From positions 1 through 64,000 of the forward strand of contig NZ_JALGYW010000026.1 in the NCBI RefSeq assembly GCF_023111095.1: a stretch of 64,000 bases of DNA, written 5' to 3'. Of this stretch, positions 1-64,000 are shown piece by piece. This DNA comes from Maribellus sp. YY47. GTDB lineage: Bacteria; Bacteroidota; Bacteroidia; Bacteroidales; Prolixibacteraceae. The notes beneath the pieces were generated by a model. It had not been told where the DNA came from. It did not search any database and was given only the letters and a program-made list of their open reading frames with translations. The translations under genes were made by a program, and so were the position numbers. How positions within the stretch are numbered: position 1 is the first letter of the stretch; the number at the start of each line of letters is the position of its first letter.

Positions 1-84
1 CTCAGTGACAACTTGCAATTTAAAGGACATCGAATAGTCCTTCTGTGTACGCTTAACGTACTGTGAATGATTGATTTCTTTCAT
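1..84 (-). CDS. IS3-family transposase OrfA, N-terminal 28 codons (partial)
   Basis: The minus strand reads an open frame from an ATG at 84 to the window edge, starting MKEINHSQYVKRTQKDYSMS and continuing FKLQVVTE. The YSMSFKLQVV segment resembles the start of the helix-turn-helix OrfA of IS3-group transposases, which binds the element ends. Only 28 codons are visible, so intactness cannot be judged. The call rests on resemblance of a short segment. Confidence 0.6.
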   Translation of the reverse strand, partial: MKEINHSQYVKRTQKDYSMSFKLQVVTE

Positions 85-129
85 AACGCTACTTTTTGTG
101 TAACGCTATTTCAGGACGAGACACTATCA
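1..129 (-). mobile_element. IS3-like insertion sequence, one end only
   Basis: The left edge carries the first codons of an IS3-type transposase ORF on the minus strand. It is preceded by a non-coding terminus that on the minus strand begins TGATAGTGTCTCGTCC near position 129, in keeping with the TGA ends common in this family. The rest of the element lies outside the window, so neither the other inverted repeat nor a target duplication can be checked. It abuts the terminator of the glucan operon and interrupts no gene here. Confidence 0.6.
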
Positions 130-130
130 C

Positions 131-168
131 AAAAAAAGAAAGGTTGGTATTCTCTACCAACCCTTTCT
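131..168 (-). terminator. Rho-independent terminator of the leftward glucan operon
   Basis: On the minus strand AAAGGGTTGGTA pairs with TACCAACCTTT across a 5-nt loop (one bulge) and is followed by CTTTTTTT. It lies about 115 bp after the stop codon of the lipoprotein amylase and directly before the IS end. Confidence 0.8.
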
Positions 169-283
169 CAATCAACCTAAACCTAAACTAAACCAAAAAC
201 CAAACCATCTCTATGGTGAGTAATTTTATTCAATCTTTGTTCTATGAAACAATCGGTTATAAAAAAGGTTTAAAACTTTAGTT

Positions 284-2146
284 CTATTCTTTAACTTTCA
301 AAATGTACGATTCCAACGCTGGCAAATCGAGGTAAATGCTTCCCTCTCCTTCTTTTACAATCAGCTGTAAATCTTCACGTCCACTTAGTTGATCAACCAA
401 CGAAAATGTGCCGTCTTCAAGTTCCAATTGTTCAAGTGTTTCCTCATCGATTCTTAGCTGAAACGCATGTTCCTTTTCCTCAAAATTACTAACGATTATA
501 AGCCGCTCATCGCCTTTCCAACGAACAAACGAAAACACTTTATCAGAATATCCTTCTGTATTTTGGCGGTTGAATGAATGAATCTCCCTGTACGCTCCCA
601 TCAGCGCTTCTGAATGTGCCGAGAAGCTCAGTAACGTTTTATAAAAATGATCTAGCTCTTTTTCAGCAGGACTCAACTGTCCCCCGTCAAATTTTCCGTT
701 GTTCATCCAGCGCTGGTGTGCAGGGACTCCGCAATAATCGAAAATCGACGTCCGCGATTCGCTGCCAAAACCCATATCTCCGTCCCCCGGTTCTCCTACA
801 TTCTGCCCAAAGTACAACAGTATTGGAGAGGTGCTCAAGCAGGTCGAAACTACCATCGCCGGTTTTCCTTTTTCAGCATTTCCGGCAAAAGGAGCACTTG
901 CAATACGTTGTTCATCGTGGTTCTCCAGAAAATGCAGCATGTGGTGTTCAATGTCAGCCAGACCGTTGTAAATTGCCGGAAGATGATCGGTACTTCCGTG
1001 GCCCTGCATAATGTGTTTCAAAGTATCATACAGTTCCACCTTGTCGTACAGATAATCCATTTTTCCCTTAAAAATGTAATCGCGGTACAAAGCCGGATTA
1101 TAAACCTCGGCCAAAAGAAAAGCCTCCTTGTTTTTCATTTTGATCGCCGAATTCATGTAGCTCCAGAATTCAACCGGAACCATTTCTGCCATGTCGTAAC
1201 GAAAACCGTCTACCCCTTTATCAAGCCAAAACAGTGCAATATCCCTGAATTTCTTCCACGAATCCGGGACATCTTTGTCTTTCCAAAATTCAAAATGCCC
1301 GCGGTAATCCTTTTTATCAAAACCTCCCGGCAGAACATCGAAATCATAGGTCCCGTCCGGACGAACTCCGTAATTCACTTTAACGGTTTCGTACCAGTCG
1401 TAAAAATCAGGTTGCGCTTTTCTCGAGCCATTTCCCGTCCATTTAGCCGGATATTCATCAAATTTACCGTCAGCCATCGGGTGCTTTTCGCCACCCAAAG
1501 GAAAGTAGCCATTTTTACTTTCAGGTACCTTAAAAGCTTCGCCCGGTATGTAATAGAAATTGTTGTTTCGTGCATATTCCACCGAAGTATCGTCGTTCTC
1601 ACCAAAATCAGCTACACCTTCCGGGCTCGAAATTGAATGGTAATTCCGGGCAACGTGATTGGGAACAATATCGATGATTACTTTCATCCCGTGTTGATGC
1701 GTTCGGTCGATAAGCGCTTCAAATTCTTCCATTCTTTTGGCCGGATCAACCGCCAGATCAGGATCCACATTGTAGTAATCTTTGATGGCATAAGGCGAAC
1801 CTGCACGCCCTTTTACCACATCCGGGTCGTCGTTCGAAATGCCATAAGCGGTGTAATCGCGGATCACATCGTGGTGCGGAACGCCGGTGTACCAGATATG
1901 CGTCACTCCCATCGATTTGATCTCATCCAGCGCCCGGTCGGTAAAATCATTGAACTTGCCAACACCATTCTCTTCAATGGTTCCCCACGGTTTATTGGTG
2001 GTGTTTGTATTTCCAAACAAACGGGTAAAAACCTGGTAAACCACCAGTTTCCCTTTAGAAGATGCTGACTGATCCGCTTCTTGTTTTTGAGGAGACTGGC
2101 AGGCAGAAAAAGCCAAAAAAATAAGTAGGATTGATAGTTTCTTCAT
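284..2146 (-). CDS. GH13 alpha-amylase family lipoprotein
   Basis: A 620-residue GH13 enzyme predicted to hydrolyse alpha-1,4-glucans or maltodextrins. A type II signal peptide ends at Cys16 (FLAFSAC), so the enzyme is lipid-anchored. The GH13 conserved regions are complete: DIVPNH at about 159-164, nucleophile Asp318 in GVDGFRYD, acid/base Glu347 in LLAEVYN, and the transition-state Asp411 in FLENHDE. A C-terminal beta domain follows from about residue 520. It is the last gene of the MFS-GH65-GH13-GH13 operon, 92 bp after its upstream neighbour with a palindromic repeat in between. Whether it faces outward like SusG or inward is undecided, because the residues after Cys16 (QSPQKQEAD) are only weakly acidic. 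Confidence 0.93.
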   Translation of the reverse strand: MKKLSILLIFLAFSACQSPQKQEADQSASSKGKLVVYQVFTRLFGNTNTTNKPWGTIEENGVGKFNDFTDRALDEIKSMGVTHIWYTGVPHHDVIRDYTAYGISNDDPDVVKGRAGSPYAIKDYYNVDPDLAVDPAKRMEEFEALIDRTHQHGMKVIIDIVPNHVARNYHSISSPEGVADFGENDDTSVEYARNNNFYYIPGEAFKVPESKNGYFPLGGEKHPMADGKFDEYPAKWTGNGSRKAQPDFYDWYETVKVNYGVRPDGTYDFDVLPGGFDKKDYRGHFEFWKDKDVPDSWKKFRDIALFWLDKGVDGFRYDMAEMVPVEFWSYMNSAIKMKNKEAFLLAEVYNPALYRDYIFKGKMDYLYDKVELYDTLKHIMQGHGSTDHLPAIYNGLADIEHHMLHFLENHDEQRIASAPFAGNAEKGKPAMVVSTCLSTSPILLYFGQNVGEPGDGDMGFGSESRTSIFDYCGVPAHQRWMNNGKFDGGQLSPAEKELDHFYKTLLSFSAHSEALMGAYREIHSFNRQNTEGYSDKVFSFVRWKGDERLIIVSNFEEKEHAFQLRIDEETLEQLELEDGTFSLVDQLSGREDLQLIVKEGEGSIYLDLPALESYILKVKE

Positions 2147-2175
2147 AATTATGAAACGCTGATGACACGGTTATA

Positions 2176-2227
2176 ACTGATAGCACAGATTATAACTGCG
2201 AAAATCTTCCTAATCTGTGTTATCAGT
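2176..2227. repeat. Long intergenic palindrome (REP-like)
   Basis: ACTGATAGCACAGATTA (2176-2192) and TAATCTGTGTTATCAGT (2211-2227) form a 17-bp stem with a single mismatch and an 18-nt loop, in the 92-bp gap between the two GH13 genes. There is no U-tract, so it reads as a repeat or mRNA-processing element rather than a terminator. Confidence 0.75.
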
Positions 2228-2238
2228 GTTCTTATTCG

Positions 2239-4077
2239 TTACTTTTTCAATTCAACAACAACAGCCGATTTTGCCGGAACAGTAATGCTGCTGATGTCTG
2301 ATATTTGCTGTCCGCTTATAATTTCTTTCCCTGAACGATAACCATCCATCACTTCCTTAAAACGATCTGTAGTAATCGTTTTTTCTTCTTCGTTTTTATT
2401 CAGAATGACCATCACTGCTTCGTTATCGGTATAACGGAAATACGCATAAGTTCCGTTTTCAGGAATAAAATGCATCAGTTTCCCGTTGTGAATGACCGTG
2501 GCATTTTTCCGCCAGTTCTGCAGGTTTGCCACATATTTCTGCATGTCTTTGGCTGCATCGCTTAATCCTTCGCCGGTAAATGCATTCACCTTGTCACCTG
2601 CCCAACCTCCGGGAAAATCAGCGCGAATATCGCCGTGCTCGCTGCCATCGTGCCGCATTAGTATTTCTGTGCCGTAATAAATTTGTGGAATTCCGCGTGT
2701 GGTAAGGAAAAATGCCACTCCCATTTTCAGCAGGTTCACATCTTCTCCCACCTGAACAAAAAATCGCGACATATCGTGGTTATCCGGGAAAATAGTCAGT
2801 TTGTACGGATCGGGATAAAGAAAGTCGTTCGAAAGCGCTTCATAAATCTGAATCAAACCGGTATCCCAGGTTTCATCGTTTTTCAGACCACTGGCAACGG
2901 CACTCTGCAAGGGAAAATCCATCATGCTGGGCGCGTAGTTTTTATATCCGTCCTGGTTGTATTTCCCTTTTTGCCAGTACGAAACAATGGCCGGATTACC
3001 GCTCCATTCTTCTCCCACAATATTGAAATCGGGGTATTCTTCGAGCATTTCTTTGGTCCATTCGCTCATCATATTTTTATCGGGATAGGGCCAGGTATCC
3101 TGACGGATTCCTTCCAGTCCAACATACTCAGTCCACCAAATGCTGTTTTGAATCAGATACCTCGCCACAAAAGGATTTCGCTGATTCATATCGGGCATTG
3201 CCGGGACAAACCAACCATCTACCATGCCACTGATATCGACCTGCGAGGCGTGCGGGTCTTCGTTTACCGTCCGGCGGTGATTGGTGATCTTCATGTCCGG
3301 ATAATTATTAATCCAGTCTTTCATGGGCATGTCGTGCATCCACCAGTGCTCCGAACCGCAATGGTTAAAAATCATATCCATGATGAGCTTCATTCCCCGT
3401 TTGTCGAGCTCTTTATTCAATTCGCGGTATTCGTCATTCGTTCCAAAACGCGCATCCACCTTGTAAAAATCGGTTGTTGCATACCCGTGATATGATTCCT
3501 TTGGCATATCGTTTTCCAGTACCGGATTCAGCCAAACAGCCGTATAACCAAGATTCTGCAAATAATCAAGTGAATTTATAATACCCCGAATATCGCCTCC
3601 GTGACGCCCCCATTTGTAACTCCTGTCCAATCCTTCTTTCATGCCCGGCACTTCATCGTTACCCGGGTCTCCGTTTACAAAGCGATCGGGTGTAATCAGG
3701 CAGATCATATCCGAAGCATTAAATCCTACGCGGTTTGCTGAATTCGCTTCCCGTTCCCATAATTCATACAAATAAGTAGCCACAAGCTTTTTCCCACGCT
3801 TAAATTCGATGTTGAATTTCCCGGGTTTAACGTTGCTTGCCAGTTTAAGATCCAAAAACAGGTAATTCGGATTTTCAACTTTTGTTACCGATTCCAGATT
3901 CACACCCGGGTAATTTAAGGTCACGTCGGTTTGTGAAATGTTTTCTCCATGAACCAGCAGCTGGAGTTGTGTTGATTTCATCCCGGCCCACCAGTTGGGC
4001 GGTTCAACACGATCCAGGTTCTGGGCGCTTGCCACAAATGTTAGTATTGTAAATAAGAATGTTATGAATGTCTTCAT
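2239..4077 (-). CDS. SusA-like neopullulanase/cyclomaltodextrinase (GH13)
   Basis: A 612-residue GH13 enzyme with an N-terminal cyclomaltodextrinase-type beta domain (about 20-110, beginning VEPPNWWAGM), as in SusA of the Bacteroides starch system. Signal peptide cleavage is likely after VASA (residue 18), placing it in the periplasm, where it would shorten imported maltooligosaccharides. Catalytic residues are Asp327 (GLEGIRQD), Glu356 (IVGEEW) and Asp435 (FPDNHD), with region I MDMIFNH at 233-239. It starts 24 bp after the GH65 stop, so the two genes are co-transcribed. The oligosaccharides it makes are natural substrates for the neighbouring phosphorylase. Confidence 0.94.
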   Translation of the reverse strand: MKTFITFLFTILTFVASAQNLDRVEPPNWWAGMKSTQLQLLVHGENISQTDVTLNYPGVNLESVTKVENPNYLFLDLKLASNVKPGKFNIEFKRGKKLVATYLYELWEREANSANRVGFNASDMICLITPDRFVNGDPGNDEVPGMKEGLDRSYKWGRHGGDIRGIINSLDYLQNLGYTAVWLNPVLENDMPKESYHGYATTDFYKVDARFGTNDEYRELNKELDKRGMKLIMDMIFNHCGSEHWWMHDMPMKDWINNYPDMKITNHRRTVNEDPHASQVDISGMVDGWFVPAMPDMNQRNPFVARYLIQNSIWWTEYVGLEGIRQDTWPYPDKNMMSEWTKEMLEEYPDFNIVGEEWSGNPAIVSYWQKGKYNQDGYKNYAPSMMDFPLQSAVASGLKNDETWDTGLIQIYEALSNDFLYPDPYKLTIFPDNHDMSRFFVQVGEDVNLLKMGVAFFLTTRGIPQIYYGTEILMRHDGSEHGDIRADFPGGWAGDKVNAFTGEGLSDAAKDMQKYVANLQNWRKNATVIHNGKLMHFIPENGTYAYFRYTDNEAVMVILNKNEEEKTITTDRFKEVMDGYRSGKEIISGQQISDISSITVPAKSAVVVELKK

Positions 4078-4101
4078 TATCTCAGTTTTATTGAGTTTTC
4101 G

Positions 4102-6411
4102 CTATTTTTTAAAAGTTGTTTCGCTGTTTCCTTTTATCAACGATTCGTCTCCCCAAACCGTCACCGGCACATCCACATTTGAATGATTGATGACCGTAAA
4201 CACATTTCGCTGATTTCGTACTTCAAGATGAGCCCCACCAAAATTGATTTTGAATCCGTAAGAATTCCATTTTTCGGGCAGAAAAGGTTGAAACGTGAGT
4301 TTACCTTCCTTCACCCGCATTCCACCAAGTCCCATTACAAAGGCCATCCAGGTTCCTCCCATGCTGGTGATGTGAAGCCCGTCCTCGGTATCGTTGTTGT
4401 AATCATCCAAATCCAGACGGGCGGTGCGCAGGTACATTTCGTACGACTTCTCGCTATACCCGATGCGCGCGGCCAGAATGGAATGCACACATGGCGAAAG
4501 CGACGATTCGTGAACCGTTAACGGCTCATAAAAATCGAAATGCCGACGCAATTCATCGATTTCAAAATTTTCCTGGAACAAATACAGACTCTGAAGCGTA
4601 TCCGCCTGTTTGATATACGGCGCGCGCAAAATTCGGTCCCACGACCATTTTTGATTGATCGGCCGGTCTTCAGGCGATAATTCCGCAACCGGTGTTAAAT
4701 CTTTGTCCAGAAATCCGTCCTGCTGCAAATAAATTCCGCGTTTTTCATCCCTCGCAAAATACATGTTCTGAATAATATCTGCCCAGCGTTCGGTTTCATG
4801 AAGTTCGTTGAATTTCCATTTCTGAATCAGCTCTTCAAAAAGATAAGGATGTTCCGTTTTCAGGTATTCAATAACTTCCAGCGTATACTTTAAGGTCCAC
4901 ACAGCAATATAGTTCGTGTGGAAATTGTTGTTCACATTATTTTCGTATTCGTTGGGACCGGTTACACCGAGCATCACATATTTCTGCTTATCCTGCGACC
5001 AGTTTACGCGCTGACACCAGAACCGGCTTATCGCCAACAATACTTCAAATCCCTGAGGTGCGAGATATTCCCGATCGCCGGTATAGTTCACATAATCGTA
5101 AATTGCATAAGCAATTGCGCCATTCCGGTGAATTTCCTCAAAAGTAATTTCCCATTCGTTGTGACATTCTTCGCCATTAATGGTTACCATCGGATAAAGT
5201 GCAGCGCCACCTGTAAAGCCTAGTTTTTCTGCATTTTCAATGGCTTTCTGAAGGTGCTTATGACGGTATATCAGAAGATTTCTGGAGACGATTTGCGGAG
5301 CAGTACTCAGGTAAAACGGAAGACAATAAGCCTCCGTATCCCAATAAGTTACGCCGCCATATTTCTCGCCGGTAAATCCTTTCGGGCCGATGTTCAACCG
5401 TTCATCCTCTCCCGAATAGGTTTGATTCAGCTGAAAAATATTAAAGCGAATGCCCTGTTGCGCTGCCACATCTCCTTCGATACGAATATCGCTGGTTTCC
5501 CATTTTTCGAGCCAGTGGTTTTTATGACTTTCGAACAGTACATCAAATCCGGCAGAAGCGGCCAGTTCTATTACTTCCGTTGCTTTTTTCACCAGCTGTT
5601 CTTTTGAATAATACAGCGAAGAAACCGTGGAAGAAAGCTTTTCGATTACCAGTTCGTCCCCTTTTTTCACCTGGACTTTTTGGGTTGCTTCAAGATATTT
5701 TTCCCGATCAATATAAGTGATCTCTGAGTCTACCTTTTTACCGTTCCGTGTGATCTGAAACCACATTCCGGTACACACCCAGAATTCTGTTTTGAGCGTT
5801 TCCACCGTCAGGTAAGCTTTCTGCCCGCCAATGGCACGTGAAACTTCCACCCAGAATTTTTCGTCGTAGTTGGAATCTTCGTTCACCACATCTCCATCCA
5901 AATACGGCGAAAATTTAATCTCGCCCGAGAAATTCAAGGCTTTAACCGAATACCGGATCGCCCCAATTTCGGTGGCATTGATACTCACAAAACGATGAGA
6001 ACTTACCTCTACCTGGTTCCCGTTCTTAAGCTCGGCTACAAAACGCCGCGAGAGCAATCCGTGCTGCATATCGAGCTCACGGGCAAACGAAAGCACTTTT
6101 ACTTTTGCCAGGTCCAGCTCTTCACCGTTGATCCGGATGTTAATCCCAATCCAGTTTGTCGAATTGATGATTTTGGCGAAATACTCCGGATATCCGTTTT
6201 TCCACCAACCCACACGCGTTTTATCCGGATAGTAAATTCCGGCGACATAGGTTCCGTTCAGCGAATCGCCCGAATATTTCTCTTCGAAATTGGCACGCTG
6301 TCCCATTTTTCCGTTTCCAATGCTGAAAAGACTTTCAGAAATACGGTTAAACTCAGGATTGAAACCCTCTTCTATAATTTTCCATTCGTGATGGATTATA
6401 TAATCCTTCAT
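4102..6411 (-). CDS. GH65 maltose phosphorylase
   Basis: A 769-residue family 65 enzyme without a signal peptide, so cytoplasmic. GH65 members phosphorolyse alpha-glucosides; maltose phosphorylase yields beta-glucose 1-phosphate and glucose. The catalytic acid is Glu488 in GPNEYENN. The segments YGGVTYWDTEAY (about 351-362) and ECHNEWEITFEEIHRN (about 415-430) are typical of maltose phosphorylases rather than trehalases. The gene lies 18 bp after the MFS transporter and before the SusA-like gene. Trehalose or kojibiose specificity is not strictly excluded by sequence alone, but the amylase context favours maltose. Confidence 0.92.
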   Translation of the reverse strand: MKDYIIHHEWKIIEEGFNPEFNRISESLFSIGNGKMGQRANFEEKYSGDSLNGTYVAGIYYPDKTRVGWWKNGYPEYFAKIINSTNWIGINIRINGEELDLAKVKVLSFARELDMQHGLLSRRFVAELKNGNQVEVSSHRFVSINATEIGAIRYSVKALNFSGEIKFSPYLDGDVVNEDSNYDEKFWVEVSRAIGGQKAYLTVETLKTEFWVCTGMWFQITRNGKKVDSEITYIDREKYLEATQKVQVKKGDELVIEKLSSTVSSLYYSKEQLVKKATEVIELAASAGFDVLFESHKNHWLEKWETSDIRIEGDVAAQQGIRFNIFQLNQTYSGEDERLNIGPKGFTGEKYGGVTYWDTEAYCLPFYLSTAPQIVSRNLLIYRHKHLQKAIENAEKLGFTGGAALYPMVTINGEECHNEWEITFEEIHRNGAIAYAIYDYVNYTGDREYLAPQGFEVLLAISRFWCQRVNWSQDKQKYVMLGVTGPNEYENNVNNNFHTNYIAVWTLKYTLEVIEYLKTEHPYLFEELIQKWKFNELHETERWADIIQNMYFARDEKRGIYLQQDGFLDKDLTPVAELSPEDRPINQKWSWDRILRAPYIKQADTLQSLYLFQENFEIDELRRHFDFYEPLTVHESSLSPCVHSILAARIGYSEKSYEMYLRTARLDLDDYNNDTEDGLHITSMGGTWMAFVMGLGGMRVKEGKLTFQPFLPEKWNSYGFKINFGGAHLEVRNQRNVFTVINHSNVDVPVTVWGDESLIKGNSETTFKK

Positions 6412-6429
6412 TGTTTCTTTCTAATAAGT

Positions 6430-7947
6430 TTATTTTTCTGCTGCTACATCTTTCACAAATAGCACCATAACTGCCGCAACCGCCATGGACACTCCTCCAA
6501 AAACCAATGCATAAATTGCTTCGCCATTAAACAGGTCCTGCACCATAAATCCAAGAATTGTGGCTGCGAGTATCTGCGGAATTACGATGAAGAAATTGAA
6601 AATTCCCATGTAAACTCCCATTTTCTGCGCCGGCAACGACCCCGTGAGAATGGCGTAAGGCATGGAGAGAATACTCGCCCAGGCAATGCCGACTCCAACC
6701 ATGGGCAAGATCAACCAGTTCGGATCTTTGATCAGGTAAATGGATGCCAGGGCAACACCGCCAATCACTAAACTTATGGCATGTGTGATTTTCCGGTTGG
6801 TAAGTTTTGCCACCAAAGGAAGCGCAAAAGCAATCAATGCAGCCACACCGTTATACACGCCAAAAAGCAGATTTACCCAATCGGCGCCATCGTTATACAA
6901 TTTTGAGGTAGTATCTGACGTACCATAAACATGACTGGTAATACCGGCCGTTGAATAGATCCACAACGAAAAAAGTGCGATCCAGGTAAAGAACTGAACC
7001 AGCGCCAACTGTTTCATCGTAAGTGGCATGCGCAACAAATCGCTGAATATTTCTACCAATGCACTTTCTTCTCCTTTTTTGCTTTTCAAGACAACTGCCA
7101 CCAACATCAAAAAACAGAACAACAGCAAAATACCTCCGAGGATATACAGTTCTTCCTTGAAATGTAAAACGCGGGTGAACACAACGATCAGCAAACCGAT
7201 CAAACCGAAAATGCCACCAACTTTTACAAATTTGCCATTCGCTACCTCCAGTTCATGAGTAGCAACTGAATTCTCTGTTTGCTTTTTCTCGCTTTCTTCA
7301 AACTCCTTTAGTTTTTCGGGCGGATATTCTTTTGTCGACAAAATGGTCCAAAGAATCGCCGCAAAAAACACAGCCGCGCCAATGTAAAACGACCACCGAA
7401 CTGAAGGCGGGATAATGCCCTCGGGCGCTGTATTCGGAATGTTCAGCCAATTGGTCATGATATATGGCAGCAGGGATCCAACCACTGCCCCGGTCCCAAT
7501 AAAAAAGCTTTGCATAGCAAATCCCTGGGTTCGCTGTTCATCGGGAAGCATATCGCCCACAAACGCTCGAAAAGGCTCCATCGACACATTAATTGAAGCA
7601 TCCATGATCCACAAAGTGCCTGCAGCCACCCACAAGGCAGGTGAATTGGGCATCAGCAGAAGTGCCAGAGATGCAAATATGGCCCCAAACAGAAAATACG
7701 GCCGTCGTCGTCCCAGGCGATTCCAGGTCTTGTCGCTCGCATGCCCGATAATCGGCTGAACAATAAGACCGGTTACAGGGGCGGCAATCCATAAAATAGG
7801 TATATCTTCAATTTTGGCACCCAGCGTTTCGAAGATACGGCTCACGTTGGCATTTTGCAGGGCAAAGCCAAACTGGATGCCCAGAAAACCAAAACTCATG
7901 TTCCATATCTGCCAAAAGCTTAACGTAGGTTTTTTACTCATAGCCAT
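6430..7947 (-). CDS. MFS sugar transporter (SLC45/maltose-type cation symporter)
   Basis: A 505-residue inner-membrane protein with about twelve hydrophobic segments. The loop WNRLGRRRPYF (about residues 78-88) carries the RxGRRRP signature of the SLC45/sucrose-type disaccharide-proton symporters. A hydrophilic insertion at about 205-235 separates the two halves. First gene of the leftward operon, so it probably carries maltose released in the periplasm to the cytoplasmic maltose phosphorylase. A TATATTTG promoter core and a LacI-type palindrome lie upstream. Confidence 0.9.
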   Translation of the reverse strand: MAMSKKPTLSFWQIWNMSFGFLGIQFGFALQNANVSRIFETLGAKIEDIPILWIAAPVTGLIVQPIIGHASDKTWNRLGRRRPYFLFGAIFASLALLLMPNSPALWVAAGTLWIMDASINVSMEPFRAFVGDMLPDEQRTQGFAMQSFFIGTGAVVGSLLPYIMTNWLNIPNTAPEGIIPPSVRWSFYIGAAVFFAAILWTILSTKEYPPEKLKEFEESEKKQTENSVATHELEVANGKFVKVGGIFGLIGLLIVVFTRVLHFKEELYILGGILLLFCFLMLVAVVLKSKKGEESALVEIFSDLLRMPLTMKQLALVQFFTWIALFSLWIYSTAGITSHVYGTSDTTSKLYNDGADWVNLLFGVYNGVAALIAFALPLVAKLTNRKITHAISLVIGGVALASIYLIKDPNWLILPMVGVGIAWASILSMPYAILTGSLPAQKMGVYMGIFNFFIVIPQILAATILGFMVQDLFNGEAIYALVFGGVSMAVAAVMVLFVKDVAAEK

Positions 7948-8050
7948 TGTCTTTTTGTATAAGTTAAGCTGTAAAAATGTAAATGAAAATTACAGCAAGT
8001 GAACTTTGCTGTTGAAAATAATATGGGAGTAACCGATGATTTTGCCTGAA

Positions 8051-8083
8051 CAAATATAAAACAGAAGAATTCAAAAATCAAAA
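8051..8083 (-). promoter_or_regulatory. Promoter of the MFS-GH65-GH13 operon
   Basis: On the minus strand TATATTTG (8051-8058) fits the Bacteroidota -7 consensus TAnnTTTG. A TTTTG (8079-8083) lies 20 nt upstream as the -33 element. The predicted start near 8044 leaves a leader of roughly 95 nt before the MFS start codon. Confidence 0.65.
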
Positions 8084-8140
8084 TCAAAATCGCATGCAAA
8101 CACCAACAAACATGAGCATTACAGAGCGAAACACCCATTT

Positions 8141-8150
8141 CAAACGTTTG
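8141..8150. promoter_or_regulatory. LacI-family operator CAAACGTTTG
   Basis: A perfect 10-bp palindrome CAAACGTTTG with a central CG, the form expected of LacI/GalR operators. It recurs at 9431-9440 on the other side of the regulator gene. It sits about 95 bp upstream of the predicted start of the MFS operon. Confidence 0.8.
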
Positions 8151-8241
8151 CGGAAACTCAAATATATTCTACAACATATTTTCAGTAAAATCAAAAAATG
8201 CCTGTGAAAGCAGATGAAAATGTGCCGGGTGATGATTTAGC

Positions 8242-9261
8242 TCACAAAAACACAGACGACCCACGAACAATCAGGTTGGCATTGAGCACCCGTGTTTCCC
8301 ACGGATAGTCGTTGTCGTCGTTGGTGATTCTTCGCAAAAGCATTTCTGTGGCGGTTGTCCCCATTTCGTAACCATGCTGATCGACCGAAGTAAGCGTAGG
8401 ATCAGTGATTCCCGAAAAACGACCATCGGAAAAACCAACCACTGCAATTTCTTCCGGAATTTTCAGACCTCTTTTCTGAATGGTTTGCATGGCGCCAATG
8501 GCGGTCAGATCATTCACCGCAAAAACGCCGTCGAATTTCTTCTTCTCATTTAAAAGGCGCATCACAGCCATTCGTGCCTTCTCAAATGAGTCGGCTTCAA
8601 TAATTAAAGAAGGGTCCACTTCAAGCCCCGCTTCCTCCAGGGCCTTGATATATCCGTTTTTACGATGTTGCCCGATCAGTAATTTTTGAGGACCCGCAAA
8701 ATGCACAATGCGCTTCCGCCCTGTTTCAATCATATGCTGGGTGGCCCTGTAGGCAGCATCCATATCATCGATGATCACCTGATCAGCTTCCATTCCCGGT
8801 ACTATCCGGTCATAAAATACCATCGGAATGTTGTTGTTCCTTAAATTATAAAGATGCTGAAAGTCTTCGGTGTTTTTGGAAATAGATACCAACACTCCGT
8901 CGACACGGCTGGCCAGCAAAGTACGGGCATTCGTCACTTCGCGTTCGTAACGCTCGTTCGACTGGCAGATAATTACGTTAAAACCTGCGTCGTAGGCCAC
9001 GTCTTCAATGCCACTGATCACCGAGGAAAAAAAGTAATGTACAATTTCAGGAATAATTACGCCGATAGTGTGACTGCGTCGCTGTTTCAAACTCAACGCC
9101 ACCGCGTTGGGCTGATAATTCAGCTTTTGTGCCAGCTCATTTACAGCACGTTTGGTTTCTTCGCTAATATCGGGATGATTTTTCAGCGCGCGCGAAACAG
9201 TTGATGCCGAAATTTTCAGTTCACGGGCTATATCTTTTATGGTAACAAGTCCGCTTTTCAT
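8242..9261 (-). CDS. LacI/GalR-family transcriptional regulator of the glucan locus
   Basis: A 339-residue regulator. The N-terminal helix-turn-helix (VTIKDIARELKISASTVSRA, about residues 6-25) and hinge helix (YQPNAVALSLK) are followed by a periplasmic-binding-protein-like sensor domain starting GVIIPE. It lies between the two halves of the glucan locus, flanked by two identical CAAACGTTTG palindromes, and so very probably controls both operons in response to maltose or a maltooligosaccharide. The Bacteroides sus locus uses SusR instead; LacI-type control is known in other Bacteroidota maltodextrin loci. The direction of control, activation or repression, is not settled by the sequence. Confidence 0.93.
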   Translation of the reverse strand: MKSGLVTIKDIARELKISASTVSRALKNHPDISEETKRAVNELAQKLNYQPNAVALSLKQRRSHTIGVIIPEIVHYFFSSVISGIEDVAYDAGFNVIICQSNERYEREVTNARTLLASRVDGVLVSISKNTEDFQHLYNLRNNNIPMVFYDRIVPGMEADQVIIDDMDAAYRATQHMIETGRKRIVHFAGPQKLLIGQHRKNGYIKALEEAGLEVDPSLIIEADSFEKARMAVMRLLNEKKKFDGVFAVNDLTAIGAMQTIQKRGLKIPEEIAVVGFSDGRFSGITDPTLTSVDQHGYEMGTTATEMLLRRITNDDNDYPWETRVLNANLIVRGSSVFL

Positions 9262-9327
9262 AATTTTTTTCCGACAAGAACAGAATAAAGACCATAAAGT
9301 TGATCTCCGGTTTCATCGTTGTCTATA

Positions 9328-9335
9328 CAAATATA
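9328..9335 (-). promoter_or_regulatory. Promoter core (-7) of the lacI-type gene
   Basis: The minus strand reads TATATTTG, matching TAnnTTTG, 67 bp before the regulator start codon. No clear -33 partner is seen. Confidence 0.5.
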
Positions 9336-9429
9336 CATTTTTAACCCAATTCTGCCCCTTTTTTGAACGGCCTGCTTTTATCCCACCAGTAACTACCTGT
9401 TTTATAACATGTTCAATGCAAACGACACC

Positions 9430-9441
9430 GCAAACGTTTGC
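9430..9441. promoter_or_regulatory. LacI-family operator GCAAACGTTTGC
   Basis: A perfect 12-bp palindrome extending the 10-bp site at 8141-8150. It lies in the divergent spacer between the regulator (start 9261) and susC (start 9614), about 170 bp from each start codon. Confidence 0.82.
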
Positions 9442-9613
9442 AGGAAACCCACTGTTAAAAAGCGTGAATTTTTCTTAACAAATACTATACATTCGCTCGT
9501 GGAATTTGATTTTGTTGAATATGATTAAGATGTAATCGGTTGATTTTTTGCCATTTAAACCAGTTAAAAATTATTTAACAAAAACAAGTAGTTACAAACT
9601 AATAAAATTAAAA

Positions 9614-12600
9614 ATGAGGATTATTCGTAAAAACCTTAAAGTTGTCTTGTTTTTGGTTGCCATGCTGGGCTTTAGCTTTAGTTATGCGCAGGTAAAAACA
9701 ATAACAGGTAAAGTTACCGACGCTGGTAGCGGCGAACCTTTACCTGGTGTTACCATTGTGGTAAAAGGCACTACTAACGGTACCATTACCAATTTTGACG
9801 GAGACTACTCGATTAAAGTAGACATGGACCAAATACTACAGTTCTCTTTTGTAGGCTACCTTAAACAGGAAATTACTGTCGGCAATCAAAATGTTCTCAA
9901 TGTACAATTGAAAACGGATACTGAACAGTTAGAAGAAGTAGTAGTGGTAGGTTATGGTATTCAGAAAAAGCGTGAGATTGTTGGTTCTATCGCCAAGGTA
10001 GAAAGTGAAGATATCGGAAACAAACTTACCTCGTCGTTCGAAGGCGTTTTGGCCGGACAGGCATCGGGGGTAAGCGTAACAACCGGTAGCGGTATGGCGG
10101 GTTCAAGTGCCATTGTAAGGGTAAGAGGTGTTGCCTCGATTAACTCGGCCGGCGATCCGCTTTATGTTGTTGACGGAATTCCGATTACCAACGATATTTT
10201 TGGTTTGGGAGGAAGAACCGGCGGTATGAATGTTAACCCGCTTTCTTCGATCAATGCCAACGACATTGAATCTATTGAAGTACTGAAAGATGCCTCGGCA
10301 ACCGGGATTTATGGTTCGCGCGGAGCCAACGGTGTTATACTTATTACCACTAAAAAAGCAAAGGGTAACGAAGTAAAAGTGGAGTTCAGTACCAAGCAAA
10401 GTATTAGCAATCCGACCAAGAAAGTTAATATGACCAATTCGGCTGAATGGTTGCAACTGTATAAAGAAGCCTGGGAAAACGATGGAAACACGGGCATTCC
10501 GACTGGACTTCCGGGTGGATTAACCTGGCAACAAGCTCAAAATACAGATACCGACTGGTGGGACCAGGTAACACGAACCGGCCACAAACAGGATTACAAC
10601 CTGAATGCTAACTTTGGACTCGCCAAAAACCTGATTGCCAGAATCAACTGGGGAGTTACACAGGACAATACCTATTTGGTAGACAACGATTTGGAGCGTA
10701 TCAACCTTGGATTGAATCTTCAATATATCCCATCATCCAAATTCAGTTCCTCATTCTCATCAACTTCAGCTCAAACATCCACCAGTCTTCCGGGCAATCC
10801 CTGGGACGGAGGTTTAGGTGCAGCCATGGGATACGCGTTGCCGATTTATCCTATTTATAATTCAGACGGTACTTTTTTCCGGGGAGGCGGAAACTCAGGA
10901 AACCCGGTAATGATGAACAAACTAAGAGACGATTCAAACGATGAGACGCGATTGATCAATGCCCTCACTTTTAATTATTCGCCCACCGAAAAAGTTTCGT
11001 TCAATTTTAGTGGAGCACTCGATTACATGAACTTCAACAACGATGGTACTGAAAGCGGTCAACTGCGAAGTTCAGGCTATGATTATCGTTGGGAAAACAA
11101 CCGCAAAGTATACAACTGGAATTACAGCATTGTAGCCAATTACGACTTTCAGTTAGCGAATACCGATCACGACCTGAAAGCAATGCTTGGGCACGAACTG
11201 CAGGAATCGCTAACCACCGGTACTAACTACAACTGGGATTACAGCCGCGATGAAGTAAAGTCTACTGAACCCCTGAGAGACGAACACTGGCGTTTTATCA
11301 GTTTCTTCGGAAGAATGAACTACATGTATAAAAGTCGTTACATTGCCCAGGCAACGTTACGAACCGACGGTTCATCACGTTTCGGAAAGAACAACAAATA
11401 CGGATACTTCCCCACTGTGGCTTTGGGCTGGATTGTTTCGGAAGAAAATTTTCTAAAAAACAGCAGTGTCATTTCATTCCTGAAACTAAAAGCCAGTTAC
11501 GGGATAACCGGAAACTCCAATATTCCCAACTACGAACACATTGGAACCTACCGGATTTCAACCAACGAAAATGAAAAATACAATGAATTACCGATTCGTT
11601 ATCCGGAAAAATTTGCCAATCCTGACTTAAAGTGGGAAACCACCAACAGCTATGACCTGGGTATTGATGCGCGTTTCTTTGATGGAAGAATATCAACTGA
11701 AGCAGCTTATTACTTTAAAGAATCAAAAGATGTGTTTGTGAACCTGGCCATTACGGCTACATCGGGCTACGGAAGTCAGTGGCAAAACCTGGCCACCATC
11801 GAAAACGAAGGCCTGGAGTTTAGCATTACCACTCAAAACCTTGTTGGAGAATTTGAGTGGGAAACCCAGTTCAACATCACCACTTTACGAAACGAAGTTA
11901 CTGACCTCGGAGGTTTAACAACCGAAGAAATTGGCGGTGGAACAAACGACACCCGTATTTTGAAAGGCTATCCCGTTGGAACCAACCGTCTGGTTCGGGT
12001 TTCAAGAATAGACCCTGCTGACGGGCGACCGGTTTACCTCGACAAAGACGGCAACGAAACCAAAACCTACAAATTTGAAGGCGGAGAAGGATTTGCTGTA
12101 GCAGCCGGCAAAGTTATTCCCGATTTCACAGGAGGTTTCACCAATACTTTCAGGTACAAAAACCTTTCTTTAAGCGCTTTATTTACCTTTAGTGTTGGCG
12201 CCCAAATCTACGATTCATCGGCGAAACGTCAGATGGGGTTAGCATCAGACTGGAATTTCAGAACCGATATATTCGACCACTGGAGAGAGCCCGGCGACAT
12301 TGCCAAATACCCAAGAATGTCGCGTGAGGGTGCTACCTACGGAAAAGACGGAGAACAGTGGTTCAACTCCACCATGTGGTTGTTCGATGGCGACTATTTG
12401 CGCCTGAAAAACCTGACACTCTCATACAGCATTCCGCCCAAGGCCTTAAATAAGTTCGGCATTTCCGGAACCAAGCTTTTTGTCACCGGAACCAACCTGC
12501 TGACTTTCACCAAGTACCCGGGTGCCGACCCGGAAGTAGCAAGGGACCATGATGATCCTCGTGACAGGAACATGAGTGCTAACGTAAGTTTCCTTACTCC

Positions 12601-12646
12601 TCCGCAAGAGAGGGTATATACCGTTGGTTTAAATGTCACATTTTAA
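9614..12646 (+). CDS. susC: SusC/RagA-family TonB-dependent receptor
   Basis: Outer-membrane importer of maltooligosaccharides working with the downstream SusD. Signal peptide MRIIRKNLKVVLFLVAML..SYAQ, then a carboxypeptidase-regulatory-like domain (ITGKVTDAGSGEPLPGVTIV), a TonB-box/linker region (EEVVVVGYGIQKK), a plug with the SusC hallmark LKDASATGIYGSRGANGVI, and a beta-barrel ending in GLNVTF. The frame is open from a TTG at 9548, but the ATG at 9614 is chosen because the signal peptide starts there and the earlier 22 residues are polar and implausible; this gives 1010 residues. First gene of the rightward operon. Confidence 0.95.
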   Translation: MRIIRKNLKVVLFLVAMLGFSFSYAQVKTITGKVTDAGSGEPLPGVTIVVKGTTNGTITNFDGDYSIKVDMDQILQFSFVGYLKQEITVGNQNVLNVQLKTDTEQLEEVVVVGYGIQKKREIVGSIAKVESEDIGNKLTSSFEGVLAGQASGVSVTTGSGMAGSSAIVRVRGVASINSAGDPLYVVDGIPITNDIFGLGGRTGGMNVNPLSSINANDIESIEVLKDASATGIYGSRGANGVILITTKKAKGNEVKVEFSTKQSISNPTKKVNMTNSAEWLQLYKEAWENDGNTGIPTGLPGGLTWQQAQNTDTDWWDQVTRTGHKQDYNLNANFGLAKNLIARINWGVTQDNTYLVDNDLERINLGLNLQYIPSSKFSSSFSSTSAQTSTSLPGNPWDGGLGAAMGYALPIYPIYNSDGTFFRGGGNSGNPVMMNKLRDDSNDETRLINALTFNYSPTEKVSFNFSGALDYMNFNNDGTESGQLRSSGYDYRWENNRKVYNWNYSIVANYDFQLANTDHDLKAMLGHELQESLTTGTNYNWDYSRDEVKSTEPLRDEHWRFISFFGRMNYMYKSRYIAQATLRTDGSSRFGKNNKYGYFPTVALGWIVSEENFLKNSSVISFLKLKASYGITGNSNIPNYEHIGTYRISTNENEKYNELPIRYPEKFANPDLKWETTNSYDLGIDARFFDGRISTEAAYYFKESKDVFVNLAITATSGYGSQWQNLATIENEGLEFSITTQNLVGEFEWETQFNITTLRNEVTDLGGLTTEEIGGGTNDTRILKGYPVGTNRLVRVSRIDPADGRPVYLDKDGNETKTYKFEGGEGFAVAAGKVIPDFTGGFTNTFRYKNLSLSALFTFSVGAQIYDSSAKRQMGLASDWNFRTDIFDHWREPGDIAKYPRMSREGATYGKDGEQWFNSTMWLFDGDYLRLKNLTLSYSIPPKALNKFGISGTKLFVTGTNLLTFTKYPGADPEVARDHDDPRDRNMSANVSFLTPPQERVYTVGLNVTF

Positions 12647-12658
12647 AACTCTTATCAA

Positions 12659-14044
12659 ATGAAAAAGAAATTTCTATATATACTGATGCTTACAGGGATC
12701 CTGTTTTCAGGTTGCGAAAGCATGCTTGAAATCAATCCGGAAGACGAAGGAGTAATCCTGGAATCGGATGCGTTAAATACGAAACAGGATTTAACCGAGC
12801 TACTTAATGCAGCTTACGATGTTGTTAATGGATTTTATGGTGGCCGGTTTCAACGCACCTCTGAATTATTAAGCGATAATGTTGTACTGCGTGATGGTAT
12901 TACCGATGAGATGGTTAACATTTACAAACGGTATACCACCGGTTATTTTACCGATAACGAAAGCTATGACCAGGCGTATATCTGTATTCTTCGTTCAAAC
13001 CTGGTGCTCGAAAACCTGGGCAATGTTTCCGGCCTGTCCGATACCGAAGCCACACAAATGGCTGCTGAAGCAAAATTTCTGAGAGGAATTGCTCATTTTG
13101 CAGTGGTGCGGCTTTTCGCACAGCCTTACGGGTATACTCCCAATAACGACCATTTGGGGATTGTTATCAAAACCAGTTCAAAAGTGGAGCTATTACCAAG
13201 AAACACGGTTGCCGAAGTTTACAACCAAATTATAACCGACTTAACTGATGCAGAGTCGGATCTGCCCGAAAGCAATTCGAATTTTGCCTATGCTACCACT
13301 TGGGCTGCAAAAGCTGCACTGGCACAGGTCTATTTTCAAATGCACGATTACGACAACGCTTTCAGTAAAGCCAACGATGTAATCAGCAATGGTCCGTTCA
13401 CCTTTATTACTGATCTTGATGAAGCTATGCCGGGTTCAACTGAAGACATCTTCAGACTGGTATCGAGCCAAACGACGGGAAAAACTGTAGGTGGCGATTT
13501 TGGAGTATTTCGTTGCGATGGCACCAATATTCCCAACATCAGGATTGCACCCGATGTGTACAAAAACATTGTTAAAGCTGGCGCAGGTGACGCGAGAGTA
13601 AATGCCTGGTATCAGGTATTTAATGCAGGTGCCGAAAACGAATACGTTGGCCTAACAAAATTCAATACCAACTATCCTACCGTACCTGTACTGCGACTGA
13701 CAGAGTTAAAACTTTTACGTGCCGAAGCCGGGATTTTAAAATCTTCTCCCGACAAAGCGACTGCTATTCAGGACGTCAATGACATCAGGGAAAGAGCCTA
13801 TGAAGGCGCTTCCAAAAACCTGCTGGAAACTGCAACCGACGAAGCGGTTTTAAATGCAGCACGTACCGAGCGCCGCCTGGAACTGATGGGAGAAGGTTAT
13901 CATTTGCACGATTTAAAACGACGCGGCGCCGATGGTGAAGATATCGTAGTCAGAGGCGTAGACTGGGATTACGTCGGACTGGTAATTCAATTTGCCGCCG
14001 CCGAGGCAAACGAAGTTTTTGTTCCGAATCCGGAACCTAATTAA
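12659..14044 (+). CDS. susD: SusD/RagB-family glycan-binding lipoprotein
   Basis: A 461-residue surface lipoprotein that caps the SusC barrel and captures glycan. The lipobox is ILFSGC with the anchored cysteine at residue 19, followed by acidic residues (ESMLEINPEDE) that favour surface export. TPR-like helices (AEAKFLRGIAHFAVVRLF, about 142-159) and the C-terminal pattern RTERRLELMGEGYHLHDLKR are typical of the family. It is 12 bp after susC and shorter than many SusDs. Alpha-glucan specificity follows from its neighbours, not from residues I can identify. Confidence 0.94.
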   Translation: MKKKFLYILMLTGILFSGCESMLEINPEDEGVILESDALNTKQDLTELLNAAYDVVNGFYGGRFQRTSELLSDNVVLRDGITDEMVNIYKRYTTGYFTDNESYDQAYICILRSNLVLENLGNVSGLSDTEATQMAAEAKFLRGIAHFAVVRLFAQPYGYTPNNDHLGIVIKTSSKVELLPRNTVAEVYNQIITDLTDAESDLPESNSNFAYATTWAAKAALAQVYFQMHDYDNAFSKANDVISNGPFTFITDLDEAMPGSTEDIFRLVSSQTTGKTVGGDFGVFRCDGTNIPNIRIAPDVYKNIVKAGAGDARVNAWYQVFNAGAENEYVGLTKFNTNYPTVPVLRLTELKLLRAEAGILKSSPDKATAIQDVNDIRERAYEGASKNLLETATDEAVLNAARTERRLELMGEGYHLHDLKRRGADGEDIVVRGVDWDYVGLVIQFAAAEANEVFVPNPEPN

Positions 14045-14102
14045 CCGTTCGCCCATAAAACTAAAGGAGATTTAAGCGAAAATAATCAAAAGAAAAAAAG
14101 AG

Positions 14103-14597
14103 ATGAAAAAGATATTTTCCATACTATTTGTCACACTGCTGTTTTTCTCGTGCCAACCCGATGAGATTCCTCCTATCGGGGAACCAACCGACTACATCCC
14201 GATGTTGACAGGCACCTGGAATCTGGACAAATTTGAACAAATTGATGCAGACGCCGAATCAAAAAGCTTTCCTGATTTTGCGACTGTGAAGGATCTGACC
14301 CATGTATTTGCCGGCCATCCCTATACCGATTTCTCGATTACATTTAATGCCGACGGTACATTTACTTCTGACGCGGGTTCATCGTATATGCAGATGCTGA
14401 GCAGCGGAAACTGGGATGTGGATGACACCGAATACCCTTCTGCCATTATCTTAAGCAGTGGTTCCGAAACTCAAACCATTGCGCTAAGCAGCCTTGCCGA
14501 TGTTATTCTGGGCAAAGTGGAGTTCAAGGAAGAACGCAAACAAGCCGACACCGGGAAGATCAAGATCAAATACGTTTATTCACTTTCTAAAAATTAG
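14103..14597 (+). CDS. Small lipocalin-like lipoprotein of the glucan operon
   Basis: A 164-residue lipoprotein with the cysteine at residue 17 (LLFFSC) followed by QPDE. The body has a lipocalin-like pattern: LTGTWNLDKFEQ, then ITFNADGTFTSD, then a SGNWDVDD strand. It resembles small Bacteroidota lipoproteins of the DUF5004 kind, though I cannot confirm the family. It lies between SusD and the SusE/F-like protein and is probably an accessory surface or periplasmic protein of the uptake complex. No enzymatic motif is seen. Confidence 0.75.
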   Translation: MKKIFSILFVTLLFFSCQPDEIPPIGEPTDYIPMLTGTWNLDKFEQIDADAESKSFPDFATVKDLTHVFAGHPYTDFSITFNADGTFTSDAGSSYMQMLSSGNWDVDDTEYPSAIILSSGSETQTIALSSLADVILGKVEFKEERKQADTGKIKIKYVYSLSKN

Positions 14598-14603
14598 TGA
14601 GTT

Positions 14604-15488
14604 ATGAGACAGATAATTATTTTATCCATAATGATATTCGGAACCTTTGTGTTGAAAGCACAGGATGCTTTGCCAAAATTTACGGTAACTCCTTCCGAAA
14701 TTGACGCGTTAACCGAGAATGTTGTCATTGAATTTGATGTAACAGGCACAGCTGTGGCGGGGCTGACTGACGTTTACATTTGGTCGTGGGCCCCAGGACT
14801 CAGTCCGTCAGAAATGCTTTTGTGCTATGATCAGGGAAGCCCTAGCTGGGGTAGTATTTCCCAAAATGCCAAACTGGATCCGGTGCCCGGCCAACCCAAT
14901 AAATTCAGATTAACCTTACCTAAAACGGTAACCCGTGCGGGTGTTGAAGTAACCTTTAACAACGTTGCCGAATTGTTTGGTGTAGGCGACACTCCGGGAA
15001 AGATTAAAGAATTTGGGTTCCTTCTTAGATCACAGGATGGGTCTAGCGAAGGCAAACAAACTCCCGGAGATATGAAAACCTCCATTACCTTATTGCCATT
15101 GGAATTCGAATCTTCCTACTTCAGAACGTTCCCGGCAAAAGTTTCCAGTAAAGATGTAATTACAGCTTATCTGAACCTTAGCTTAATTGAATCTTCTGAA
15201 GATCAGAAACTGGCCGTGGCAGACGAGATCACAGCAAAAGTTTCGCTTTTGGATGAAAACGGAACAGTACTGCTTACATCAGAGTCGATGGAAACAACCT
15301 TTACCAATGAAGAAGAATATGCTTTTTCGTTTCTCACAAATATGTTGGGAGAATTTCCGGAAGGCAGTTCGCTTGACGATGTTACCAAATGCCAGGTTGT
15401 TTTTTCAGGGAAAGTGTATAACCAGGATGGAACTTTCGAAACAGTCTCTTCAAAGGCTTTTGAATTTGATTTTCAGGATTACGAATAA
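14604..15488 (+). CDS. Secreted protein of the glucan operon, function unknown
   Basis: A 294-residue protein with a cleavable signal peptide (MRQIIILSIMIFGTFVLKAQ) and no lipobox. The segment DVYIWSWAPG (about 53-62) and the following strand-rich stretch resemble the N-terminal beta-sandwich of the amylase encoded three kilobases downstream (TADLYAHTGV there). The second half, from about residue 160, looks like another beta domain. It starts 6 bp after the previous gene and ends 15 bp before the next, so it belongs to the operon. A glycan-binding role is an inference from position only; I do not recognise an assigned family. Confidence 0.75.
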   Translation: MRQIIILSIMIFGTFVLKAQDALPKFTVTPSEIDALTENVVIEFDVTGTAVAGLTDVYIWSWAPGLSPSEMLLCYDQGSPSWGSISQNAKLDPVPGQPNKFRLTLPKTVTRAGVEVTFNNVAELFGVGDTPGKIKEFGFLLRSQDGSSEGKQTPGDMKTSITLLPLEFESSYFRTFPAKVSSKDVITAYLNLSLIESSEDQKLAVADEITAKVSLLDENGTVLLTSESMETTFTNEEEYAFSFLTNMLGEFPEGSSLDDVTKCQVVFSGKVYNQDGTFETVSSKAFEFDFQDYE

Positions 15489-15503
15489 CTTAGTTTAATT
15501 ACG

Positions 15504-17174
15504 ATGAAGAAAATTATCAATTATATAGGTTTTATTGCCTTAATCGCCATGCTTTCGTCGTGCATGGAAGAAGTTGGCGATTTTACGGTAAACGGTGAAG
15601 CTATTACCGGATTCGAACTTCAGGGCCCGGATAATAACGACACGATAAAGATTAACACGCTGGCACTCACCGAAACTTACGTTTTTGAATGGGCAGCAGC
15701 AGAATCAGGACTCGAGAGCCCGATTGTCTACACGATTTTGTTCGATGCAGCCGACGGAGATTTTTCCAATCCTATATGGACGAAACTTTCCGATAATTCG
15801 GGTGCCGATGCCAAAGCCACCCTTACTTTCGACGAGTTAAAGCAAATACATGCAGCAGCCGGTGGTTCAGGGGTAGCTTCTCTCAAATGGAATGTAAAAG
15901 CAGAAAACGGCTCACCCAACGTAAAAATGGGTCAGGTTGCCAACAACTTAAAAATAGCTTTAAGTTCTGACGGTGTCAGTAATTTTGAGCTGGTAAGTCC
16001 TCTGGATAAAAGTATTTTGAAAATCGATGGCAGCAAGGAGACCGATCCGGTTGTTTTTGATTGGAACGATGCTACTTCAGGTTCGGGAACTGTAACTTAC
16101 AAGTTATACATCGATGCAATAGACGGCGATTTCTCGGATCCACTCCTGACATTGGATGCCGATGACAACGGAACTGCCAGTCAAATTTCCAAAACAAACG
16201 GAGAATGGAATACGCTGTTGGAACAAAACGGCATTAAAGAAGGCTCGTTTATCTGGACAGTAAAAGCTATAAGTACCGATTTGGAATGGACCGACAACGT
16301 TTTCGAAGTTTATTTTGAATTCGTCAACTGGAACCGCCCGATATACGTGGTTGGAGACTACAACGGATGGGATAACAGCGATAATGCCAAATACATTATT
16401 TCTACTCCTACCAGCAACCGAACAGCCGAAGGATATATATATCTGAAACAGGGTGGAATTAAACTGGCTACTGACCACAGCTGGGATAATGCTCATACTT
16501 TCGGAGATGATGGTAGTGGCAATCTGACAAATCCGGGCAACAATATTTCAGTTCCTGCAGATGGGTACTACCTTGTAAGAGCCAATCTTAGCGAAATGAC
16601 CTATTCGCTAACGGAAACTGTCTGGGGAGTTATCGGAGATGCCACAGCCGGAGGCTGGGGGAATCAAACAGATATGACTTATGACGCAGTTAGCCAGACG
16701 TTCCGATTGGGTATACATTTAACTTCAGGAGGTGCATTCAAATTCAGAGGAACATCTGATTGGGGAATCAACTACGGTAGTACTGCTGAAGATGGAACAT
16801 CTCTGGATGCGGGAGGTAAAAATATTCCGGTGGAAATGGAAGACGATTATGCTATAACGCTTGATTTAAGTACACCAAATGAATATACCTACAGTGCGCA
16901 CAGATGGGGTGTGGTTGGTGGTGCTACTCCTGATCCAACCTGGACGAATGATTTCAATATGACCTGGGATGCCGCTAATGAAGTATTCACCATCACAATA
17001 GATCTCAATCCAGGTGAATTTAAATTCAGGGCAGATGATGCCTGGAGTGTTAATTTTGGAGGTGACCTTAATGCTCTTACGCAGGACGGCTCCAACCTTT
17101 CAGTTGCAGAAGCTGGAAATTATACCCTCACGCTTGATCCGTGGAATAAAAAAGCAACAGTTACAAAAAACTAA
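15504..17174 (+). CDS. SusE/SusF-like starch-binding surface lipoprotein
   Basis: A 556-residue lipoprotein, anchored at Cys20 (AMLSSC) with MEE directly after it, an acidic surface-export-like signal. Two SusE-type Ig-like domains are visible (about 30-150 and 155-280), each with the repeated pattern YxxxxDAxDGDFSxP. Three starch-binding modules follow, at about 285-375 (IYVVGDYNGWD), 376-460 (WGVIGDATAGGW) and 461-556 (WGVVGGATPDPTW). The last two are close internal duplicates. SusE and SusF bind starch at the cell surface without hydrolysing it; this single protein seems to combine both. It is followed by a hairpin before the amylase gene. Confidence 0.88.
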   Translation: MKKIINYIGFIALIAMLSSCMEEVGDFTVNGEAITGFELQGPDNNDTIKINTLALTETYVFEWAAAESGLESPIVYTILFDAADGDFSNPIWTKLSDNSGADAKATLTFDELKQIHAAAGGSGVASLKWNVKAENGSPNVKMGQVANNLKIALSSDGVSNFELVSPLDKSILKIDGSKETDPVVFDWNDATSGSGTVTYKLYIDAIDGDFSDPLLTLDADDNGTASQISKTNGEWNTLLEQNGIKEGSFIWTVKAISTDLEWTDNVFEVYFEFVNWNRPIYVVGDYNGWDNSDNAKYIISTPTSNRTAEGYIYLKQGGIKLATDHSWDNAHTFGDDGSGNLTNPGNNISVPADGYYLVRANLSEMTYSLTETVWGVIGDATAGGWGNQTDMTYDAVSQTFRLGIHLTSGGAFKFRGTSDWGINYGSTAEDGTSLDAGGKNIPVEMEDDYAITLDLSTPNEYTYSAHRWGVVGGATPDPTWTNDFNMTWDAANEVFTITIDLNPGEFKFRADDAWSVNFGGDLNALTQDGSNLSVAEAGNYTLTLDPWNKKATVTKN

Positions 17175-17192
17175 TTCTCTAATAACATTATC

Positions 17193-17226
17193 AGAAACCT
17201 CTTCATTTGAAGGGGTTTCTGTTTTC
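17193..17226 (+). terminator. Intra-operon hairpin, possible partial terminator
   Basis: AGAAACCTCTTC (17193-17204) pairs with GAAGGGGTTTCT (17209-17220) over an ATTT loop, with one G-T wobble, then GTTTTC. The weak U-tract suggests partial termination or mRNA stabilisation between the binding proteins and the amylase. Confidence 0.55.
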
Positions 17227-17263
17227 ATAAACAGAAACTTTTTTCAAAGAAAAATTCAAAGCC

Positions 17264-20005
17264 ATGCTTTCAAGAACTTCTTTCCTATTCATTTTCATCC
17301 TGTTGGTTTTTGCCGGAAATGCGCAGCTTACCACTAATCCTGCATTACCGGTAGCATCAGGCGCCGTAACGCTTACGCTAAATTCGGCCGAAGAAAGTCG
17401 CCTCGGATACTTCACGGCCGACTTGTATGCACACACCGGAGTAATTACCACAAACAGCACAAACAACGACGATTGGAAATATGTGATTGGAAGCTGGGCA
17501 AACAATACAACACAACCCAAACTTACCAACAAGGGAAACGGTATTTACGAACTCACCATTTCACCCGATGTTTATTCTTTTTACAGCGTTCCCAGTAGTG
17601 AAAAGATCCTAAAAATGGCTCTTGTTTTTCGCTCTGCCGACGGATCGAAACAAACCAACAACCTGTATGTTACGGTTTACGCCGAAGGCCTGGTGGTGGA
17701 AATCACAGAACCTTCGGGAAATCCGATTCTTGAAAAAAACAAAGCCGTGACTCTGTCTGCCACAGCGTCGCAGGAAGCAACTTTACAACTCAGCCTCGAC
17801 GGTACACTTTTGTCGGAAACCAGCGGAACAAGCATCTCTACGCAATATACTTTTACCAGTGGAGGTACTTATGAACTGATCGCAAAGGCAAGTGTTGGCG
17901 AAGAAACAGTTTCTGATACTACAGAGATTTTTGTGCGCGACGATGTTGTCGAAGAAAGCAAACCGGCTGCCTACCGAAAAGGAATTAATTACGTGGATGA
18001 CAATACTGCTGCCCTCGTGCTTTATGCTCCGTTAAAAGAATTTGTGTTTGTGATCGGCGATTTTACAAACTGGAAAGTAAACGCTGACTTTCTGATGAAA
18101 AAAGACGGCGATTTTTTCTGGCTCGAAATCCCAAATCTTGAAAAAGGAAAAGAATACATCTTTCAGTACTTCATCGATGGCGAAATAAAGATTGCCGATC
18201 CTTATTCAGAAAAAATTTCTGATCCGCTCGACAAATACATTCCGGAAGCCAATTACCCCAACCTGATTGCTTATCCTGATGGAAAAGCAAGTGGAATTGC
18301 CACAGTCATTCAAACCGGGCAAGAGCCCTACAACTGGCAGGTAAGCGATTTTGAAGCTCCTGAAAAAAACAAAATGGTGATTTACGAATTACTGGTTCGC
18401 GATTTTACCACCGATCAAAATTACCAGGCCGTTATCGACAAACTGGATTACCTGGAAGATCTGCGTGTCAATGTTTTGGAGCTGATGCCGGTAAATGAGT
18501 TTGAAGGGAACGACAGCTGGGGCTACAATCCTACGTTTTATTTTGCGCCGGACAAATTTTATGGCACCAAAAACAAGTTAAAAGAACTGATTGATGAATG
18601 CCATAAACGCGGAATTGCAGTGGTAATCGACATGGTGCTGAACCACAGTTACGGACAAAGTCCGCTGGTACAAATGTACATGGACAACTGGACAATAACT
18701 GCTGATAATCCGTGGTACAACATTTCATCGCCCAATTCGACTTACTCGTGGGGCTACGATTTTAATCACGAATCGGCAGCAACACAGGAACTGGTGGACA
18801 GTGTAAATAGCTTCTGGATCAACGAATACAAAGTGGATGGCTTCCGCTTTGATTTCACCAAAGGTTTTACCCAGAAAACCGGAGACGGCTGGGCCTACGA
18901 CGCCTTACGGATTGCGATTCTGAAACGCATGGCAGATCAAATCTGGCAACGTGATCCGGATAACCTGATCATTCTCGAACACCTTACAGATAATTCGGAA
19001 GAAAAAGAACTGGCCAATTACGGACTTATGTTGTGGGGAAACATGAACTACAACTACGCCGAGGCCGCCATGGGATACACCGGCAACTCAGACCTAAGCG
19101 GATCGCTGTATACGAACCGGGGTTGGGACAGCCCCAACCTGGTAACGTACATGGAAAGCCACGACGAAGAACGCATTACCTACAAATGCGAACAATACGG
19201 AAATACAGGAACCAACTACAGCACAAAAGCGCTGTCGACGGCGCTCGACAGGATGGAACTAAACTCCTTGTTTTTCCTTCCGCTGCCGGGACCGAAAATG
19301 ATTTGGCAGTTTGGTGAACGCGGCTACGATCTTTCCATCAACCGGTGCCAGGACGGGACTATTGCTGATGAATGCCGTACTTACCCAAAACCTCCGCACT
19401 GGGATTACCTTGAAAACACCGACCGTACCGATTTATTCCGGGTAATGGCCCAACTCAACGAACTCAAACAAAGCTACAGTGAGTTCTCACCTGAAAATAT
19501 GACCAGCAGTTTAACCGGCGCCGTAAAATGGTACACACTGCAATCGGGGCAAAACCATGTACTGGCGGTTGGAAATTTCAATGTGGCGGGAGCAAGCACC
19601 TCAGTTAGTTTCCCTCAAACAGGGAAATGGTACGAATTCTTTACCGCCGATTCCACTACGATCAGCTCGGGGACACAAACCCTGACTTTGCAGCCCGGTG
19701 AATATCGCATGTACTCAACCCGAAAATTTAACGATCCACATGTAATCACTGATATTGAAGATATCGAATCGCTGGGAAACGGTTTGAAAGTATACCCCAA
19801 TCCGGCACAAACCTCACTTTTCCTTTCTTCTGAAAAAGAAATTGAGCAAATCGAAATCTATTCGTTAACCGGAAAACTGATGTTGAAAAATGAGATACGA
19901 AGTAAAGATCGGGAGGTAAACCTGAACGGACTACCTTCGGGAATCTACCTGCTGAGAGTTATTCAGGAAGGTGAAGTTTCGACACAAAAAATCGCGGTTC
20001 AGTAA
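17264..20005 (+). CDS. Multidomain GH13 amylase secreted by the type IX system
   Basis: A 913-residue extracellular glucan hydrolase. Domain order: signal peptide (ends GNA, residue 20), beta-sandwich at about 21-140 (TADLYAHTGV), Ig-like domain about 145-225, CBM48/E-set domain about 240-330 (VFVIGDFTNW), GH13 barrel about 360-740, and a T9SS type A sorting domain about 838-913 beginning VYPNPAQTSLF. Catalytic residues are Asp530 (VDGFRFD), Glu572 (IILEHL) and Asp634 (MESHDEE), with DMVLNH at 456-461. It fills the place of the SusG lipoprotein but uses a T9SS signal instead of a lipid anchor. The CBM48-GH13 arrangement leaves pullulanase-like side activity possible. Confidence 0.93.
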   Translation: MLSRTSFLFIFILLVFAGNAQLTTNPALPVASGAVTLTLNSAEESRLGYFTADLYAHTGVITTNSTNNDDWKYVIGSWANNTTQPKLTNKGNGIYELTISPDVYSFYSVPSSEKILKMALVFRSADGSKQTNNLYVTVYAEGLVVEITEPSGNPILEKNKAVTLSATASQEATLQLSLDGTLLSETSGTSISTQYTFTSGGTYELIAKASVGEETVSDTTEIFVRDDVVEESKPAAYRKGINYVDDNTAALVLYAPLKEFVFVIGDFTNWKVNADFLMKKDGDFFWLEIPNLEKGKEYIFQYFIDGEIKIADPYSEKISDPLDKYIPEANYPNLIAYPDGKASGIATVIQTGQEPYNWQVSDFEAPEKNKMVIYELLVRDFTTDQNYQAVIDKLDYLEDLRVNVLELMPVNEFEGNDSWGYNPTFYFAPDKFYGTKNKLKELIDECHKRGIAVVIDMVLNHSYGQSPLVQMYMDNWTITADNPWYNISSPNSTYSWGYDFNHESAATQELVDSVNSFWINEYKVDGFRFDFTKGFTQKTGDGWAYDALRIAILKRMADQIWQRDPDNLIILEHLTDNSEEKELANYGLMLWGNMNYNYAEAAMGYTGNSDLSGSLYTNRGWDSPNLVTYMESHDEERITYKCEQYGNTGTNYSTKALSTALDRMELNSLFFLPLPGPKMIWQFGERGYDLSINRCQDGTIADECRTYPKPPHWDYLENTDRTDLFRVMAQLNELKQSYSEFSPENMTSSLTGAVKWYTLQSGQNHVLAVGNFNVAGASTSVSFPQTGKWYEFFTADSTTISSGTQTLTLQPGEYRMYSTRKFNDPHVITDIEDIESLGNGLKVYPNPAQTSLFLSSEKEIEQIEIYSLTGKLMLKNEIRSKDREVNLNGLPSGIYLLRVIQEGEVSTQKIAVQ

Positions 20006-20014
20006 AAAAGAAAA

Positions 20015-20052
20015 AGGTGCTCCGGTCAAACCTACCGAGGCACCTTTTTTAT
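20015..20052 (+). terminator. Terminator of the susC operon
   Basis: AGGTGCTCCGG pairs with CCGAGGCACCT (stem with a small internal mismatch), followed by a T run at 20044-20050. It begins 10 bp after the amylase stop codon and also separates the convergent DUF4252 gene. Confidence 0.85.
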
Positions 20053-20065
20053 AACTGTTTTTCAA

Positions 20066-20569
20066 TTATTCTTCTGAGAAACTTTTACCGGTTTCTTTTA
20101 AATCTTCAAGGTCGTCCACATTAAAATCGCCATAAAAAGAAACGACCAGGGCATTCCCGTTCGGATTATTGTTTCGAATAAAAATATGGCATTCCGAATA
20201 TTTACTTCTTTTTCCCAAAAGCCAGATTTCAGTATTTGAATCAGCTTCTTCATCTTCGTATTTGCGATACTTTGAAGAAAGCATGGACACTGCTTTTGAA
20301 ATAAATGCATCTCCAGTCCATTCTCCCTTTTCAGGATTATAGGTCATAAACCGAACCTGTTTTAAATCGCCACTTACATTTTGCTCATCACCCTCATCCC
20401 CCAGATCGATGTTAAAGGCGTCGCTCAGATTTTTGGTAAACGTAAAACTTGTTACACCATCTGTATCAGCGAACGAATCGTACATCTTATCGGCCTTGCT
20501 TTGTGCGGCAGTCAAAAGTGTTGACAATAAAAGTCCGAGAATAAAAAAAAGTGTAGTTAATGTTTTCAT
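20066..20569 (-). CDS. DUF4252-type exported protein
   Basis: A 167-residue protein with signal peptide MKTLTTLFFILGLLLSTLLTAAQ. The mature part (KMYDSFADTDGVTSFTFTK, then VRFMTYNPEKG and VVSFYGDFNVDDLEDL near the C-terminus) has the layout of DUF4252, small Bacteroidota exported proteins of unknown function often found beside sigma-factor or PspC-type envelope genes. It lies just downstream of the PspC gene but is separated from it by a terminator-like hairpin. Confidence 0.78.
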   Translation of the reverse strand: MKTLTTLFFILGLLLSTLLTAAQSKADKMYDSFADTDGVTSFTFTKNLSDAFNIDLGDEGDEQNVSGDLKQVRFMTYNPEKGEWTGDAFISKAVSMLSSKYRKYEDEEADSNTEIWLLGKRSKYSECHIFIRNNNPNGNALVVSFYGDFNVDDLEDLKETGKSFSEE

Positions 20570-20600
20570 TTCGGTATCAATGTTTGATTATGCGAATTAC

Positions 20601-20635
20601 AAAAACTCGCCCCGAGGTATCAGCGCGAGTTTTTT
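20601..20635 (-). terminator. Terminator of the padR-pspC operon
   Basis: AACTCGC (20604-20610) pairs with GCGAGTT (20625-20631). On the minus strand the stem is followed by TTTTTG. It lies 17 bp after the PspC stop codon. Confidence 0.65.
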
Positions 20636-20651
20636 CTATTGAATTATCGGA

Positions 20652-22232
20652 TTACTGTACTCCTTCAGTTTCTTTTAACGTCAGGCCTTCCGGCTTCATT
20701 TCCCAGAACTTGCCAATCATGTCTTTGTCCCAGGTATTGGTCGTATTTTCAATGTCGTGAATAATCTCCTGCATTCCTTCGCCCAGGTAGATGGTCTTTC
20801 CTTCGGGCACTTTCACAGTGATGTAAACTTCCTGATTTCTCCATTTATCACCTTCTCCAAGGAAAAAGTAAGGATCAAAAACGATGGTTGAATCGGTTGC
20901 GGTATAATTGTACACCACACTTTGGCTGTTTTCTTTGGCCTGATCTCTTGAACTACCGCGGGAAACACTTTTTACGGTTATCACAAATTCATCAGAACCT
21001 GAACGTACCACATCCAACTGCGGTTCTCCCACAAATACTTCTTCACCGTTTACCACATACACATTGAAACCTTCGATATCTGCATCGAGCTTGGTGTAGT
21101 CTTCGTACTTGTTATCCGCAATATTCAGATAAAGTGTCCGGCACGAGTCGCAATCAACCACCTGACTTGTTGTTATAGACGAGCGGTCTTTGAAATGTTT
21201 TAGCTGGGTGGCTGAAACCGACAGTAAAACAATAAGTGCAACAAACCAGGCTCCGATCATCGACAGCACAATGGCCGCATTGTTTGATTTAAAGCGAAAA
21301 ACCATTTTCACTCCTACAAAAAGCAACGCCAGTAAGGGTATCCCGATTAAAAGACCAAGCAAAACCATTCCGAATGAAACGATGCCCGGCTCAACAAAAT
21401 AATTCATAATATCGGGCACATAAACTTCAGGACTCCAGATCAACGGCCAGCTCGAAACAAAAGAATGGCCGATCACCATCGATGAAATCAATCCGAGCAA
21501 CCCAAAGAACCCCGAGATAATCAGAATAACTCCAATAACTATTACAAACACCTTTAAAATGACCTTGAATACGTTATAAACCACGTCTCCGGCACCTTCT
21601 ACCGATCTTTTTCCTTTTGAATAGGTATCCGATTCTTTAAACTTCTTGTAACTCTCTTTTACTTCCTTTACTTCCTCTTTTATCGATTTTTCAATGTTTT
21701 TCACCGTAGCCTCCTGGCCTCTCATTTCCAGCCGTTGAGCAGTATTGGTAGCTTTGGGCACCGCAATCCATAAGATAATGTAGGCCGGAAGCGCCACCCC
21801 TGAAGTAGCGATGAACAGGACCACAAAAATGATTCTCAAAATCACCGGATCCATGTTAAAATAGGCTCCCATACCGCCGCAAACACCACCCAGCACCCGA
21901 TGCTCGGGATCGCGATACAGGCGACGTTTACGTTTGGCTTCGTAAGCAGTAGATTCATCTTCGCCTTCTTCTTCAGCAAAATCCTCGGGAGTACCCATGG
22001 TCTGAATGACTTCATTTACCCACTCCAGCGTAATTACATTTTTATCGTTATCAGACTTTGCACTAAAGATCTCTGCAATTCGGGCCTCGATGTCGGCAAG
22101 AATTTCTTTTCCTTCTTCATCGGCTCCAAAATGATTTTTCAGATTGATCAGATATTTCTGCAGCACTTCGTACGCATCATCTTCGATGTGAAAAATCGTC
22201 CCGCTTATATTAATTGTGAATGTCTTCTTCAT
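20652..22232 (-). CDS. PspC-domain membrane protein
   Basis: A 526-residue inner-membrane protein. Residues 1-90 form a soluble N-terminal domain common in Bacteroidota PspC proteins (MKKTFTINISGTIFHIEDDA). The PspC domain is at about 108-165 (VLGGVCGGMGAYFNMDPVILR plus a membrane helix). Three further membrane segments at about 225-350 and a beta-rich C-terminal domain at about 360-510, perhaps periplasmic, follow. PspC proteins act in envelope stress responses. The gene follows a PadR regulator by 32 bp, a pairing that is frequent in Bacteroidota and suggests autoregulated control. Confidence 0.87.
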   Translation of the reverse strand: MKKTFTINISGTIFHIEDDAYEVLQKYLINLKNHFGADEEGKEILADIEARIAEIFSAKSDNDKNVITLEWVNEVIQTMGTPEDFAEEEGEDESTAYEAKRKRRLYRDPEHRVLGGVCGGMGAYFNMDPVILRIIFVVLFIATSGVALPAYIILWIAVPKATNTAQRLEMRGQEATVKNIEKSIKEEVKEVKESYKKFKESDTYSKGKRSVEGAGDVVYNVFKVILKVFVIVIGVILIISGFFGLLGLISSMVIGHSFVSSWPLIWSPEVYVPDIMNYFVEPGIVSFGMVLLGLLIGIPLLALLFVGVKMVFRFKSNNAAIVLSMIGAWFVALIVLLSVSATQLKHFKDRSSITTSQVVDCDSCRTLYLNIADNKYEDYTKLDADIEGFNVYVVNGEEVFVGEPQLDVVRSGSDEFVITVKSVSRGSSRDQAKENSQSVVYNYTATDSTIVFDPYFFLGEGDKWRNQEVYITVKVPEGKTIYLGEGMQEIIHDIENTTNTWDKDMIGKFWEMKPEGLTLKETEGVQ

Positions 22233-22264
22233 CTTGTTTTTTGTTTGAAATTATCCGGTAATGA

Positions 22265-22597
22265 TTAAGCTTTTTTGGTTTTTATCGTTTCAATGGCGTT
22301 GACCAGTTCGCTCCACGAATCCCCCAGTTCGGTCATTAAACTACGCCCCGAATCCGTTAATTCGTAATACTTTCTTGGTGGTCCCTGTGTTGATTCTTCC
22401 CAGCGATATGCCAGTAAACCGGCATTTTTCAAGCGGGTAAGCAGGGGATACAACGTTCCTTCCACCACAATCATTTTGGCTTCCTTCAGCGCCTCAATAA
22501 TATCACTGGCGTATAATGGTTTTCCATCAAGGACGAGTAAAATACAGTACTCCAGTACCCCCTTCCTCATCTGTGCTTTTGTGTTTTCTAACTTCAT
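22265..22597 (-). CDS. PadR-family transcriptional regulator
   Basis: A 110-residue winged-helix regulator with the PadR pattern: RKGVLEYCILLVLDGKPLYA, then the recognition segment VVEGTLYPLLTRLKNAGLLA (about 45-64) and the wing GPPRKYYELTDSGR. It binds DNA as a dimer, usually as a repressor. It is followed by the pspC gene at 32 bp. The inverted repeat GTACTATG-N5-CATGGTAC over the putative promoter at 23268-23288 is a reasonable operator candidate. Confidence 0.92.
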   Translation of the reverse strand: MKLENTKAQMRKGVLEYCILLVLDGKPLYASDIIEALKEAKMIVVEGTLYPLLTRLKNAGLLAYRWEESTQGPPRKYYELTDSGRSLMTELGDSWSELVNAIETIKTKKA

Positions 22598-22660
22598 TAC
22601 GTGTCCCTCGTTAAATGATCCTTTGTTGTTAATCTCTCTCAGCTCTGTTTCATCTCTTCA

Positions 22661-23077
22661 CTAAATGCCCCATACTGCTTCAGATGTCATCCAGTCTTCC
22701 AACTCAAGCGCCTTTTCGGCAGGTTCGAACAAGTTTTCATCCATCATCCATGGTTCCAGTTCCAACGGAGTGTCGGTGGCTGTTTCGATGCTGAATGTAG
22801 CCGTCGAAAACCGGGAATCGTCTGTCATCCAACTTTCCACCTCCAGTTCCGGTTCAAGTTCTGTGGCAAATTGAAAGAAACCTGCATTTTCGTGATTTGC
22901 TTCTCCTTTGCTGTAGTCAGCGTCTGCCATTGCCAATGCAATGTCGCCAAAACTACTGTTGGCCAATAATCTTTTCCAGAATTCCTGTGCGCTTACTGTG
23001 TAGCTAATCAGTACAAGGCTTACAATTACTGCTCCTGTCCTCAATACTGCTTTCTGAACATTGTTTCTTGTTTTCAT
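22661..23077 (-). CDS. Small exported protein with three WM repeats
   Basis: A 138-residue protein of unrecognised family. It has an N-terminal signal or membrane segment (about 12-31, AVIVSLVLISYTVSAQ), then FWKRLLANSSFGDIALAMAD. The acidic C-terminal half carries three copies of a motif of about 14 residues, pattern LE(V/L)E-x-WM-x-(D/S)-(D/E): LEVESWMTDDSRF (about 78-90), LELEPWMMDENLF (105-117) and LELEDWMTSEAVW (124-136). It is the first gene of the probable operon with padR and pspC, 63 bp upstream of padR. The repeats look like short interaction motifs; their function is unknown to me. Confidence 0.75.
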   Translation of the reverse strand: MKTRNNVQKAVLRTGAVIVSLVLISYTVSAQEFWKRLLANSSFGDIALAMADADYSKGEANHENAGFFQFATELEPELEVESWMTDDSRFSTATFSIETATDTPLELEPWMMDENLFEPAEKALELEDWMTSEAVWGI

Positions 23078-23246
23078 GGTGATCTGTTTTTAGTTTTCTG
23101 TTAATTGTTTCTTGTTTTCATGGCCTGTTTTCAGGCTTTTCTGCTTCTTGTTTTCTGTTGTTAAGACGATGTCTTTTTCTTTCCGTTACACTGTGCAAAG
23201 AACTTTTTTTAAAAAACTACTAAGTTTTACACTGTTATTTGCATTA

Positions 23247-23288
23247 CAAATATATGTCTTTTTTATGGTACCATGCAACACATAGTAC
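23247..23288 (-). promoter_or_regulatory. Promoter and putative PadR operator
   Basis: On the minus strand a -7 element TATATTTG (23247-23254) is preceded, 21 nt upstream, by TTG (23276-23278). That TTG sits in the loop of an inverted repeat GTACTATG-TGTTG-CATGGTAC (23268-23288, one mismatch). An operator over the -33 box would suit repression by the PadR protein encoded in the same operon. The leader would be about 160 nt. Confidence 0.6.
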
Positions 23289-23846
23289 CATAATTTTAAT
23301 AAAATATTTGACCACATCTACACATAACACTCTATATCAGCTATTTAATTACACATAAGCCGTTAAATAAAATTTGAAAATTTGGATGTGATTTTTCAAT
23401 ACTTAACAATAATGTGTAGCCGGGCTTATCCCAAACTTGAGAAAACCGGCTCACTCACCTGTTGAAAACATCTTTATAACATGTTAACAACTATGTTAAT
23501 TTTTTTAACAACTATATCTGTGATCATTTGTTTTTGAGTGCGATTAATAGCATTTTTATTCGCACAATGGTTTGTACTGAAGGGAAGAAGACTCAATAAA
23601 TAATTTAACTTCTGGTTAGCATAAAGTTCACAAAGAAAGGTTTCCTTTGCGCTGTTGTTGAAAGACTGAATAACAGGAAAGAACAAGAAATAAAAACACA
23701 CTGTTATTGACATGAATTTTGGTTATTTAGAAATAAAGCAAATACCCCATTGGAAAACTCTGCCAACGCCATTGTCATACTTCAAATACTCACATGCAAT
23801 AACTCAATATTAAAAAACATTTATATTAATCCAAATCAAAAGTTTT
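23289..23846. other. Intergenic, AT-rich, no gene recognised
   Basis: This spacer between the WM-repeat operon and the TonB receptor is AT-rich with frequent stops. A 79-codon frame at 23474-23713 (minus) has no recognisable features. The receptor promoter must lie here, but I see no exact TAnnTTTG near the start codon. Confidence 0.5.
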
Positions 23847-26800
23847 ATGAAAAGAATTAGAATTTTTGTCGGTGTGATATTGTTTATTACAATTATCATA
23901 TCACAAGTTCATGCACAGGTAACCACATCCAGTATGAGTGGACGTATTACCGATGCAGATGGAGCTGTAATTGGTGCAACCGTGATTGCAACACACACCC
24001 CTTCCGGGACGACTTATGGCACTGTAACCAACATAGAAGGCCGGTTTAACCTAAACGGTATGCGTGTAGGCGGACCTTATTCTGTAATCGTTACTTTCAT
24101 TGGATATGGTGCATACACACAAAACAACATTACGCTGAGTTTAGGTGAAAACTATGTAATGAATGCTGTACTCTCAGAACAGTTATTCACGTTAGATGAA
24201 GTTGTTGCAACGGCAACCCGCACAAGGTTCTCGAATGAGAAAACCGGAGCAGTAACCAATATAACCAATGACCAGATCGATAATTTGCCTACTGTAAACC
24301 GGAGCATTATGAACATTACCCGCCTTTCTCCGTATGGAGGTAATGGTATGAGCTTTGCCGGCACAGATGGTCGTACGGCCAACTTTACTGTGGATGGAGC
24401 TAATTTCAACAACAACTTCGGGTTGAGTGATGCGCTTCCCGGCGGAGGCAATCCAATCTCGATTGAAGCGATTGAAGAATTGCAGGTTGTAATCGCTCCA
24501 TATGATGTTCGTCAAACCAACTTTATTGGAGGCGGTGTAAACGCTATTACAAAATCCGGTACAAATACCTTCAAAGCCAGCGCTTATACATACCACAGAA
24601 ATGAAAACATGCGCGGCGATGCAGTCAGAAATCAACAAATCGAGGGAGCCCGAGATAAAGACCGTAATACCACCTACGGTTTCACTTTAGGTGGTCCGAT
24701 TATCAAAAACAAATTGTTCTTCTTCGTAAACGCTGAAAAGGAGAAAACACCAACCATAGTCAACCGCTGGAAAGCTTCAACTGATGGTGTGGCTGATCCG
24801 GACAATTACATTTCACGCACAACAGAAAGCGATCTTAAGACGGTTTCCGATTTTGTGAGAAGTAAATATGGATATGAAACAGGATCTTACACCAATTTCC
24901 CGGCAGATGAAAGCAACAAAAAGCTTCTTGCCCGTATCGATTGGAATATCACAGACAAACATCGTTTAGCATTACGATATAACTACACGAAAAACGTTTC
25001 ATGGAGATCTCCGAATGCTTCTTCTATGGATGGTGGTACTCGTATGTCTGAGGCAAGAATGTCACAGGCCTCCATGTCATATGCCAACTCGATGTATTCG
25101 ATGGACAACCTTGTTCACTCCTTCTCTTTTGACTTAAATAGTCGTTTATCGGAAAACATCTCTAACCAATTCCTGGCAACATTCTCGAAACTTGACGATA
25201 TCCGCGGAACAAGCTCTGCTGAATTTCCTTTTATCGACATTCTGAAAGACGACCAGGCATACCTCTCTTTGGGTTACGAGCTTTTTACCTGGAACAACGG
25301 TGTTCACAACAATGTCTGGAACATTAAAGATGAGATCTCCTATTATTTAGGTAATCATAAAATTGTTGGCGGTATTGCTTACGAATATAAAATGGCCGAT
25401 AATGCTTATATGCGTAATGGTACAGGTTACTATCGCTACACAAGTCTTGATGCCTTTTTAAACGAAGAAGCTCCTGAAATTGTAAACCTGACCTATGGTT
25501 ATGACGAAGAAAGCAATCCAGCCGCGCGTGTAACAACAAACAAAATTGGAGTATATGCCCAGGACGACTGGAGTATTAACGAAAGACTCAAGCTTTCGTA
25601 TGGTCTTCGCCTTGATGCACTTTTCTTTAACAACAGCGACCTGATGACCAATCAAGCCATCAAGGAACTTGATTATTCTGGTCGCAGTATTGATACAGGC
25701 GAGTGGCCTTCTACCAATATTATCTTCTCTCCCCGTGTTGGTTTTGTATGGGATGCTTCCGGCGACAAGAGCTTGAAAGTTCGTGGTGGTACCGGTCTTT
25801 TCTCGGGTAACTTACCGCTGGTATTCTTCACCAATATGCCAACCAACGGCGGAATGGTACAATATCAGGCACAAATAAATGCTTCGAACGCAGCAAAAAA
25901 AGGTTTCACAATGGATGAATTTGCCGGCGGACTTGTAACTGATGCCAACGGAAAAGCCAACATTACTGCACTTTATGACAAGTTAATCTCATTGGGATAT
26001 CCTTCAACTATTTCACCCGAAGATGGAACAGTTCCTTCTGCTATTGCAGCTGTAGATCCAGATTTCAAAATGCCGCAAGTATGGAAAACGTCACTTGCTG
26101 TTGACTATGCATTCCCAACATCTTTCCCATTCTCTGCAACAATTGAAGGAATCTACAACAAAACCATCAACGGTGTTTCAATTTCTGACTGGAGTATTCC
26201 ATCGGCAGGTGGTTTCGCCCGTTTTAACGGAGTTGACAACCGTCCAATTTACCCTGATGGTTATCGTACCGGCACAAAGGCATTTGTATTGGAAAACACA
26301 AGCCGTGGTTATGGCTGGTCTGGCAACATCACTCTTAATGCCAAACCTGCAGAATGGATCAGCTTAATGGCCGCTTATACACATACCGTTGCCAAAGATG
26401 TAACAGGCATGCCGGGATCTAATGCAGAATCTGCATTTACCTACGTTCCTACAGTGGAAGGTCCTAACCACATTAAATTACATAATTCTCAATACAACAC
26501 TCCCGATCGTTTGGTGGCATCGATTACTGCCCACGACAAGAGCGGTAACCACTATGGCATTATCTATGAAGGATGGCGCGGTGGAGCCAACTACTCCTAT
26601 ATGACGGTTAACGACATTAATGGTGACGGTTATAACTACGATGCAATCTATGTTCCAACTGATGATGAAGTGACAAACGGCGACTTCCGCTTTGTTTCAA
26701 CTGACGATCAAACTCGTTTTATGGACTATGTGCATGCCGATGATTATTTGAAAAATCAACAAGGCAAGTATGCAGAAGCCTATAGCGTTTACTCTCCATG

Positions 26801-27116
26801 GGTACACCGCGTCGACTTCAGCTACAAACATGATTTTGCGCTTAAAGCAGGTAATAACGGACACAAACTGCAACTTAGCCTGGATATCAAAAACGTGATG
26901 AACTTCTTCAACTCTAACTGGGGTGTGGCTAAATATTTGAACCCGGAAATTGGTTCGGAAGCCCGTATCCTCAAATACGAAGGTGTTGATGCTGACGGTG
27001 TAGCTACATTCTCTACACCCGCCTCAATCCATGGCAATACCAAAACATTTACGCCAAGCTACTCAATTGGTCAATGTTGGTATGCATCAATCGGTATCAA
27101 GTATATTTTCAACTAA
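23847..27116 (+). CDS. Oar-like TonB-dependent outer-membrane receptor
   Basis: A 1089-residue outer-membrane protein. It has a signal peptide (ends VHAQ, about residue 24), a carboxypeptidase-regulatory-like domain (SGRITDADGAVIGATVIAT), and a plug with LDEVVATATR, TVDGANFNNNFG and ITKSGTNTFKAS. The long barrel ends YASIGIKYIFN. The layout is that of the Oar/OmpA-like TonB receptors, not the SusC type, since the SusC plug hallmark is absent and no SusD follows. The next gene, 18 bp downstream, is an OB-fold lipoprotein and a secreted nuclease follows, so nucleic acid or a product of it is the most likely ligand. That is an inference from context. Confidence 0.9.
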   Translation: MKRIRIFVGVILFITIIISQVHAQVTTSSMSGRITDADGAVIGATVIATHTPSGTTYGTVTNIEGRFNLNGMRVGGPYSVIVTFIGYGAYTQNNITLSLGENYVMNAVLSEQLFTLDEVVATATRTRFSNEKTGAVTNITNDQIDNLPTVNRSIMNITRLSPYGGNGMSFAGTDGRTANFTVDGANFNNNFGLSDALPGGGNPISIEAIEELQVVIAPYDVRQTNFIGGGVNAITKSGTNTFKASAYTYHRNENMRGDAVRNQQIEGARDKDRNTTYGFTLGGPIIKNKLFFFVNAEKEKTPTIVNRWKASTDGVADPDNYISRTTESDLKTVSDFVRSKYGYETGSYTNFPADESNKKLLARIDWNITDKHRLALRYNYTKNVSWRSPNASSMDGGTRMSEARMSQASMSYANSMYSMDNLVHSFSFDLNSRLSENISNQFLATFSKLDDIRGTSSAEFPFIDILKDDQAYLSLGYELFTWNNGVHNNVWNIKDEISYYLGNHKIVGGIAYEYKMADNAYMRNGTGYYRYTSLDAFLNEEAPEIVNLTYGYDEESNPAARVTTNKIGVYAQDDWSINERLKLSYGLRLDALFFNNSDLMTNQAIKELDYSGRSIDTGEWPSTNIIFSPRVGFVWDASGDKSLKVRGGTGLFSGNLPLVFFTNMPTNGGMVQYQAQINASNAAKKGFTMDEFAGGLVTDANGKANITALYDKLISLGYPSTISPEDGTVPSAIAAVDPDFKMPQVWKTSLAVDYAFPTSFPFSATIEGIYNKTINGVSISDWSIPSAGGFARFNGVDNRPIYPDGYRTGTKAFVLENTSRGYGWSGNITLNAKPAEWISLMAAYTHTVAKDVTGMPGSNAESAFTYVPTVEGPNHIKLHNSQYNTPDRLVASITAHDKSGNHYGIIYEGWRGGANYSYMTVNDINGDGYNYDAIYVPTDDEVTNGDFRFVSTDDQTRFMDYVHADDYLKNQQGKYAEAYSVYSPWVHRVDFSYKHDFALKAGNNGHKLQLSLDIKNVMNFFNSNWGVAKYLNPEIGSEARILKYEGVDADGVATFSTPASIHGNTKTFTPSYSIGQCWYASIGIKYIFN

Positions 27117-27134
27117 TAAAAAAGAATAGATAAT

Positions 27135-28670
27135 ATGAAATTAAAATATTTATTCCCGATATTCATCGCAATACTTGCCTTAATGACAAGTTGTGACGAT
27201 GAAGAAACCATGACTTTACTTCCAGAGATTCAAGTATCGTCGTCGTTCGTCACTCTCCCCCAGGGCGGAGGTTCTACATCCATCAACGTAACAGCTAAAG
27301 CCAGCTGGACGGCAGAGAAAGTAACTACCGAGAAAGATGCCGTTGAGTGGTTAACAATCTCTTCAACTACCGGCGAGGCAGGCGAGACAGAGATTAGCTT
27401 TTCTGCTCCATCTGCCATTGATGGTCGTACTGCAGAGGTTCTGCTTAACTGCGGAGGCGCAACTCAGAGAATTAACATCATGCAAGGTTTGGCACAGATT
27501 TCCGAAGCTACTGTTGCTGAGGCTAAAGCTGCTCCCGACGGGAAAACTCTCCGTATAACAGGGGTTTGTACGAAAATTACCAACACACTTTATGGCAACT
27601 GGTATTTAACTGACGAAACAGGAGAATTGTATATCTATGGTACTCTTGACAAGAAGGGTGTAGACAAAAACTTCCTGAGTCTGGGTCTTGAAGTGGGAGA
27701 TGAAGTAACCATTGAAGGTCCAAAAGGTTCTTATAAAGGAGACCCACAAATGGTAAATGTAATGGTGATCCAAATCAACAAATCACTGGTGAAAGTTGAT
27801 TCGGTACAAAACGCAACGCTTCCTGTCGATGGTGGTGAATTTATTGCATACCTTACCTGCAAAGGACAAGGCGTATCGGTAGAAATTCCTAATGATGCCA
27901 AATCCTGGTTATCCATTTCATCTATCCAGTCAGCAGGAAACAATACTGTTGTGAAATTCAAAGCCGAAGCGAATGCCGAAGGAGATCGTGAAACGACGCT
28001 CACCTTCAGCACTACCGATGGAAGCAAAACCTATACAACACAAACAACGCTGAGCCAGGCAGGAGCGATTGTAGATGCAACCATTGCAGAATTCCTGGCT
28101 GCAGAAGTTGGTGACAGACAATATCGTTTAAAAGGTATTATTACCAATATTTCCGATGCTACATCCGGCAAGTTAAACCTGAGAGATTTCTCAGGCGAAA
28201 CCTATGTTTATAAAATTCAGGATTTTGCCACAAAAGGGTTAAAAGAAGGTGATATTATCACAATTGTTGGAAAACGTGCTGCCTATAATGGATCTCCTCA
28301 GGTAAGTGGTGCAGTGTTGGAGAGCGTTATTTCCCACGTAATTCCCGCTACCGTTACAGAGGCGCTGACTAAACCTGACGATGCCAATACTTACTATATG
28401 GTAACCGGTGAAATTACTTCAATTGCCAGCGAAACATATGGTAATCTTTATTTGAGTGACGGTACCAGTGAAATCTACGTATATGGCTGTTATCCGGGCT
28501 ATGGAGCAACCGGTAATGACAGAAAAGGTTTGATTGCTGCCAAAGGTCTGAAAGTAGGTGATACACTAACAATAATTGCACCGAAGATTACCTACACAAA
28601 TGCAACAACAGGAGTATCAACAATTGAACTTTCACCCAGTTTCTATTTCAGCCACGTAAGTGCAAATTAA
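27135..28670 (+). CDS. Surface lipoprotein with BACON and OB-fold domains
   Basis: A 511-residue lipoprotein anchored at Cys20 (LMTSC) followed by DDEE, a strong acidic surface-export-like signal. The domain order appears to be BACON (about 33-120), OB-fold (about 123-215), BACON (218-310), OB-fold (312-400) and OB-fold (403-511). The OB-type units share the pattern YRLKGIITNIS..GKLNLRD..YVYKI..LKEGDIITIVGKRAAYNG. Such OB-folds accompany extracellular nucleases in Bacteroidota and may bind nucleic acid; BACON domains usually serve as spacers or adhesion modules. It is probably co-transcribed with the receptor and ends at a strong terminator. Confidence 0.85.
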   Translation: MKLKYLFPIFIAILALMTSCDDEETMTLLPEIQVSSSFVTLPQGGGSTSINVTAKASWTAEKVTTEKDAVEWLTISSTTGEAGETEISFSAPSAIDGRTAEVLLNCGGATQRINIMQGLAQISEATVAEAKAAPDGKTLRITGVCTKITNTLYGNWYLTDETGELYIYGTLDKKGVDKNFLSLGLEVGDEVTIEGPKGSYKGDPQMVNVMVIQINKSLVKVDSVQNATLPVDGGEFIAYLTCKGQGVSVEIPNDAKSWLSISSIQSAGNNTVVKFKAEANAEGDRETTLTFSTTDGSKTYTTQTTLSQAGAIVDATIAEFLAAEVGDRQYRLKGIITNISDATSGKLNLRDFSGETYVYKIQDFATKGLKEGDIITIVGKRAAYNGSPQVSGAVLESVISHVIPATVTEALTKPDDANTYYMVTGEITSIASETYGNLYLSDGTSEIYVYGCYPGYGATGNDRKGLIAAKGLKVGDTLTIIAPKITYTNATTGVSTIELSPSFYFSHVSAN

Positions 28671-28681
28671 ATGAACTATTC

Positions 28682-28701
28682 TTCCATTATTAAATAATGG
28701 A
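28682..28701. repeat. Short perfect palindrome after the OB-fold lipoprotein gene
   Basis: CCATTATT and AATAATGG are separated by one base, just before the terminator. It could be an extra mRNA 3' hairpin or a protein site; nothing decides between these. Confidence 0.4.
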
Positions 28702-28711
28702 GTAAATAAAG

Positions 28712-28737
28712 AAAGCCGCCTCGTGCGGCTTTTTTAT
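28712..28737 (+). terminator. Terminator of the TonB receptor operon
   Basis: AAAGCCGC and GCGGCTTT form an 8-bp stem over a 5-nt loop (CTCGT), followed by TTTTTTA. The nuclease downstream therefore needs its own promoter. Confidence 0.9.
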
Positions 28738-28826
28738 TTTGATTCCACTAATTTTACCTCTTATTTTTAAAACCGAATAAAATAAATTTCTGTTATTTGT
28801 CCTGAAAATCTCTCAAAATAAAGAAA

Positions 28827-30731
28827 ATGCACTATTCAATAAGTTGGAAAAAATCAGTTGTTTTCACGTTTTTGATCTGCCTGAACGGAATTCTCCTGGC
28901 CCAGCCAATGGGGTATTATAATGGAACGGAAAACCTCTCGGGTGAACAGTTAAAGTCAGCTTTGCATGAAATCATCAACGACCATGTGGACTTTTCGTAT
29001 GCACGAGTACGAGACATCATTAATTACTCCGATGCTGATCCCAACAATCCCAACAACGTGATACTGTTCTATTCGCAAGTTTCCAGAAATGCCAGTAATT
29101 ACGGAACCGGTGGCGACTACATTAACCGTGAACACGTTTGGGCCAAATCACATGGCGATTTCGAAGATATACGATCGATGAATGGCGACGCGCTAAATCT
29201 TCGCCCGGCTGATGCATCGGTAAACGAGGATCGGAGTAACCTGGATTTTGACAACGTTCAACCCAACGGAACCCGACACCCCGAAGCCACCGATTGCTGG
29301 TACTCTGCTGAAGCCTGGGAACCCGGCCCCTTAACCAAAGGACAAGTGGCGCGCATCTTGTTTTACATGGCCACGCGTTACGAAGCTGATGGCGATGAAA
29401 TTGATCTGGAACTAGCAGACCAGCTTAACACCTACCCCCTGCCCAAATTCGGAAAATTGTCCACCCTCATTAAATGGAACAACGACTACCCTCCCTCCGA
29501 TTTCGAGCGCAGGAGAAATGAACGCATTTTCCGCATTCAGCAAAACCGTAACCCGTTTGTCGATCATCCCGAATTTGTTGATCTTATTTGGGGCAACGGC
29601 GAACCCGCAACAACGAGCATTAACGAATTAAATATGCAGCCCGAAAAACCTCTTCCGGGCGAAAATGTAACCATTTCCTGTCGTGTTTCATCCAACACTA
29701 CTCCCGACAGCGTTATGCTGTACTGGGGGCCAAACTACAATTCTGCCGAACAGTCTGTTCGCTTAAATAAAACCGACAACCTCTATAGCACTACGATTCA
29801 AATCAACGAGCTGCCGGACGAAATGATCTACTTTACAATCAAAGCCCGCTCAGGTGCAGATTCAGCCATTATGAGGGGTAGTTACCTCATCCCCGAAATA
29901 ATTCAGGCTGAAAACATCACCCCGATAAAAACCGTTCAGGGAACAGGTAATAACAGTCCCTTGACGAATCAAACGGTTACTATTTCAGGAAGAATAACGG
30001 CCAACTTTGATTATTCGTTCTACATGCAGGATAGCAAAAGCCCGAGAAACGGAATTAATGTGTACAACACTTTATTCACCGGAAACGTAGGCGACAGTGT
30101 GGTGATACGCGGAAAAGTAGCGGAGTACTCAACCCTTACCGAAATTTTGGATGTAGAGTACTTTTACAATTTTGGAAATAAACAGGAAGTTAAACCGGTT
30201 ACAATTACCTGCTCTCAAATTGGAGAAGATTACGAAGGAGTGCTGGTGCAGTTAAAAAATGTTTCCTTTACAAATGCGGGACAGCTTATTTCCGAAGGCA
30301 ATAACACCTATAGTTTTTCTGACGAAACGGGCCAGTCGGTCTTGTTTTCAGCCTCTAACTCCCGCCTTATCGGGAAAAAACTGCCATCCAGCGAAAATAA
30401 CATCGTTGGTGTAATTTCGCAATACAACGGAGTATATCAGCTATTAGCCCGCGACATTACTGACTTAAGTATTGTTACGGGAATTTTTGATGTTCGCGAA
30501 AACAAAGAACAGGTAACGGTTTACCCGAATCCGGCACAGAATATTCTTCATATTTCTGATGCTTCAGGCCTGAAATACATTCGCATTTTCACCACACAAG
30601 GTTCTCTGGTTCTCGGGAAAGAGTTGAATTCGAATCAGGTTGATGTCAGTTCGTTAAATCCGGGAATTTACCTCATTCAATTTGAAACAACAAAAGGGAA
30701 AAACGCCTTTGCCAAATTCAGCAAACAATAA
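28827..30731 (+). CDS. Secreted endonuclease I with OB-fold and T9SS sorting domain
   Basis: A 634-residue extracellular nuclease. The signal peptide ends LLAQ (residue 26). The endonuclease I domain (about 30-260) carries REHVWAKSHGDF at 101-112, with His103 as the expected catalytic base, and the conserved LNLRPADASVNEDRSN (123-138). An Ig-like linker (about 275-360) and an OB-fold-like domain (about 365-450, VTISGRITANFDYSFYMQD) follow. A T9SS type A sorting domain starts at about 563 (VTVYPNPAQNILH). Endonuclease I enzymes cut DNA and often RNA without sequence specificity. Its OB-fold matches those of the lipoprotein upstream, linking the two. Confidence 0.9.
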   Translation: MHYSISWKKSVVFTFLICLNGILLAQPMGYYNGTENLSGEQLKSALHEIINDHVDFSYARVRDIINYSDADPNNPNNVILFYSQVSRNASNYGTGGDYINREHVWAKSHGDFEDIRSMNGDALNLRPADASVNEDRSNLDFDNVQPNGTRHPEATDCWYSAEAWEPGPLTKGQVARILFYMATRYEADGDEIDLELADQLNTYPLPKFGKLSTLIKWNNDYPPSDFERRRNERIFRIQQNRNPFVDHPEFVDLIWGNGEPATTSINELNMQPEKPLPGENVTISCRVSSNTTPDSVMLYWGPNYNSAEQSVRLNKTDNLYSTTIQINELPDEMIYFTIKARSGADSAIMRGSYLIPEIIQAENITPIKTVQGTGNNSPLTNQTVTISGRITANFDYSFYMQDSKSPRNGINVYNTLFTGNVGDSVVIRGKVAEYSTLTEILDVEYFYNFGNKQEVKPVTITCSQIGEDYEGVLVQLKNVSFTNAGQLISEGNNTYSFSDETGQSVLFSASNSRLIGKKLPSSENNIVGVISQYNGVYQLLARDITDLSIVTGIFDVRENKEQVTVYPNPAQNILHISDASGLKYIRIFTTQGSLVLGKELNSNQVDVSSLNPGIYLIQFETTKGKNAFAKFSKQ

Positions 30732-30825
30732 ACTCCTGTAGTTTACTAATTTTAAATTTGTGGGGATAAGAATTCATTTATAATAAACCAGACCCGATAT
30801 CGTAATGTTATTTTTAATGAATTAT

Positions 30826-30833
30826 TACTTTTG
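30826..30833 (+). promoter_or_regulatory. Promoter core (-7) of nadA
   Basis: TACTTTTG fits TAnnTTTG and is followed by CGG, as in many Bacteroidota promoters. It lies 30 bp before the nadA start codon. A -33 element is not obvious. Confidence 0.6.
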
Positions 30834-30862
30834 CGGTCTTTTAAAGGAATTCTAAAAGGGAA

Positions 30863-31858
30863 ATGATGGAACAGACAAGCATCAATAACATGTTGGAAGA
30901 AAAGGGGTTCATCGACGAAGCGATTGATCCGGCGATTAAACTGGTAGAAGAAATTAACCGGTTGAAAAGGGAAAAGAACGCGGTGATCCTGAGTCATTTT
31001 TATGTGGATGGCCCTTTACAGGACGTTGCCGACTATGTAGGCGACAGCCTCGGACTGGCACAGGCGGCAGCCGAAACCGATGCCGAAATGATCGTTTTTG
31101 TGGGCGTTCATTTTATGGCCGAAACTGCCAAGATCATCAATCCTTCCAAAAAAGTTATTCTTCCCGATCTGAAAGCAAGCTGCTCGCTGGCAGAATCGGC
31201 CCCTGCCGACAAGTTTGCCGCATTTAAAGCTCAATATCCCGACCATAAAGTGGTGACCTATATTAACGCTACAGCGGCCCTTAAAACGATGTCTGACATT
31301 GTTTGTACTTCGGCCAACGCAGCAAAAATTGTAGAAAGCTTCCCGAAAGACCAAAAGCTGATTTTTGCCCCCGATAAAAACCTGGGGAACTACATCAACA
31401 GCATTACCGGCCGCGATATGGTGCTTTGGGACGGCGCCTGTATGGTTCACGAACAATATTCGGTAGAACGAATTATAGAGCTGATGGAACAGCACCCCGA
31501 TGCTGAATTTATCGCGCATCCCGAATGTGAAAAACCGGTTCTGTTACTGGCCAAACACATCGGCTCAACCACTGCTTTGTTAAACTATGTACAGAAAAGC
31601 GCTGCCAAAAAATTTATTGTAGCTACCGAAAGCGGCATCCTGCACCAAATGACCAAGGCCTGCCCCGATAAGATCTTTATTCCGGCGCCTTCGGCCGATT
31701 CAACCTGCGCCTGCAACGACTGTTCGTACATGAAGCTGAACAGCCTGCAAAAGCTGTACATCTGTTTGAAACACGAACTACCGGAGGTTACACTTCCCGC
31801 AGATGTAATTGAACAAGCCAGGATACCGATTCAGCGGATGCTTGAAATCTCGAAGTAG
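30863..31858 (+). CDS. nadA: Quinolinate synthase NadA
   Basis: A 331-residue cytoplasmic enzyme that condenses iminoaspartate with dihydroxyacetone phosphate to quinolinate in NAD synthesis. The three [4Fe-4S] ligands are visible: Cys107 (KASCSLAES), Cys193 (DGACMVHE) and probably Cys287 in CACNDCSYM. The segments [19 protein letters not shown] and HPECEKPV are conserved in the family. Two consecutive ATGs at 30863 and 30866 are both possible starts. No nadB or nadC is adjacent, so the other pathway genes are elsewhere. Confidence 0.96.
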
Positions 31859-31898
31859 TCAGATTTCTGCGGCTTCCGTTTTCATCGCGCTAAAAGAA

Positions 31899-32362
31899 TT
31901 AATAAAAGAAGCTTTGCTTTTTGCCGTGCTTTTTAAGGCTTCGGTATTCCCAGGGCTGCATTTTTACCGAAGCCCTGAAAACTGTGAAAAACTGCTTTGT
32001 GAAAAGCCCATTATCTTTCCAATTTCCTTGAAATTTAGAGCGGTTTGCGCCACCAGGTCGCAAGCCACCAGCCGCAGGTATTCGTTAACCCAGCTGTGAA
32101 CACTCATACCGGTCAGGCAACGGATGGCTCCGTCGAAATGACGAAATTCAGCCCCCATCCTCCGGGCATATTCTTTCGCGTCAACCTTTCCATACCTGCG
32201 TACCATATCGGCAAACACATCGACGTAATTATTTCCGCTGGGCTTGTTTTCCCGAATCACACCGGCCAGTTTCAGAGCGCCGGGGTTCGCATTAAGGTTC
32301 TCTGTCAACCCTGCGTATACATGTTCGGGTAAAATGGGTGTGTAACTGATTGCGGGCATCAC
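31899..32362 (-). pseudogene. AraC-type helix-turn-helix protein, frameshifted
   Basis: The open frame 32362-31964 (132 residues) ends abruptly in SSFSQFSGLR, within the second helix-turn-helix of an AraC C-terminal domain (MSVHSWVNEYLRL, then FKEIGKIMGFSQSSFSQF). Past a four-A run (plus strand 31978-31981), another frame continues the domain as FFRASVKMQPWEYRSLKK to a stop at 31899. That is the expected AraC ending, so a single-base deletion in a homopolymer has broken the gene, or the sequence has an error there. Restored, it would be about 154 residues. Residues 1-80 have no recognised effector domain. The domain call is firm; the disruption is seen directly. Confidence 0.8.
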
Positions 32363-32981
32363 TTTGTTTTTTATAAAAATAGCAACAATCGGGTCAATTT
32401 ACATACTACTGATCGTTAAAATTAAATTCCAAGCATTTTGCGAAAAAGTCCTGATAGGACTTCCGACTCTATCCCGAGCGTTTAGGAGAAGCACTCATTT
32501 ACACACTATACCAAAGACTAACGCATTACGAGTTGTATTCCTACGAATATCTTCAAAGGTTTAACTGCCGTCTTTCATTCAAACTAATGCACGGAAAAGG
32601 GATTGGTGAATTTTATTCGCCATTGTTCCTGACGCGTTTAAAAACCACGTCTCCCCTCGTAATCTCCTCATCATCCCGCTTATTCTTTATGAAAATATGG
32701 TTTTTGATAAAACATTTAAACCAATATTTTATCAAAATATACATTCTCCTAAAGTTTAGAAAGCTTTATTCGGGGAAAAACTCCCGGGGGAAGCCATGTA
32801 CGAACTAAAACTTTAGGAAACTATTCATTTCGATAAAAAATCGCAGTCATATCTTTATGAAAATGTGGATTTTCATAAAAAATACAAACACAGAAACAAT
32901 GCCGGCGACTACTGGCAAGGTATTCTCTTCTGTTGAAAGAAAGACCTCAGTCCAGAGGGCTTCTTCCGGTTGCTTTGAGAA
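32363..32981. other. Gene-free region rich in inverted repeats
   Basis: No credible gene is present; short frames (for example 32533-32808 and 32857-33096, plus strand) resemble nothing known. The stretch 32684-32880 holds a 29-bp imperfect direct repeat and three inverted repeats listed separately. The remainder shows nothing I can name. Confidence 0.55.
32684..32880. repeat. Cluster of direct and inverted repeats
   Basis: A 29-bp unit starting TCTTTATGAAAAT occurs at 32684-32712 and, diverged, at 32852-32880. The second copy is itself a perfect hairpin (TTTATGAAAAT / ATTTTCATAAA, 4-nt loop, 32854-32879). Between them are TTTTGATAAAA / TTTTATCAAAA (32702-32737) and TCCTAAAGTTT / AAACTTTAGGA (32747-32818). 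The set may be operators of a lost gene or ends of a small mobile element. Confidence 0.65.
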
Positions 32982-34640
32982 CTATTTCTGCGCCGTGTGG
33001 TTCATCGTGGAATCGGCTGCCTCTATCAGGTTTTGCACCAGCAAATCCTGCCGCGAAATTTCGATGGCACGCAACAGGGTTTTGTCAATTTTCTGAATGA
33101 TCGGATAAAAGCCCGTATCCCCAATAATATTTCGGGCAATGTATGCTTTCAACTGTGTATTGATGATTATTCCCGATTCTTTCAAGCCGGCTGCATCCTT
33201 CTGAACGCCCTTTTCCTGCGCGTATTTCACGAAATCGTCGATGGCATGGTGTTTCTCCAGGTAAACGTCAAATTCGTCGGCATTTTTAAATTCTGAAAGT
33301 TCTGCGCGATGCTGATCGGCGTACATGTAGGCAAACGAGTAAATCAGCCCGCGGCGGTACAGTTTGCTGTAGTATTCCGAATTGCCCGTGGTATCGACCG
33401 GCACAAAAAAGTCGGGCATAATTCCACCGCCGCCATACACAATACGACCGCCTTTGGTGGTGTATTTCAGCGAATCGTTAAAATGAATACTGTCGGCCAC
33501 CAGCTGCTCCATGTTGTGGAAGCGCTCGTAAATATGGTTGTAATATTCTTCGTTCCCGTCTTCGTATGGACTTTGAATGCAACGCCCGCTTGGCGTGTAA
33601 AACCGGGCTATGGTTAGGCGCAGCGCCGAACCGTCGTTTAACGGAATCTGTTCCTGAACCAGGCCTTTCCCGAACGAACGGCGCCCGATAACAATCCCGC
33701 GGTCGTTATCCTGAAGTGCACCGGCAAAAATTTCGCTGGCCGAAGCCGAAAACTCGTCGATCATCACATACAATTCTACTTCGCCAAAAGAGCCTTTGCC
33801 CGAGGCGTTGTAGGTTTTCCGGGGTTGATTTTTACCTTCGGTGTACAACATCGCATCGCCTTTGTTTAATACCTCATCCAGCATTTGCAGCACGCCCATC
33901 AGCGAGCCTCCTGGATTTCCGCGCAAGTCGATAATCACACGTTTGGCCCCTTCGTTATTCAGTTGGGTCATTCCCTCAACAAACTCTTTGTAGGTGGTGT
34001 TGGCAAAGCGGCTTATTTTTATGAATCCGGTTTCGGGATCGATCATATAGGTAACCTCCACACTAAAAAGCGGGATGTCTCCACGGGTAATTTCAAAATC
34101 AAGCTGATCGTCTTCGCCTTTCCGCAGGACGCCAACGCGCACTTTCGAATTTTTCTCGCCGCGAAGCAAATGAAGAATATCGTTACTTTCCTTCCCTACG
34201 CCAGCAATCAGCGAATCATTCACGGTAACAATGCGGTCGCCGGGTTGAATCCCGACCTGGCTCGACGGGCCTCCCGAAATCACCTCAATCACGCGTACGG
34301 TATCTTCCATCAACGAAAACTGGATGCCGATTCCCGAAAAATTGCCCTGCATCTCTTCGGTTACCTCCTGCATGTTGCTTGCCGGAATATAGGTGGTGTG
34401 CGGATCGAGCTTTTTTAGGATCTCGGGAATGGTTTCTTCCACAATTTCGCCGGTGTTCACACTGTCAACATAACCATGATCGATCAAATCGAGGATGGTG
34501 GAAATTTTATTGGGCTGACTCATGGCCAAACCACTAAATCCGCTGTTTGAATTGGTCTTCAGCATGTTTCCCATCAGCATGCCGATGGCGATGGAAATAG
34601 CGATTAAAATGGGGATCAGTATGACTATTTTCTTATTCAT
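32982..34640 (-). CDS. ctpA: S41 C-terminal processing peptidase (CtpA/Prc type)
   Basis: A 552-residue periplasmic or membrane-tethered serine protease with an N-terminal hydrophobic anchor (residues 4-24). A PDZ domain lies at about 100-180 (GGPSSQVGIQPGDRIVTVND). The S41 catalytic domain has Ser300 in DEFSASASEIF and Lys325 in SFGKGLVQ, the Ser-Lys dyad of the family. A C-terminal extension of about 170 residues follows. These proteases trim or degrade exported proteins at their C-termini. It starts 41 bp after the dCMP deaminase gene and is probably co-transcribed with it. Confidence 0.93.
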   Translation of the reverse strand: MNKKIVILIPILIAISIAIGMLMGNMLKTNSNSGFSGLAMSQPNKISTILDLIDHGYVDSVNTGEIVEETIPEILKKLDPHTTYIPASNMQEVTEEMQGNFSGIGIQFSLMEDTVRVIEVISGGPSSQVGIQPGDRIVTVNDSLIAGVGKESNDILHLLRGEKNSKVRVGVLRKGEDDQLDFEITRGDIPLFSVEVTYMIDPETGFIKISRFANTTYKEFVEGMTQLNNEGAKRVIIDLRGNPGGSLMGVLQMLDEVLNKGDAMLYTEGKNQPRKTYNASGKGSFGEVELYVMIDEFSASASEIFAGALQDNDRGIVIGRRSFGKGLVQEQIPLNDGSALRLTIARFYTPSGRCIQSPYEDGNEEYYNHIYERFHNMEQLVADSIHFNDSLKYTTKGGRIVYGGGGIMPDFFVPVDTTGNSEYYSKLYRRGLIYSFAYMYADQHRAELSEFKNADEFDVYLEKHHAIDDFVKYAQEKGVQKDAAGLKESGIIINTQLKAYIARNIIGDTGFYPIIQKIDKTLLRAIEISRQDLLVQNLIEAADSTMNHTAQK

Positions 34641-34681
34641 TGTTTCTGTTTTCCGGTTTGATACTAAAGGAGCAAAACAAA

Positions 34682-35107
34682 CTAACTATCGACTTGTTCG
34701 ACCTCGATACCTGCTCTTTTCAGCAAGTTAATTCCATCTTCGAGGCGATAACTCTCCGTAAAAACTACGCGCTTAATTCCGGCCTGAATGATCAATTTTG
34801 AACATTCGAGGCAAGGGGAAGAAGTGACATACAATGTTGCTCCATCGCTGCTGTTGCCCGATTTTGCCACTTTGGTAATGGCATTGGCTTCGGCGTGCAG
34901 CACGTAGGGTTTGGTTTTATTATCCTCGTCTTCGCAAACATTCTCAAAGCCCGCTGGCGTACCATTGTAACCGTCTGATATAATCATCTTGTCTTTGACG
35001 ATCAGCGCGCCCACCTGGCGGCGTTTGCAGTATGAATTTTGCGACCAGATGTCGGCCATTTTCAGGTACCGCTGATCGAGCAATTGTTGTTTATTATCCT
35101 TAGCCAT
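34682..35107 (-). CDS. dCMP deaminase family protein
   Basis: A 141-residue cytoplasmic zinc deaminase. The ligands and proton shuttle are His71 and Glu73 in VLHAEANAI, and Cys99 and Cys102 in SSPCLEC. The segment SYCKRRQVGALIVKD and a C-terminal ESYRLEDGINLLKRAGI are typical of dCMP deaminases, which make dUMP for thymidylate synthesis; the ComEB label is used for the same family in Gram-positives. A CAAAAGTA at 35153-35160 (minus-strand TACTTTTG) is a good promoter core 46 bp upstream. Confidence 0.92.
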   Translation of the reverse strand: MAKDNKQQLLDQRYLKMADIWSQNSYCKRRQVGALIVKDKMIISDGYNGTPAGFENVCEDEDNKTKPYVLHAEANAITKVAKSGNSSDGATLYVTSSPCLECSKLIIQAGIKRVVFTESYRLEDGINLLKRAGIEVEQVDS

Positions 35108-35152
35108 AGTTGCGTAATCTTCTAAATTGGTAGCGTTTTTCTATCCCGATTA

Positions 35153-35160
35153 CAAAAGTA
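35153..35160 (-). promoter_or_regulatory. Promoter core (-7) of dCMP deaminase-ctpA
   Basis: The minus strand reads TACTTTTG, an exact TAnnTTTG match, 46 bp before the start codon. No clear -33 element. Confidence 0.55.
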
Positions 35161-35260
35161 ACATTGATTTTAGAATAACGGTCTTAATATAACAGCCTGA
35201 GCCCTTCGGGGTTTGATTTTAATTTTTTTTAAACCTTTTGCGGGGAAAATGACACTTCCT

Positions 35261-35311
35261 AAAACAAAATAACCATCATTATCAGCTATCGCCAGCAGAA
35301 ATAAAAGTATA
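35261..35311 (+). repeat. Dispersed intergenic repeat, copy 1
   Basis: Begins AAAACAAAATAACCATCATT and ends AGCAGAAATAAAAGTAT. It aligns along its length with 35491-35541 and over its second half with 36773-36797. Confidence 0.55.
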
Positions 35312-35490
35312 ATTCGCTCCTAACTTAGAGGATATGCAAAGAGTAAAGATTCACGCAAAGAACGCCAAGCTTTTTACCAGGACCGCAAAAACAGAAACTA
35401 AGATCCTTTGAGAGAACTTGTTTTAAACTACTTTGGGAACACTTGCATTGAACAGCAAACTGTTCGTTATATGCTTTGAAGAGCTTTCGC

Positions 35491-35541
35491 AAAACATAAC
35501 AATCATGGTGCTCAGCAATCACCAACAGATATGAAAGTATG
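35491..35541 (+). repeat. Dispersed intergenic repeat, copy 2
   Basis: Begins AAAACATAACAATCATGGTG and ends ACCAACAGATATGAAAGTAT. Second copy of the element at 35261. Confidence 0.55.
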
Positions 35542-35560
35542 ACTTTTACTCTCCCTCACT

Positions 35561-35605
35561 CCCTCTCTATGCCTAGAGAGGGAAGATTGTGTCGCAGGCA
35601 CAATC
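35561..35605. repeat. Paired-hairpin repeat (REP-like)
   Basis: CCCTCTCT / AGAGAGGG (35561-35582, 6-nt loop) is followed directly by GATTGTG / CACAATC (35585-35605, 7-nt loop). Adjacent hairpins in a spacer suggest a REP-like mobile repeat. Confidence 0.6.
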
Positions 35606-35667
35606 AGGGTGAGTCAGACAACTTTGAAACTTATTTTGCTATTGATCGTCAAAAGACTTTCAAAACA

Positions 35668-35694
35668 AAAAACGCCGCAAATTGCGGCGTTTAA
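35668..35694 (-). terminator. Terminator of the SPOR-domain gene
   Basis: AAACGCCGC and GCGGCGTTT form a strong GC stem over AAATT, followed on the minus strand by TTGTTTTG. It lies 19 bp beyond the SPOR gene stop. Confidence 0.75.
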
Positions 35695-35712
35695 AAATTC
35701 AAAAATGAAATA

Positions 35713-36192
35713 TTATTCTTTGATCAATAGCCAAACATCAGAATATTTTTCGAATGTCTGTCTGATTTGCGCTACTCTGCTTCGCGCTTCTGTTTCGTTT
35801 TTGTACGAGTTTACACAAACACGGTAGTAACCGGTTTCGCTGTGTAAAATAATCGGGGTGAAACCTTCCTGCAACAAAGTAGCCCGGTAGTTTTTAGCAT
35901 TGTCTAACTGACCAAACGAACCAATAATTACAAAGAATGTATTGCCTTCGTTTTTACTTTGTTCGAGCTGATCGGTAAACGATACCTGTTCTTTACGGAT
36001 GGCAATGGGTTTTTCATCTGCCACGGTTTGCACAGGCTTGGCTACTTCGGTTTTGGTTTCGGCTGACGGAACCGTAAATACTTTTGTTGGAGCGGTGTTG
36101 TCGCTCGTGTACTCCGACTGAGCGGGTTGCTTAACTGTTTTACATGCGCTTAATGCTAAAACAAGTGCTACGATAAATGCTATTCTATTCAT
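35713..36192 (-). CDS. SPOR-domain lipoprotein
   Basis: A 159-residue lipoprotein anchored at Cys17 (ALSAC). A low-complexity linker of about 50 residues precedes a C-terminal SPOR domain at about 84-156 (FFVIIGSFGQLDNAKNYRATL, then YYRVCVNSYKNETEARSRVA). SPOR domains bind peptidoglycan stripped of stem peptides, usually at division sites. It is a single-gene unit, ended by a strong terminator. The exact role is not determined by sequence. Confidence 0.88.
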   Translation of the reverse strand: MNRIAFIVALVLALSACKTVKQPAQSEYTSDNTAPTKVFTVPSAETKTEVAKPVQTVADEKPIAIRKEQVSFTDQLEQSKNEGNTFFVIIGSFGQLDNAKNYRATLLQEGFTPIILHSETGYYRVCVNSYKNETEARSRVAQIRQTFEKYSDVWLLIKE

Positions 36193-36417
36193 TTTTTCCT
36201 GTTTTTCATCTGTTTATAATTGCCTATTTTAATGGTAACAGATGGAACTCCCATTGATCATTCCTTCTGTACGCGAAAGTCTCCTCTTTTGGTCGTTTCA
36301 GTTTTTAAACAAAACGAAGATACACATTAAGCGTACCATCGATACATGAAACGAGGGCAAGTTTTACACAGAATTCTGTTTGCAACTAAAAAACGGAGAG
36401 GTCGGGTGTTTATTTTG

Positions 36418-36690
36418 TTAACATCTTGCTTTTGCCCCGCCGCCACCAAAAAAAAGCATTACTCCCAACAGGTAACCAAAGTTGTACCACCCGCCGGCAT
36501 TGGGAAAGGCATAGATCTCATAATCAGTAAAAAGGCTTGCAATAAAACTGAAAAGCAAAATAAATCCGTGCAGCAATCCTTTGAGAAATCCCGGAGGATC
36601 GGTAATGTTTCCGAGCGACTGCGTGGCGCATCCGGTAAACAACAAACCGGCAAATAGCACCACAATCAAAAAAGGTAAATAGCGTTTCAT
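36418..36690 (-). CDS. Small lipoprotein with membrane segments
   Basis: A 90-residue protein with lipobox VLFAGLLFTGC (Cys21). The following segment GFLKGLLHGFILLFSFIASLF (about 34-54) is hydrophobic, and the tail YNFGYLLGVMLFFGGGGAKARC is glycine-rich. Small proteins of this shape with GFWxGxxHG-like starts occur widely beside unrelated genes, and I know no function for them. The reading frame is clean and the signal convincing. Confidence 0.65.
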   Translation of the reverse strand: MKRYLPFLIVVLFAGLLFTGCATQSLGNITDPPGFLKGLLHGFILLFSFIASLFTDYEIYAFPNAGGWYNFGYLLGVMLFFGGGGAKARC

Positions 36691-36748
36691 ACTGGTAATC
36701 GTGTTTTTGATGAATATTTCCTCAAGTTATCATTCTCCTGGATAAGGA

Positions 36749-36797
36749 ACAAAAAAAATCGTGATTTCGGGGAATCACCAACAGAAATGAAAGTTAA
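36749..36797 (+). repeat. Dispersed intergenic repeat, copy 3 (partial)
   Basis: The end GGAATCACCAACAGAAATGA followed by AAGTT matches copies at 35261 and 35491. Downstream, ATATCCAAT / ATTGGATAT at about 36846-36870 forms a further hairpin in the same spacer. Confidence 0.45.
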
Positions 36798-36942
36798 GAT
36801 GCTTACTCTTATCCAGAATATCCAATGTAGAATTCCCAATATCCAATTTCCCTGATTTTATTGGATATTTTACATTCAAAATTGAGAATTGAATATTTTT
36901 AAAAATTGACTTTCAGAAAAACGAATCAGCAGGACATCACTT

Positions 36943-37767
36943 CTATTCCAGAATAATTGCCTGCATATAACGGATAAATTCAGGGGTATTCAGCCGGGCA
37001 TTTAGCATGACAAAATGTGGATTAATCAGATCCTCGCGGTTGTATTGCAGGGTCTCGAAACTATCGTGGCGCAACACTGCTCCACCAAACTCCTCGACCA
37101 TTAACTGACCGGGGGCGGTATCCCATTCCGAACAGGGACCGGCTTTCAGGTACATATCGGCATTTCCCTTCACCATTTGCACCTGCTTGCGCGAGCTTCC
37201 GCAATGTACAATCTCGACGTTAAAATTTCGCTGAATTTTTTCGATCAGCTCTGCCTCGCGTGGTTTAAAAAACGACCGGCTGGTAGCAATGCAAATTACA
37301 TCGCGTTCGATTACAGGCTGTTTTAACTGATGGATTTCTCCTTTTTCATTGAATTCCCAGATCCCTTCGCCTCGTTTACAGTACCACCCTGTTTTTATCA
37401 ATGGCTGGTATATCCACCCCATTTCGGGCAAAGTTCCTTTTATTAAGGCCAGGTTGGTGCAAAACTCTCCGTTGCGTTTTATAAACTCTTTGGTACCGTC
37501 CAGGGGATCAACCAAAAAGTACTTTTCCCAGTTTTTCCTGACTTCGTATGCGGGAATGGATGTCTCTTCATCCAGCACGGGGATATCCGGAAACAACGCT
37601 TTTAATCCTTCGTTTATAATCTTACTGGAAGCTTTATCTGCCCGCGTAACCGGTGTATGGTCAGCTTTGGTTTGAGCGGCAAAATCTTTGCTGTTATACA
37701 CTTCAACAATGGCTTTGCCGGCATCTGCGAGTATTTTAAATATCTGTTCCAGTTCTGATTTTTCCAT
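36943..37767 (-). CDS. cysQ: 3'(2'),5'-bisphosphate nucleotidase CysQ
   Basis: A 274-residue cytoplasmic or membrane-associated phosphatase of the inositol monophosphatase fold that converts 3'-phosphoadenosine 5'-phosphate to AMP during sulfate assimilation. The metal-binding signatures are present: PVLDEETSI, then DPLDGTKEFIKRNGEF (about 92-107), and EWDTAPGQLMVEEFGGAV near residue 215. Length fits CysQ (about 250-275). No other sulfur gene is adjacent. Confidence 0.92.
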   Translation of the reverse strand: MEKSELEQIFKILADAGKAIVEVYNSKDFAAQTKADHTPVTRADKASSKIINEGLKALFPDIPVLDEETSIPAYEVRKNWEKYFLVDPLDGTKEFIKRNGEFCTNLALIKGTLPEMGWIYQPLIKTGWYCKRGEGIWEFNEKGEIHQLKQPVIERDVICIATSRSFFKPREAELIEKIQRNFNVEIVHCGSSRKQVQMVKGNADMYLKAGPCSEWDTAPGQLMVEEFGGAVLRHDSFETLQYNREDLINPHFVMLNARLNTPEFIRYMQAIILE

Positions 37768-38114
37768 CGCGGGTTATTGGTTTCCGTAAAATTAATCCGA
37801 AACCAACTCCAAACGATTATTCCTGCCAACAATTCAAAATCATTTAAATGTTTGTTTACAATCCTCCGGGCAGGTTTGCTTCTTGCGAACGTCAAACCAA
37901 CTTCCACCCGGCATTTATACCTATCCCTTTTCGCCTATCAGTGGGGAACAATTCTTTCTTGTCGTTTAATTAAAGGTCAATCATTCCGGTTTCGCCTGGA
38001 ATCGCGAACCTTCATTAACCATTTTTCTAAGCCGTACGAGAAATGGGCTTTAACTTAATTCTTTTAGCACGATGTTAAAGAGATTACTATTTTTAGCATT
38101 ACATTAAGTAAAAA
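37768..38114. other. Intergenic, nothing recognised
   Basis: The 347-bp divergent spacer between cysQ and the methyltransferase-like gene shows no promoter match or repeat I can define. The frame at 37777-38058 (plus) lacks any protein-like features. Confidence 0.4.
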
Positions 38115-38981
38115 ATGAAACAATTCGTTAAAAGCCTGCTGAAGAATTATTTTCTGATCGCAAAAATTAGAAATCGGTTTTATCCTTCAACTCAAATAAC
38201 TCAACGCCAGTTATTCCACTATTATCAGGAATGTAAAAGAAATGAATGCTTACCAAAGCTCACAGATACCGGTTTTCGCGTCTTTTCTCAGTTCGAGGAA
38301 GACGGAAAATTGTTATTTATCTTCTCAGTGATTGGAATGACCAATAAAACATTCGTAGAAATCGGTGCTGATGATGGGATCAATAGTAATTGTGCTAATT
38401 TACATTTTAATTTTGGCTGGCATGGTCTTTTTATAGATGGAAATCCCAAGGCTATAAAACGAGGTCAAAGATTCTATAAAAAATATCCTCACTCGTGGAA
38501 CTATGCTCCCATATTCAAATGTGAAAACGTAAAACGGGAAAACATCAATCATATCATTGAAGATGCGGGATTCAAAGGAGAAACAGGGCTACTTTCAATT
38601 GATATTGATGGCAATGATTATTGGATTTGGGACGCTCTCCATATTATAAGTCCTCAGGTTGTTATTATTGAAACACATAATGAATTTGGATATGAAGATA
38701 TAGTTGTTCCTTATGATCCTGATTATTCCTTTCCGGGAGAACATCCGGTCTATCATGGTGCATCTCCTGTTGCCATGACAAAGCTAGCCAAACAAAAAGG
38801 CTATCGCCTAGTTGGCTCGAATCAGCTGGGATTCAACTTTATATTTATCAAAAATGGCATTGCCGAGAAAGAGATTCCTGAAGTTAGTGTAGAATCACTT
38901 TTACAACATCCATCTGCCATAGAAGGCTTTCGAAAATTTAACGAAATTCGGGATTGGGAATATATAAGAAATCGACATTAA
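38115..38981 (+). CDS. FkbM-like SAM-dependent methyltransferase-like protein
   Basis: A 288-residue cytoplasmic protein. The segment TFVEIGADDGINSNCANLHF (about 90-109) is a SAM-binding motif I, followed by GLFIDGNPKAIKRG as motif II and LLSIDIDGNDYWIW (about 172-185), all as in FkbM-type methyltransferases. Such proteins often modify polysaccharides or lipids. The gene is more AT-rich than its surroundings, stands alone, and is followed by what looks like a decayed aminotransferase end, which together hint at a transferred glycan-gene remnant. The substrate is unknown. Confidence 0.75.
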   Translation: MKQFVKSLLKNYFLIAKIRNRFYPSTQITQRQLFHYYQECKRNECLPKLTDTGFRVFSQFEEDGKLLFIFSVIGMTNKTFVEIGADDGINSNCANLHFNFGWHGLFIDGNPKAIKRGQRFYKKYPHSWNYAPIFKCENVKRENINHIIEDAGFKGETGLLSIDIDGNDYWIWDALHIISPQVVIIETHNEFGYEDIVVPYDPDYSFPGEHPVYHGASPVAMTKLAKQKGYRLVGSNQLGFNFIFIKNGIAEKEIPEVSVESLLQHPSAIEGFRKFNEIRDWEYIRNRH

Positions 38982-39200
38982 TTTTCACTCAGGGTTACCA
39001 TTAACTTGTAACATACAGCAATCAATTGATCTATTTCTTCGTTTGTGTGGTGCAAGGTGCAAAAGCAATCCGAACAGAGCACCATCCTTACATATATTCA
39101 TCACCGGATCAACACACAAATACTCCACGTGATCAGCATTCGCTTTAACAAACTTTTTTCAATATAAAAACCCAACTAATAAACACGGAGTAACTCTCAG
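38978..39200 (-). pseudogene. Possible remnant of a PLP-dependent aminotransferase C-terminus
   Basis: On the minus strand a stop-free stretch reads CFCTLHHTNEEIDQLIAVCY then KLMVTLSEN and a stop. HTNEEIDQLI resembles the last helix of fold-type I aminotransferases of the class III or AONS kind. Upstream, another frame reads KFVKANADHVEYLCVDPV, so at least one frameshift would separate the parts. No start codon or signature lysine is present. Confidence 0.35.
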
Positions 39201-39209
39201 ATTATTTTT

Positions 39210-39935
39210 TTAATGAAAAACCTCCTTTAAAACCTTTAGCGATTTGATCTCTCCCAGGTTTTCAAAATGAAGCTGGTAATAATCGACCAGGATTGAAAGC
39301 AATGTTTCACGCATTGACCGGGAAAGCCGAAAATCAGCCAGTTCGTTGATTTTTAGTTTTGATAAGGCGACCAGTTCAGCCGTCGCTTCTTTGTTGGCAA
39401 ACATCGGATGAGAGGGCTCGTTGGGAACCAGCGCACCTTTCCGAAGATCGAACCACGATTCAAAACTTGTTTTCTGGGTGTCAGGCAAAAATCCAAAATA
39501 TTCGGTGAGGCGAAAAAGAAAGTAGAGGTGAAAATTCTGCCAGCCGTCTTCCGTAAGATCGAAATACAGCAGGGCGCTTTTTATGAAATCGTAAAGCTCG
39601 GGATAACTTTCCTGTTCGTGAATGGTTTTATACAGCATCTCGGCCAGGAAAATGGCCTGTGTCGACTTCTTTATATCAAAAGGAATGTTCTGGTAGGCAT
39701 GCGAACTTTTTAGTTCTTTTACGCGCTGAATATCCCTCGATTGCTTTTGGTACACTTCCAGATCGAGCAGAAAAAGAGGTTGCAACAGCCCAGCTTTGTT
39801 TTTCGATTTCCGGCTTCGCGAAGCATTCACCATGAAACTCTGGCGGCCAAAGTCGCGGGTGAAAATGGTCGCAATAACACTGCTTTCACCGTATTTAATG
39901 AAATGAAGCACTATTCCTTCTGTGGCAGCGAGCAT
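39210..39935 (-). CDS. recO: DNA repair protein RecO
   Basis: A 241-residue protein with the RecO layout: an N-terminal OB-fold (ATEGIVLHFIKYGESSVIATIF, then RDFGRQSFMVNASRSRKS) and a helical C-terminal domain. RecO loads RecA on SSB-coated single strands with RecR. The four zinc cysteines of many RecOs are absent, as is common in Bacteroidota versions. It lies beside the gene for PorZ, an association seen in other Bacteroidota. Confidence 0.92.
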   Translation of the reverse strand: MLAATEGIVLHFIKYGESSVIATIFTRDFGRQSFMVNASRSRKSKNKAGLLQPLFLLDLEVYQKQSRDIQRVKELKSSHAYQNIPFDIKKSTQAIFLAEMLYKTIHEQESYPELYDFIKSALLYFDLTEDGWQNFHLYFLFRLTEYFGFLPDTQKTSFESWFDLRKGALVPNEPSHPMFANKEATAELVALSKLKINELADFRLSRSMRETLLSILVDYYQLHFENLGEIKSLKVLKEVFH

Positions 39936-40063
39936 ACTTCTGACTAGCGTTTAATGTTTAAAATAGGCAAGCACAGTGGGCCATTGACAATTGAGTTCGC
40001 AGTTAATCTGTACATATTCTTTTTCATTTACGCATTGTAGCATTTCTGCATTCGCAAATTCAG

Positions 40064-40108
40064 CCCTTCAATCCTTCAGTCCCTCTGTCCTTCAATCCCT
40101 CTGTCCCT
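40064..40108. repeat. CT-rich tandem repeat
   Basis: Units of the type TCCTTCAATCCCTCTGTCC are repeated two to three times just beyond the porZ stop codon and between it and recO. Low-complexity; no known function. Confidence 0.6.
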
Positions 40109-42425
40109 AATGAATAAACAGCAGCTTGGTAATATGGGTTTCATTCCCGTATTTATCGTTACAGAAAACGAGGTAAACCCCTGTTTTCACGCGATTTCCG
40201 TTCAGGTTTTTACCATCCCAAATTGCTTGGCCTCCCTGCGAAGTGGTTTTAAAAACCAGGTTTCCGGCAATATCGGTAATTTTTACATCGGTATCGGCCA
40301 TTAATCCGGCAACGGTAACCGGCCCGTCGTAGGTTTCGCGCACCGGATTCGGATACACATACACATCGCTGTAATCGTTGTTTCCGCCACTGGCATCGCT
40401 TTGATAGGAAATCAAGCCTTTATCGGTTCCGAAAAAAACTTCTCCGGTTTTATCGTTAATCGCAATTGATTTTATATTGTTCGACAAAAGCGGACTGTTT
40501 TCAGCCGTAAAGTGTTCCACTTCACTTTCCCCCGATTCGGAAACCAGAAAAACACCCGAACTTTTAGTTCCAAGCCATTTCCGGTTCGCCCCGTCTACAG
40601 CAATGGCCGTTACGGTTTCTGTTGACAGCAACGGATGATAAATACCGTCGTTCAGGTCCAATCCGGGCTGAGAAGCATAAAAGGGACTTGTACTCCAAAT
40701 CCGGTAAGGATTCGAGTAAACCGCCACACCTACCGACGTGCCGATCCAAATGGCTCCGTCCTGGTCTTCGGCAATCGAATACACATCGCTCATTTCTGTC
40801 AGGTACTCGTCCTTGCTGTTACTAAAATAACTGGTTACCGCCAAGCGGTATTTGTGATCGCCTGTTTTATCGACCACATAAGCATTATTGTTACGCGGAA
40901 CAAGTATCCACTTATCGTCGTTAGCATTGACCAGCAACTGACCTGTGGCTTTTCCGAGCGCCTGGCTCATCGAAAAAGATTCCCATTCGCCATCCGGACT
41001 CAGGCTGTGCAGATTATTTCCGGAAACCGCCCAGGTGCAAATCCATAAATTCCCCTGAGAATCGAAATCAATACCGCCAATACGAACGTAAGGTTCATCG
41101 GGTTGTTGAGGCAAAGCCGATTGCAACGGGCTGTTCTTGTTCGTATAACGAGCCACCAGCTGACCATCGCGAATCTCGAGCAGACCTCCGCCCCAGCTTC
41201 CTGCAAAAATATGGTTCGGGTCGTTGGGATCAACCGCCAGACAAACAATATCGTTAAAACCATCAAACCCCGGTATCTCCGATGTGCTGAAATTGGTCCA
41301 CTCGCCTGCCCTGAGCAGCTGAAAACGGGGCGCTATCCAACTGTTGTTCCACACATCCGTCCTTCCTCCGGCGGTCACCCACAAATCGGATTTATTGGCC
41401 GTCAGCGAAAACACACTATTGTCGACGGGACCATTGGGCATCAGCGATTCAAAACGATCTCCGTCGTAACGAATGAGCGCTCTACTGTTGTCCGCAATCC
41501 AGATCTCTCCATCCGCTGCCACAACCGTACTATTGGATGAAATGGACGAAACCGTTCCTCCATACAATTGGTAACGGTTGATCTTTCCCACGATTACATT
41601 TCCGGCATCCAGCAAAACAACTTCCTGTTTACCCGTGAAACTTAAATAATTGCCATCGGCTCTCATTTCCAACACTTCCGACATTCCGGAGTAATAATCC
41701 GACCAGGTGTTTCCATCGAAACGAAACGATTCATCACCTCCGCTGTCCGGCGAATAACAGGCAATCAACTGCCCCGCATGAACTTCGAGTTGAATAAATT
41801 TTCCGCCGGCATGGGGCACCGCATTTTCTTCCATCCACGAAGTGTAATCGAGCAAATTTGCGCCGCTTTCAGGAGCTTTCAACATTCCTTTTTCTGTTGC
41901 GGCATAAATCATTCCCTGGAAAAAATCAACATCGTATACGGCCACTTGTCCGCCATCGTCACCAATAAAATAAGTATCTTTAATCTCTGCCTTTTCGAGA
42001 TTTACCGCCACAATCCCAAACCCGCACGACAGGTAGGCATCGCTTCCCCGGAAAGTAATATTATGGATGGTTTTATCGGCGGTAATGGTTTTTCGTTTTA
42101 TATCTGAAAGATTGATTACTTCTCCGTCTTTCAAAATATCGAGATTACTGTTGGTGTAGGCTACCAGCAACAAATTGTTTTCAGTACTGTAAGCAATGGT
42201 TTGTATCCCAAAATCTGACAGGTTGTTGATCTTGTTTAAACTGTTGTCTTCGGTATCGAAGTAAAACAGACCGCCTTCGGTAGCACAATAGATTTTACTG
42301 TCGGAAGCCGCAACTTTTATGGCATTTGAATACGACAAATAGTCTCTCCATTTGCCCAATGTTCCTTGCGAATACGACGCCCATACTAAGGAAATGCCAA
42401 GCAGCGATAGTATAAATTTCCTCAT
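40107..42425 (-). CDS. porZ: Type IX secretion system protein PorZ
   Basis: A 772-residue exported protein, close to the length of PorZ. Signal peptide (ends SYSQ, residue 20), then [14 protein letters not shown] and two tandem beta-propellers with repeated [36 protein letters not shown] and [13 protein letters not shown] blades. A C-terminal T9SS-type domain begins [14 protein letters not shown]. PorZ belongs to the PorU/PorV/PorQ attachment complex that cleaves the sorting domain and transfers anionic LPS to cargo at the surface. At least three cargo proteins with such domains are encoded in this window. The start overlaps the end of rdgB by 4 bp. Confidence 0.9.
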
Positions 42426-43012
42426 AAACTTTTATGTTCGGTTCCCTTCAGGTGTTCGACCAGTTTCTGCACTGCCCTGCCCCGGTGGCTTATTTTATTC
42501 TTTTCCGAAAGTTCCATTTCTGCGAACGACTGATCCTTCCCGTCGGGCCTGAAAATAGGATCGTAACCAAAGCCGGCACCGCCCCTTCTTTCCTGCAAAA
42601 TCTCGCCATTTACAATACCTTCAAAAAGTACTTCTTCGCCGTTCACCACCAGCGATATCACGGTTCTAAAACGTGCCTTTCGATCATTTATTTTCTTGAG
42701 CTTATCCAGCACCTTTTGCATGTTTGCTTCTGAATTTTTTTCTTCTCCGGCATAGCGGGCCGAATAAACGCCGGGTTCTCCGTTGAGGGCTTCAATTTCC
42801 AGGCCGGTGTCGTCGGCAAAACAGTTGTAACCGTATTTGTCGTACACATAAAAAGCCTTCTGCGAAGCGTTTCCTTCAAGGGTTTCCTGTTCTTCGGGTA
42901 TATCTTCTTCGCAAGCGATGTCTTTCAGGCTAAGCAACCTGAATTCATCCCCTAAAATCGCCTGAATCTCTTTTACTTTGTGTGCGTTATTGGTAGCAAA
43001 AACCAGTTCCAT
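42422..43012 (-). CDS. rdgB: dITP/XTP pyrophosphatase RdgB
   Basis: A 196-residue cytoplasmic house-cleaning enzyme that hydrolyses ITP, dITP and XTP to monophosphates. Family signatures are [15 protein letters not shown] at the N-terminus, [26 protein letters not shown] (about 66-91, shown here in two parts of the conserved segment), GYDPIF and the C-terminal SHRGRA. The stop codon overlaps the porZ start by 4 bp, which implies translational coupling. Confidence 0.95.
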
Positions 43013-43134
43013 TTTTCAAATTTTTCGTAAAAATAAAGAAATCAATCAGGTTGCCACCCGAAATACAACATTCTTTACCGCCGAAAAATGGAGGGGGAAG
43101 TAAAAATTGGTTTGGTATTAAAAAATTTGAAAAT

Positions 43135-43437
43135 TTATTCGCAGGTGCAGGAGTGAAGACAATCTACGATCTGACTTAAAATATCGAATTTCAGGTAGTA
43201 ATAAGTATTTTTCCCATCGCGTTTTGAGCACAATACTCCTTTATCCCTAAGAATTCCAAGATGATGAGAGGTGGTAGATTGTTCAATATTCAGAAGTTCG
43301 TGAATCTCGGTAACTGTCAGTTTTTTACCGCCTTCCAGGTGTTTCAAAATAGCAATACGCATGGGGTGAGCCATCGCTTTCAACATGCTTGCTGCCATTT
43401 CCAATCTTTCAACATTTAGTTCCTTTACCACTACCAT
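43135..43437 (-). CDS. ArsR-family winged-helix regulator
   Basis: A 100-residue ArsR/SmtB-type repressor: MLKAMAHPMRIAILKHL, then TVTEIHELLNIEQSTTSHHL (recognition helix, about 42-61) and the wing KRDGKNTYYYL. The C-terminus has three cysteines (DCLHSCTCE) that could bind metal or sense thiols, but the classic ELCVCDL motif is missing. It is divergent from the polyprenyl synthetase gene, and a TATATTTG core lies 20 bp upstream of its start. Confidence 0.88.
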   Translation of the reverse strand: MVVVKELNVERLEMAASMLKAMAHPMRIAILKHLEGGKKLTVTEIHELLNIEQSTTSHHLGILRDKGVLCSKRDGKNTYYYLKFDILSQIVDCLHSCTCE

Positions 43438-43456
43438 CTTAGTTTTTTTACGCTTG

Positions 43457-43464
43457 CAAATATA
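43457..43464 (-). promoter_or_regulatory. Promoter core (-7) of the arsR-type gene
   Basis: The minus strand reads TATATTTG, matching TAnnTTTG, 20 bp before the start codon. The leader would be very short; no -33 element is clear. Confidence 0.5.
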
Positions 43465-43607
43465 TAAATAATTAAGAATAACCGCTTTCCACTTCGGGTA
43501 AAACCTTTAATACCAGTTCAATGATAACTTTTTTTTTTGAAACAATCTTTTTTTAATTGAAATTGTTTTATGTTCGTTCACCAAAAGAAATCAGGACAGT
43601 TCAGAAA

Positions 43608-44582
43608 ATGAATGCATTACAAAAAATAAAGGCCCCAATAGAAAAAGAGTTAATTGATTTTGAACCATATTTCAAAAACTCGTTACAAAGTGATATTCCG
43701 CTTCTTGCGACAATTTTAAATTACCTCTACCGTACAAAAGGGAAACAACTTCGGCCCATGTTCGTTTTTTTGTCGGCCAAATTACATGGTGGCACCAACG
43801 AATTTTCGAAGCTGGCTGCCTGTTCGGTGGAGTTGCTGCACACGGCAACACTAGTTCACGACGATGTGGTGGATGAATCGTACGAACGCCGCGGAGCTTT
43901 TTCGGTAAAAGCGCTTTGGAAAAACAAACTGGCGGTATTGGTCGGAGATTACATCCTGGCAAAAGGATTACTTCTTCAGCTTGAAAACAAAAAGTACAAC
44001 TTCCTGCACCTGATTTCCAGAGCCGTTCAGGATATGAGCGAAGGCGAAATTCTGCAGATGAAAAAAAGCCGGAAACTTGATATCGACGATGATACCTATT
44101 TCGAGATCATCCGTAAAAAAACAGCTTCGCTGATTGCAACCAGCATGGCCATTGGCGCAGCTTCGGCAACGGAAGACGAGGAGATTGTGGAAAAAATGTA
44201 CCGGATCGGGCAGGATGCAGGCATTGCCTTTCAGATTAAAGACGACATTTTTGATTACCAGTCGAAAGGCTTAATCGGAAAACCGATTGGAAACGATATC
44301 AAGGAAAAGAAAATTACCCTGCCACTGCTGCACATCCTGAATAATTCGGACAGTTCAGAAAGAAAACGGATACTTCGGATGGTAAAACGCCGGAACAAAA
44401 ACAGCAAGACGGTAAAAGAGCTGATTCAACTGGTTATCAATCGCGGTGGACTGGAATATGCAGAACTCCGCATGATCGAATTTAAGGACAAAGCCATTGC
44501 CGGTTTGATGGAATTTCCGGACAGCGATGCCCGCGAATCGCTGATCGAACTGATGGAGTACATTACTACCCGGAAGAAATAA
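43608..44582 (+). CDS. Polyprenyl (octaprenyl-type) diphosphate synthase
   Basis: A trans-prenyltransferase that extends farnesyl diphosphate, typically for the menaquinone side chain in Bacteroidota. Both aspartate-rich motifs are present: LVHDDVVDES (first, about 84-93) and IKDDIFDYQ (second, about 211-219), with GKQLRPMFVFLSA before them. The frame is open from a TTG at 43557, but the ATG at 43608 gives a usual start (MNALQKIKAPIEKEL) and 324 residues. It converges with the DUF2797 gene over a bidirectional terminator. Confidence 0.93.
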   Translation: MNALQKIKAPIEKELIDFEPYFKNSLQSDIPLLATILNYLYRTKGKQLRPMFVFLSAKLHGGTNEFSKLAACSVELLHTATLVHDDVVDESYERRGAFSVKALWKNKLAVLVGDYILAKGLLLQLENKKYNFLHLISRAVQDMSEGEILQMKKSRKLDIDDDTYFEIIRKKTASLIATSMAIGAASATEDEEIVEKMYRIGQDAGIAFQIKDDIFDYQSKGLIGKPIGNDIKEKKITLPLLHILNNSDSSERKRILRMVKRRNKNSKTVKELIQLVINRGGLEYAELRMIEFKDKAIAGLMEFPDSDARESLIELMEYITTRKK

Positions 44583-44603
44583 AATAACGCTGTTGTTCGA
44601 AAA

Positions 44604-44656
44604 AACAAGGATGACATCTGCCGGGGCGATACCCAACAGATGTCATCCTTTTTTAT
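44604..44656. terminator. Bidirectional terminator
   Basis: AAGGATGACATCTG and CAGATGTCATCCTT form a perfect 14-bp stem over 16 nt, with TTTTTT on the plus strand and TTGTTTTTT on the minus strand. It serves the convergent prenyl synthase and DUF2797 genes; the DUF2797 stop codon overlaps its edge. Confidence 0.9.
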
Positions 44657-45450
44657 GCCTCCAGACTAATAAAATAGCCGTTGTGCTTGCGTACATTCAT
44701 TACATTGCTTTCATCCAATATCAGGTACTGGCCTTTAATTCCAGTCAGGGTTCCCTCTATCACGGGTTGTTTGTCGAAACCAATGCTGGTAATTTTCTCC
44801 GGGTATTTGTCAACCGGGTAATCAATCGCAGTCACCGCATCATCGGGCTCGGCATATTTCCTGAGTTCTGCCGGTAAAAGATCAATTACCTTTTTCTTTT
44901 CGGCAAGAAGATCAAATTCCTGAAGAATTTCGTTTTTCAACATCGCCCGCCAATTGGTTTTATCGGTGAAATAATTTTTCAGAAAAACCTCGATTACCCC
45001 GGCAATATGGCGGTTGGGTGTTTTGGCCACTTTAATCGCAAAACTGGCTCCCTGGTCGATCCAGCGGGTGGGAACCTGATGATTTCGGGTAACTCCTATT
45101 TTCATTTCGCTGGAAACCGCCAGGTAAACGTAATGATCGATCAGATCGTGTTTTTCGGCCCATTCGAGGTCGCGTGCCATGCCAAAATGTGATTTCGAAA
45201 ATTCGGGGCGCATAATTGACTCGCTGGCTTCGGGGGCGGTTTGCAGGCAGTTGTAGCAAAATCCCTGCCCAAACGATGTTTTGGTTTGCTTTCCACATGA
45301 AACACAGTTGATCCGGCCATCGAACCTCATTTTTATGTTTTTCCCGATCAGGGCATTCATGTCCACCCATTGGTCGCCAATGGGCAATTGGTAATTCACC
45401 GGCTTTACCAATTCTGTTTTCATTTTCAGGATGTTACCTTCGTATTGCAT
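44653..45450 (-). CDS. DUF2797 zinc-ribbon protein
   Basis: A 265-residue protein of the DUF2797 family. A zinc ribbon with Cys49, Cys52, Cys65 and Cys68 (CVSCGK then FCYNCLQ) is followed by a conserved segment HYVYLAVSSEMKIGVTRNHQ-like (YLAVSSEMKIGVTR, about 124-137) and RWIDQGA. This second part resembles the GIY-YIG-like core seen in several nuclease-related families. No signal peptide, so cytoplasmic. The function is not established. Confidence 0.8.
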   Translation of the reverse strand: MQYEGNILKMKTELVKPVNYQLPIGDQWVDMNALIGKNIKMRFDGRINCVSCGKQTKTSFGQGFCYNCLQTAPEASESIMRPEFSKSHFGMARDLEWAEKHDLIDHYVYLAVSSEMKIGVTRNHQVPTRWIDQGASFAIKVAKTPNRHIAGVIEVFLKNYFTDKTNWRAMLKNEILQEFDLLAEKKKVIDLLPAELRKYAEPDDAVTAIDYPVDKYPEKITSIGFDKQPVIEGTLTGIKGQYLILDESNVMNVRKHNGYFISLEA

Positions 45451-45519
45451 AAAATGTAAGTCTATTTTTCCAAAGGTGAAGATAGTACAGAACTTGCACC
45501 CTGCAAAGTTTGAAAAGCT

Positions 45520-46287
45520 TTAATCATCAAAGCCGGGACGCTTAAAATCCATTACCCCGGGAAAGGTCTTCAACAATTGTTTTTTTAGGGAAGACAATTC
45601 GGCCAGAAAACCCAGGATATCGTCCTCCCTCTCCTTGAAATCGTCATAAAAAACCGACAAGGCATCCATTGAGCGCTCAATGGCAATAATGGCAATTTTT
45701 GCCGATCCCAGGTTATCAGAATAAACGCTGTATTCATCCTCGGGATCATTCTGTCGCTCTTCCAAATCGAGGTGTGCCCGGTGAACCTTAGTTCCGATAA
45801 AAAAATAATACCACTGAAGTACCTCCAACGCATCTTTGTACTTAACAATCAAAGCTTCGTCGGCAATCATCACCAGTTGTTCCGCCTTTTCAGCAATATA
45901 TTCCCGGTTCTTCTCCAGCCAGTCGTGCATTTTAAAACCGTAGTCTTTTGCCCTCACTTCCAGCGGAGTTTCAATGTGTTCCGGCAGTTCAATTTCAGGA
46001 ACATTATTCAGATCAATGCCCAGGCGATCGGCATCTTCCTCAATTAATTCCATGGTAACTTCCCAGGCCAGACGAATCTGTTCCCAGAAGTGCTGGTTCT
46101 CGTCGTCTGAATTTTGCGCATCCGCTCCTTCTTTCATCTCCTGTTCGTGCAGGTAAGTCAAACATTTCCGGGTTTTAGTACAGCGCTCGCACCAGCGGTC
46201 GCAATAATTATAGATTCCGGAAACCAGATCTTCATTTTTGGCCAGATCAAGCATTGTTCGTTTATAGCGTTCTTTTTTTGAATTCAT
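45520..46287 (-). CDS. Conserved-looking hypothetical protein with an N-terminal cysteine cluster
   Basis: A 255-residue soluble, acidic protein. Near the N-terminus Cys29, Cys33, Cys36 and Cys42 (YCDRWCERCTKTRKCLTY) suggest a bound metal or Fe-S cluster. The rest is helix-rich (VTMELIEEDADRLGIDL, FFIGTKVHRAHLDLEE, KIAIIAIERSMDALSVFY). The frame opens from a TTG at 46314, but the ATG at 46287 (MNSKKERYKRTMLDLAK) is preferred. I do not recognise the family. It lies between DUF2797 and an M28 peptidase with no obvious functional link. Confidence 0.75.
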   Translation of the reverse strand: MNSKKERYKRTMLDLAKNEDLVSGIYNYCDRWCERCTKTRKCLTYLHEQEMKEGADAQNSDDENQHFWEQIRLAWEVTMELIEEDADRLGIDLNNVPEIELPEHIETPLEVRAKDYGFKMHDWLEKNREYIAEKAEQLVMIADEALIVKYKDALEVLQWYYFFIGTKVHRAHLDLEERQNDPEDEYSVYSDNLGSAKIAIIAIERSMDALSVFYDDFKEREDDILGFLAELSSLKKQLLKTFPGVMDFKRPGFDD

Positions 46288-46355
46288 GTTTGATAATTCT
46301 ACAACTCTAAACAAGGAAAAATGCTAAAAAGTTGATCAAGGCGCTTTCAATACGT

Positions 46356-47840
46356 TCAATTACCACCCTCGTTGGCAATTCCCATTACCCCAAGGTAAAG
46401 CAGTTTGGCGGCATCTTCCATAATTTCAGGAGTCAGCACATCGGTTTTATCTTTTGGATGGTGATAATACACGGGATAAACGCTGCCTGAAGTCCACAGG
46501 CTAAAAGTAGGAATGCCGGCATTTTCAAAATTTGATGCATCGGAACGTGGACGGCCATAATTTTTGGTAACTGCATTGGTCTGCAATTTCCGGTGAATCC
46601 ACGCTTCATTTGCCGTTTCGAAATGCCGGTACAAATCGACGTACGTTTTCCCTCCTGTCAGAAAAAAACCGGTTCCGTTACCCACCATATCCAGGTTGAT
46701 CATCAAACGGGTTTTTGTTATGGGGAACAAAGGGTTTTCAGCATAATATTTTGATCCGTACAAACCACATTCTTCACCACCGATCAGGATAAAAAGAATC
46801 GAACGTTCAGGCTTGATTTCTGAACTCGCAAAAGCTTTTGCAGCTCCCAGAATATCCGCCACTCCCGAACCATTGTCGAGCGCACTCGGAAACGCCACAT
46901 CTCCCAGTTGCCCCTGGCCATCGAGGTGACCGCCAATAATGATAACTTCCTCTTTCAACACCGGATCTGAGCCTTCGATCATCCCCACCACGTTGCAGGA
47001 CCGAGCATCGGGAAAGTATTTTGTTTGAGCGGTAATTTTTATTTTTTGCCCAGCGCCAAAAGCAAACGAAGGAATTTCGCCGTTCTGAAGTTGCTTTTGG
47101 GTTTCCGCATAATCCTTCCCGGCATCTGAAAAAATCTGTCCGATCAAATCAGGACTCACATGCGCATAAACAAAGCCATCGATATTAACCGTGTTGGGAT
47201 TTGCGGTCAAATTGGTATAAATCATACCCGCAGCACCGTGTTTTACTGCATTTCTGAATTTATACCGATGGTAGGCATACGGTGTCCATTTTGCCATTGT
47301 AGTGTCGTTTTTTGTATAGGGAATTCCCGATTCCAACACAATGATTTTTCCTTTAACATCCACATTTTTGTAATCGTCGTAATCGAGTTCGGGAGCGGTA
47401 ATCCCGTAACCCACATAAACCAGGTTGGCGTCTACGGTTCCGCTTGCAGAATTAGATCCCGGAAGATACTCATCAGGAAATTTTAGCGTGCGTTTGTTGT
47501 CACCATTCGAATATATCACCTCTCCTAAAGAGGGGACTTCGGAATATTCATTTTTAAAAAACTGAAAGTAGCTTCCATTATTGGCCGGCTGAATCCCCCA
47601 CTCCCGGAACTTTCCGGCACACCACTCGGCGGCAGCCATATACTCGGGAGATCCCGACAAACGCCCTTTGTATTGCGGAGCGCTCAATTCTTCCACATAC
47701 CCAAGAATCTCATTACTGGATATGCTATGAAAAGTCGTCAATAATTTTTCCTTGTCGGTCTTTTCCTGTGCGTTTACATGGAACATGCTCAGCAGCAACA
47801 GCAAACTGGCTGCAAATGGTACTATTTTCATGTTGATCAA
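46356..47840 (-). CDS. M28-family metallopeptidase with PA domain
   Basis: A 494-residue exported aminopeptidase-like enzyme. The signal peptide ends VNAQ (about residue 25). A protease-associated domain (about 120-260) is inserted before the catalytic M28 domain. Zinc ligands are visible in the motifs IIGGHLDGQG, ALDNGSGVADILG, GGEECGLYGSKYYAE and YYHHPKDKTD. M28 peptidases with PA domains remove N-terminal residues from extracellular or periplasmic peptides. It is probably a single-gene unit. Confidence 0.92.
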   Translation of the reverse strand: MINMKIVPFAASLLLLLSMFHVNAQEKTDKEKLLTTFHSISSNEILGYVEELSAPQYKGRLSGSPEYMAAAEWCAGKFREWGIQPANNGSYFQFFKNEYSEVPSLGEVIYSNGDNKRTLKFPDEYLPGSNSASGTVDANLVYVGYGITAPELDYDDYKNVDVKGKIIVLESGIPYTKNDTTMAKWTPYAYHRYKFRNAVKHGAAGMIYTNLTANPNTVNIDGFVYAHVSPDLIGQIFSDAGKDYAETQKQLQNGEIPSFAFGAGQKIKITAQTKYFPDARSCNVVGMIEGSDPVLKEEVIIIGGHLDGQGQLGDVAFPSALDNGSGVADILGAAKAFASSEIKPERSILFILIGGEECGLYGSKYYAENPLFPITKTRLMINLDMVGNGTGFFLTGGKTYVDLYRHFETANEAWIHRKLQTNAVTKNYGRPRSDASNFENAGIPTFSLWTSGSVYPVYYHHPKDKTDVLTPEIMEDAAKLLYLGVMGIANEGGN

Positions 47841-48042
47841 ATTTTCAAAAGCACTAAAAATACAATTTTTTGAACGGACAGTATCTGAGATATAAAAAAT
47901 CTAAAATAGTTGAATTGCAGGTTCGAAAATTGATTGTCCGAAGTTGCTGTGGAATCTTAACCCTACTGATTTAACGCCCTGTTTTACAACACAAAAGCTT
48001 CTTTTACATAACTTTCATACGCTAACTTTAAAAATCAAAAAA

Positions 48043-48447
48043 ATGAAAATTTTAAGAGGAACTGTTTTCGGAGCGATTGCATTTTTCTTCCTGGGCTGGC
48101 TGGTTTGGGGAATTTTACTTATGGATTTTTCAATGAACAACTACAACCAAGACGTTTATCTTCCTGAGAATGAAATGATCTGGTGGGCCATGATTGTTTC
48201 CAACCTCGCACTGGCCTTGCTGTTCACACTCATTCTGAATTGGGCCGGCGCTAAAACGTTGGTTGACGGCGCTAAAATCGCTGCCATTGTTGGTGTGTTA
48301 TATGCCCTTAGTATTGATCTGGGATTTTATTCCATGACCAATGTGATTCTGAATCTTTCAGCCATTGTTGTTGATATACTGGCTTATCTGCTGATTTCAG
48401 CCATTACCGGGCTGGTCATTGTATTGACCTGGGGAAAGAAGGAATAA
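48043..48447 (+). CDS. Small four-helix membrane protein
   Basis: A 134-residue membrane protein with four hydrophobic segments (GTVFGAIAFFFLGWLVWGILL, WWAMIVSNLALALLFTLIL, AAIVGVLYALSIDLGFYS, ILAYLLISAITGLVIVLTW). The open frame begins at a TTG at 47944, but the ATG at 48043 is taken because the first helix starts there and the preceding 33 residues are implausible. No family assigned. It is transcribed divergently from the M28 gene and ends at a strong terminator. Confidence 0.78.
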   Translation: MKILRGTVFGAIAFFFLGWLVWGILLMDFSMNNYNQDVYLPENEMIWWAMIVSNLALALLFTLILNWAGAKTLVDGAKIAAIVGVLYALSIDLGFYSMTNVILNLSAIVVDILAYLLISAITGLVIVLTWGKKE

Positions 48448-48460
48448 ACCCATTCACAAT

Positions 48461-48497
48461 AAAAAAACCTGCCAGAATTGCTTCTGCCAGGTTTTGA
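48461..48497. terminator. Bidirectional terminator
   Basis: AAACCTGCCAGAA and TTCTGCCAGGTTT pair over TTGC, with A and T runs on both sides. It separates the membrane protein from the leftward gene cluster beginning with the cytochrome c. Confidence 0.85.
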
Positions 48498-48559
48498 GGA
48501 ATATTTATAATTGAGGGACTATGATTTCTTTAAATTCTGTAAATCATTCCTGTTAAATT

Positions 48560-49129
48560 TTACATGGAAGGCGGAGTAGCCATCGGTACCAGGTTTTTAA
48601 CCGGCTTAATACTTTTCAAATAGGCAAAAATGGCTTTGAGGTCTTCCAACGGCATTTGGCTGTACGATTGCCAGGGCATCGGGGGCAGCAGCGATCTGCT
48701 GTTCTCAAGACCTTTCCATTTTCCTTCTTTCATTGCCCTGATAAACTGTTCCTCGGTCCAGCTACCAATGCCTGTTTGATCGGGAGTGAGGTTCGCGGCA
48801 TAAGAGGTTCCCCACGGGCCAATTGCTGCAGTGTTATTCATATTGAATAGTACATACGACTGTAATACTTTTTTATCGTATTCAGGTAAAGGCTCGGTGG
48901 CGGGATGACCTGACAAAAGCCTCAAAGAATCGGGAACCGGCCCCATGGCGGTCATTACTTTGGGCGAATGGCAATCGTTACATCCCATTATGGTCACCAG
49001 CTTTTCTCCTTTATCAATCATTTCTGATAAAGAAATTTCGACAGTTACTGCAGGGATTTCGCTCTTCTTTGGCGCGCATGCAACAAAAAGCAGCGCGATA
49101 AGTACTGTGAATAAAGAAATTGTTTTCAT
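48560..49129 (-). CDS. Monohaem cytochrome c lipoprotein
   Basis: A 189-residue exported electron carrier. The lipobox LLFVAC gives Cys18 as the anchor, and the haem motif is CNDCH (Cys50, Cys53, His54) in MGCNDCHSP. A distal Met ligand is plausible in LPPMPWQSYSQM (about 148-159). It lies 28 bp after the serine hydrolase and is the last gene of a unit that also holds a small outer-membrane protein and carries the palindromic regulatory site at 51205. The redox partner is unknown. Confidence 0.9.
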   Translation of the reverse strand: MKTISLFTVLIALLFVACAPKKSEIPAVTVEISLSEMIDKGEKLVTIMGCNDCHSPKVMTAMGPVPDSLRLLSGHPATEPLPEYDKKVLQSYVLFNMNNTAAIGPWGTSYAANLTPDQTGIGSWTEEQFIRAMKEGKWKGLENSRSLLPPMPWQSYSQMPLEDLKAIFAYLKSIKPVKNLVPMATPPSM

Positions 49130-49157
49130 GCTTATTGTTATTAGTAAATTTTTAAAA

Positions 49158-50378
49158 TCAGTACGCTTTTAATGATTGCTCTTCATGCCAATTTGCAACG
49201 TAACGGCAGATGTCACGTTTTATATCGGTTATTTTAAAAAGGTATGGCCCATAAAGTTGCCTTCCCACATTCACGTTAATGAAGACGAAAGTGTTGGTGT
49301 CGGGTACATAAAATAATTGAGTCGAACAACCAATTCCATCACCCTCGTGTCCGAATTGCGGGGAAGAGCCAGGGTTAAACTGCCAGTATTCGAAACCCTC
49401 TCCGTATTCCGGTTCGGTCGAGTTTACTCCCTCTACCCAGTTTTGCATTTCGAGTAATGAATTAATGGAAACAATCTGCCCTGCAAGCAGAGCCTCGTGA
49501 AAACGTATTACATCGGCCGGCGTAGCAGCAAGAGCACCGTAAGCATCGCTGGCGTTAGCAAGTGCATTGTTCCATTTTGTAATATTCTCCAGCTGTTCAT
49601 TGGCATGTCTATCAAAATAGTAATTCGGAAAGCCAAGGGTTACAACTTGCTGGTTCTGCAAGCCATAATAAGTATGCCTAAGTTGCAAAGGCTGAATAAT
49701 TTGCTCGTCGAGCAATTGCCAGTAAGTCTTTCCGCTTACATATTCCAGAATAAGCTGTAGAAGAAGATAATTTGTATTCGAGTACAAAAAATCTGTTCCT
49801 GGTTCAAAAGCCAGCGGCTCATTTTTCATCATATTTAATCGTTGTTCAATAGAAGGTTGATCCAAAGGGTTGTTCAATTGACCAACAACAAACTCAGGAA
49901 GATCAGTAACATTCACAATTCCTGATGTGTGGTTTAACAACATTCTGACAGTCACTGGTTCATGACCCAATATTTTGTCAAGCACATCTTCAGGAAGATA
50001 CGATGTTATCGATTGGTCAGGATCAATTTCCCCGGCTTCAATCTGTTTCATAACAAGCGCTGCAGTATAAGTTTTCGTTATGCTGAACAGCCAGGTTGTT
50101 ACACCTGAGCGAAAAGTCTCCCCGGTTTCAATTTTGGCATACCCGTTGGTAACGTGCAACCAACCGTCATCATTTTTGATAACCACCTGAACTCCCGGAA
50201 TTCCTTTAGTTACATATTTGCCCATTATAAATTCAAGCGAGTCCTTCATCGGATGATCCGGATTGGATACAAAATCTTCGGCTGATGGCTGATTATCCAA
50301 CTCAAACAATTTGTTTTCACATGAACTGATTAATGTCAAAACTACAAGTGCTAAAAGGTATGGATAGAAAGTTTTCAT
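49158..50378 (-). CDS. Serine beta-lactamase-like hydrolase, lipoprotein
   Basis: A 406-residue class C beta-lactamase-fold hydrolase. Anchored at Cys20 (LTLISSC). Active-site motifs are Ser99-x-x-Lys102 (FSITK), YSN in FLYSNTNYLL, and HEG in FGHEGDGIG. Family members are esterases or D-peptidases, and true beta-lactam cleavage is not implied. The frame extends upstream to 50600, but the ATG at 50378 is preferred since it begins a proper lipoprotein signal (MKTFYPYLLALVVL). Its start is 10 bp after the outer-membrane protein gene, so they are co-transcribed. Confidence 0.88.
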   Translation of the reverse strand: MKTFYPYLLALVVLTLISSCENKLFELDNQPSAEDFVSNPDHPMKDSLEFIMGKYVTKGIPGVQVVIKNDDGWLHVTNGYAKIETGETFRSGVTTWLFSITKTYTAALVMKQIEAGEIDPDQSITSYLPEDVLDKILGHEPVTVRMLLNHTSGIVNVTDLPEFVVGQLNNPLDQPSIEQRLNMMKNEPLAFEPGTDFLYSNTNYLLLQLILEYVSGKTYWQLLDEQIIQPLQLRHTYYGLQNQQVVTLGFPNYYFDRHANEQLENITKWNNALANASDAYGALAATPADVIRFHEALLAGQIVSINSLLEMQNWVEGVNSTEPEYGEGFEYWQFNPGSSPQFGHEGDGIGCSTQLFYVPDTNTFVFINVNVGRQLYGPYLFKITDIKRDICRYVANWHEEQSLKAY

Positions 50379-50388
50379 GTTATTTCCG

Positions 50389-50982
50389 TTAATAGAGTTG
50401 AAATTTAAAACCACAGCTGATCGTTGAATCAGGCAGAGGATCAAAATCAGGATTATACCCCAAAAGAGCCTGTAATTGGTAAGCAATAAATGGAGTAACT
50501 GCAAAATAGGCGAGACGAATCGATCGGAATCCAACGCTAAACTGCAAGGGTATTTGGAAAATTCCTTTGAAATTTTTGCCCTTTTCCCATAAATCTCCAT
50601 CCCAGCTTAAAGTCTTTGTAGGGTATCCCGACAATCGGTAGCCAGCTCCAAAGCCGACTCCCAGTTCAATTTTTCTCAAAATAACCGGTAAAAACTGTGC
50701 TATAAATTGCAGACTTGATGCATTTCCCAGATACTGGCTTTGCTCATATTGAAATTGAAGGCCAACAGAAAAAACTTTCTTTTGACCTAACATTCTGTTG
50801 AGTCCTACTGAAGTAACAAGTCCGGGATTATCCCATTTTAAATTTTCAACCGGTGCATAAAAAGCATGTATTCCTGTCGAAATATCAAATTGCCATTTAG
50901 TCTCTTTTACTTGTTCTTCTGCTCTTGATATACAAAAAAGAAGAAGGAGAAGAAGCAGCAACATAATTGCTTTTTCAATCAT
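50389..50982 (-). CDS. Small outer-membrane-type beta-barrel protein
   Basis: A 197-residue exported protein of unknown function. It has a very hydrophobic signal peptide with eight leucines in a row (MIEKAIMLLLLLLLLFCISR). Alternating strands follow (VFSVGLQFQYEQSQYL, KIELGVGFGAGYRL, IQIPLQFSVGF-like) and a C-terminal aromatic strand ending FKFQLY, as in outer-membrane barrels. The frame is open to an ATG at 51120, but the 46 extra residues are polar and overlap a 15-bp hairpin, so the start at 50982 is favoured. First gene of the unit with the hydrolase and cytochrome. Confidence 0.7.
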   Translation of the reverse strand: MIEKAIMLLLLLLLLFCISRAEEQVKETKWQFDISTGIHAFYAPVENLKWDNPGLVTSVGLNRMLGQKKVFSVGLQFQYEQSQYLGNASSLQFIAQFLPVILRKIELGVGFGAGYRLSGYPTKTLSWDGDLWEKGKNFKGIFQIPLQFSVGFRSIRLAYFAVTPFIAYQLQALLGYNPDFDPLPDSTISCGFKFQLY

Positions 50983-50992
50983 GCCATTTAGA

Positions 50993-51029
50993 AATTTGTC
51001 CCGGTCTTCTTTTAGACCGGGAACAAATT
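50993..51029 (-). promoter_or_regulatory. Leader stem-loop just upstream of the outer-membrane protein start
   Basis: AATTTGTCCCGGTCT (50993-51007) pairs with AGACCGGGAACAAATT (51014-51029), 15 bp with one bulge and a 6-nt loop, ending 11 bp before the favoured start codon. There is no U-tract, so it could regulate translation or stabilise the transcript. Confidence 0.6.
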
Positions 51030-51172
51030 CTTGCTCATTGTTTTCTGTTTTTATTGTTTTCATTTGCTTAACTTCAATGCTTTCGAGGCAATCCCGTACA
51101 TTCGGGAAAATTCGCATCATATTTCAGAACTGACTATCTTACCATGCCCAATCAATGCTGTAATACATGTTA

Positions 51173-51180
51173 CAAATTTC
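51173..51180 (-). promoter_or_regulatory. Promoter core of the outer-membrane protein-hydrolase-cytochrome unit
   Basis: The minus strand reads GAAATTTG, one base off TAnnTTTG. Its TTTG lies 32 bp from the palindrome at 51205, the same spacing as at 53345 and 54820. Confidence 0.5.
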
Positions 51181-51204
51181 AGTATTCCCGGCGAGGTGTA
51201 AAAT

Positions 51205-51218
51205 CACATACTTATGTG
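51205..51218. promoter_or_regulatory. Regulon palindrome, site 1: CACATACTTATGTG
   Basis: Arms CACATA / TATGTG with a 2-nt centre. The same pattern is found at 53377, 54852, 55587 and 58730. It is centred about 35 bp upstream of the centre of the -7 element at 51173-51180, hence near -42. Confidence 0.72.
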
Positions 51219-51243
51219 AAAATGAGCGTTGAAACGGTTAAAA

Positions 51244-51265
51244 GATGTGATTAAGAATCACATTC
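51244..51265 (-). terminator. Terminator after the hemerythrin gene
   Basis: ATGTGATT / AATCACAT (51244-51262, 3-nt loop). The minus strand continues CTTTTAACC, a modest U-tract, 18 bp after the hemerythrin stop codon. Confidence 0.6.
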
Positions 51266-51279
51266 TATTTTTGAAACAA

Positions 51280-51948
51280 TCATTCCTGGATTGCCAATGC
51301 CGACAACTGAATTCCGAGCGTTAGGAAATCGTCTTCAGGCATGCTCTCTCCCATTCGTTCCATCAGTGCATGAAACCGGTCGGTCGGCATGTTATTGCGG
51401 ATAGCTCCGAGCATCATCCGGTTCTCCGCGTCATTTTGTGCAGGAATCATGTGCTTGAGCCATACAGCATAGGTCTCAGGATCCATTTTTGCGACAATTG
51501 ATGCCCGAATGGCCAGTTGCTCTTCCCCGGAGAAATGCTCCCAAATCAGCCTCTGAGTCAGCGTTTCTTCCTCATCAATGTGTTCGAGATAGAGGCAGTA
51601 AAACTTTGCAAACTCAAGGTAAAAGTCGTGTGCTTCATCGGTTCTTACCGAAGTACTTAAAAGATTCAAATGAATTTCAAGTGAGCGTTGAAGTCTTTCA
51701 ATTTTTACATGATCGTTTTTATCGTGATCGGTCGCTCCCGGAACTTTTTGTTCGAGGGCCTTCAAAATGATCCGGTCTTCGGTTTCGGCATGAGAGCTTA
51801 GCAGGAAAAACATTTCCCGCCCTGCTTTTTTAAGTTTGGCAACTGCTCTCATGTTGTCAAAATTGGTTTGACCGATCATCACCATAAAATCGGCTATGGT
51901 TTTTCTGAGCGCTTTATGTGGCGCCGCAAATAGTCTGATTGTTTCCAT
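51280..51948 (-). CDS. Hemerythrin HHE-domain protein
   Basis: A 222-residue cytoplasmic four-helix protein. Candidate di-iron ligands are His11 (APHKALRK), the histidine and glutamate of LLSSHAETEDRIIL (about 52-65), the His cluster near DHDKNDH (about 75-81), and the YLEHIDEEE motif at about 127-135. Hemerythrin-like proteins bind oxygen, nitric oxide or iron. It follows the T9SS repeat protein by 27 bp and is probably co-transcribed under the palindrome at 53377. The C-terminal 80 residues have no recognised domain. Confidence 0.85.
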   Translation of the reverse strand: METIRLFAAPHKALRKTIADFMVMIGQTNFDNMRAVAKLKKAGREMFFLLSSHAETEDRIILKALEQKVPGATDHDKNDHVKIERLQRSLEIHLNLLSTSVRTDEAHDFYLEFAKFYCLYLEHIDEEETLTQRLIWEHFSGEEQLAIRASIVAKMDPETYAVWLKHMIPAQNDAENRMMLGAIRNNMPTDRFHALMERMGESMPEDDFLTLGIQLSALAIQE

Positions 51949-51975
51949 TTTGTTTTCTGTTTTTCGGGTGTGTTT

Positions 51976-53322
51976 TTATTGCTTCATTAATTCGGTGTTG
52001 TACACTCTTCCATCCTTGTTTAGGATATTCAGCACATAGGTTCCGGCTGTAAAATACCCGGTGTTAACTGAAATGGTGGGAGTTGAAAAAATTCCGCTAA
52101 ATACTTTTTGCCCGGTAAGAGACAAAATATTCACCTCGTAGGTGGAAAGTTGCGAATCGTCGATGTGAATATTTAGTGAGTTGTTCACCGGATTGGGGAA
52201 CACTTGTACATTATCAAGCAACTCCACAACAGGAACATCGGTTGTGAAATGCAGAAAACTGCTGTAAAGAAATTTCGAAATATTCGCCGGTTCTTCCATG
52301 CTGGGATCACGATACCGGAAAACCATTTGAGTAACATCGTCCGACTCGTTGTACGTGAGATCAAAAAAGAGCTCCATTTCGGCGTACCACTCGGTGCCGT
52401 CCCAACTGCTGTAAACAACCCCGGTCTGGTTTCCCCTGCCATCAATTGAAGCAAGGTATTTTTCCTTCTTCTGCCACTCCTCTTGTCGCCAAAGCTCAAG
52501 CGTAATCTGCTCTTCGGTATCAGTACTGGTATACGTTTCTCTTTTTTCGTTTACCCATTCGTTGTTTTTCCAAAGCTGAATAACATCGGTAAACGTATTT
52601 CCATTTCGCGACGAAGAGAAGCGCTCGGCATTCTCCCATGCTCCTTCCTTCCACAATTGAAGGGTGTAAGCTCCCAGCTCCCGTTTGTTCCAGTTTGTCC
52701 ACGTAATGTCCATTGTCTTGCTGTACGCATCCCATCCGGTACCGTTCCACGTGTACGTTTCCATTTCGGTTGGAACATTCTGAGCATTCAAGGTGTATAC
52801 ATCTTTTGTTTTGTTTACCCATTCGAAATTTTCCCAGGTTTGGTGAGTAACTCCGGTAATATCACCATTGCCATTAACCGTATAAACCGATTTCTCCCCC
52901 GCCGAAATAATCCACTCATCAACTCCCCTTGTATAGGCAATATCTTCCGTAATATTCCCAAAGTAATCGTAATCGTAGGAATTCCGGAACAGGTAAAGAT
53001 CTGTTCCTGCATCCTGAATGACTTCCCCGGTTGGGGCGCCCACATCGTTGTAAGAATAGGTAGTGTTTGTTACATACATCCACCCTCCCGATTCTTCATC
53101 CCAGGAAAAATCCTGGCTGAATCCGGGTTCAGAAAACTGGTCTCCGGTAAGCGTAAGATGCCTTAATTCATTCACCTTGGTACCGTTGTTAAGCGCGATG
53201 CTTTTAATATTTAAGCGCGGCAGTTTCCGCCCCTCCAACGATTTTTGTTTTGCGTTAACGCCAATTCCGAACATAACCAGCATAAAAAAAATACAGGTAA
53301 ATCTTGTTTTCATAGCTTTCAT
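51976..53322 (-). CDS. T9SS-secreted repeat protein
   Basis: A 448-residue surface or secreted protein. The signal peptide (KTRFTCIFFMLVMFGIGVNA, about 5-24) is followed by repeats of about 35-40 residues with W and N hallmarks: WENFEWVNKTKDVYTLN, LWKEGAWENAERFSSSRN, LWKNNEWVNEKRETYTS, LWRQEEWQKKEKYLAS. A T9SS type A sorting domain begins VQVFPNPVNNSLN (about 375). The repeats suggest a YD-like beta solenoid or propeller. Function unknown; a binding or structural role is likely. First gene of a unit with hemerythrin. Confidence 0.82.
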   Translation of the reverse strand: MKAMKTRFTCIFFMLVMFGIGVNAKQKSLEGRKLPRLNIKSIALNNGTKVNELRHLTLTGDQFSEPGFSQDFSWDEESGGWMYVTNTTYSYNDVGAPTGEVIQDAGTDLYLFRNSYDYDYFGNITEDIAYTRGVDEWIISAGEKSVYTVNGNGDITGVTHQTWENFEWVNKTKDVYTLNAQNVPTEMETYTWNGTGWDAYSKTMDITWTNWNKRELGAYTLQLWKEGAWENAERFSSSRNGNTFTDVIQLWKNNEWVNEKRETYTSTDTEEQITLELWRQEEWQKKEKYLASIDGRGNQTGVVYSSWDGTEWYAEMELFFDLTYNESDDVTQMVFRYRDPSMEEPANISKFLYSSFLHFTTDVPVVELLDNVQVFPNPVNNSLNIHIDDSQLSTYEVNILSLTGQKVFSGIFSTPTISVNTGYFTAGTYVLNILNKDGRVYNTELMKQ

Positions 53323-53344
53323 GTTTCTGATGATTAAACAGAAG

Positions 53345-53352
53345 CAAAGTAA
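53345..53352 (-). promoter_or_regulatory. Promoter core of the T9SS repeat protein unit
   Basis: The minus strand reads TTACTTTG; the TTTG core is 32 bp from the palindrome at 53377. The leader would be about 16-25 nt. Confidence 0.5.
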
Positions 53353-53376
53353 CTGTGAATACCAGTGAGGTACAAT

Positions 53377-53390
53377 CGCATGAAAATGTG
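53377..53390. promoter_or_regulatory. Regulon palindrome, site 2: CGCATGAAAATGTG
   Basis: Matches the consensus CrCATrnnwATGTG; less symmetrical than site 1. Followed by AAAA as in sites 1 and 3. Centre is 61 bp before the start codon at 53322. Confidence 0.65.
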
Positions 53391-53414
53391 AAAAGAGTTA
53401 GCTTCCAAATAAAA

Positions 53415-53442
53415 AAAGATGTGATTGCTCATCACATCTTTT
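53415..53442 (-). terminator. Terminator of the S41 peptidase gene
   Basis: AAAGATGTGAT / ATCACATCTTT form an 11-bp stem over TGCTC, with TTTTTTT following on the minus strand. Confidence 0.8.
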
Positions 53443-53492
53443 ACTCCATTTAAAATCCAAAAAAAAGAGGTTAACATCGAAAAACATATTTA

Positions 53493-54791
53493 TTACTGAA
53501 TTATCCTGAGCGAATTGGTGAATTCGAGGCCTTTCATAACCCGCTCGTTATCCGGATCAAGCACAGGTACCTCATCCACAATAAAACGGTATTCGTTAAT
53601 CCCCGCTTCGCATTCAACGGTTGTCACCCAGCCCTCTTTCTGTTTCTGCATCGGAATGGTTTTCCGGGCCCAATTGTTAAACGTTCCGGTTAAAAACACT
53701 TCCTGCGCATCCAGGTGTCCTTTTAGTTTGAATGTTTCCTGTTTAAAAACCGGTGGATTGCCTTCGGTAAATTCCAGCCAGTTCGCCAAAAAAGTTTTCT
53801 TCTTTGAGTCGGTTGCACTTGTAATGCAATCGTTTAACGCAAGTTTGTAGCTTTCATACAAAGCCCTATTCGCTTTTTCTGAAATATCGGGCGTAACTCC
53901 AACTCCTTCCCAGTTTGAATGGGTTACGGGGCTGAGGGTTGTTCCGTTGGGTATAAAAGCGCTAAAATGATCATTCAACCGCATACTTATTCCCGGATTT
54001 GCACCTCCCCTTGTCTGTTCTCCAACAACCGTTATTCGCCCCAAAGCCTGCATATTGTAGCTAAATGCTTCACCTCCGGAGAAAGTCCGTGCGCTGGTTA
54101 CTACATACACCGGCTTATTCAGGTAACGCTTCCCCGGAAGATAGGAATAAGTCCACTTTTGCTCCGTTCTGTTCCCTCTTCTCCAAACCAGGTCGTTCAG
54201 GTGCACAGATTCGCGAAAAAAGTAGCTGGCAAAAAAGCTGATGCCATCCACTCCCATCGCACCCCTGCAATTTCTAAGATCGATAATCAGGGCATCAGTA
54301 TGCGACAGATAATCCATAATCGCTGCATATTTTTTACCGGCTTCATCGGCCCCAAAAATGCAACTAAAGTCGATCAGCCCGATATTCCCTTTTAAAATGT
54401 CAACCTTCCGAATACCAAAATTCTCCTGTACCGTGAACCGACGCACCATTTCTTCTTCTTCGGCAGTAAAAACATAGGGATCATTGTTTTGATCCGGTAA
54501 TACAGTTTTAGAATATTCCTGTCTTAAATGTTGATCGCGACCCGATTTTCGCAAATCAGCACTAATTTGAGCAGCAAAAGTACGCTCATCAGAGATCGAA
54601 TTATAACTGCCTTTTTTTTGCTCTTCGCGAATAAACTGAATGGCTTGCTTAGCCTTTTCGGGAAAAACATAGTATTGTTCCAATTTAGCACACAACGAAT
54701 CGATAAGCAGATGTTTCTCTTGTGCGGTAAGTTGTGCCTTTATTGCGCCGGAAAGCAATAAGGTAAATGTGAATAAGATGATCGTTTTCAT
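53493..54791 (-). CDS. S41-family peptidase with C-terminal E-set (CBM48-like) domain
   Basis: A 432-residue exported protein. The signal peptide is MKTIILFTFTLLLSGAIKAQ; the frame is open to 54833 but the ATG at 54791 starts this signal. A tail-specific-protease domain (about 20-310) has LIDLRNCRGAMGVD and the catalytic serine in ARTFSGGEAFSY, with GEQTRGGANPG after it, as in the tricorn/IRBP-like branch; no PDZ domain is seen. The last 85 residues (VFLTGTFNNWARKTIPMQKQ, INEYRFIVDEVPVLDP) form an AMPK/CBM48-like E-set domain. That fusion is unusual. Its own palindrome site lies at 54852. Confidence 0.88.
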   Translation of the reverse strand: MKTIILFTFTLLLSGAIKAQLTAQEKHLLIDSLCAKLEQYYVFPEKAKQAIQFIREEQKKGSYNSISDERTFAAQISADLRKSGRDQHLRQEYSKTVLPDQNNDPYVFTAEEEEMVRRFTVQENFGIRKVDILKGNIGLIDFSCIFGADEAGKKYAAIMDYLSHTDALIIDLRNCRGAMGVDGISFFASYFFRESVHLNDLVWRRGNRTEQKWTYSYLPGKRYLNKPVYVVTSARTFSGGEAFSYNMQALGRITVVGEQTRGGANPGISMRLNDHFSAFIPNGTTLSPVTHSNWEGVGVTPDISEKANRALYESYKLALNDCITSATDSKKKTFLANWLEFTEGNPPVFKQETFKLKGHLDAQEVFLTGTFNNWARKTIPMQKQKEGWVTTVECEAGINEYRFIVDEVPVLDPDNERVMKGLEFTNSLRIIQ

Positions 54792-54819
54792 GTCTTCTGT
54801 TTTTAACAATTGTTCAAGG

Positions 54820-54827
54820 CAAAGTAA
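54820..54827 (-). promoter_or_regulatory. Promoter core of the S41 peptidase gene
   Basis: The minus strand reads TTACTTTG, identical to the core at 53345-53352 and at the same 32-bp distance from its palindrome. Confidence 0.55.
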
Positions 54828-54851
54828 GCCCATTGAACAACGTCGTAAAAT

Positions 54852-54865
54852 CGCATGATTATGTG
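54852..54865. promoter_or_regulatory. Regulon palindrome, site 3: CGCATGATTATGTG
   Basis: Matches CrCATrnnwATGTG and is followed by AAAATGA, as at site 1. Centre is 67 bp before the S41 start codon. Confidence 0.7.
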
Positions 54866-54907
54866 AAAATGAATGGGAGAAGACGACAGAACACGAACGA
54901 ATCTGCC

Positions 54908-55540
54908 CTAAACCAGCTTGTCTTTAAAAGCTTTGGCAACGGCTTCGCTTTTGCTGTTTACCTGTAGTTTTTCGTAGATCTTCTTGATGTGCGAACGCAC
55001 CGTATCGATGGCAATAAACATTTCGCTGGCAATCATCTTATAGCTGTAACCATTCACCAACAGTTGCAACACTTCCTTTTCGCGGTCGCTCAGGTTGTAT
55101 TCGTGGTTTTTCTGCGCAGGCAATTCTGAAAACATCTTAAGTACCTGCGTTGCAATCGACGATGTCATTGGGGCGCCGCCGGAAGCCACATCCTCGATGT
55201 ATTCCAGCAACTTCGCAGGCGGTGTTTTCTTCAGGAGATAGCCGTTTGCACCGTTTTTAAGCGCTTCAAAAACATTGGTATTATCATCGAAAACCGTCAG
55301 CATCAGCACCTTTACCTCCTGGTTCACTTCCCTTATTTTTTTCAGCCCTTCAATTCCGTTCATTGCTGGCATATCAATGTCCATCAGAATCACATCCGGA
55401 TTCCAGGCTTTCACTTCCGCAATAATATTGGAGCAGTTTTTAAAAGAGGCCACCACATTAAAACCTTCGCTGCCGTCAATCAGCATGGTAAGGCCTTCCC
55501 GTAGCTGGGGATTGTCTTCGTATATTAATACCTTCGTCAT
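54908..55540 (-). CDS. NarL/LuxR-family response regulator
   Basis: A 210-residue regulator. The receiver domain has the acidic pair EDN at the N-terminus, phospho-acceptor Asp54 (VILMDIDMP), Thr in VLMLTVFDD and Lys in NGYLLKKTPPAK. A LuxR-type helix-turn-helix follows at about 142-205 (LSDREKEVLQLLVNGYSYKM, then IDTVRSHIKKIYEKLQV). The frame extends to 55609, overlapping the kinase gene by 4 bp, but the ATG at 55540 starts the receiver fold exactly. It is the obvious candidate to bind the palindromes at 51205-58743, including its own at 55587. Confidence 0.93.
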   Translation of the reverse strand: MTKVLIYEDNPQLREGLTMLIDGSEGFNVVASFKNCSNIIAEVKAWNPDVILMDIDMPAMNGIEGLKKIREVNQEVKVLMLTVFDDNTNVFEALKNGANGYLLKKTPPAKLLEYIEDVASGGAPMTSSIATQVLKMFSELPAQKNHEYNLSDREKEVLQLLVNGYSYKMIASEMFIAIDTVRSHIKKIYEKLQVNSKSEAVAKAFKDKLV

Positions 55541-55555
55541 CAACCTTGTTTTAGT

Positions 55556-55563
55556 CAAAAATA
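55556..55563 (-). promoter_or_regulatory. Promoter core of the response regulator gene
   Basis: The minus strand reads TATTTTTG, an exact TAnnTTTG match; its TTTG is 31 bp from the palindrome at 55587. The leader would be about 10 nt. Confidence 0.6.
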
Positions 55564-55586
55564 CGGAACCCTGTAGATTTTTTGTC

Positions 55587-55600
55587 CACATAAATATGTG
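55587..55600. promoter_or_regulatory. Regulon palindrome, site 4: CACATAAATATGTG
   Basis: Arms CACATA / TATGTG with a 2-nt centre. Centre is 53 bp before the response regulator start codon, just beyond the kinase stop codon. Confidence 0.75.
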
Positions 55601-55605
55601 AAATT

Positions 55606-58600
55606 TCAACCCGTTACAGGAATCAGCAGCAAAATCCGGGTACCCTTTCCTTTCTCACTTTCAATTCTAATTTCGCCCCGCAAAGCTTCTGCCCGCTTTT
55701 GCATGTTTCCCAACCCGTTTCCCGAATCGGCTGTTTGAGATTTAAACCCAATACCGTTGTCGGCTATCCTGATTTTCAATTCTTTGTGTTCGTGCATAAT
55801 AAAAACATCCACTTTTGTGCAGCGGCTGTATTTGGCGCTGTTGTTCACCGCCTCTTTAAAAATCAGAAACACATCGCGGCGGGTCTCCATATTCAAGCGC
55901 AAATCGTAAATCTTTTCCTCCACGTGAAACGAAACATCCACATTCCGGGGTTCCAGAATGGAGGAAGCATATTCGCGCATCCTTGCTACGATCTTTTGCA
56001 TGTTGTCGTTGTCCGGTTTTATGCTCCAAACAATGTCATCCATGGCTTCCATCATCTGCTGGCTGTTATCGGTAATTTTTGAAATGTATTCGCTGGTTTT
56101 TACCGGGTCGGTCAGCAGCTTTGTTTTGGCCATCGAACTTAAAATATTGATCGTGCTAAGCGTAGAACCCACATCGTCATGAAGATCGCGGGCCACTTTT
56201 ATCCGGATACGTTCAACGGCCAAAAGTTTGTTTAGTCGCATCCGGTAAAAGAGATAGGTCAGTCCAGCTATCAACAAAAAAAACAGAGCTATAAACCACC
56301 TTGTTTGGTAAAAATGCGGAAGGATCGTCATTCGCAACGTTGTTGTGTTAAGCGATTCCAGTCCCTGCATGTTGATACATTTCACGTGAAAAACATAATC
56401 TCCGGGAGCCAGGGTGGTGTAACTGGCTGTCAGATTATTTTCTGCCCTGTTCCAGTCTTTGTCAACACCATCCATTTTGTAGTAATAAACCAGCTGGTCT
56501 TGCTGGGTAAAGCTCAACGAAGAAAAGTAAATGGTAAACGAATTTTCGTGGGGCTGAAATACGACTTTTTCACTGGACAAAAGTGAATCAAGCGGGATAA
56601 AAGTATCGAACAGTTTAAAGTCGGTTAATGTCACATCGGGTGGAGCGGTCTTAAATTTCAATCCTTCGGGTCGGAATCCAAACAGCACGTTTTCGCCACC
56701 AAACCAGAATTCCCCGTTTTGCATTCTGAACTTCGCATTCGTGGATTTATCGGCCATAATAATCCCGTTTCGTTCGTTGTACGACACAAAAATGTTGTTT
56801 TCGTAATTGTAACTTACCAATCCGTTGTTGCTGGTAAACCAAAGCACGTCTTTGTCGTCGATTAACATTTGCGATACATTTCCCCCCGGAAGGCCCTGGT
56901 ATTGGGTCAATACTTTAACCTCTCCCGAACTTATATTGATGATATCGAGAAAACCGCTACTGACAAAAAATATACTGTCGTTCAACTGCACAATATCCTG
57001 CACGCTGTTTCCGGTATTTTGTGTTTCACGAAAGGGCTTTTCGGTAAAATGATACAACACATCCGATGCCGACGGGTCCATTGCAAATACACCGTCGCTG
57101 TGTGTTCCAACCCAAATACGATCTTCCCTGTCTCTGTACAGCGTAAAAACGGCGGTCTTGAAATCCCTCACTATTTCAAAGTTTTCATCCGAAATTTCCG
57201 TTCCGTATCTCCACCTGATCAACTTACCACTTTGCGTTCCAAACAAAAGGTTTCCGTCTTTGTCTTCAAGCACTTTGCGAATGGTGCTGTACTTAAAAAC
57301 CGGCGGCCAGACAAAAGCAACCGGGCTTTTTTTGCCGGGATCAAAAACTGCTATGGCACCACCCTGGCAAACCGACCAAACATGTCCCGACAAAGAATGC
57401 TGGCATAAATCCCACACCAGGTAGTAATTGGGAAGTTTATCCTTGGGTAGCGATGAATACATTTCGTGTTTTACCGGCTTAAACTGATCGTCAAAAGTCA
57501 GAATCCCATTCCCCCAGGTCCCCAGCCAGTTATCTTTACTTCGCGTCTCCAGTATCGACGTCACCATGATATCCTTGTCTTTGCTTTGTGTTTCGAATAC
57601 ATAATTCATCACACTTTTTTCAGGAGTCAGAATATACAAACCATTGTCGGTACTCAACCAGCTGTTGCCCTCGCGATCTTCAAACATCTGTTTAATTTCG
57701 CGGCATTTAATTTCATATTCTTTGGGTGCTGTTTTCCGATACTGAATCAAGGTACCTGCCTCCGAATCATGCTTTAACAAGGCATTAATACCTCCCATCC
57801 AGACTTGTCCCTGCCTGGTTTCATAAATCCAGGCCAGTTCTGCATAACCCGGAAAAGCAGCATGGAATCCAAGGGTATCATTCAAACTCTCGTTTTTTTC
57901 AGGACAATAATGAAGGACTTCTGCCTTCTCTCCCCTCGGATCAAAATCCCAGTAAAAAATCCACCAGGTATTGTTTTTATCGATGTAGAAATTATTAACG
58001 AATGTGTGGCTGAAAGTCTCAAAGAAAGGATGTTTGGAAGGATTGTGACCATGGTAAATCAGCGATTGGGTGGCGCTTTCGTACAAAGCCAGTCCGCGTT
58101 CGCTGCTGATCCAGTAATTGCCTGTTTGCGTATCTTCAAACAAGGAACTCACCGGCCAGCCTTCCGGAACGCTTATGGGGAGGTTATCTTCGGTAAATTT
58201 GCTCTGCGCCGGATCGTACCACAAGAGCCCGTATTTCGCAATGCACAAAAACGTATTTCCTTTACTATCCGTGTAAAGCTGAAGGTTACTTTGCGGCAGA
58301 TAGGCCCTTTCTGTTTCAACAGGAACAGTGTAGTAATGAAACGAAACAGGATCAAACTGTCCGATCATTCTTCCCTGCCTGATCCACATACGGCCGTTTC
58401 CGGCATCCAGAATCTGATCAACGCCAAAGGGAGGCATCGAAAACTCATTTCCATCCGTTCGGAAACGAATAAATTTGCGGCCATCAAAACGTTGAATTCC
58501 ATTTTCGGTCCCTACCCACAAAAAACCTTTCTGATCCTGCCACACACAATTAACACTGTTTGTGTTCAGTCCTTCGGCACGCGAAAGCCGATTAAAAATA

Positions 58601-58668
58601 AAATACCTCTGCCCAAAAACAGAGGCACTTATCAATAAAAAAAGCAGGAAAAATAAAGTTCTGGACAT
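55606..58668 (-). CDS. Propeller-type sensor histidine kinase
   Basis: A 1020-residue sensor. Signal peptide (ends VFG, residue 19), then a large periplasmic domain of two beta-propellers with repeated blades such as FLWVGTENGIQRFDG, IWVGTHSDGVFAMDP and VLWFTSNNGLVSYNY. A Y_Y_Y domain (about 690-765), one membrane helix (WFIALFFLLIAGLTYLFY, about 775-800), and a HisKA_3 kinase core follow, with His830 in RDLHDDVGST and ATP-binding motifs DNGIGF and GNGLGNM. It resembles the sensory half of the hybrid systems that control glycan loci but lacks a fused regulator; the partner is encoded next to it. Palindrome site 5 lies upstream. Confidence 0.93.
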   Translation of the reverse strand: MSRTLFFLLFLLISASVFGQRYFIFNRLSRAEGLNTNSVNCVWQDQKGFLWVGTENGIQRFDGRKFIRFRTDGNEFSMPPFGVDQILDAGNGRMWIRQGRMIGQFDPVSFHYYTVPVETERAYLPQSNLQLYTDSKGNTFLCIAKYGLLWYDPAQSKFTEDNLPISVPEGWPVSSLFEDTQTGNYWISSERGLALYESATQSLIYHGHNPSKHPFFETFSHTFVNNFYIDKNNTWWIFYWDFDPRGEKAEVLHYCPEKNESLNDTLGFHAAFPGYAELAWIYETRQGQVWMGGINALLKHDSEAGTLIQYRKTAPKEYEIKCREIKQMFEDREGNSWLSTDNGLYILTPEKSVMNYVFETQSKDKDIMVTSILETRSKDNWLGTWGNGILTFDDQFKPVKHEMYSSLPKDKLPNYYLVWDLCQHSLSGHVWSVCQGGAIAVFDPGKKSPVAFVWPPVFKYSTIRKVLEDKDGNLLFGTQSGKLIRWRYGTEISDENFEIVRDFKTAVFTLYRDREDRIWVGTHSDGVFAMDPSASDVLYHFTEKPFRETQNTGNSVQDIVQLNDSIFFVSSGFLDIINISSGEVKVLTQYQGLPGGNVSQMLIDDKDVLWFTSNNGLVSYNYENNIFVSYNERNGIIMADKSTNAKFRMQNGEFWFGGENVLFGFRPEGLKFKTAPPDVTLTDFKLFDTFIPLDSLLSSEKVVFQPHENSFTIYFSSLSFTQQDQLVYYYKMDGVDKDWNRAENNLTASYTTLAPGDYVFHVKCINMQGLESLNTTTLRMTILPHFYQTRWFIALFFLLIAGLTYLFYRMRLNKLLAVERIRIKVARDLHDDVGSTLSTINILSSMAKTKLLTDPVKTSEYISKITDNSQQMMEAMDDIVWSIKPDNDNMQKIVARMREYASSILEPRNVDVSFHVEEKIYDLRLNMETRRDVFLIFKEAVNNSAKYSRCTKVDVFIMHEHKELKIRIADNGIGFKSQTADSGNGLGNMQKRAEALRGEIRIESEKGKGTRILLLIPVTG

Positions 58669-58729
58669 AGACCTATTTTATCCTAAAAATACGAAATGAT
58701 TGCGTGCAAAAACAAGACATTCAAAAAAC

Positions 58730-58743
58730 CACATGTTTATGTG
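58730..58743. promoter_or_regulatory. Regulon palindrome, site 5: CACATGTTTATGTG
   Basis: Arms CACAT / ATGTG with a 4-nt centre. It is centred 68 bp before the kinase start codon, but no TTTG core occurs at the 32-bp spacing found for the other sites. Confidence 0.65.
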
Positions 58744-58787
58744 ACTGTTTGAAAGGTTCGTATCCCTCAATTCCCCAAAAGCTGCTT

Positions 58788-59693
58788 TTATCCCCCAACC
58801 TCTGCTTCCACTCCGTACGAATTAAATATTTCGATTGCCTTCTCTATTTCCTCTTCGGAAGGTTCAGCCATATCAAATTCCTCGTAATTTGAACCAAGTT
58901 TGTTGTACTTGTGCGCAGCAATGTTGTGGTATGGCAACAAGCTAACAAGCGGCGTTTCACCGGGCAGTACAGCAATAAATTCGGCCATTTTTGAAACCTC
59001 GTATTCCGAAGTATTTACATTTTGTATGAACGGGACCCGAATATTGATTGCGGCGCCTGTTTCAGCCAGTTTAACCAGGTTTTCAAGAATGAGTTTATTA
59101 TCCTTTCCGGTCCATTTTTTATGCTGAACAGGATCCATAATTTTCAGATCGTATAAAAACAAATCGGTGTGTGTTGCCACTTCCAGCAACGTTTCTGCAG
59201 GCGCAAAACCACAGGTATCCACCGCACGGTGCAAACCGGCTTTCCCGCATTCCTGAAGCATTTCAAGCAGAAAACCGGGAAACATCAACGGTTCACCTCC
59301 TGAAAAAGTTACTCCGCCTTCTGAGTGTTCAATGTGTACGCGTTCACGCTCAATAATCTGCATTAACTCTACTGCATCGTACAATTTCCCCGACATCTGA
59401 ATCGCCTTCGTCGGACAGGCATCGGCGCACAAACCACAAAGCGTACATTTTTCTACATCGGTCACAATTCCGTTTGGAGTCAGTGTTAATGCGTCTTCCG
59501 GGCAATTTTCAATGCAATCTTGTGCGCCAATACACTTCGAAGCGGTATACAGTTTCTGCATTTTAGGCAGTTGGCTTTCGGGGTTGTGGCACCATTTGCA
59601 GCGCAGCGGACAACCTTTAACGTAAAGAGCAATGCGAATTCCCGGGCCATCGTTAATGGCGTAGCGTTTTATATCGAAAATAAGTGGAATCAT
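58788..59693 (-). CDS. Glycyl-radical enzyme activating protein (radical SAM)
   Basis: A 301-residue radical SAM activase. The SAM cluster ligands are Cys28, Cys32 and Cys35 in KGCPLRCKWCHNPES. A two-cluster ferredoxin insert follows (CIGAQDCIENCPEDAL, then CTLCGLCADACPTKA), the form found in activases for dehydratase-type glycyl radical enzymes, not in classical pyruvate formate-lyase activase. GGVTFSGGEPL binds SAM. It abstracts the glycine hydrogen of the partner encoded 142 bp upstream. The two genes are separated by a hairpin-rich repeat, which may uncouple their expression. Confidence 0.93.
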   Translation of the reverse strand: MIPLIFDIKRYAINDGPGIRIALYVKGCPLRCKWCHNPESQLPKMQKLYTASKCIGAQDCIENCPEDALTLTPNGIVTDVEKCTLCGLCADACPTKAIQMSGKLYDAVELMQIIERERVHIEHSEGGVTFSGGEPLMFPGFLLEMLQECGKAGLHRAVDTCGFAPAETLLEVATHTDLFLYDLKIMDPVQHKKWTGKDNKLILENLVKLAETGAAINIRVPFIQNVNTSEYEVSKMAEFIAVLPGETPLVSLLPYHNIAAHKYNKLGSNYEEFDMAEPSEEEIEKAIEIFNSYGVEAEVGG

Positions 59694-59751
59694 TTATTAG
59701 TTTATATGCTTATGGTACCCGTTGTTTCATTTGTACTTTGTGTTGTAATTT

Positions 59752-59815
59752 ATGACCCCCTAAATCCCCCGAAGGGGGACTTCTCCTCCCCTTTGGGGAG
59801 GTTGGGAGGGGTCAT
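59752..59815. repeat. Multi-hairpin GC-rich intergenic repeat
   Basis: Outer arms ATGACCCC / GGGGTCAT enclose two hairpins: CCCCC-GAA-GGGGG (59766-59778) and CTCCCC-TTT-GGGGAG (59786-59800). This cloverleaf-like shape, between activase and enzyme genes, is typical of a mobile REP-like element of Bacteroidota. Confidence 0.8.
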
Positions 59816-59835
59816 TAACTTTAATTCTTCCTATT

Positions 59836-62298
59836 TTAAAGTAACTCGTTTTCTGTGCGATCGATAATCTCCTGTTGCAGATCGGCGTTCATATCGTTAA
59901 AATAGTCGCTGTAACCCGCCATTCGAACCAGTAGATCTTTGTAATCTTCGGGGCAAGCCTGTGCTGCATACAAAGTAGCAGTATCAACTATATTAAACTG
60001 AATGTGATGACCACCCAGCGAGAAATAACTGCGGATCAGGTGTCCCAGTTTTTCCATGTCTTTTTCGCGTTTCAGCAGGCTTGGAACAAAACGCAGGTTG
60101 AGCAAGGTTCCACCGGATTTTGTCTGATCGAGTTTACCAAGCGAACGAATTACATTGGTTGGCCCGTGCGTATCGCATCCGTGCGACGGCGAAGTTCCAT
60201 CGGAAATTGATTTACCTGAAAAACGCCCGTTGGCAGAAGCTCCCAGCACTAAACCAAAATAAACATGGCAGGTGGTGGAAAGCATATTCAAATGAAAAAC
60301 TTCTCCTTTTGTGTTGGGTTTACCTTCGATAGCATTCAGCAAATCGTTGTAAACGCGCAATGCAATGTTATCGGCATATTCATCGTCGTTCCCAAAAAAC
60401 GGCGTCCAGTTCAGAATTCTTTGACGCAAGGCTTCTTCGCCTTCATAGTTCTTTGCTATGGCTTTCAGCAAAGTATCCATGGTGAAGGTTTTATCTTCAA
60501 ACACATGCTTTTTTAATACTGAAAGACTGTCAGTAACAGTGCCCAAACCGGTACATTGAATGTAGTTGGTGTTGTATCGCGGCCCGCCGTTGTAATAGTC
60601 TTTTCCCTTCGAAATACAGTCTTCAATCACCACCGAAAGGAAAGGTGCGGGAGCATATTTGGCAAACATCTGGTCGATGTAGTTGCTAACACGAACTTTT
60701 TGATCAACTACAAAATTCAGCTGTTTCAGAAATGCTTCGTACAGTTCTTCATAGCTTTTAAAACTCAAAGGATCGCCGGTTTCTATACCGGCAACTTTAC
60801 CAGTTAGCGGATCAATTCCGTTGTTCAGCGTTATCTCCAGAACTTTTGGAACATTCAGATAACCGGTAAGCAGATACGCTTCTTTACCAAAAGCACCCAC
60901 TTCAATACAACCGCTGCAGCCACCTTCGCGTGCATCCTGCAGGCTTTTTCCTTGATTTACAAGTTCCTGAATATACACATCGGGATTAAAAACAGAAGGA
61001 TAACCGTGGCCCTGGCGAATCAGATGTACCGCCGCGTTCAGAAATTTATCGGGCGTTACTTTGCTGATATGAACCGAGTTTCCGGGCTGAAGAATGTGCA
61101 GTTCTTCGGTTACTTCCAGCATCATGTACGAAACCTCGCTAACAGCGTCGGTCCCGTCGGGTTTAACACCACCGATGTTGATGTTGGTAAAGTCGTTAAA
61201 AGTTCCGCTTTCACGAGCGGTAATTCCAACTTTTGGCGGTGCCGGATGGTTGTTCACCTTTATCCAGAAACAGGAGATCAATTCTTTTGCCTGGTCGCGG
61301 GTGAGCGTACCTTCAGCAAGCTCCTTTTCATAAAATGGTTGCAAATGCTGATCAAAATGCCCCGGATTCATGGCGTCCCATCCATTCAGTTCGGTAACTG
61401 TTCCGAGATGCACAAACCAATACATCTGAATGGCTTCCCAAACATTTCGGGGTGCATGAGCCGGCACCCAACGGCACACTTCAGCAATGCGTTTCAGTTC
61501 CCCGACACGCTGCGGATCTTTTTCCGTTTTAGCCATTTCGTCAGCCAACTCAGCATGACGTTCAGCAAAAACAATAACTGCATCGCACGAAATATCCATT
61601 GCTTTTAATTCTTCCAGCTTACTGGTTGCTTCCGGATCATTCAGAAAATCGAGACTATCGATGTGTGCCTTAATTTCCTTTTTATAGTCAAGCATTCCTT
61701 TTCGGTAAATCGTCCCGTCGAGCGCGGTGTGACCCGGAGCACGTTGTTCCATAAACTCGGTAAATACACCGGCTTCGTAGGCCCTTTTCCATTCATTCGG
61801 AACATGATTGAAAATGCGTTCGCGCATCGTGCGGCCCTGCCAATAAGGAATAACCTCGCGTTCGTAGGTGTCAATATCTTCCTGCGAAACGGTATAACGC
61901 TGCTGATCGCGCGTGTTCAGTACATGAAAATCTTCCACACTGTGACAGGTTAACTCCGGAAAAGTGGGAACCGATTTTGGTTTTGGCCCGCGTTCTCCAA
62001 CAATAAGTTCATCATCACCTATATAAATCGTCTTTTGTTTGCAAATCTCCAGGAAATTCAGGGCGCGCATTACCGGCTCCGAATATTTTCCGTAATTCTC
62101 TTTGTAAAAGCGGGTGGTGATCAACGCCCTTTCGATAGATAAAGATTCCTGAGTTTCAACACTTAACTTTCTTAAGCGCTGAATACGTTCATTCATTCCG
62201 GGGCCTATTTTTTGGGTTTTGGTTGGTTGATAGAAATTACCTTCCGCTCCGGCGGGGCGTTCAGGTGCTTTTTGGGTTTTTATTTCAGCAAATGACAT
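59836..62298 (-). CDS. Glycyl radical enzyme, 4-hydroxyproline dehydratase (HypD)-like
   Basis: An 820-residue glycyl radical enzyme. The thiyl Cys464 and the following Glu466 form GCIE, as in the dehydratase/eliminase branch (glycerol dehydratase, choline lyase, HypD). The adjacent Cys-Cys of pyruvate formate-lyase is absent. The radical glycine is Gly795 in VRMAGYSDYF. The segments FTEFMEQRAPGHT (about 179-191) and GAFGKEAYLLTGYLN (468-482) recall HypD, which dehydrates trans-4-hydroxyproline to pyrroline-5-carboxylate. An N-terminal extension of about 34 residues is unusual and an ATG at residue 35 is a possible start. The oxygen-sensitive mechanism implies anaerobic use. No proC gene is adjacent, so the substrate remains an inference. 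Confidence 0.85.
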   Translation of the reverse strand: MSFAEIKTQKAPERPAGAEGNFYQPTKTQKIGPGMNERIQRLRKLSVETQESLSIERALITTRFYKENYGKYSEPVMRALNFLEICKQKTIYIGDDELIVGERGPKPKSVPTFPELTCHSVEDFHVLNTRDQQRYTVSQEDIDTYEREVIPYWQGRTMRERIFNHVPNEWKRAYEAGVFTEFMEQRAPGHTALDGTIYRKGMLDYKKEIKAHIDSLDFLNDPEATSKLEELKAMDISCDAVIVFAERHAELADEMAKTEKDPQRVGELKRIAEVCRWVPAHAPRNVWEAIQMYWFVHLGTVTELNGWDAMNPGHFDQHLQPFYEKELAEGTLTRDQAKELISCFWIKVNNHPAPPKVGITARESGTFNDFTNINIGGVKPDGTDAVSEVSYMMLEVTEELHILQPGNSVHISKVTPDKFLNAAVHLIRQGHGYPSVFNPDVYIQELVNQGKSLQDAREGGCSGCIEVGAFGKEAYLLTGYLNVPKVLEITLNNGIDPLTGKVAGIETGDPLSFKSYEELYEAFLKQLNFVVDQKVRVSNYIDQMFAKYAPAPFLSVVIEDCISKGKDYYNGGPRYNTNYIQCTGLGTVTDSLSVLKKHVFEDKTFTMDTLLKAIAKNYEGEEALRQRILNWTPFFGNDDEYADNIALRVYNDLLNAIEGKPNTKGEVFHLNMLSTTCHVYFGLVLGASANGRFSGKSISDGTSPSHGCDTHGPTNVIRSLGKLDQTKSGGTLLNLRFVPSLLKREKDMEKLGHLIRSYFSLGGHHIQFNIVDTATLYAAQACPEDYKDLLVRMAGYSDYFNDMNADLQQEIIDRTENELL

Positions 62299-62557
62299 GA
62301 TACCACTTGATTAAATTCAACAATAATAAAATGATTAGGAAAAGAGGGGGAAGCAAAAACTAGGCATAGAACATGCGGCATTCGAACAGACATTGGTACG
62401 AATCGTGCAAATGTGATATGTGTTGCTGTACTGCCACCGAATTTGTTTTTGCGACAGTAAAATTAGAGAATTATTTGGGAGATTTCAATATACTTAGAAT
62501 AAATAAATACCAACCAATCAGCACAGTATTATCAAAGAAACAAAGCCAAACAAACCA

Positions 62558-63691
62558 CTATTGCGTATCTTTTACACAGCGAAAACCAATGTGGCTCATT
62601 CCGGTGTTTACCTCCCCGGGCATGCGGGCTGCAACCCGATAACTTGAACAATAACTGTCGTTACACAAAAAAGAGCCACCCCGAAGTGTTTTTTGTTGTT
62701 CAGGGCCAGCAGACTTCAAAGGGCCTTTCGGATTATTTGCCACCTTCCCGTCAGAAAAAGCTTTGTAATAATCCGGATCATACCAATCAGCTGTTATTTC
62801 CCAAACATTCCCTGCCATATCATACAAACCAAACCCGTTGGCAGCATAAGACTTAACAGGGGCACTGGAGAAAAACCCATCCATCATTGAATTTTGGTTG
62901 GGAAAATGTCCGTTCCAGGAATTGGCTTTTGGCATACCCGCTTCAATGTGCTCATCTCCCCAGGGATATATCTTATTCTGTATTCCTCCCCGCGCCGCAT
63001 ATTCCCATTCCGCTTCAGTTGGAAGTCTTTTCCCAGCCCATTTGCAATAAGCAAGCGCATCGTAGTAGCACACGTGCACCACCGGATAATTTTCCAATCC
63101 CTTTATACTGCTACCGGAACCTTTGGGATGTTTCCAGCTGGCTCCCGTGGTCCAGGTCCACCACTGCGAATAATCGTTTAACGGAACCGCCTGACCAGGA
63201 GGGGTAAACACGAGTGAGCCGGCTTTCAAAACACTGTCGGGATATTGTGGAAGAACCACATCTTTTTCTGCCACGGTAACATAACCGGTTTCTGCAACAA
63301 ACGTTTGAAATTCGGCATTGGTAACTTCATGTTCATCCATCCAAAAATCATCGACCTTTACCCGGTGTTTCGGATATTCATCTGCCCGTGCCTGTTCATT
63401 ATCCGCACCCATATCAAATTCAGCTCCTGCAATAAATACCATCCCCTGAAAACCAGTATCTCCATGTTTAATCTCCGCAGTATCAATTGTCGCTTGTTCG
63501 CGAGTAAGTCCTTCCAAATTACAACACGATTGCATGCTATCTGCTGAACTAATCACATTCTGCATTGCAGTATCATTGGAAGAAGATGATTGTTTTTTTT
63601 GGTTGGAACATCCCAAAATCAGAAATAAAATCAATGCAATTAGAGGAAAAGATAATTCCCTGAAGTTCGATTTTGTGCGTCGTGATATCAT
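62558..63691 (-). CDS. Formylglycine-generating enzyme-like lipoprotein
   Basis: A 377-residue SUMF1/FGE-sulfatase-domain protein from the ATG at 63691 (MISRRTKSNF); a GTG at 63721 is an alternative. The lipobox LILFLILGC anchors it outside the inner membrane. The domain reads FDMGADNEQARADEYPKH, NAEFQTFV, KRLPTEAEWEYAARGG, MAGNVWEITADWY and RGGSFLCNDSYCSSYR, where Cys343 and Cys348 match the two active-site cysteines of true FGE. FGE oxidises a sulfatase cysteine to formylglycine. Many family members lack these cysteines; this one keeps both. No sulfatase gene is in the window. Confidence 0.87.
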   Translation of the reverse strand: MISRRTKSNFRELSFPLIALILFLILGCSNQKKQSSSSNDTAMQNVISSADSMQSCCNLEGLTREQATIDTAEIKHGDTGFQGMVFIAGAEFDMGADNEQARADEYPKHRVKVDDFWMDEHEVTNAEFQTFVAETGYVTVAEKDVVLPQYPDSVLKAGSLVFTPPGQAVPLNDYSQWWTWTTGASWKHPKGSGSSIKGLENYPVVHVCYYDALAYCKWAGKRLPTEAEWEYAARGGIQNKIYPWGDEHIEAGMPKANSWNGHFPNQNSMMDGFFSSAPVKSYAANGFGLYDMAGNVWEITADWYDPDYYKAFSDGKVANNPKGPLKSAGPEQQKTLRGGSFLCNDSYCSSYRVAARMPGEVNTGMSHIGFRCVKDTQ

Positions 63692-63930
63692 TTTTGTATC
63701 ATTTGTAGAGTGCTGCGTCACAACTCTAGATAACCTCAGTATCAGAAAAAAGTTTAGATATCAATTTCAACAAAAACTGATGAAATAATCACACTAAATC
63801 CAAATCATATTCAAAATCAAGGGCATACTTTTGAAAAATTGCCGGATGATTCTACCTGTTTAAAAATTGGCTCTATTTATTTGGAAACGAATTATGAATA
63901 GGAAAGGAAAAGCGAGGTTTATAAAAGAAG

Positions 63931-63957
63931 AAAGGGCAGTTCAACAACTGCCCTTTT
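63931..63957. terminator. Terminator near the right edge
   Basis: AAAGGGCAGTT / AACTGCCCTTT with a 4-nt loop. Flanking A and T runs allow action on either strand; it probably ends a leftward gene lying beyond the window. Confidence 0.7.
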
Positions 63958-64000
63958 ACTAATGTTAACCCCCAAACACACATCGTGCTGAACGCACGAT

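Follow-up and report, generated by a model that had tools for sequence, protein, structure and literature searches.

A candidate self-contained two-component regulon with a conserved operator-promoter module in Maribellus sp. YY47

NarXL, UhpBA, VraSR and LiaRS combine a HisKA_3-type kinase core with a REC-GerE regulator, as does the locus described here, and they use other operators. Reg_prop/Y_Y_Y sensor kinases, of the same general type as the one encoded at this locus, are found in the hybrid two-component systems of Bacteroides polysaccharide loci. In these hybrid systems the kinase and the regulator are fused, with an AraC-type domain (available text of PMC11253607). The primary-sigma promoter of Bacteroidota consists of TAnnTTTG at -7 and a TTTG-like element near -33 (available text of PMC7366714). 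The locus lies in a 64,000-nt stretch of contig NZ_JALGYW010000026.1, hereafter the window, and among the open-access papers listed in literature searches no title or first part of an abstract describes the cluster or its motif.

An initial annotation of the window had interpreted five copies of a 14-bp palindrome as the mark of a two-component regulon. In our analysis, a self-contained two-component regulon is the best explanation of the locus as a whole, with a probability of roughly 0.8; the palindrome as operator and its confinement to the cluster were retained from the initial reading, while its presumed replacement of the -33 box was not, and the kinase promoter proved to have a different geometry. 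The features of the cluster are compiled in Table 1.

Table 1. Coordinates of sites and genes of the cluster in the window.
Feature	Position	Strand	Basis or remark
Palindrome before kinase gene	58730..58743	-	core-like TATTTTTA at 58691-58684
Palindrome before regulator gene	55587..55600	-	TATTTTTG at 55563-55556
Palindrome before S41 gene	54852..54865	-	TTTG at 54823-54820
Palindrome before T9SS + hemerythrin unit	53377..53390	-	TTTG at 53348-53345
Palindrome before OMP + hydrolase + cytochrome unit	51205..51218	-	TTTG at 51176-51173
Everted hexamer element ATGTGAT-N5-ATCACAT, upstream of T9SS promoter	53419..53437	-	inside terminator-like hairpin 53414-53442
Everted hexamer element, upstream of OMP-unit promoter	51245..51263	-	
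Sensor histidine kinase, Reg_prop beta-propeller + Y_Y_Y + HisKA_3 + HATPase_c	55606..58668	-	Pfam above cut-offs
NarL/FixJ-type response regulator, Response_reg + GerE	54908..55540	-	Pfam; start taken as ATG 55540
S41 peptidase with AMPK1_CBM (E-set)	53493..54791	-	Pfam, promoter place, ATG checked
T9SS type A secreted beta-repeat protein	51976..53322	-	Por_Secre_tail, TIGR04183
Hemerythrin-domain protein, downstream of T9SS gene	51280..51948	-	Pfam
Outer-membrane-type protein (OMP)	50389..51120	-	no Pfam family; membrane type judged by eye
Beta-lactamase-like serine hydrolase	49158..50600	-	PF00144; longest ORF
c-type cytochrome, last gene of OMP unit	48560..49129	-	PF00034

The kinase (1020 aa) and the regulator (about 210 aa) are two separate polypeptides. 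The regulator consists of a receiver domain (PF00072, 97.5 bits) and a C-terminal GerE, or LuxR-type, helix-turn-helix domain (PF00196, 66.2 bits); it is 74.5-88.9% identical among orthologs and 100% identical in the sister species, and the closest other such regulator in the same genome is 34% identical. Both the recognition helix FIAIDTVRSHIKKIYEKL and the Asp of LMDI(D/N)M, which we take to be the phospho-acceptor, are kept in all nine aligned regulators. Among the kinase orthologs, identity reaches 76-92% in the DHp domain versus 47-57% in the sensor. No relatives of the regulator were found in the viral contigs searched. As to the remaining genes, the longest ORF of the S41 gene starts at 54833 and includes the -7 core, so that translation probably begins at the ATG of 54791, and the true start of the serine hydrolase probably lies further inside its ORF; among the NCBIfam matches listed for this hydrolase, all were far under their cut-offs. 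Homologs of the T9SS protein are present in L062, L064 and G035, and those of the outer-membrane-type protein in L062, G035 and G015. An AlphaFold model of the T9SS protein (four sequences; pLDDT 68.4) matched, in Foldseek, long beta-repeat proteins with a TM of at most 0.27 by query length, as well as a T9SS C-terminal domain (mirolase, 8qb1). Neither SusC nor SusD was detected by Pfam among the nine cluster proteins scanned.

All five reported positions of the palindrome were exact, CRCATRNNWATGTG matching at 51205, 53377, 54852, 55587 and 58730. These five places account for seven strand matches (expected mean 0.04; at least seven in 0 of 100 shuffles) and, as the initial annotation had judged by eye, for every match in the window, one before each unit of the cluster. 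Genome-wide scans, carried out with consensus patterns, revealed that they are also the only matches in the entire genome (5,037,815 bases, 5.04 Mb; reversed control 0). The signal resides in exact copies, since allowing two mismatches gave a window count of 27 against a chance mean of 27.9; a two-mismatch scan with TCACATNNNNATGYGA over seven genomes was dropped, being only slightly to moderately above its reversed control (213/200 versus 165/166 in the own genome). The looser CRCATNNNNATGYG gave 12 genomic places, of which 7 fall outside the cluster and 5 within it (reversed control 3), and therefore a few weaker sites may exist beyond the cluster. Judged by the pattern, the predicted regulon is nearly confined to its own cluster. 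The 14-bp pattern was real but understated, as the stretch shared by target promoters is TTT-CACAT-N4-RTGYG-ATT(G/T).

The kinase-regulator pair is rare in Bacteroidota. A scan of 84,980 species yielded six kinase orthologs (52-98% identity), and clusters or cluster parts were read in 11 genomes, gene assignments being partly uncertain in the L065 fragment, L107 and L108; site 14213 of L108 has no close gene ahead. The motif recurs before the units of the orthologous clusters as TTTCACAT-N4-ATGYGATT; this recurrence and the scarcity of the motif genome-wide both favor the initial reading. A matrix built from nothing but the five window sites gave 30 matches scoring at least 14 in nine other loci; 40 shuffles averaged 1.6 (at most 5), and 28 control loci gave 1 match; scores of 12-16 are reported here, a score of 9 being too loose (45 real versus a shuffled mean of 23.65). 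A 46-bp pattern, fixed before the clusters of G790 and G707 were seen, matched 9 places across the two genomes together, 8 of them within clusters; two out-of-cluster places were counted for this pattern (control 3). Across clusters, the targets include S41 peptidases, serine hydrolases, an aspartyl protease, cytochrome c, and T9SS and beta-helix proteins. From these sequences, the putative system is present in other genomes with varying exported hydrolases, cytochrome c and surface proteins, and its predicted promoter module is conserved although the targets turn over. The sister species shares with the window a 97% identical block that holds sites 2-5, which are for this reason non-independent; site 1 lies outside the block, and its outer bases, flanks and spacing are kept in the sister species. 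Recent recruitment of the OMP unit in the window species was considered and rejected, because G035 and G015 carry both unit and site and an altered site stands before the sister-species cytochrome. S41 homologs were likewise discarded as a guide to orthologous clusters. They were detected in 4 of 101 relatives and, at the level of the phylum, in 7 of 395 genomes, the window's own genome being included each time; L055-L060, six of the eight S41 matches beyond the window and the sister species, showed no kinase or regulator homolog (E 1e-5) and no palindrome site by the strict expression.

A TTTG had been placed 31-32 bp from four of the five palindromes, which is correct when measured to the G; the TTTG starts 28 bp after the 14-mer at 51205, 53377 and 54852, and 27 bp after it at 55587. 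The kinase site (58730) has no TTTG at 27 or 28 bp and its promoter follows another layout. Among 26 target promoters from 10 loci, 25 have the TTTG starting exactly 28 bp past the 14-mer (23 of 24 without two sister-species near-copies), and this constant spacing supports the predicted location of the palindrome near -42. The 26 targets retain L063:13827 (score 12.0) and omit L064:1176 (score 13.3), which stands outside the cluster some 5 kb ahead of the kinase, as well as two out-of-cluster sites in L136 and L137. The kinase promoters were taken to include L107:5320 (TTTG at 28) and, in its reading towards the kinase, L107:5215, which was also counted towards S41. At targets the palindrome does not appear to replace the -33 box, because ATT(G/T) follows it directly, at the expected -33 place, in all 26 of them (G in 16, T in 10). 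None of these 26 has the TA of TAnnTTTG in its -7 core. Regulator promoters have the TTTG at 27 bp (7/9), mostly without that ATT (7/9), and with the full TAnnTTTG in 6 of 6 in one set compared; TTTA replaces TTTG in the L107 and L108 regulator promoters and in the L062 S41 promoter.

About 43 bp upstream, 17 of the 26 target promoters carry the operator hexamers in everted form, ATGTGA-N7-TCACAT, with a terminator-like layout, an element seen in none of 13 kinase or regulator promoters (28 promoters were surveyed, namely the 26 targets, L107:5320 and L136, all 17 positives being among the 26). It may act as a further operator, insulate the unit as a terminator, or do both. That it is a mere terminator of the preceding gene, devoid of any regulatory role, has somewhat less than an even chance: a T-tailed stem reaching 12 pairs, G-T/T-G at two pair positions in five cells (permitted in sense RNA), one compensating change, and its absence from the regulator promoters, sited right after the kinase gene, all favor a terminator, whereas the identity of its hexamers with those of the operator, the invariance of pairs 2, 3, 4 and 6 in all 17, the mismatched outer pairs in five cells, a centre distance of 41-44.5 bp in 17/17 and a single occurrence in 56 other loci argue for more. 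Tentatively, and as a possibility we would rate below that, most target promoters could have a two-part operator with four copies of one hexamer, an inward pair beside the polymerase site and the outward pair some four helical turns upstream, bridged by the same regulator, the outward pair doubling as the terminator of the preceding gene. If so, terminator, operator and promoter would move as one insulated cassette, and a strictly local regulator could gain targets during gene-set turnover.

In the self-contained regulon that we favor, the periplasmic beta-propeller histidine kinase would phosphorylate the NarL/FixJ-type regulator, as suggested by their domains and co-conservation, and a regulator dimer would bind TTCACAT-N4-ATGYGA. 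At targets, the predicted site covers about -49 to -36, against the -33-like ATT(G/T) and 28 bp before the TTTG. Because the target -7 cores lack the TA, the regulator is most likely a class II-type activator of poor promoters, while its own promoter, with a full TAnnTTTG core one bp closer, would fit basal expression and autoregulation. A signal-induced envelope or secreted-hydrolase response is the likely role. Repression through the same sites, the units staying silent until phosphorylation changes, is unlikely: a protein bound beside the presumed -33 element could block polymerase, but TA-less cores in every target and one exact spacing are as expected of activator-dependent promoters, and repressor sites need no such exactness. 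It is very improbable that a different DNA-binding protein reads the palindrome and that the two-component genes are targets only; their promoters do bear it like those of the remaining units, and binding by the regulator is itself deduced, yet in the genomes examined the sites are limited to these clusters and reappear only where this regulator is encoded, and the complete clusters have just the kinase and regulator genes in common, with no other shared regulator gene. Retention of the repeats through recent copying or mobile DNA, rather than regulation, is barely credible, for despite the 97% block and the resemblance of the L062 cytochrome and OMP promoters and of the G509 outside site to copied promoter segments, sites and spacing survive at 49-60% kinase identity with diverged intervening DNA, and site 1 is preserved outside the block.

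How activators contact the Bacteroidota polymerase is poorly known, and in Flavobacterium johnsoniae the -33 element was not identifiable (available text of PMC7366714). With putative operator, -33-like ATT(G/T) and -7 core spaced to the base pair, these promoters would offer a ready system for studying this contact, and the clusters a clear case in which regulator and promoter module stay constant while the controlled genes change.

Compared with described systems, the kinase has UhpB as its best NCBIfam match (88 bits, under the cut-off), the regulator scores 156.6 bits with the NarL model (cut-off 250), and the LiaS model reaches 76.4 bits against a cut-off of 450, outside the LiaRS/VraSR equivalogs; the nearest solved structures to the regulator are NarL and VraR, the latter as a structural homolog only. 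A plasmid-borne pair of Hymenobacter volaticus (NZ_CP095068.1, L175; regulator 50% and kinase 27% identical) adjoins a divergent serine hydrolase (32%) and OMP (26%), and shows the palindrome AGCATCTTCATGCT, after which come ATTG and, at offset 28, TTTG. Its half-site is AGCAT versus CACAT here, there are just two such sites, and the first TTTG after the one before the kinase is at offset 16. Unlike in NarXL, UhpBA, VraSR and LiaRS, the sensor here is a beta-propeller, and operator, promoter geometry and targets differ; from the hybrid systems the locus is set apart by its two-protein arrangement and its GerE-type DNA-binding domain.

As judged from sequence comparison, the predicted two-component regulon is real, conserved and nearly local; it proved better defined than was visible to the initial annotation, which had also overestimated its uniqueness. 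The five palindromes, in a cluster whose genes all lie on the minus strand, were recovered exactly at the positions first reported. By eye they had been noticed nowhere else in the window, and a search of the whole genome (5,037,815 bases) returned these five matches only (reversed control, 0); a looser pattern (any middle bases, right half ATGCG allowed) added 7 genome places (reversed control, 3). Pfam assigned Reg_prop, Y_Y_Y, HisKA_3 and HATPase_c to the kinase, Response_reg and GerE to the regulator, and Peptidase_S41 with AMPK1_CBM, Por_Secre_tail, Hemerythrin, Beta-lactamase and Cytochrom_C to the other cluster proteins, while no Pfam family matched the outer-membrane protein (OMP). The closest other regulator of the same type in this genome is 34% identical (7 matches at E 1e-15, self included). 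Immediately before the kinase lies a glycyl-radical enzyme scoring 1173.5 bits as trans-4-hydroxy-L-proline dehydratase (cut-off 1100), together with its activase (346.5 bits, below the cut-off of 425); this pair was not shown beside the kinase in the orthologous loci read.

Coordinates of the palindromes and associated features (L, loci from other genomes)
Feature	Location	Gene-strand reading or motif
Palindrome, OMP unit (site 1)	window 51205	CACATAAGTATGTG
Palindrome, T9SS protein	window 53377	CACATTTTCATGCG
Palindrome, S41 protease	window 54852	CACATAATCATGCG
Palindrome, regulator	window 55587	CACATATTTATGTG
Palindrome, kinase	window 58730	CACATAAACATGTG
Glycyl-radical enzyme and activase	window 58788-62298, minus strand	
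Second operator-promoter copy and fusion gene	L136:5866-8821	
Oppositely facing sites	L108:14157 and 14213	
Hymenobacter plasmid sites	L175:3663 and 7479	AGCAT-N4-ATGC
Kinase-like protein, faecal record	MT835672.1:28648-30918	
CPBP-type-like gene	L166:11679-12542	
CPBP-type-like gene	L167:10849-11697	
CPBP-type-like gene	L136:7684-8547	
CPBP-type-like gene, remnant	L048:4294-4458	

In orthologous clusters the motif was present again before the units. A matrix based solely on the five sites of the window matched 33, 30 and 25 times, at scores 12, 14 and 16, across the 161,470 bases of nine other loci. The means of 40 Markov shuffles were 4.3, 1.6 and 0.4, and a control set of 28 loci (6 around S41 homologs and 22 around cytochrome paralogs; 182,221 bases) yielded 3, 1 and 0; among the 30 matches scoring at least 14, that at L064:1176 is outside a cluster. 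A 46-bp pattern, CACAYNNNNRTGYGAT-N26-TTTG, derived from loci of seven of nine system-carrying genomes and allowed at most one mismatch, occurs at 27 places in the nine, 25 of them within clusters (reversed controls, 3 in total); 9 of the 27 places, 8 of them within clusters, are in the two genomes then unseen (G790 and G707). The outside places are (i) one in genome G509 (contig C60), preceding a gene whose first residues resemble that genome's T9SS protein, near a T9SS C-terminus fragment, and (ii) one in G790 (contig C44), about 270 bp before an adenylate cyclase (gene read by eye), which may be due to chance. At the former, promoter and signal peptide were possibly copied, i.e. promoter capture. 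This place is a second operator-promoter copy in G509, and the gene after it joins a T9SS-like signal peptide to an unrelated protein. Weak TTTACATT-like, operator-resembling sequences also occur at about 2875-2960 in five cytochrome paralog loci of other same-genus genomes (L145, L149, L154, L157 and L159; e.g. L159:2919 and 2958), and are perhaps sites of a related regulator.

We aligned 43 promoter readings: 26 target promoters (units other than the kinase and regulator), 9 regulator promoters and 8 kinase promoters, two of the latter (L107) being uncertain. Left-half CAC, right-half TG and a directly following ATT are invariant in the 26 targets, the next base being G (n = 16) or T (n = 10). 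TTTG starts 28 bp after the 14-mer (offset 28) in 25 of 26 targets, or 23 of 24 without two near-copies from the sister species Maribellus sp. CM-23; in the remaining target, the S41 promoter of L062, TTTA takes its place, and TA at the core start is found in none (0/26). Regulator promoters carry TTTG at offset 27 in 7 of 9 readings (TTTA in L107 and L108), with the full TAnnTTTG in all six examined. No common TTTG position emerged among the aligned kinase readings; four kinase promoters share TA(A/T)(T/C)TTTA at offset 38. Upstream of the kinase in L108, two oppositely facing sites stand 56 bp apart; that at 14213 is followed by TTTG at offset 28, yet by no close gene. If TTTG occupies -7 to -4, as in the consensus given in PMC7366714, the palindrome would span about -49 to -36 and ATT(G/T) about -35 to -32; the predicted operator would thus adjoin a -33-like element and, contrary to the initial proposal, not replace the -33 box.

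A second, everted element, ATGTG(A/G)-N7 or N8-(T/C)CAC(A/G)T, carries the hexamers of the putative operator facing outward and precedes 17 of the 26 target promoters (or 17 of 28 when L107:5320 and L136 are counted), its centre 41 to 44.5 bp before the palindrome centre. None of the 13 kinase and regulator promoters has it, nor do L065, the sites in L107 and L108, or the S41 promoters in the window, CM-23 and L062. The outside G509 site is preceded by a broken form. A search of 56 other loci on both strands, 264,444 bases in all, gave one occurrence. Its fixed spacing and fixed hexamers argue that it may be a protein site. It is also terminator-like (a stem of up to 12 pairs and a T tail), and its position behind another gene and its wobble changes suggest that it may be a terminator. 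The pairing itself points either way: pairs 2, 3, 4 and 6 are constant in 17/17, pair 1 is G-T in four and mismatched in one, pair 5 is T-G in one, and pairs 7 and 8 show mismatches in five cells, with a compensating change at pair 7 in one row. The element may be both.

Window positions 51279-59764 are 96.8% identical to CM-23 (45258-49129, 80%), so that sites 2-5, common to both, are weakly informative; the block edge is sharp, at the hemerythrin stop, which suggests recent exchange or introgression. Site 1 falls outside the block; its CM-23 counterpart is CACACATCTGTGTG, in which the outer bases are preserved, as are the TTTT/ATTT flanks and the distance to TTTG. Few genomes have the two-component system, and its distribution is patchy: the kinase was found in 2 of 101 relatives (E 1e-150), and the regulator (E 1e-80) in 4 of 140 genomes of its own family and 3 of 397 in the family of Yeosuana. 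A scan of 84,980 species, which may miss orthologs because it uses six exact peptides, found the kinase in CM-23 (98%), two Prolixibacteraceae bins (60%, and 52% on a contig beginning within the gene), Flavobacteriaceae UBA6231 (56%), Bacteroidetes GWF2_41_31 (54%) and Yeosuana aromativorans (53%), plus nine more matches at 20-32% identity. Two further same-genus genomes have partial clusters inside which the contig ends, G035 with the final 56 residues of the regulator ORF (93%) and G015 on a contig without kinase and regulator; cluster or parts thus occur in 11 genomes, counting the window, G035, G015, G790 and G707. A Hymenobacter plasmid encodes a distantly related version of this system; its sites (one having ATTG, and TTTG at offset 28) possibly reflect shifted operator specificity. 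A protein 22% identical over 77% of the kinase occurs in a faecal record labelled Bacteriophage sp., which may indicate a doubtful label or a captured gene.

Sister species apart (100%), regulator orthologs are 74.5-88.9% identical, and FIAIDTVRSHIKKIYEKL is identical in 9/9; six orthologous kinases share 76-92% identity in DHp, 47-57% in the sensor and 52-59% in the ATPase. The predicted kinase-regulator and regulator-DNA contact surfaces are the most conserved parts. As to predicted targets, (i) cytochrome c is present in the window, L061-L064, L066, G035, G015 and, on a separate contig, G506, and was not found by homology in L107 and L108, (ii) S41 with E-set occurs in the window, CM-23, L064 and L108, a different S41 type in L062, L107, L108 (Pfam) and G015 (by sequence), and an aspartyl protease with PDZ in L063, (iii) the serine hydrolase occurs in the window, L062, L066, L108, G035 and G015, (iv) the T9SS protein in the window, CM-23, L062, L064 and G035, (v) hemerythrin in the window, CM-23, L062, G035 and G015, and (vi) beta-helix proteins in L107 (Pfam) and L108 (by sequence). 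By eye, target proteins mostly start with signal-like or lipoprotein-like sequences, hemerythrin without one; our best guess for the cluster is an envelope or secreted-hydrolase response. In G035 and G015 the gene after hemerythrin resembles (by eye) a CPBP-type membrane protease; such a gene also adjoins the outside G509 site, with an apparent remnant in CM-23 and none in the window.

The searches of open-access literature turned up neither the operator nor the layout of the promoters nor the second element; the kinase and regulator themselves are members of known families.
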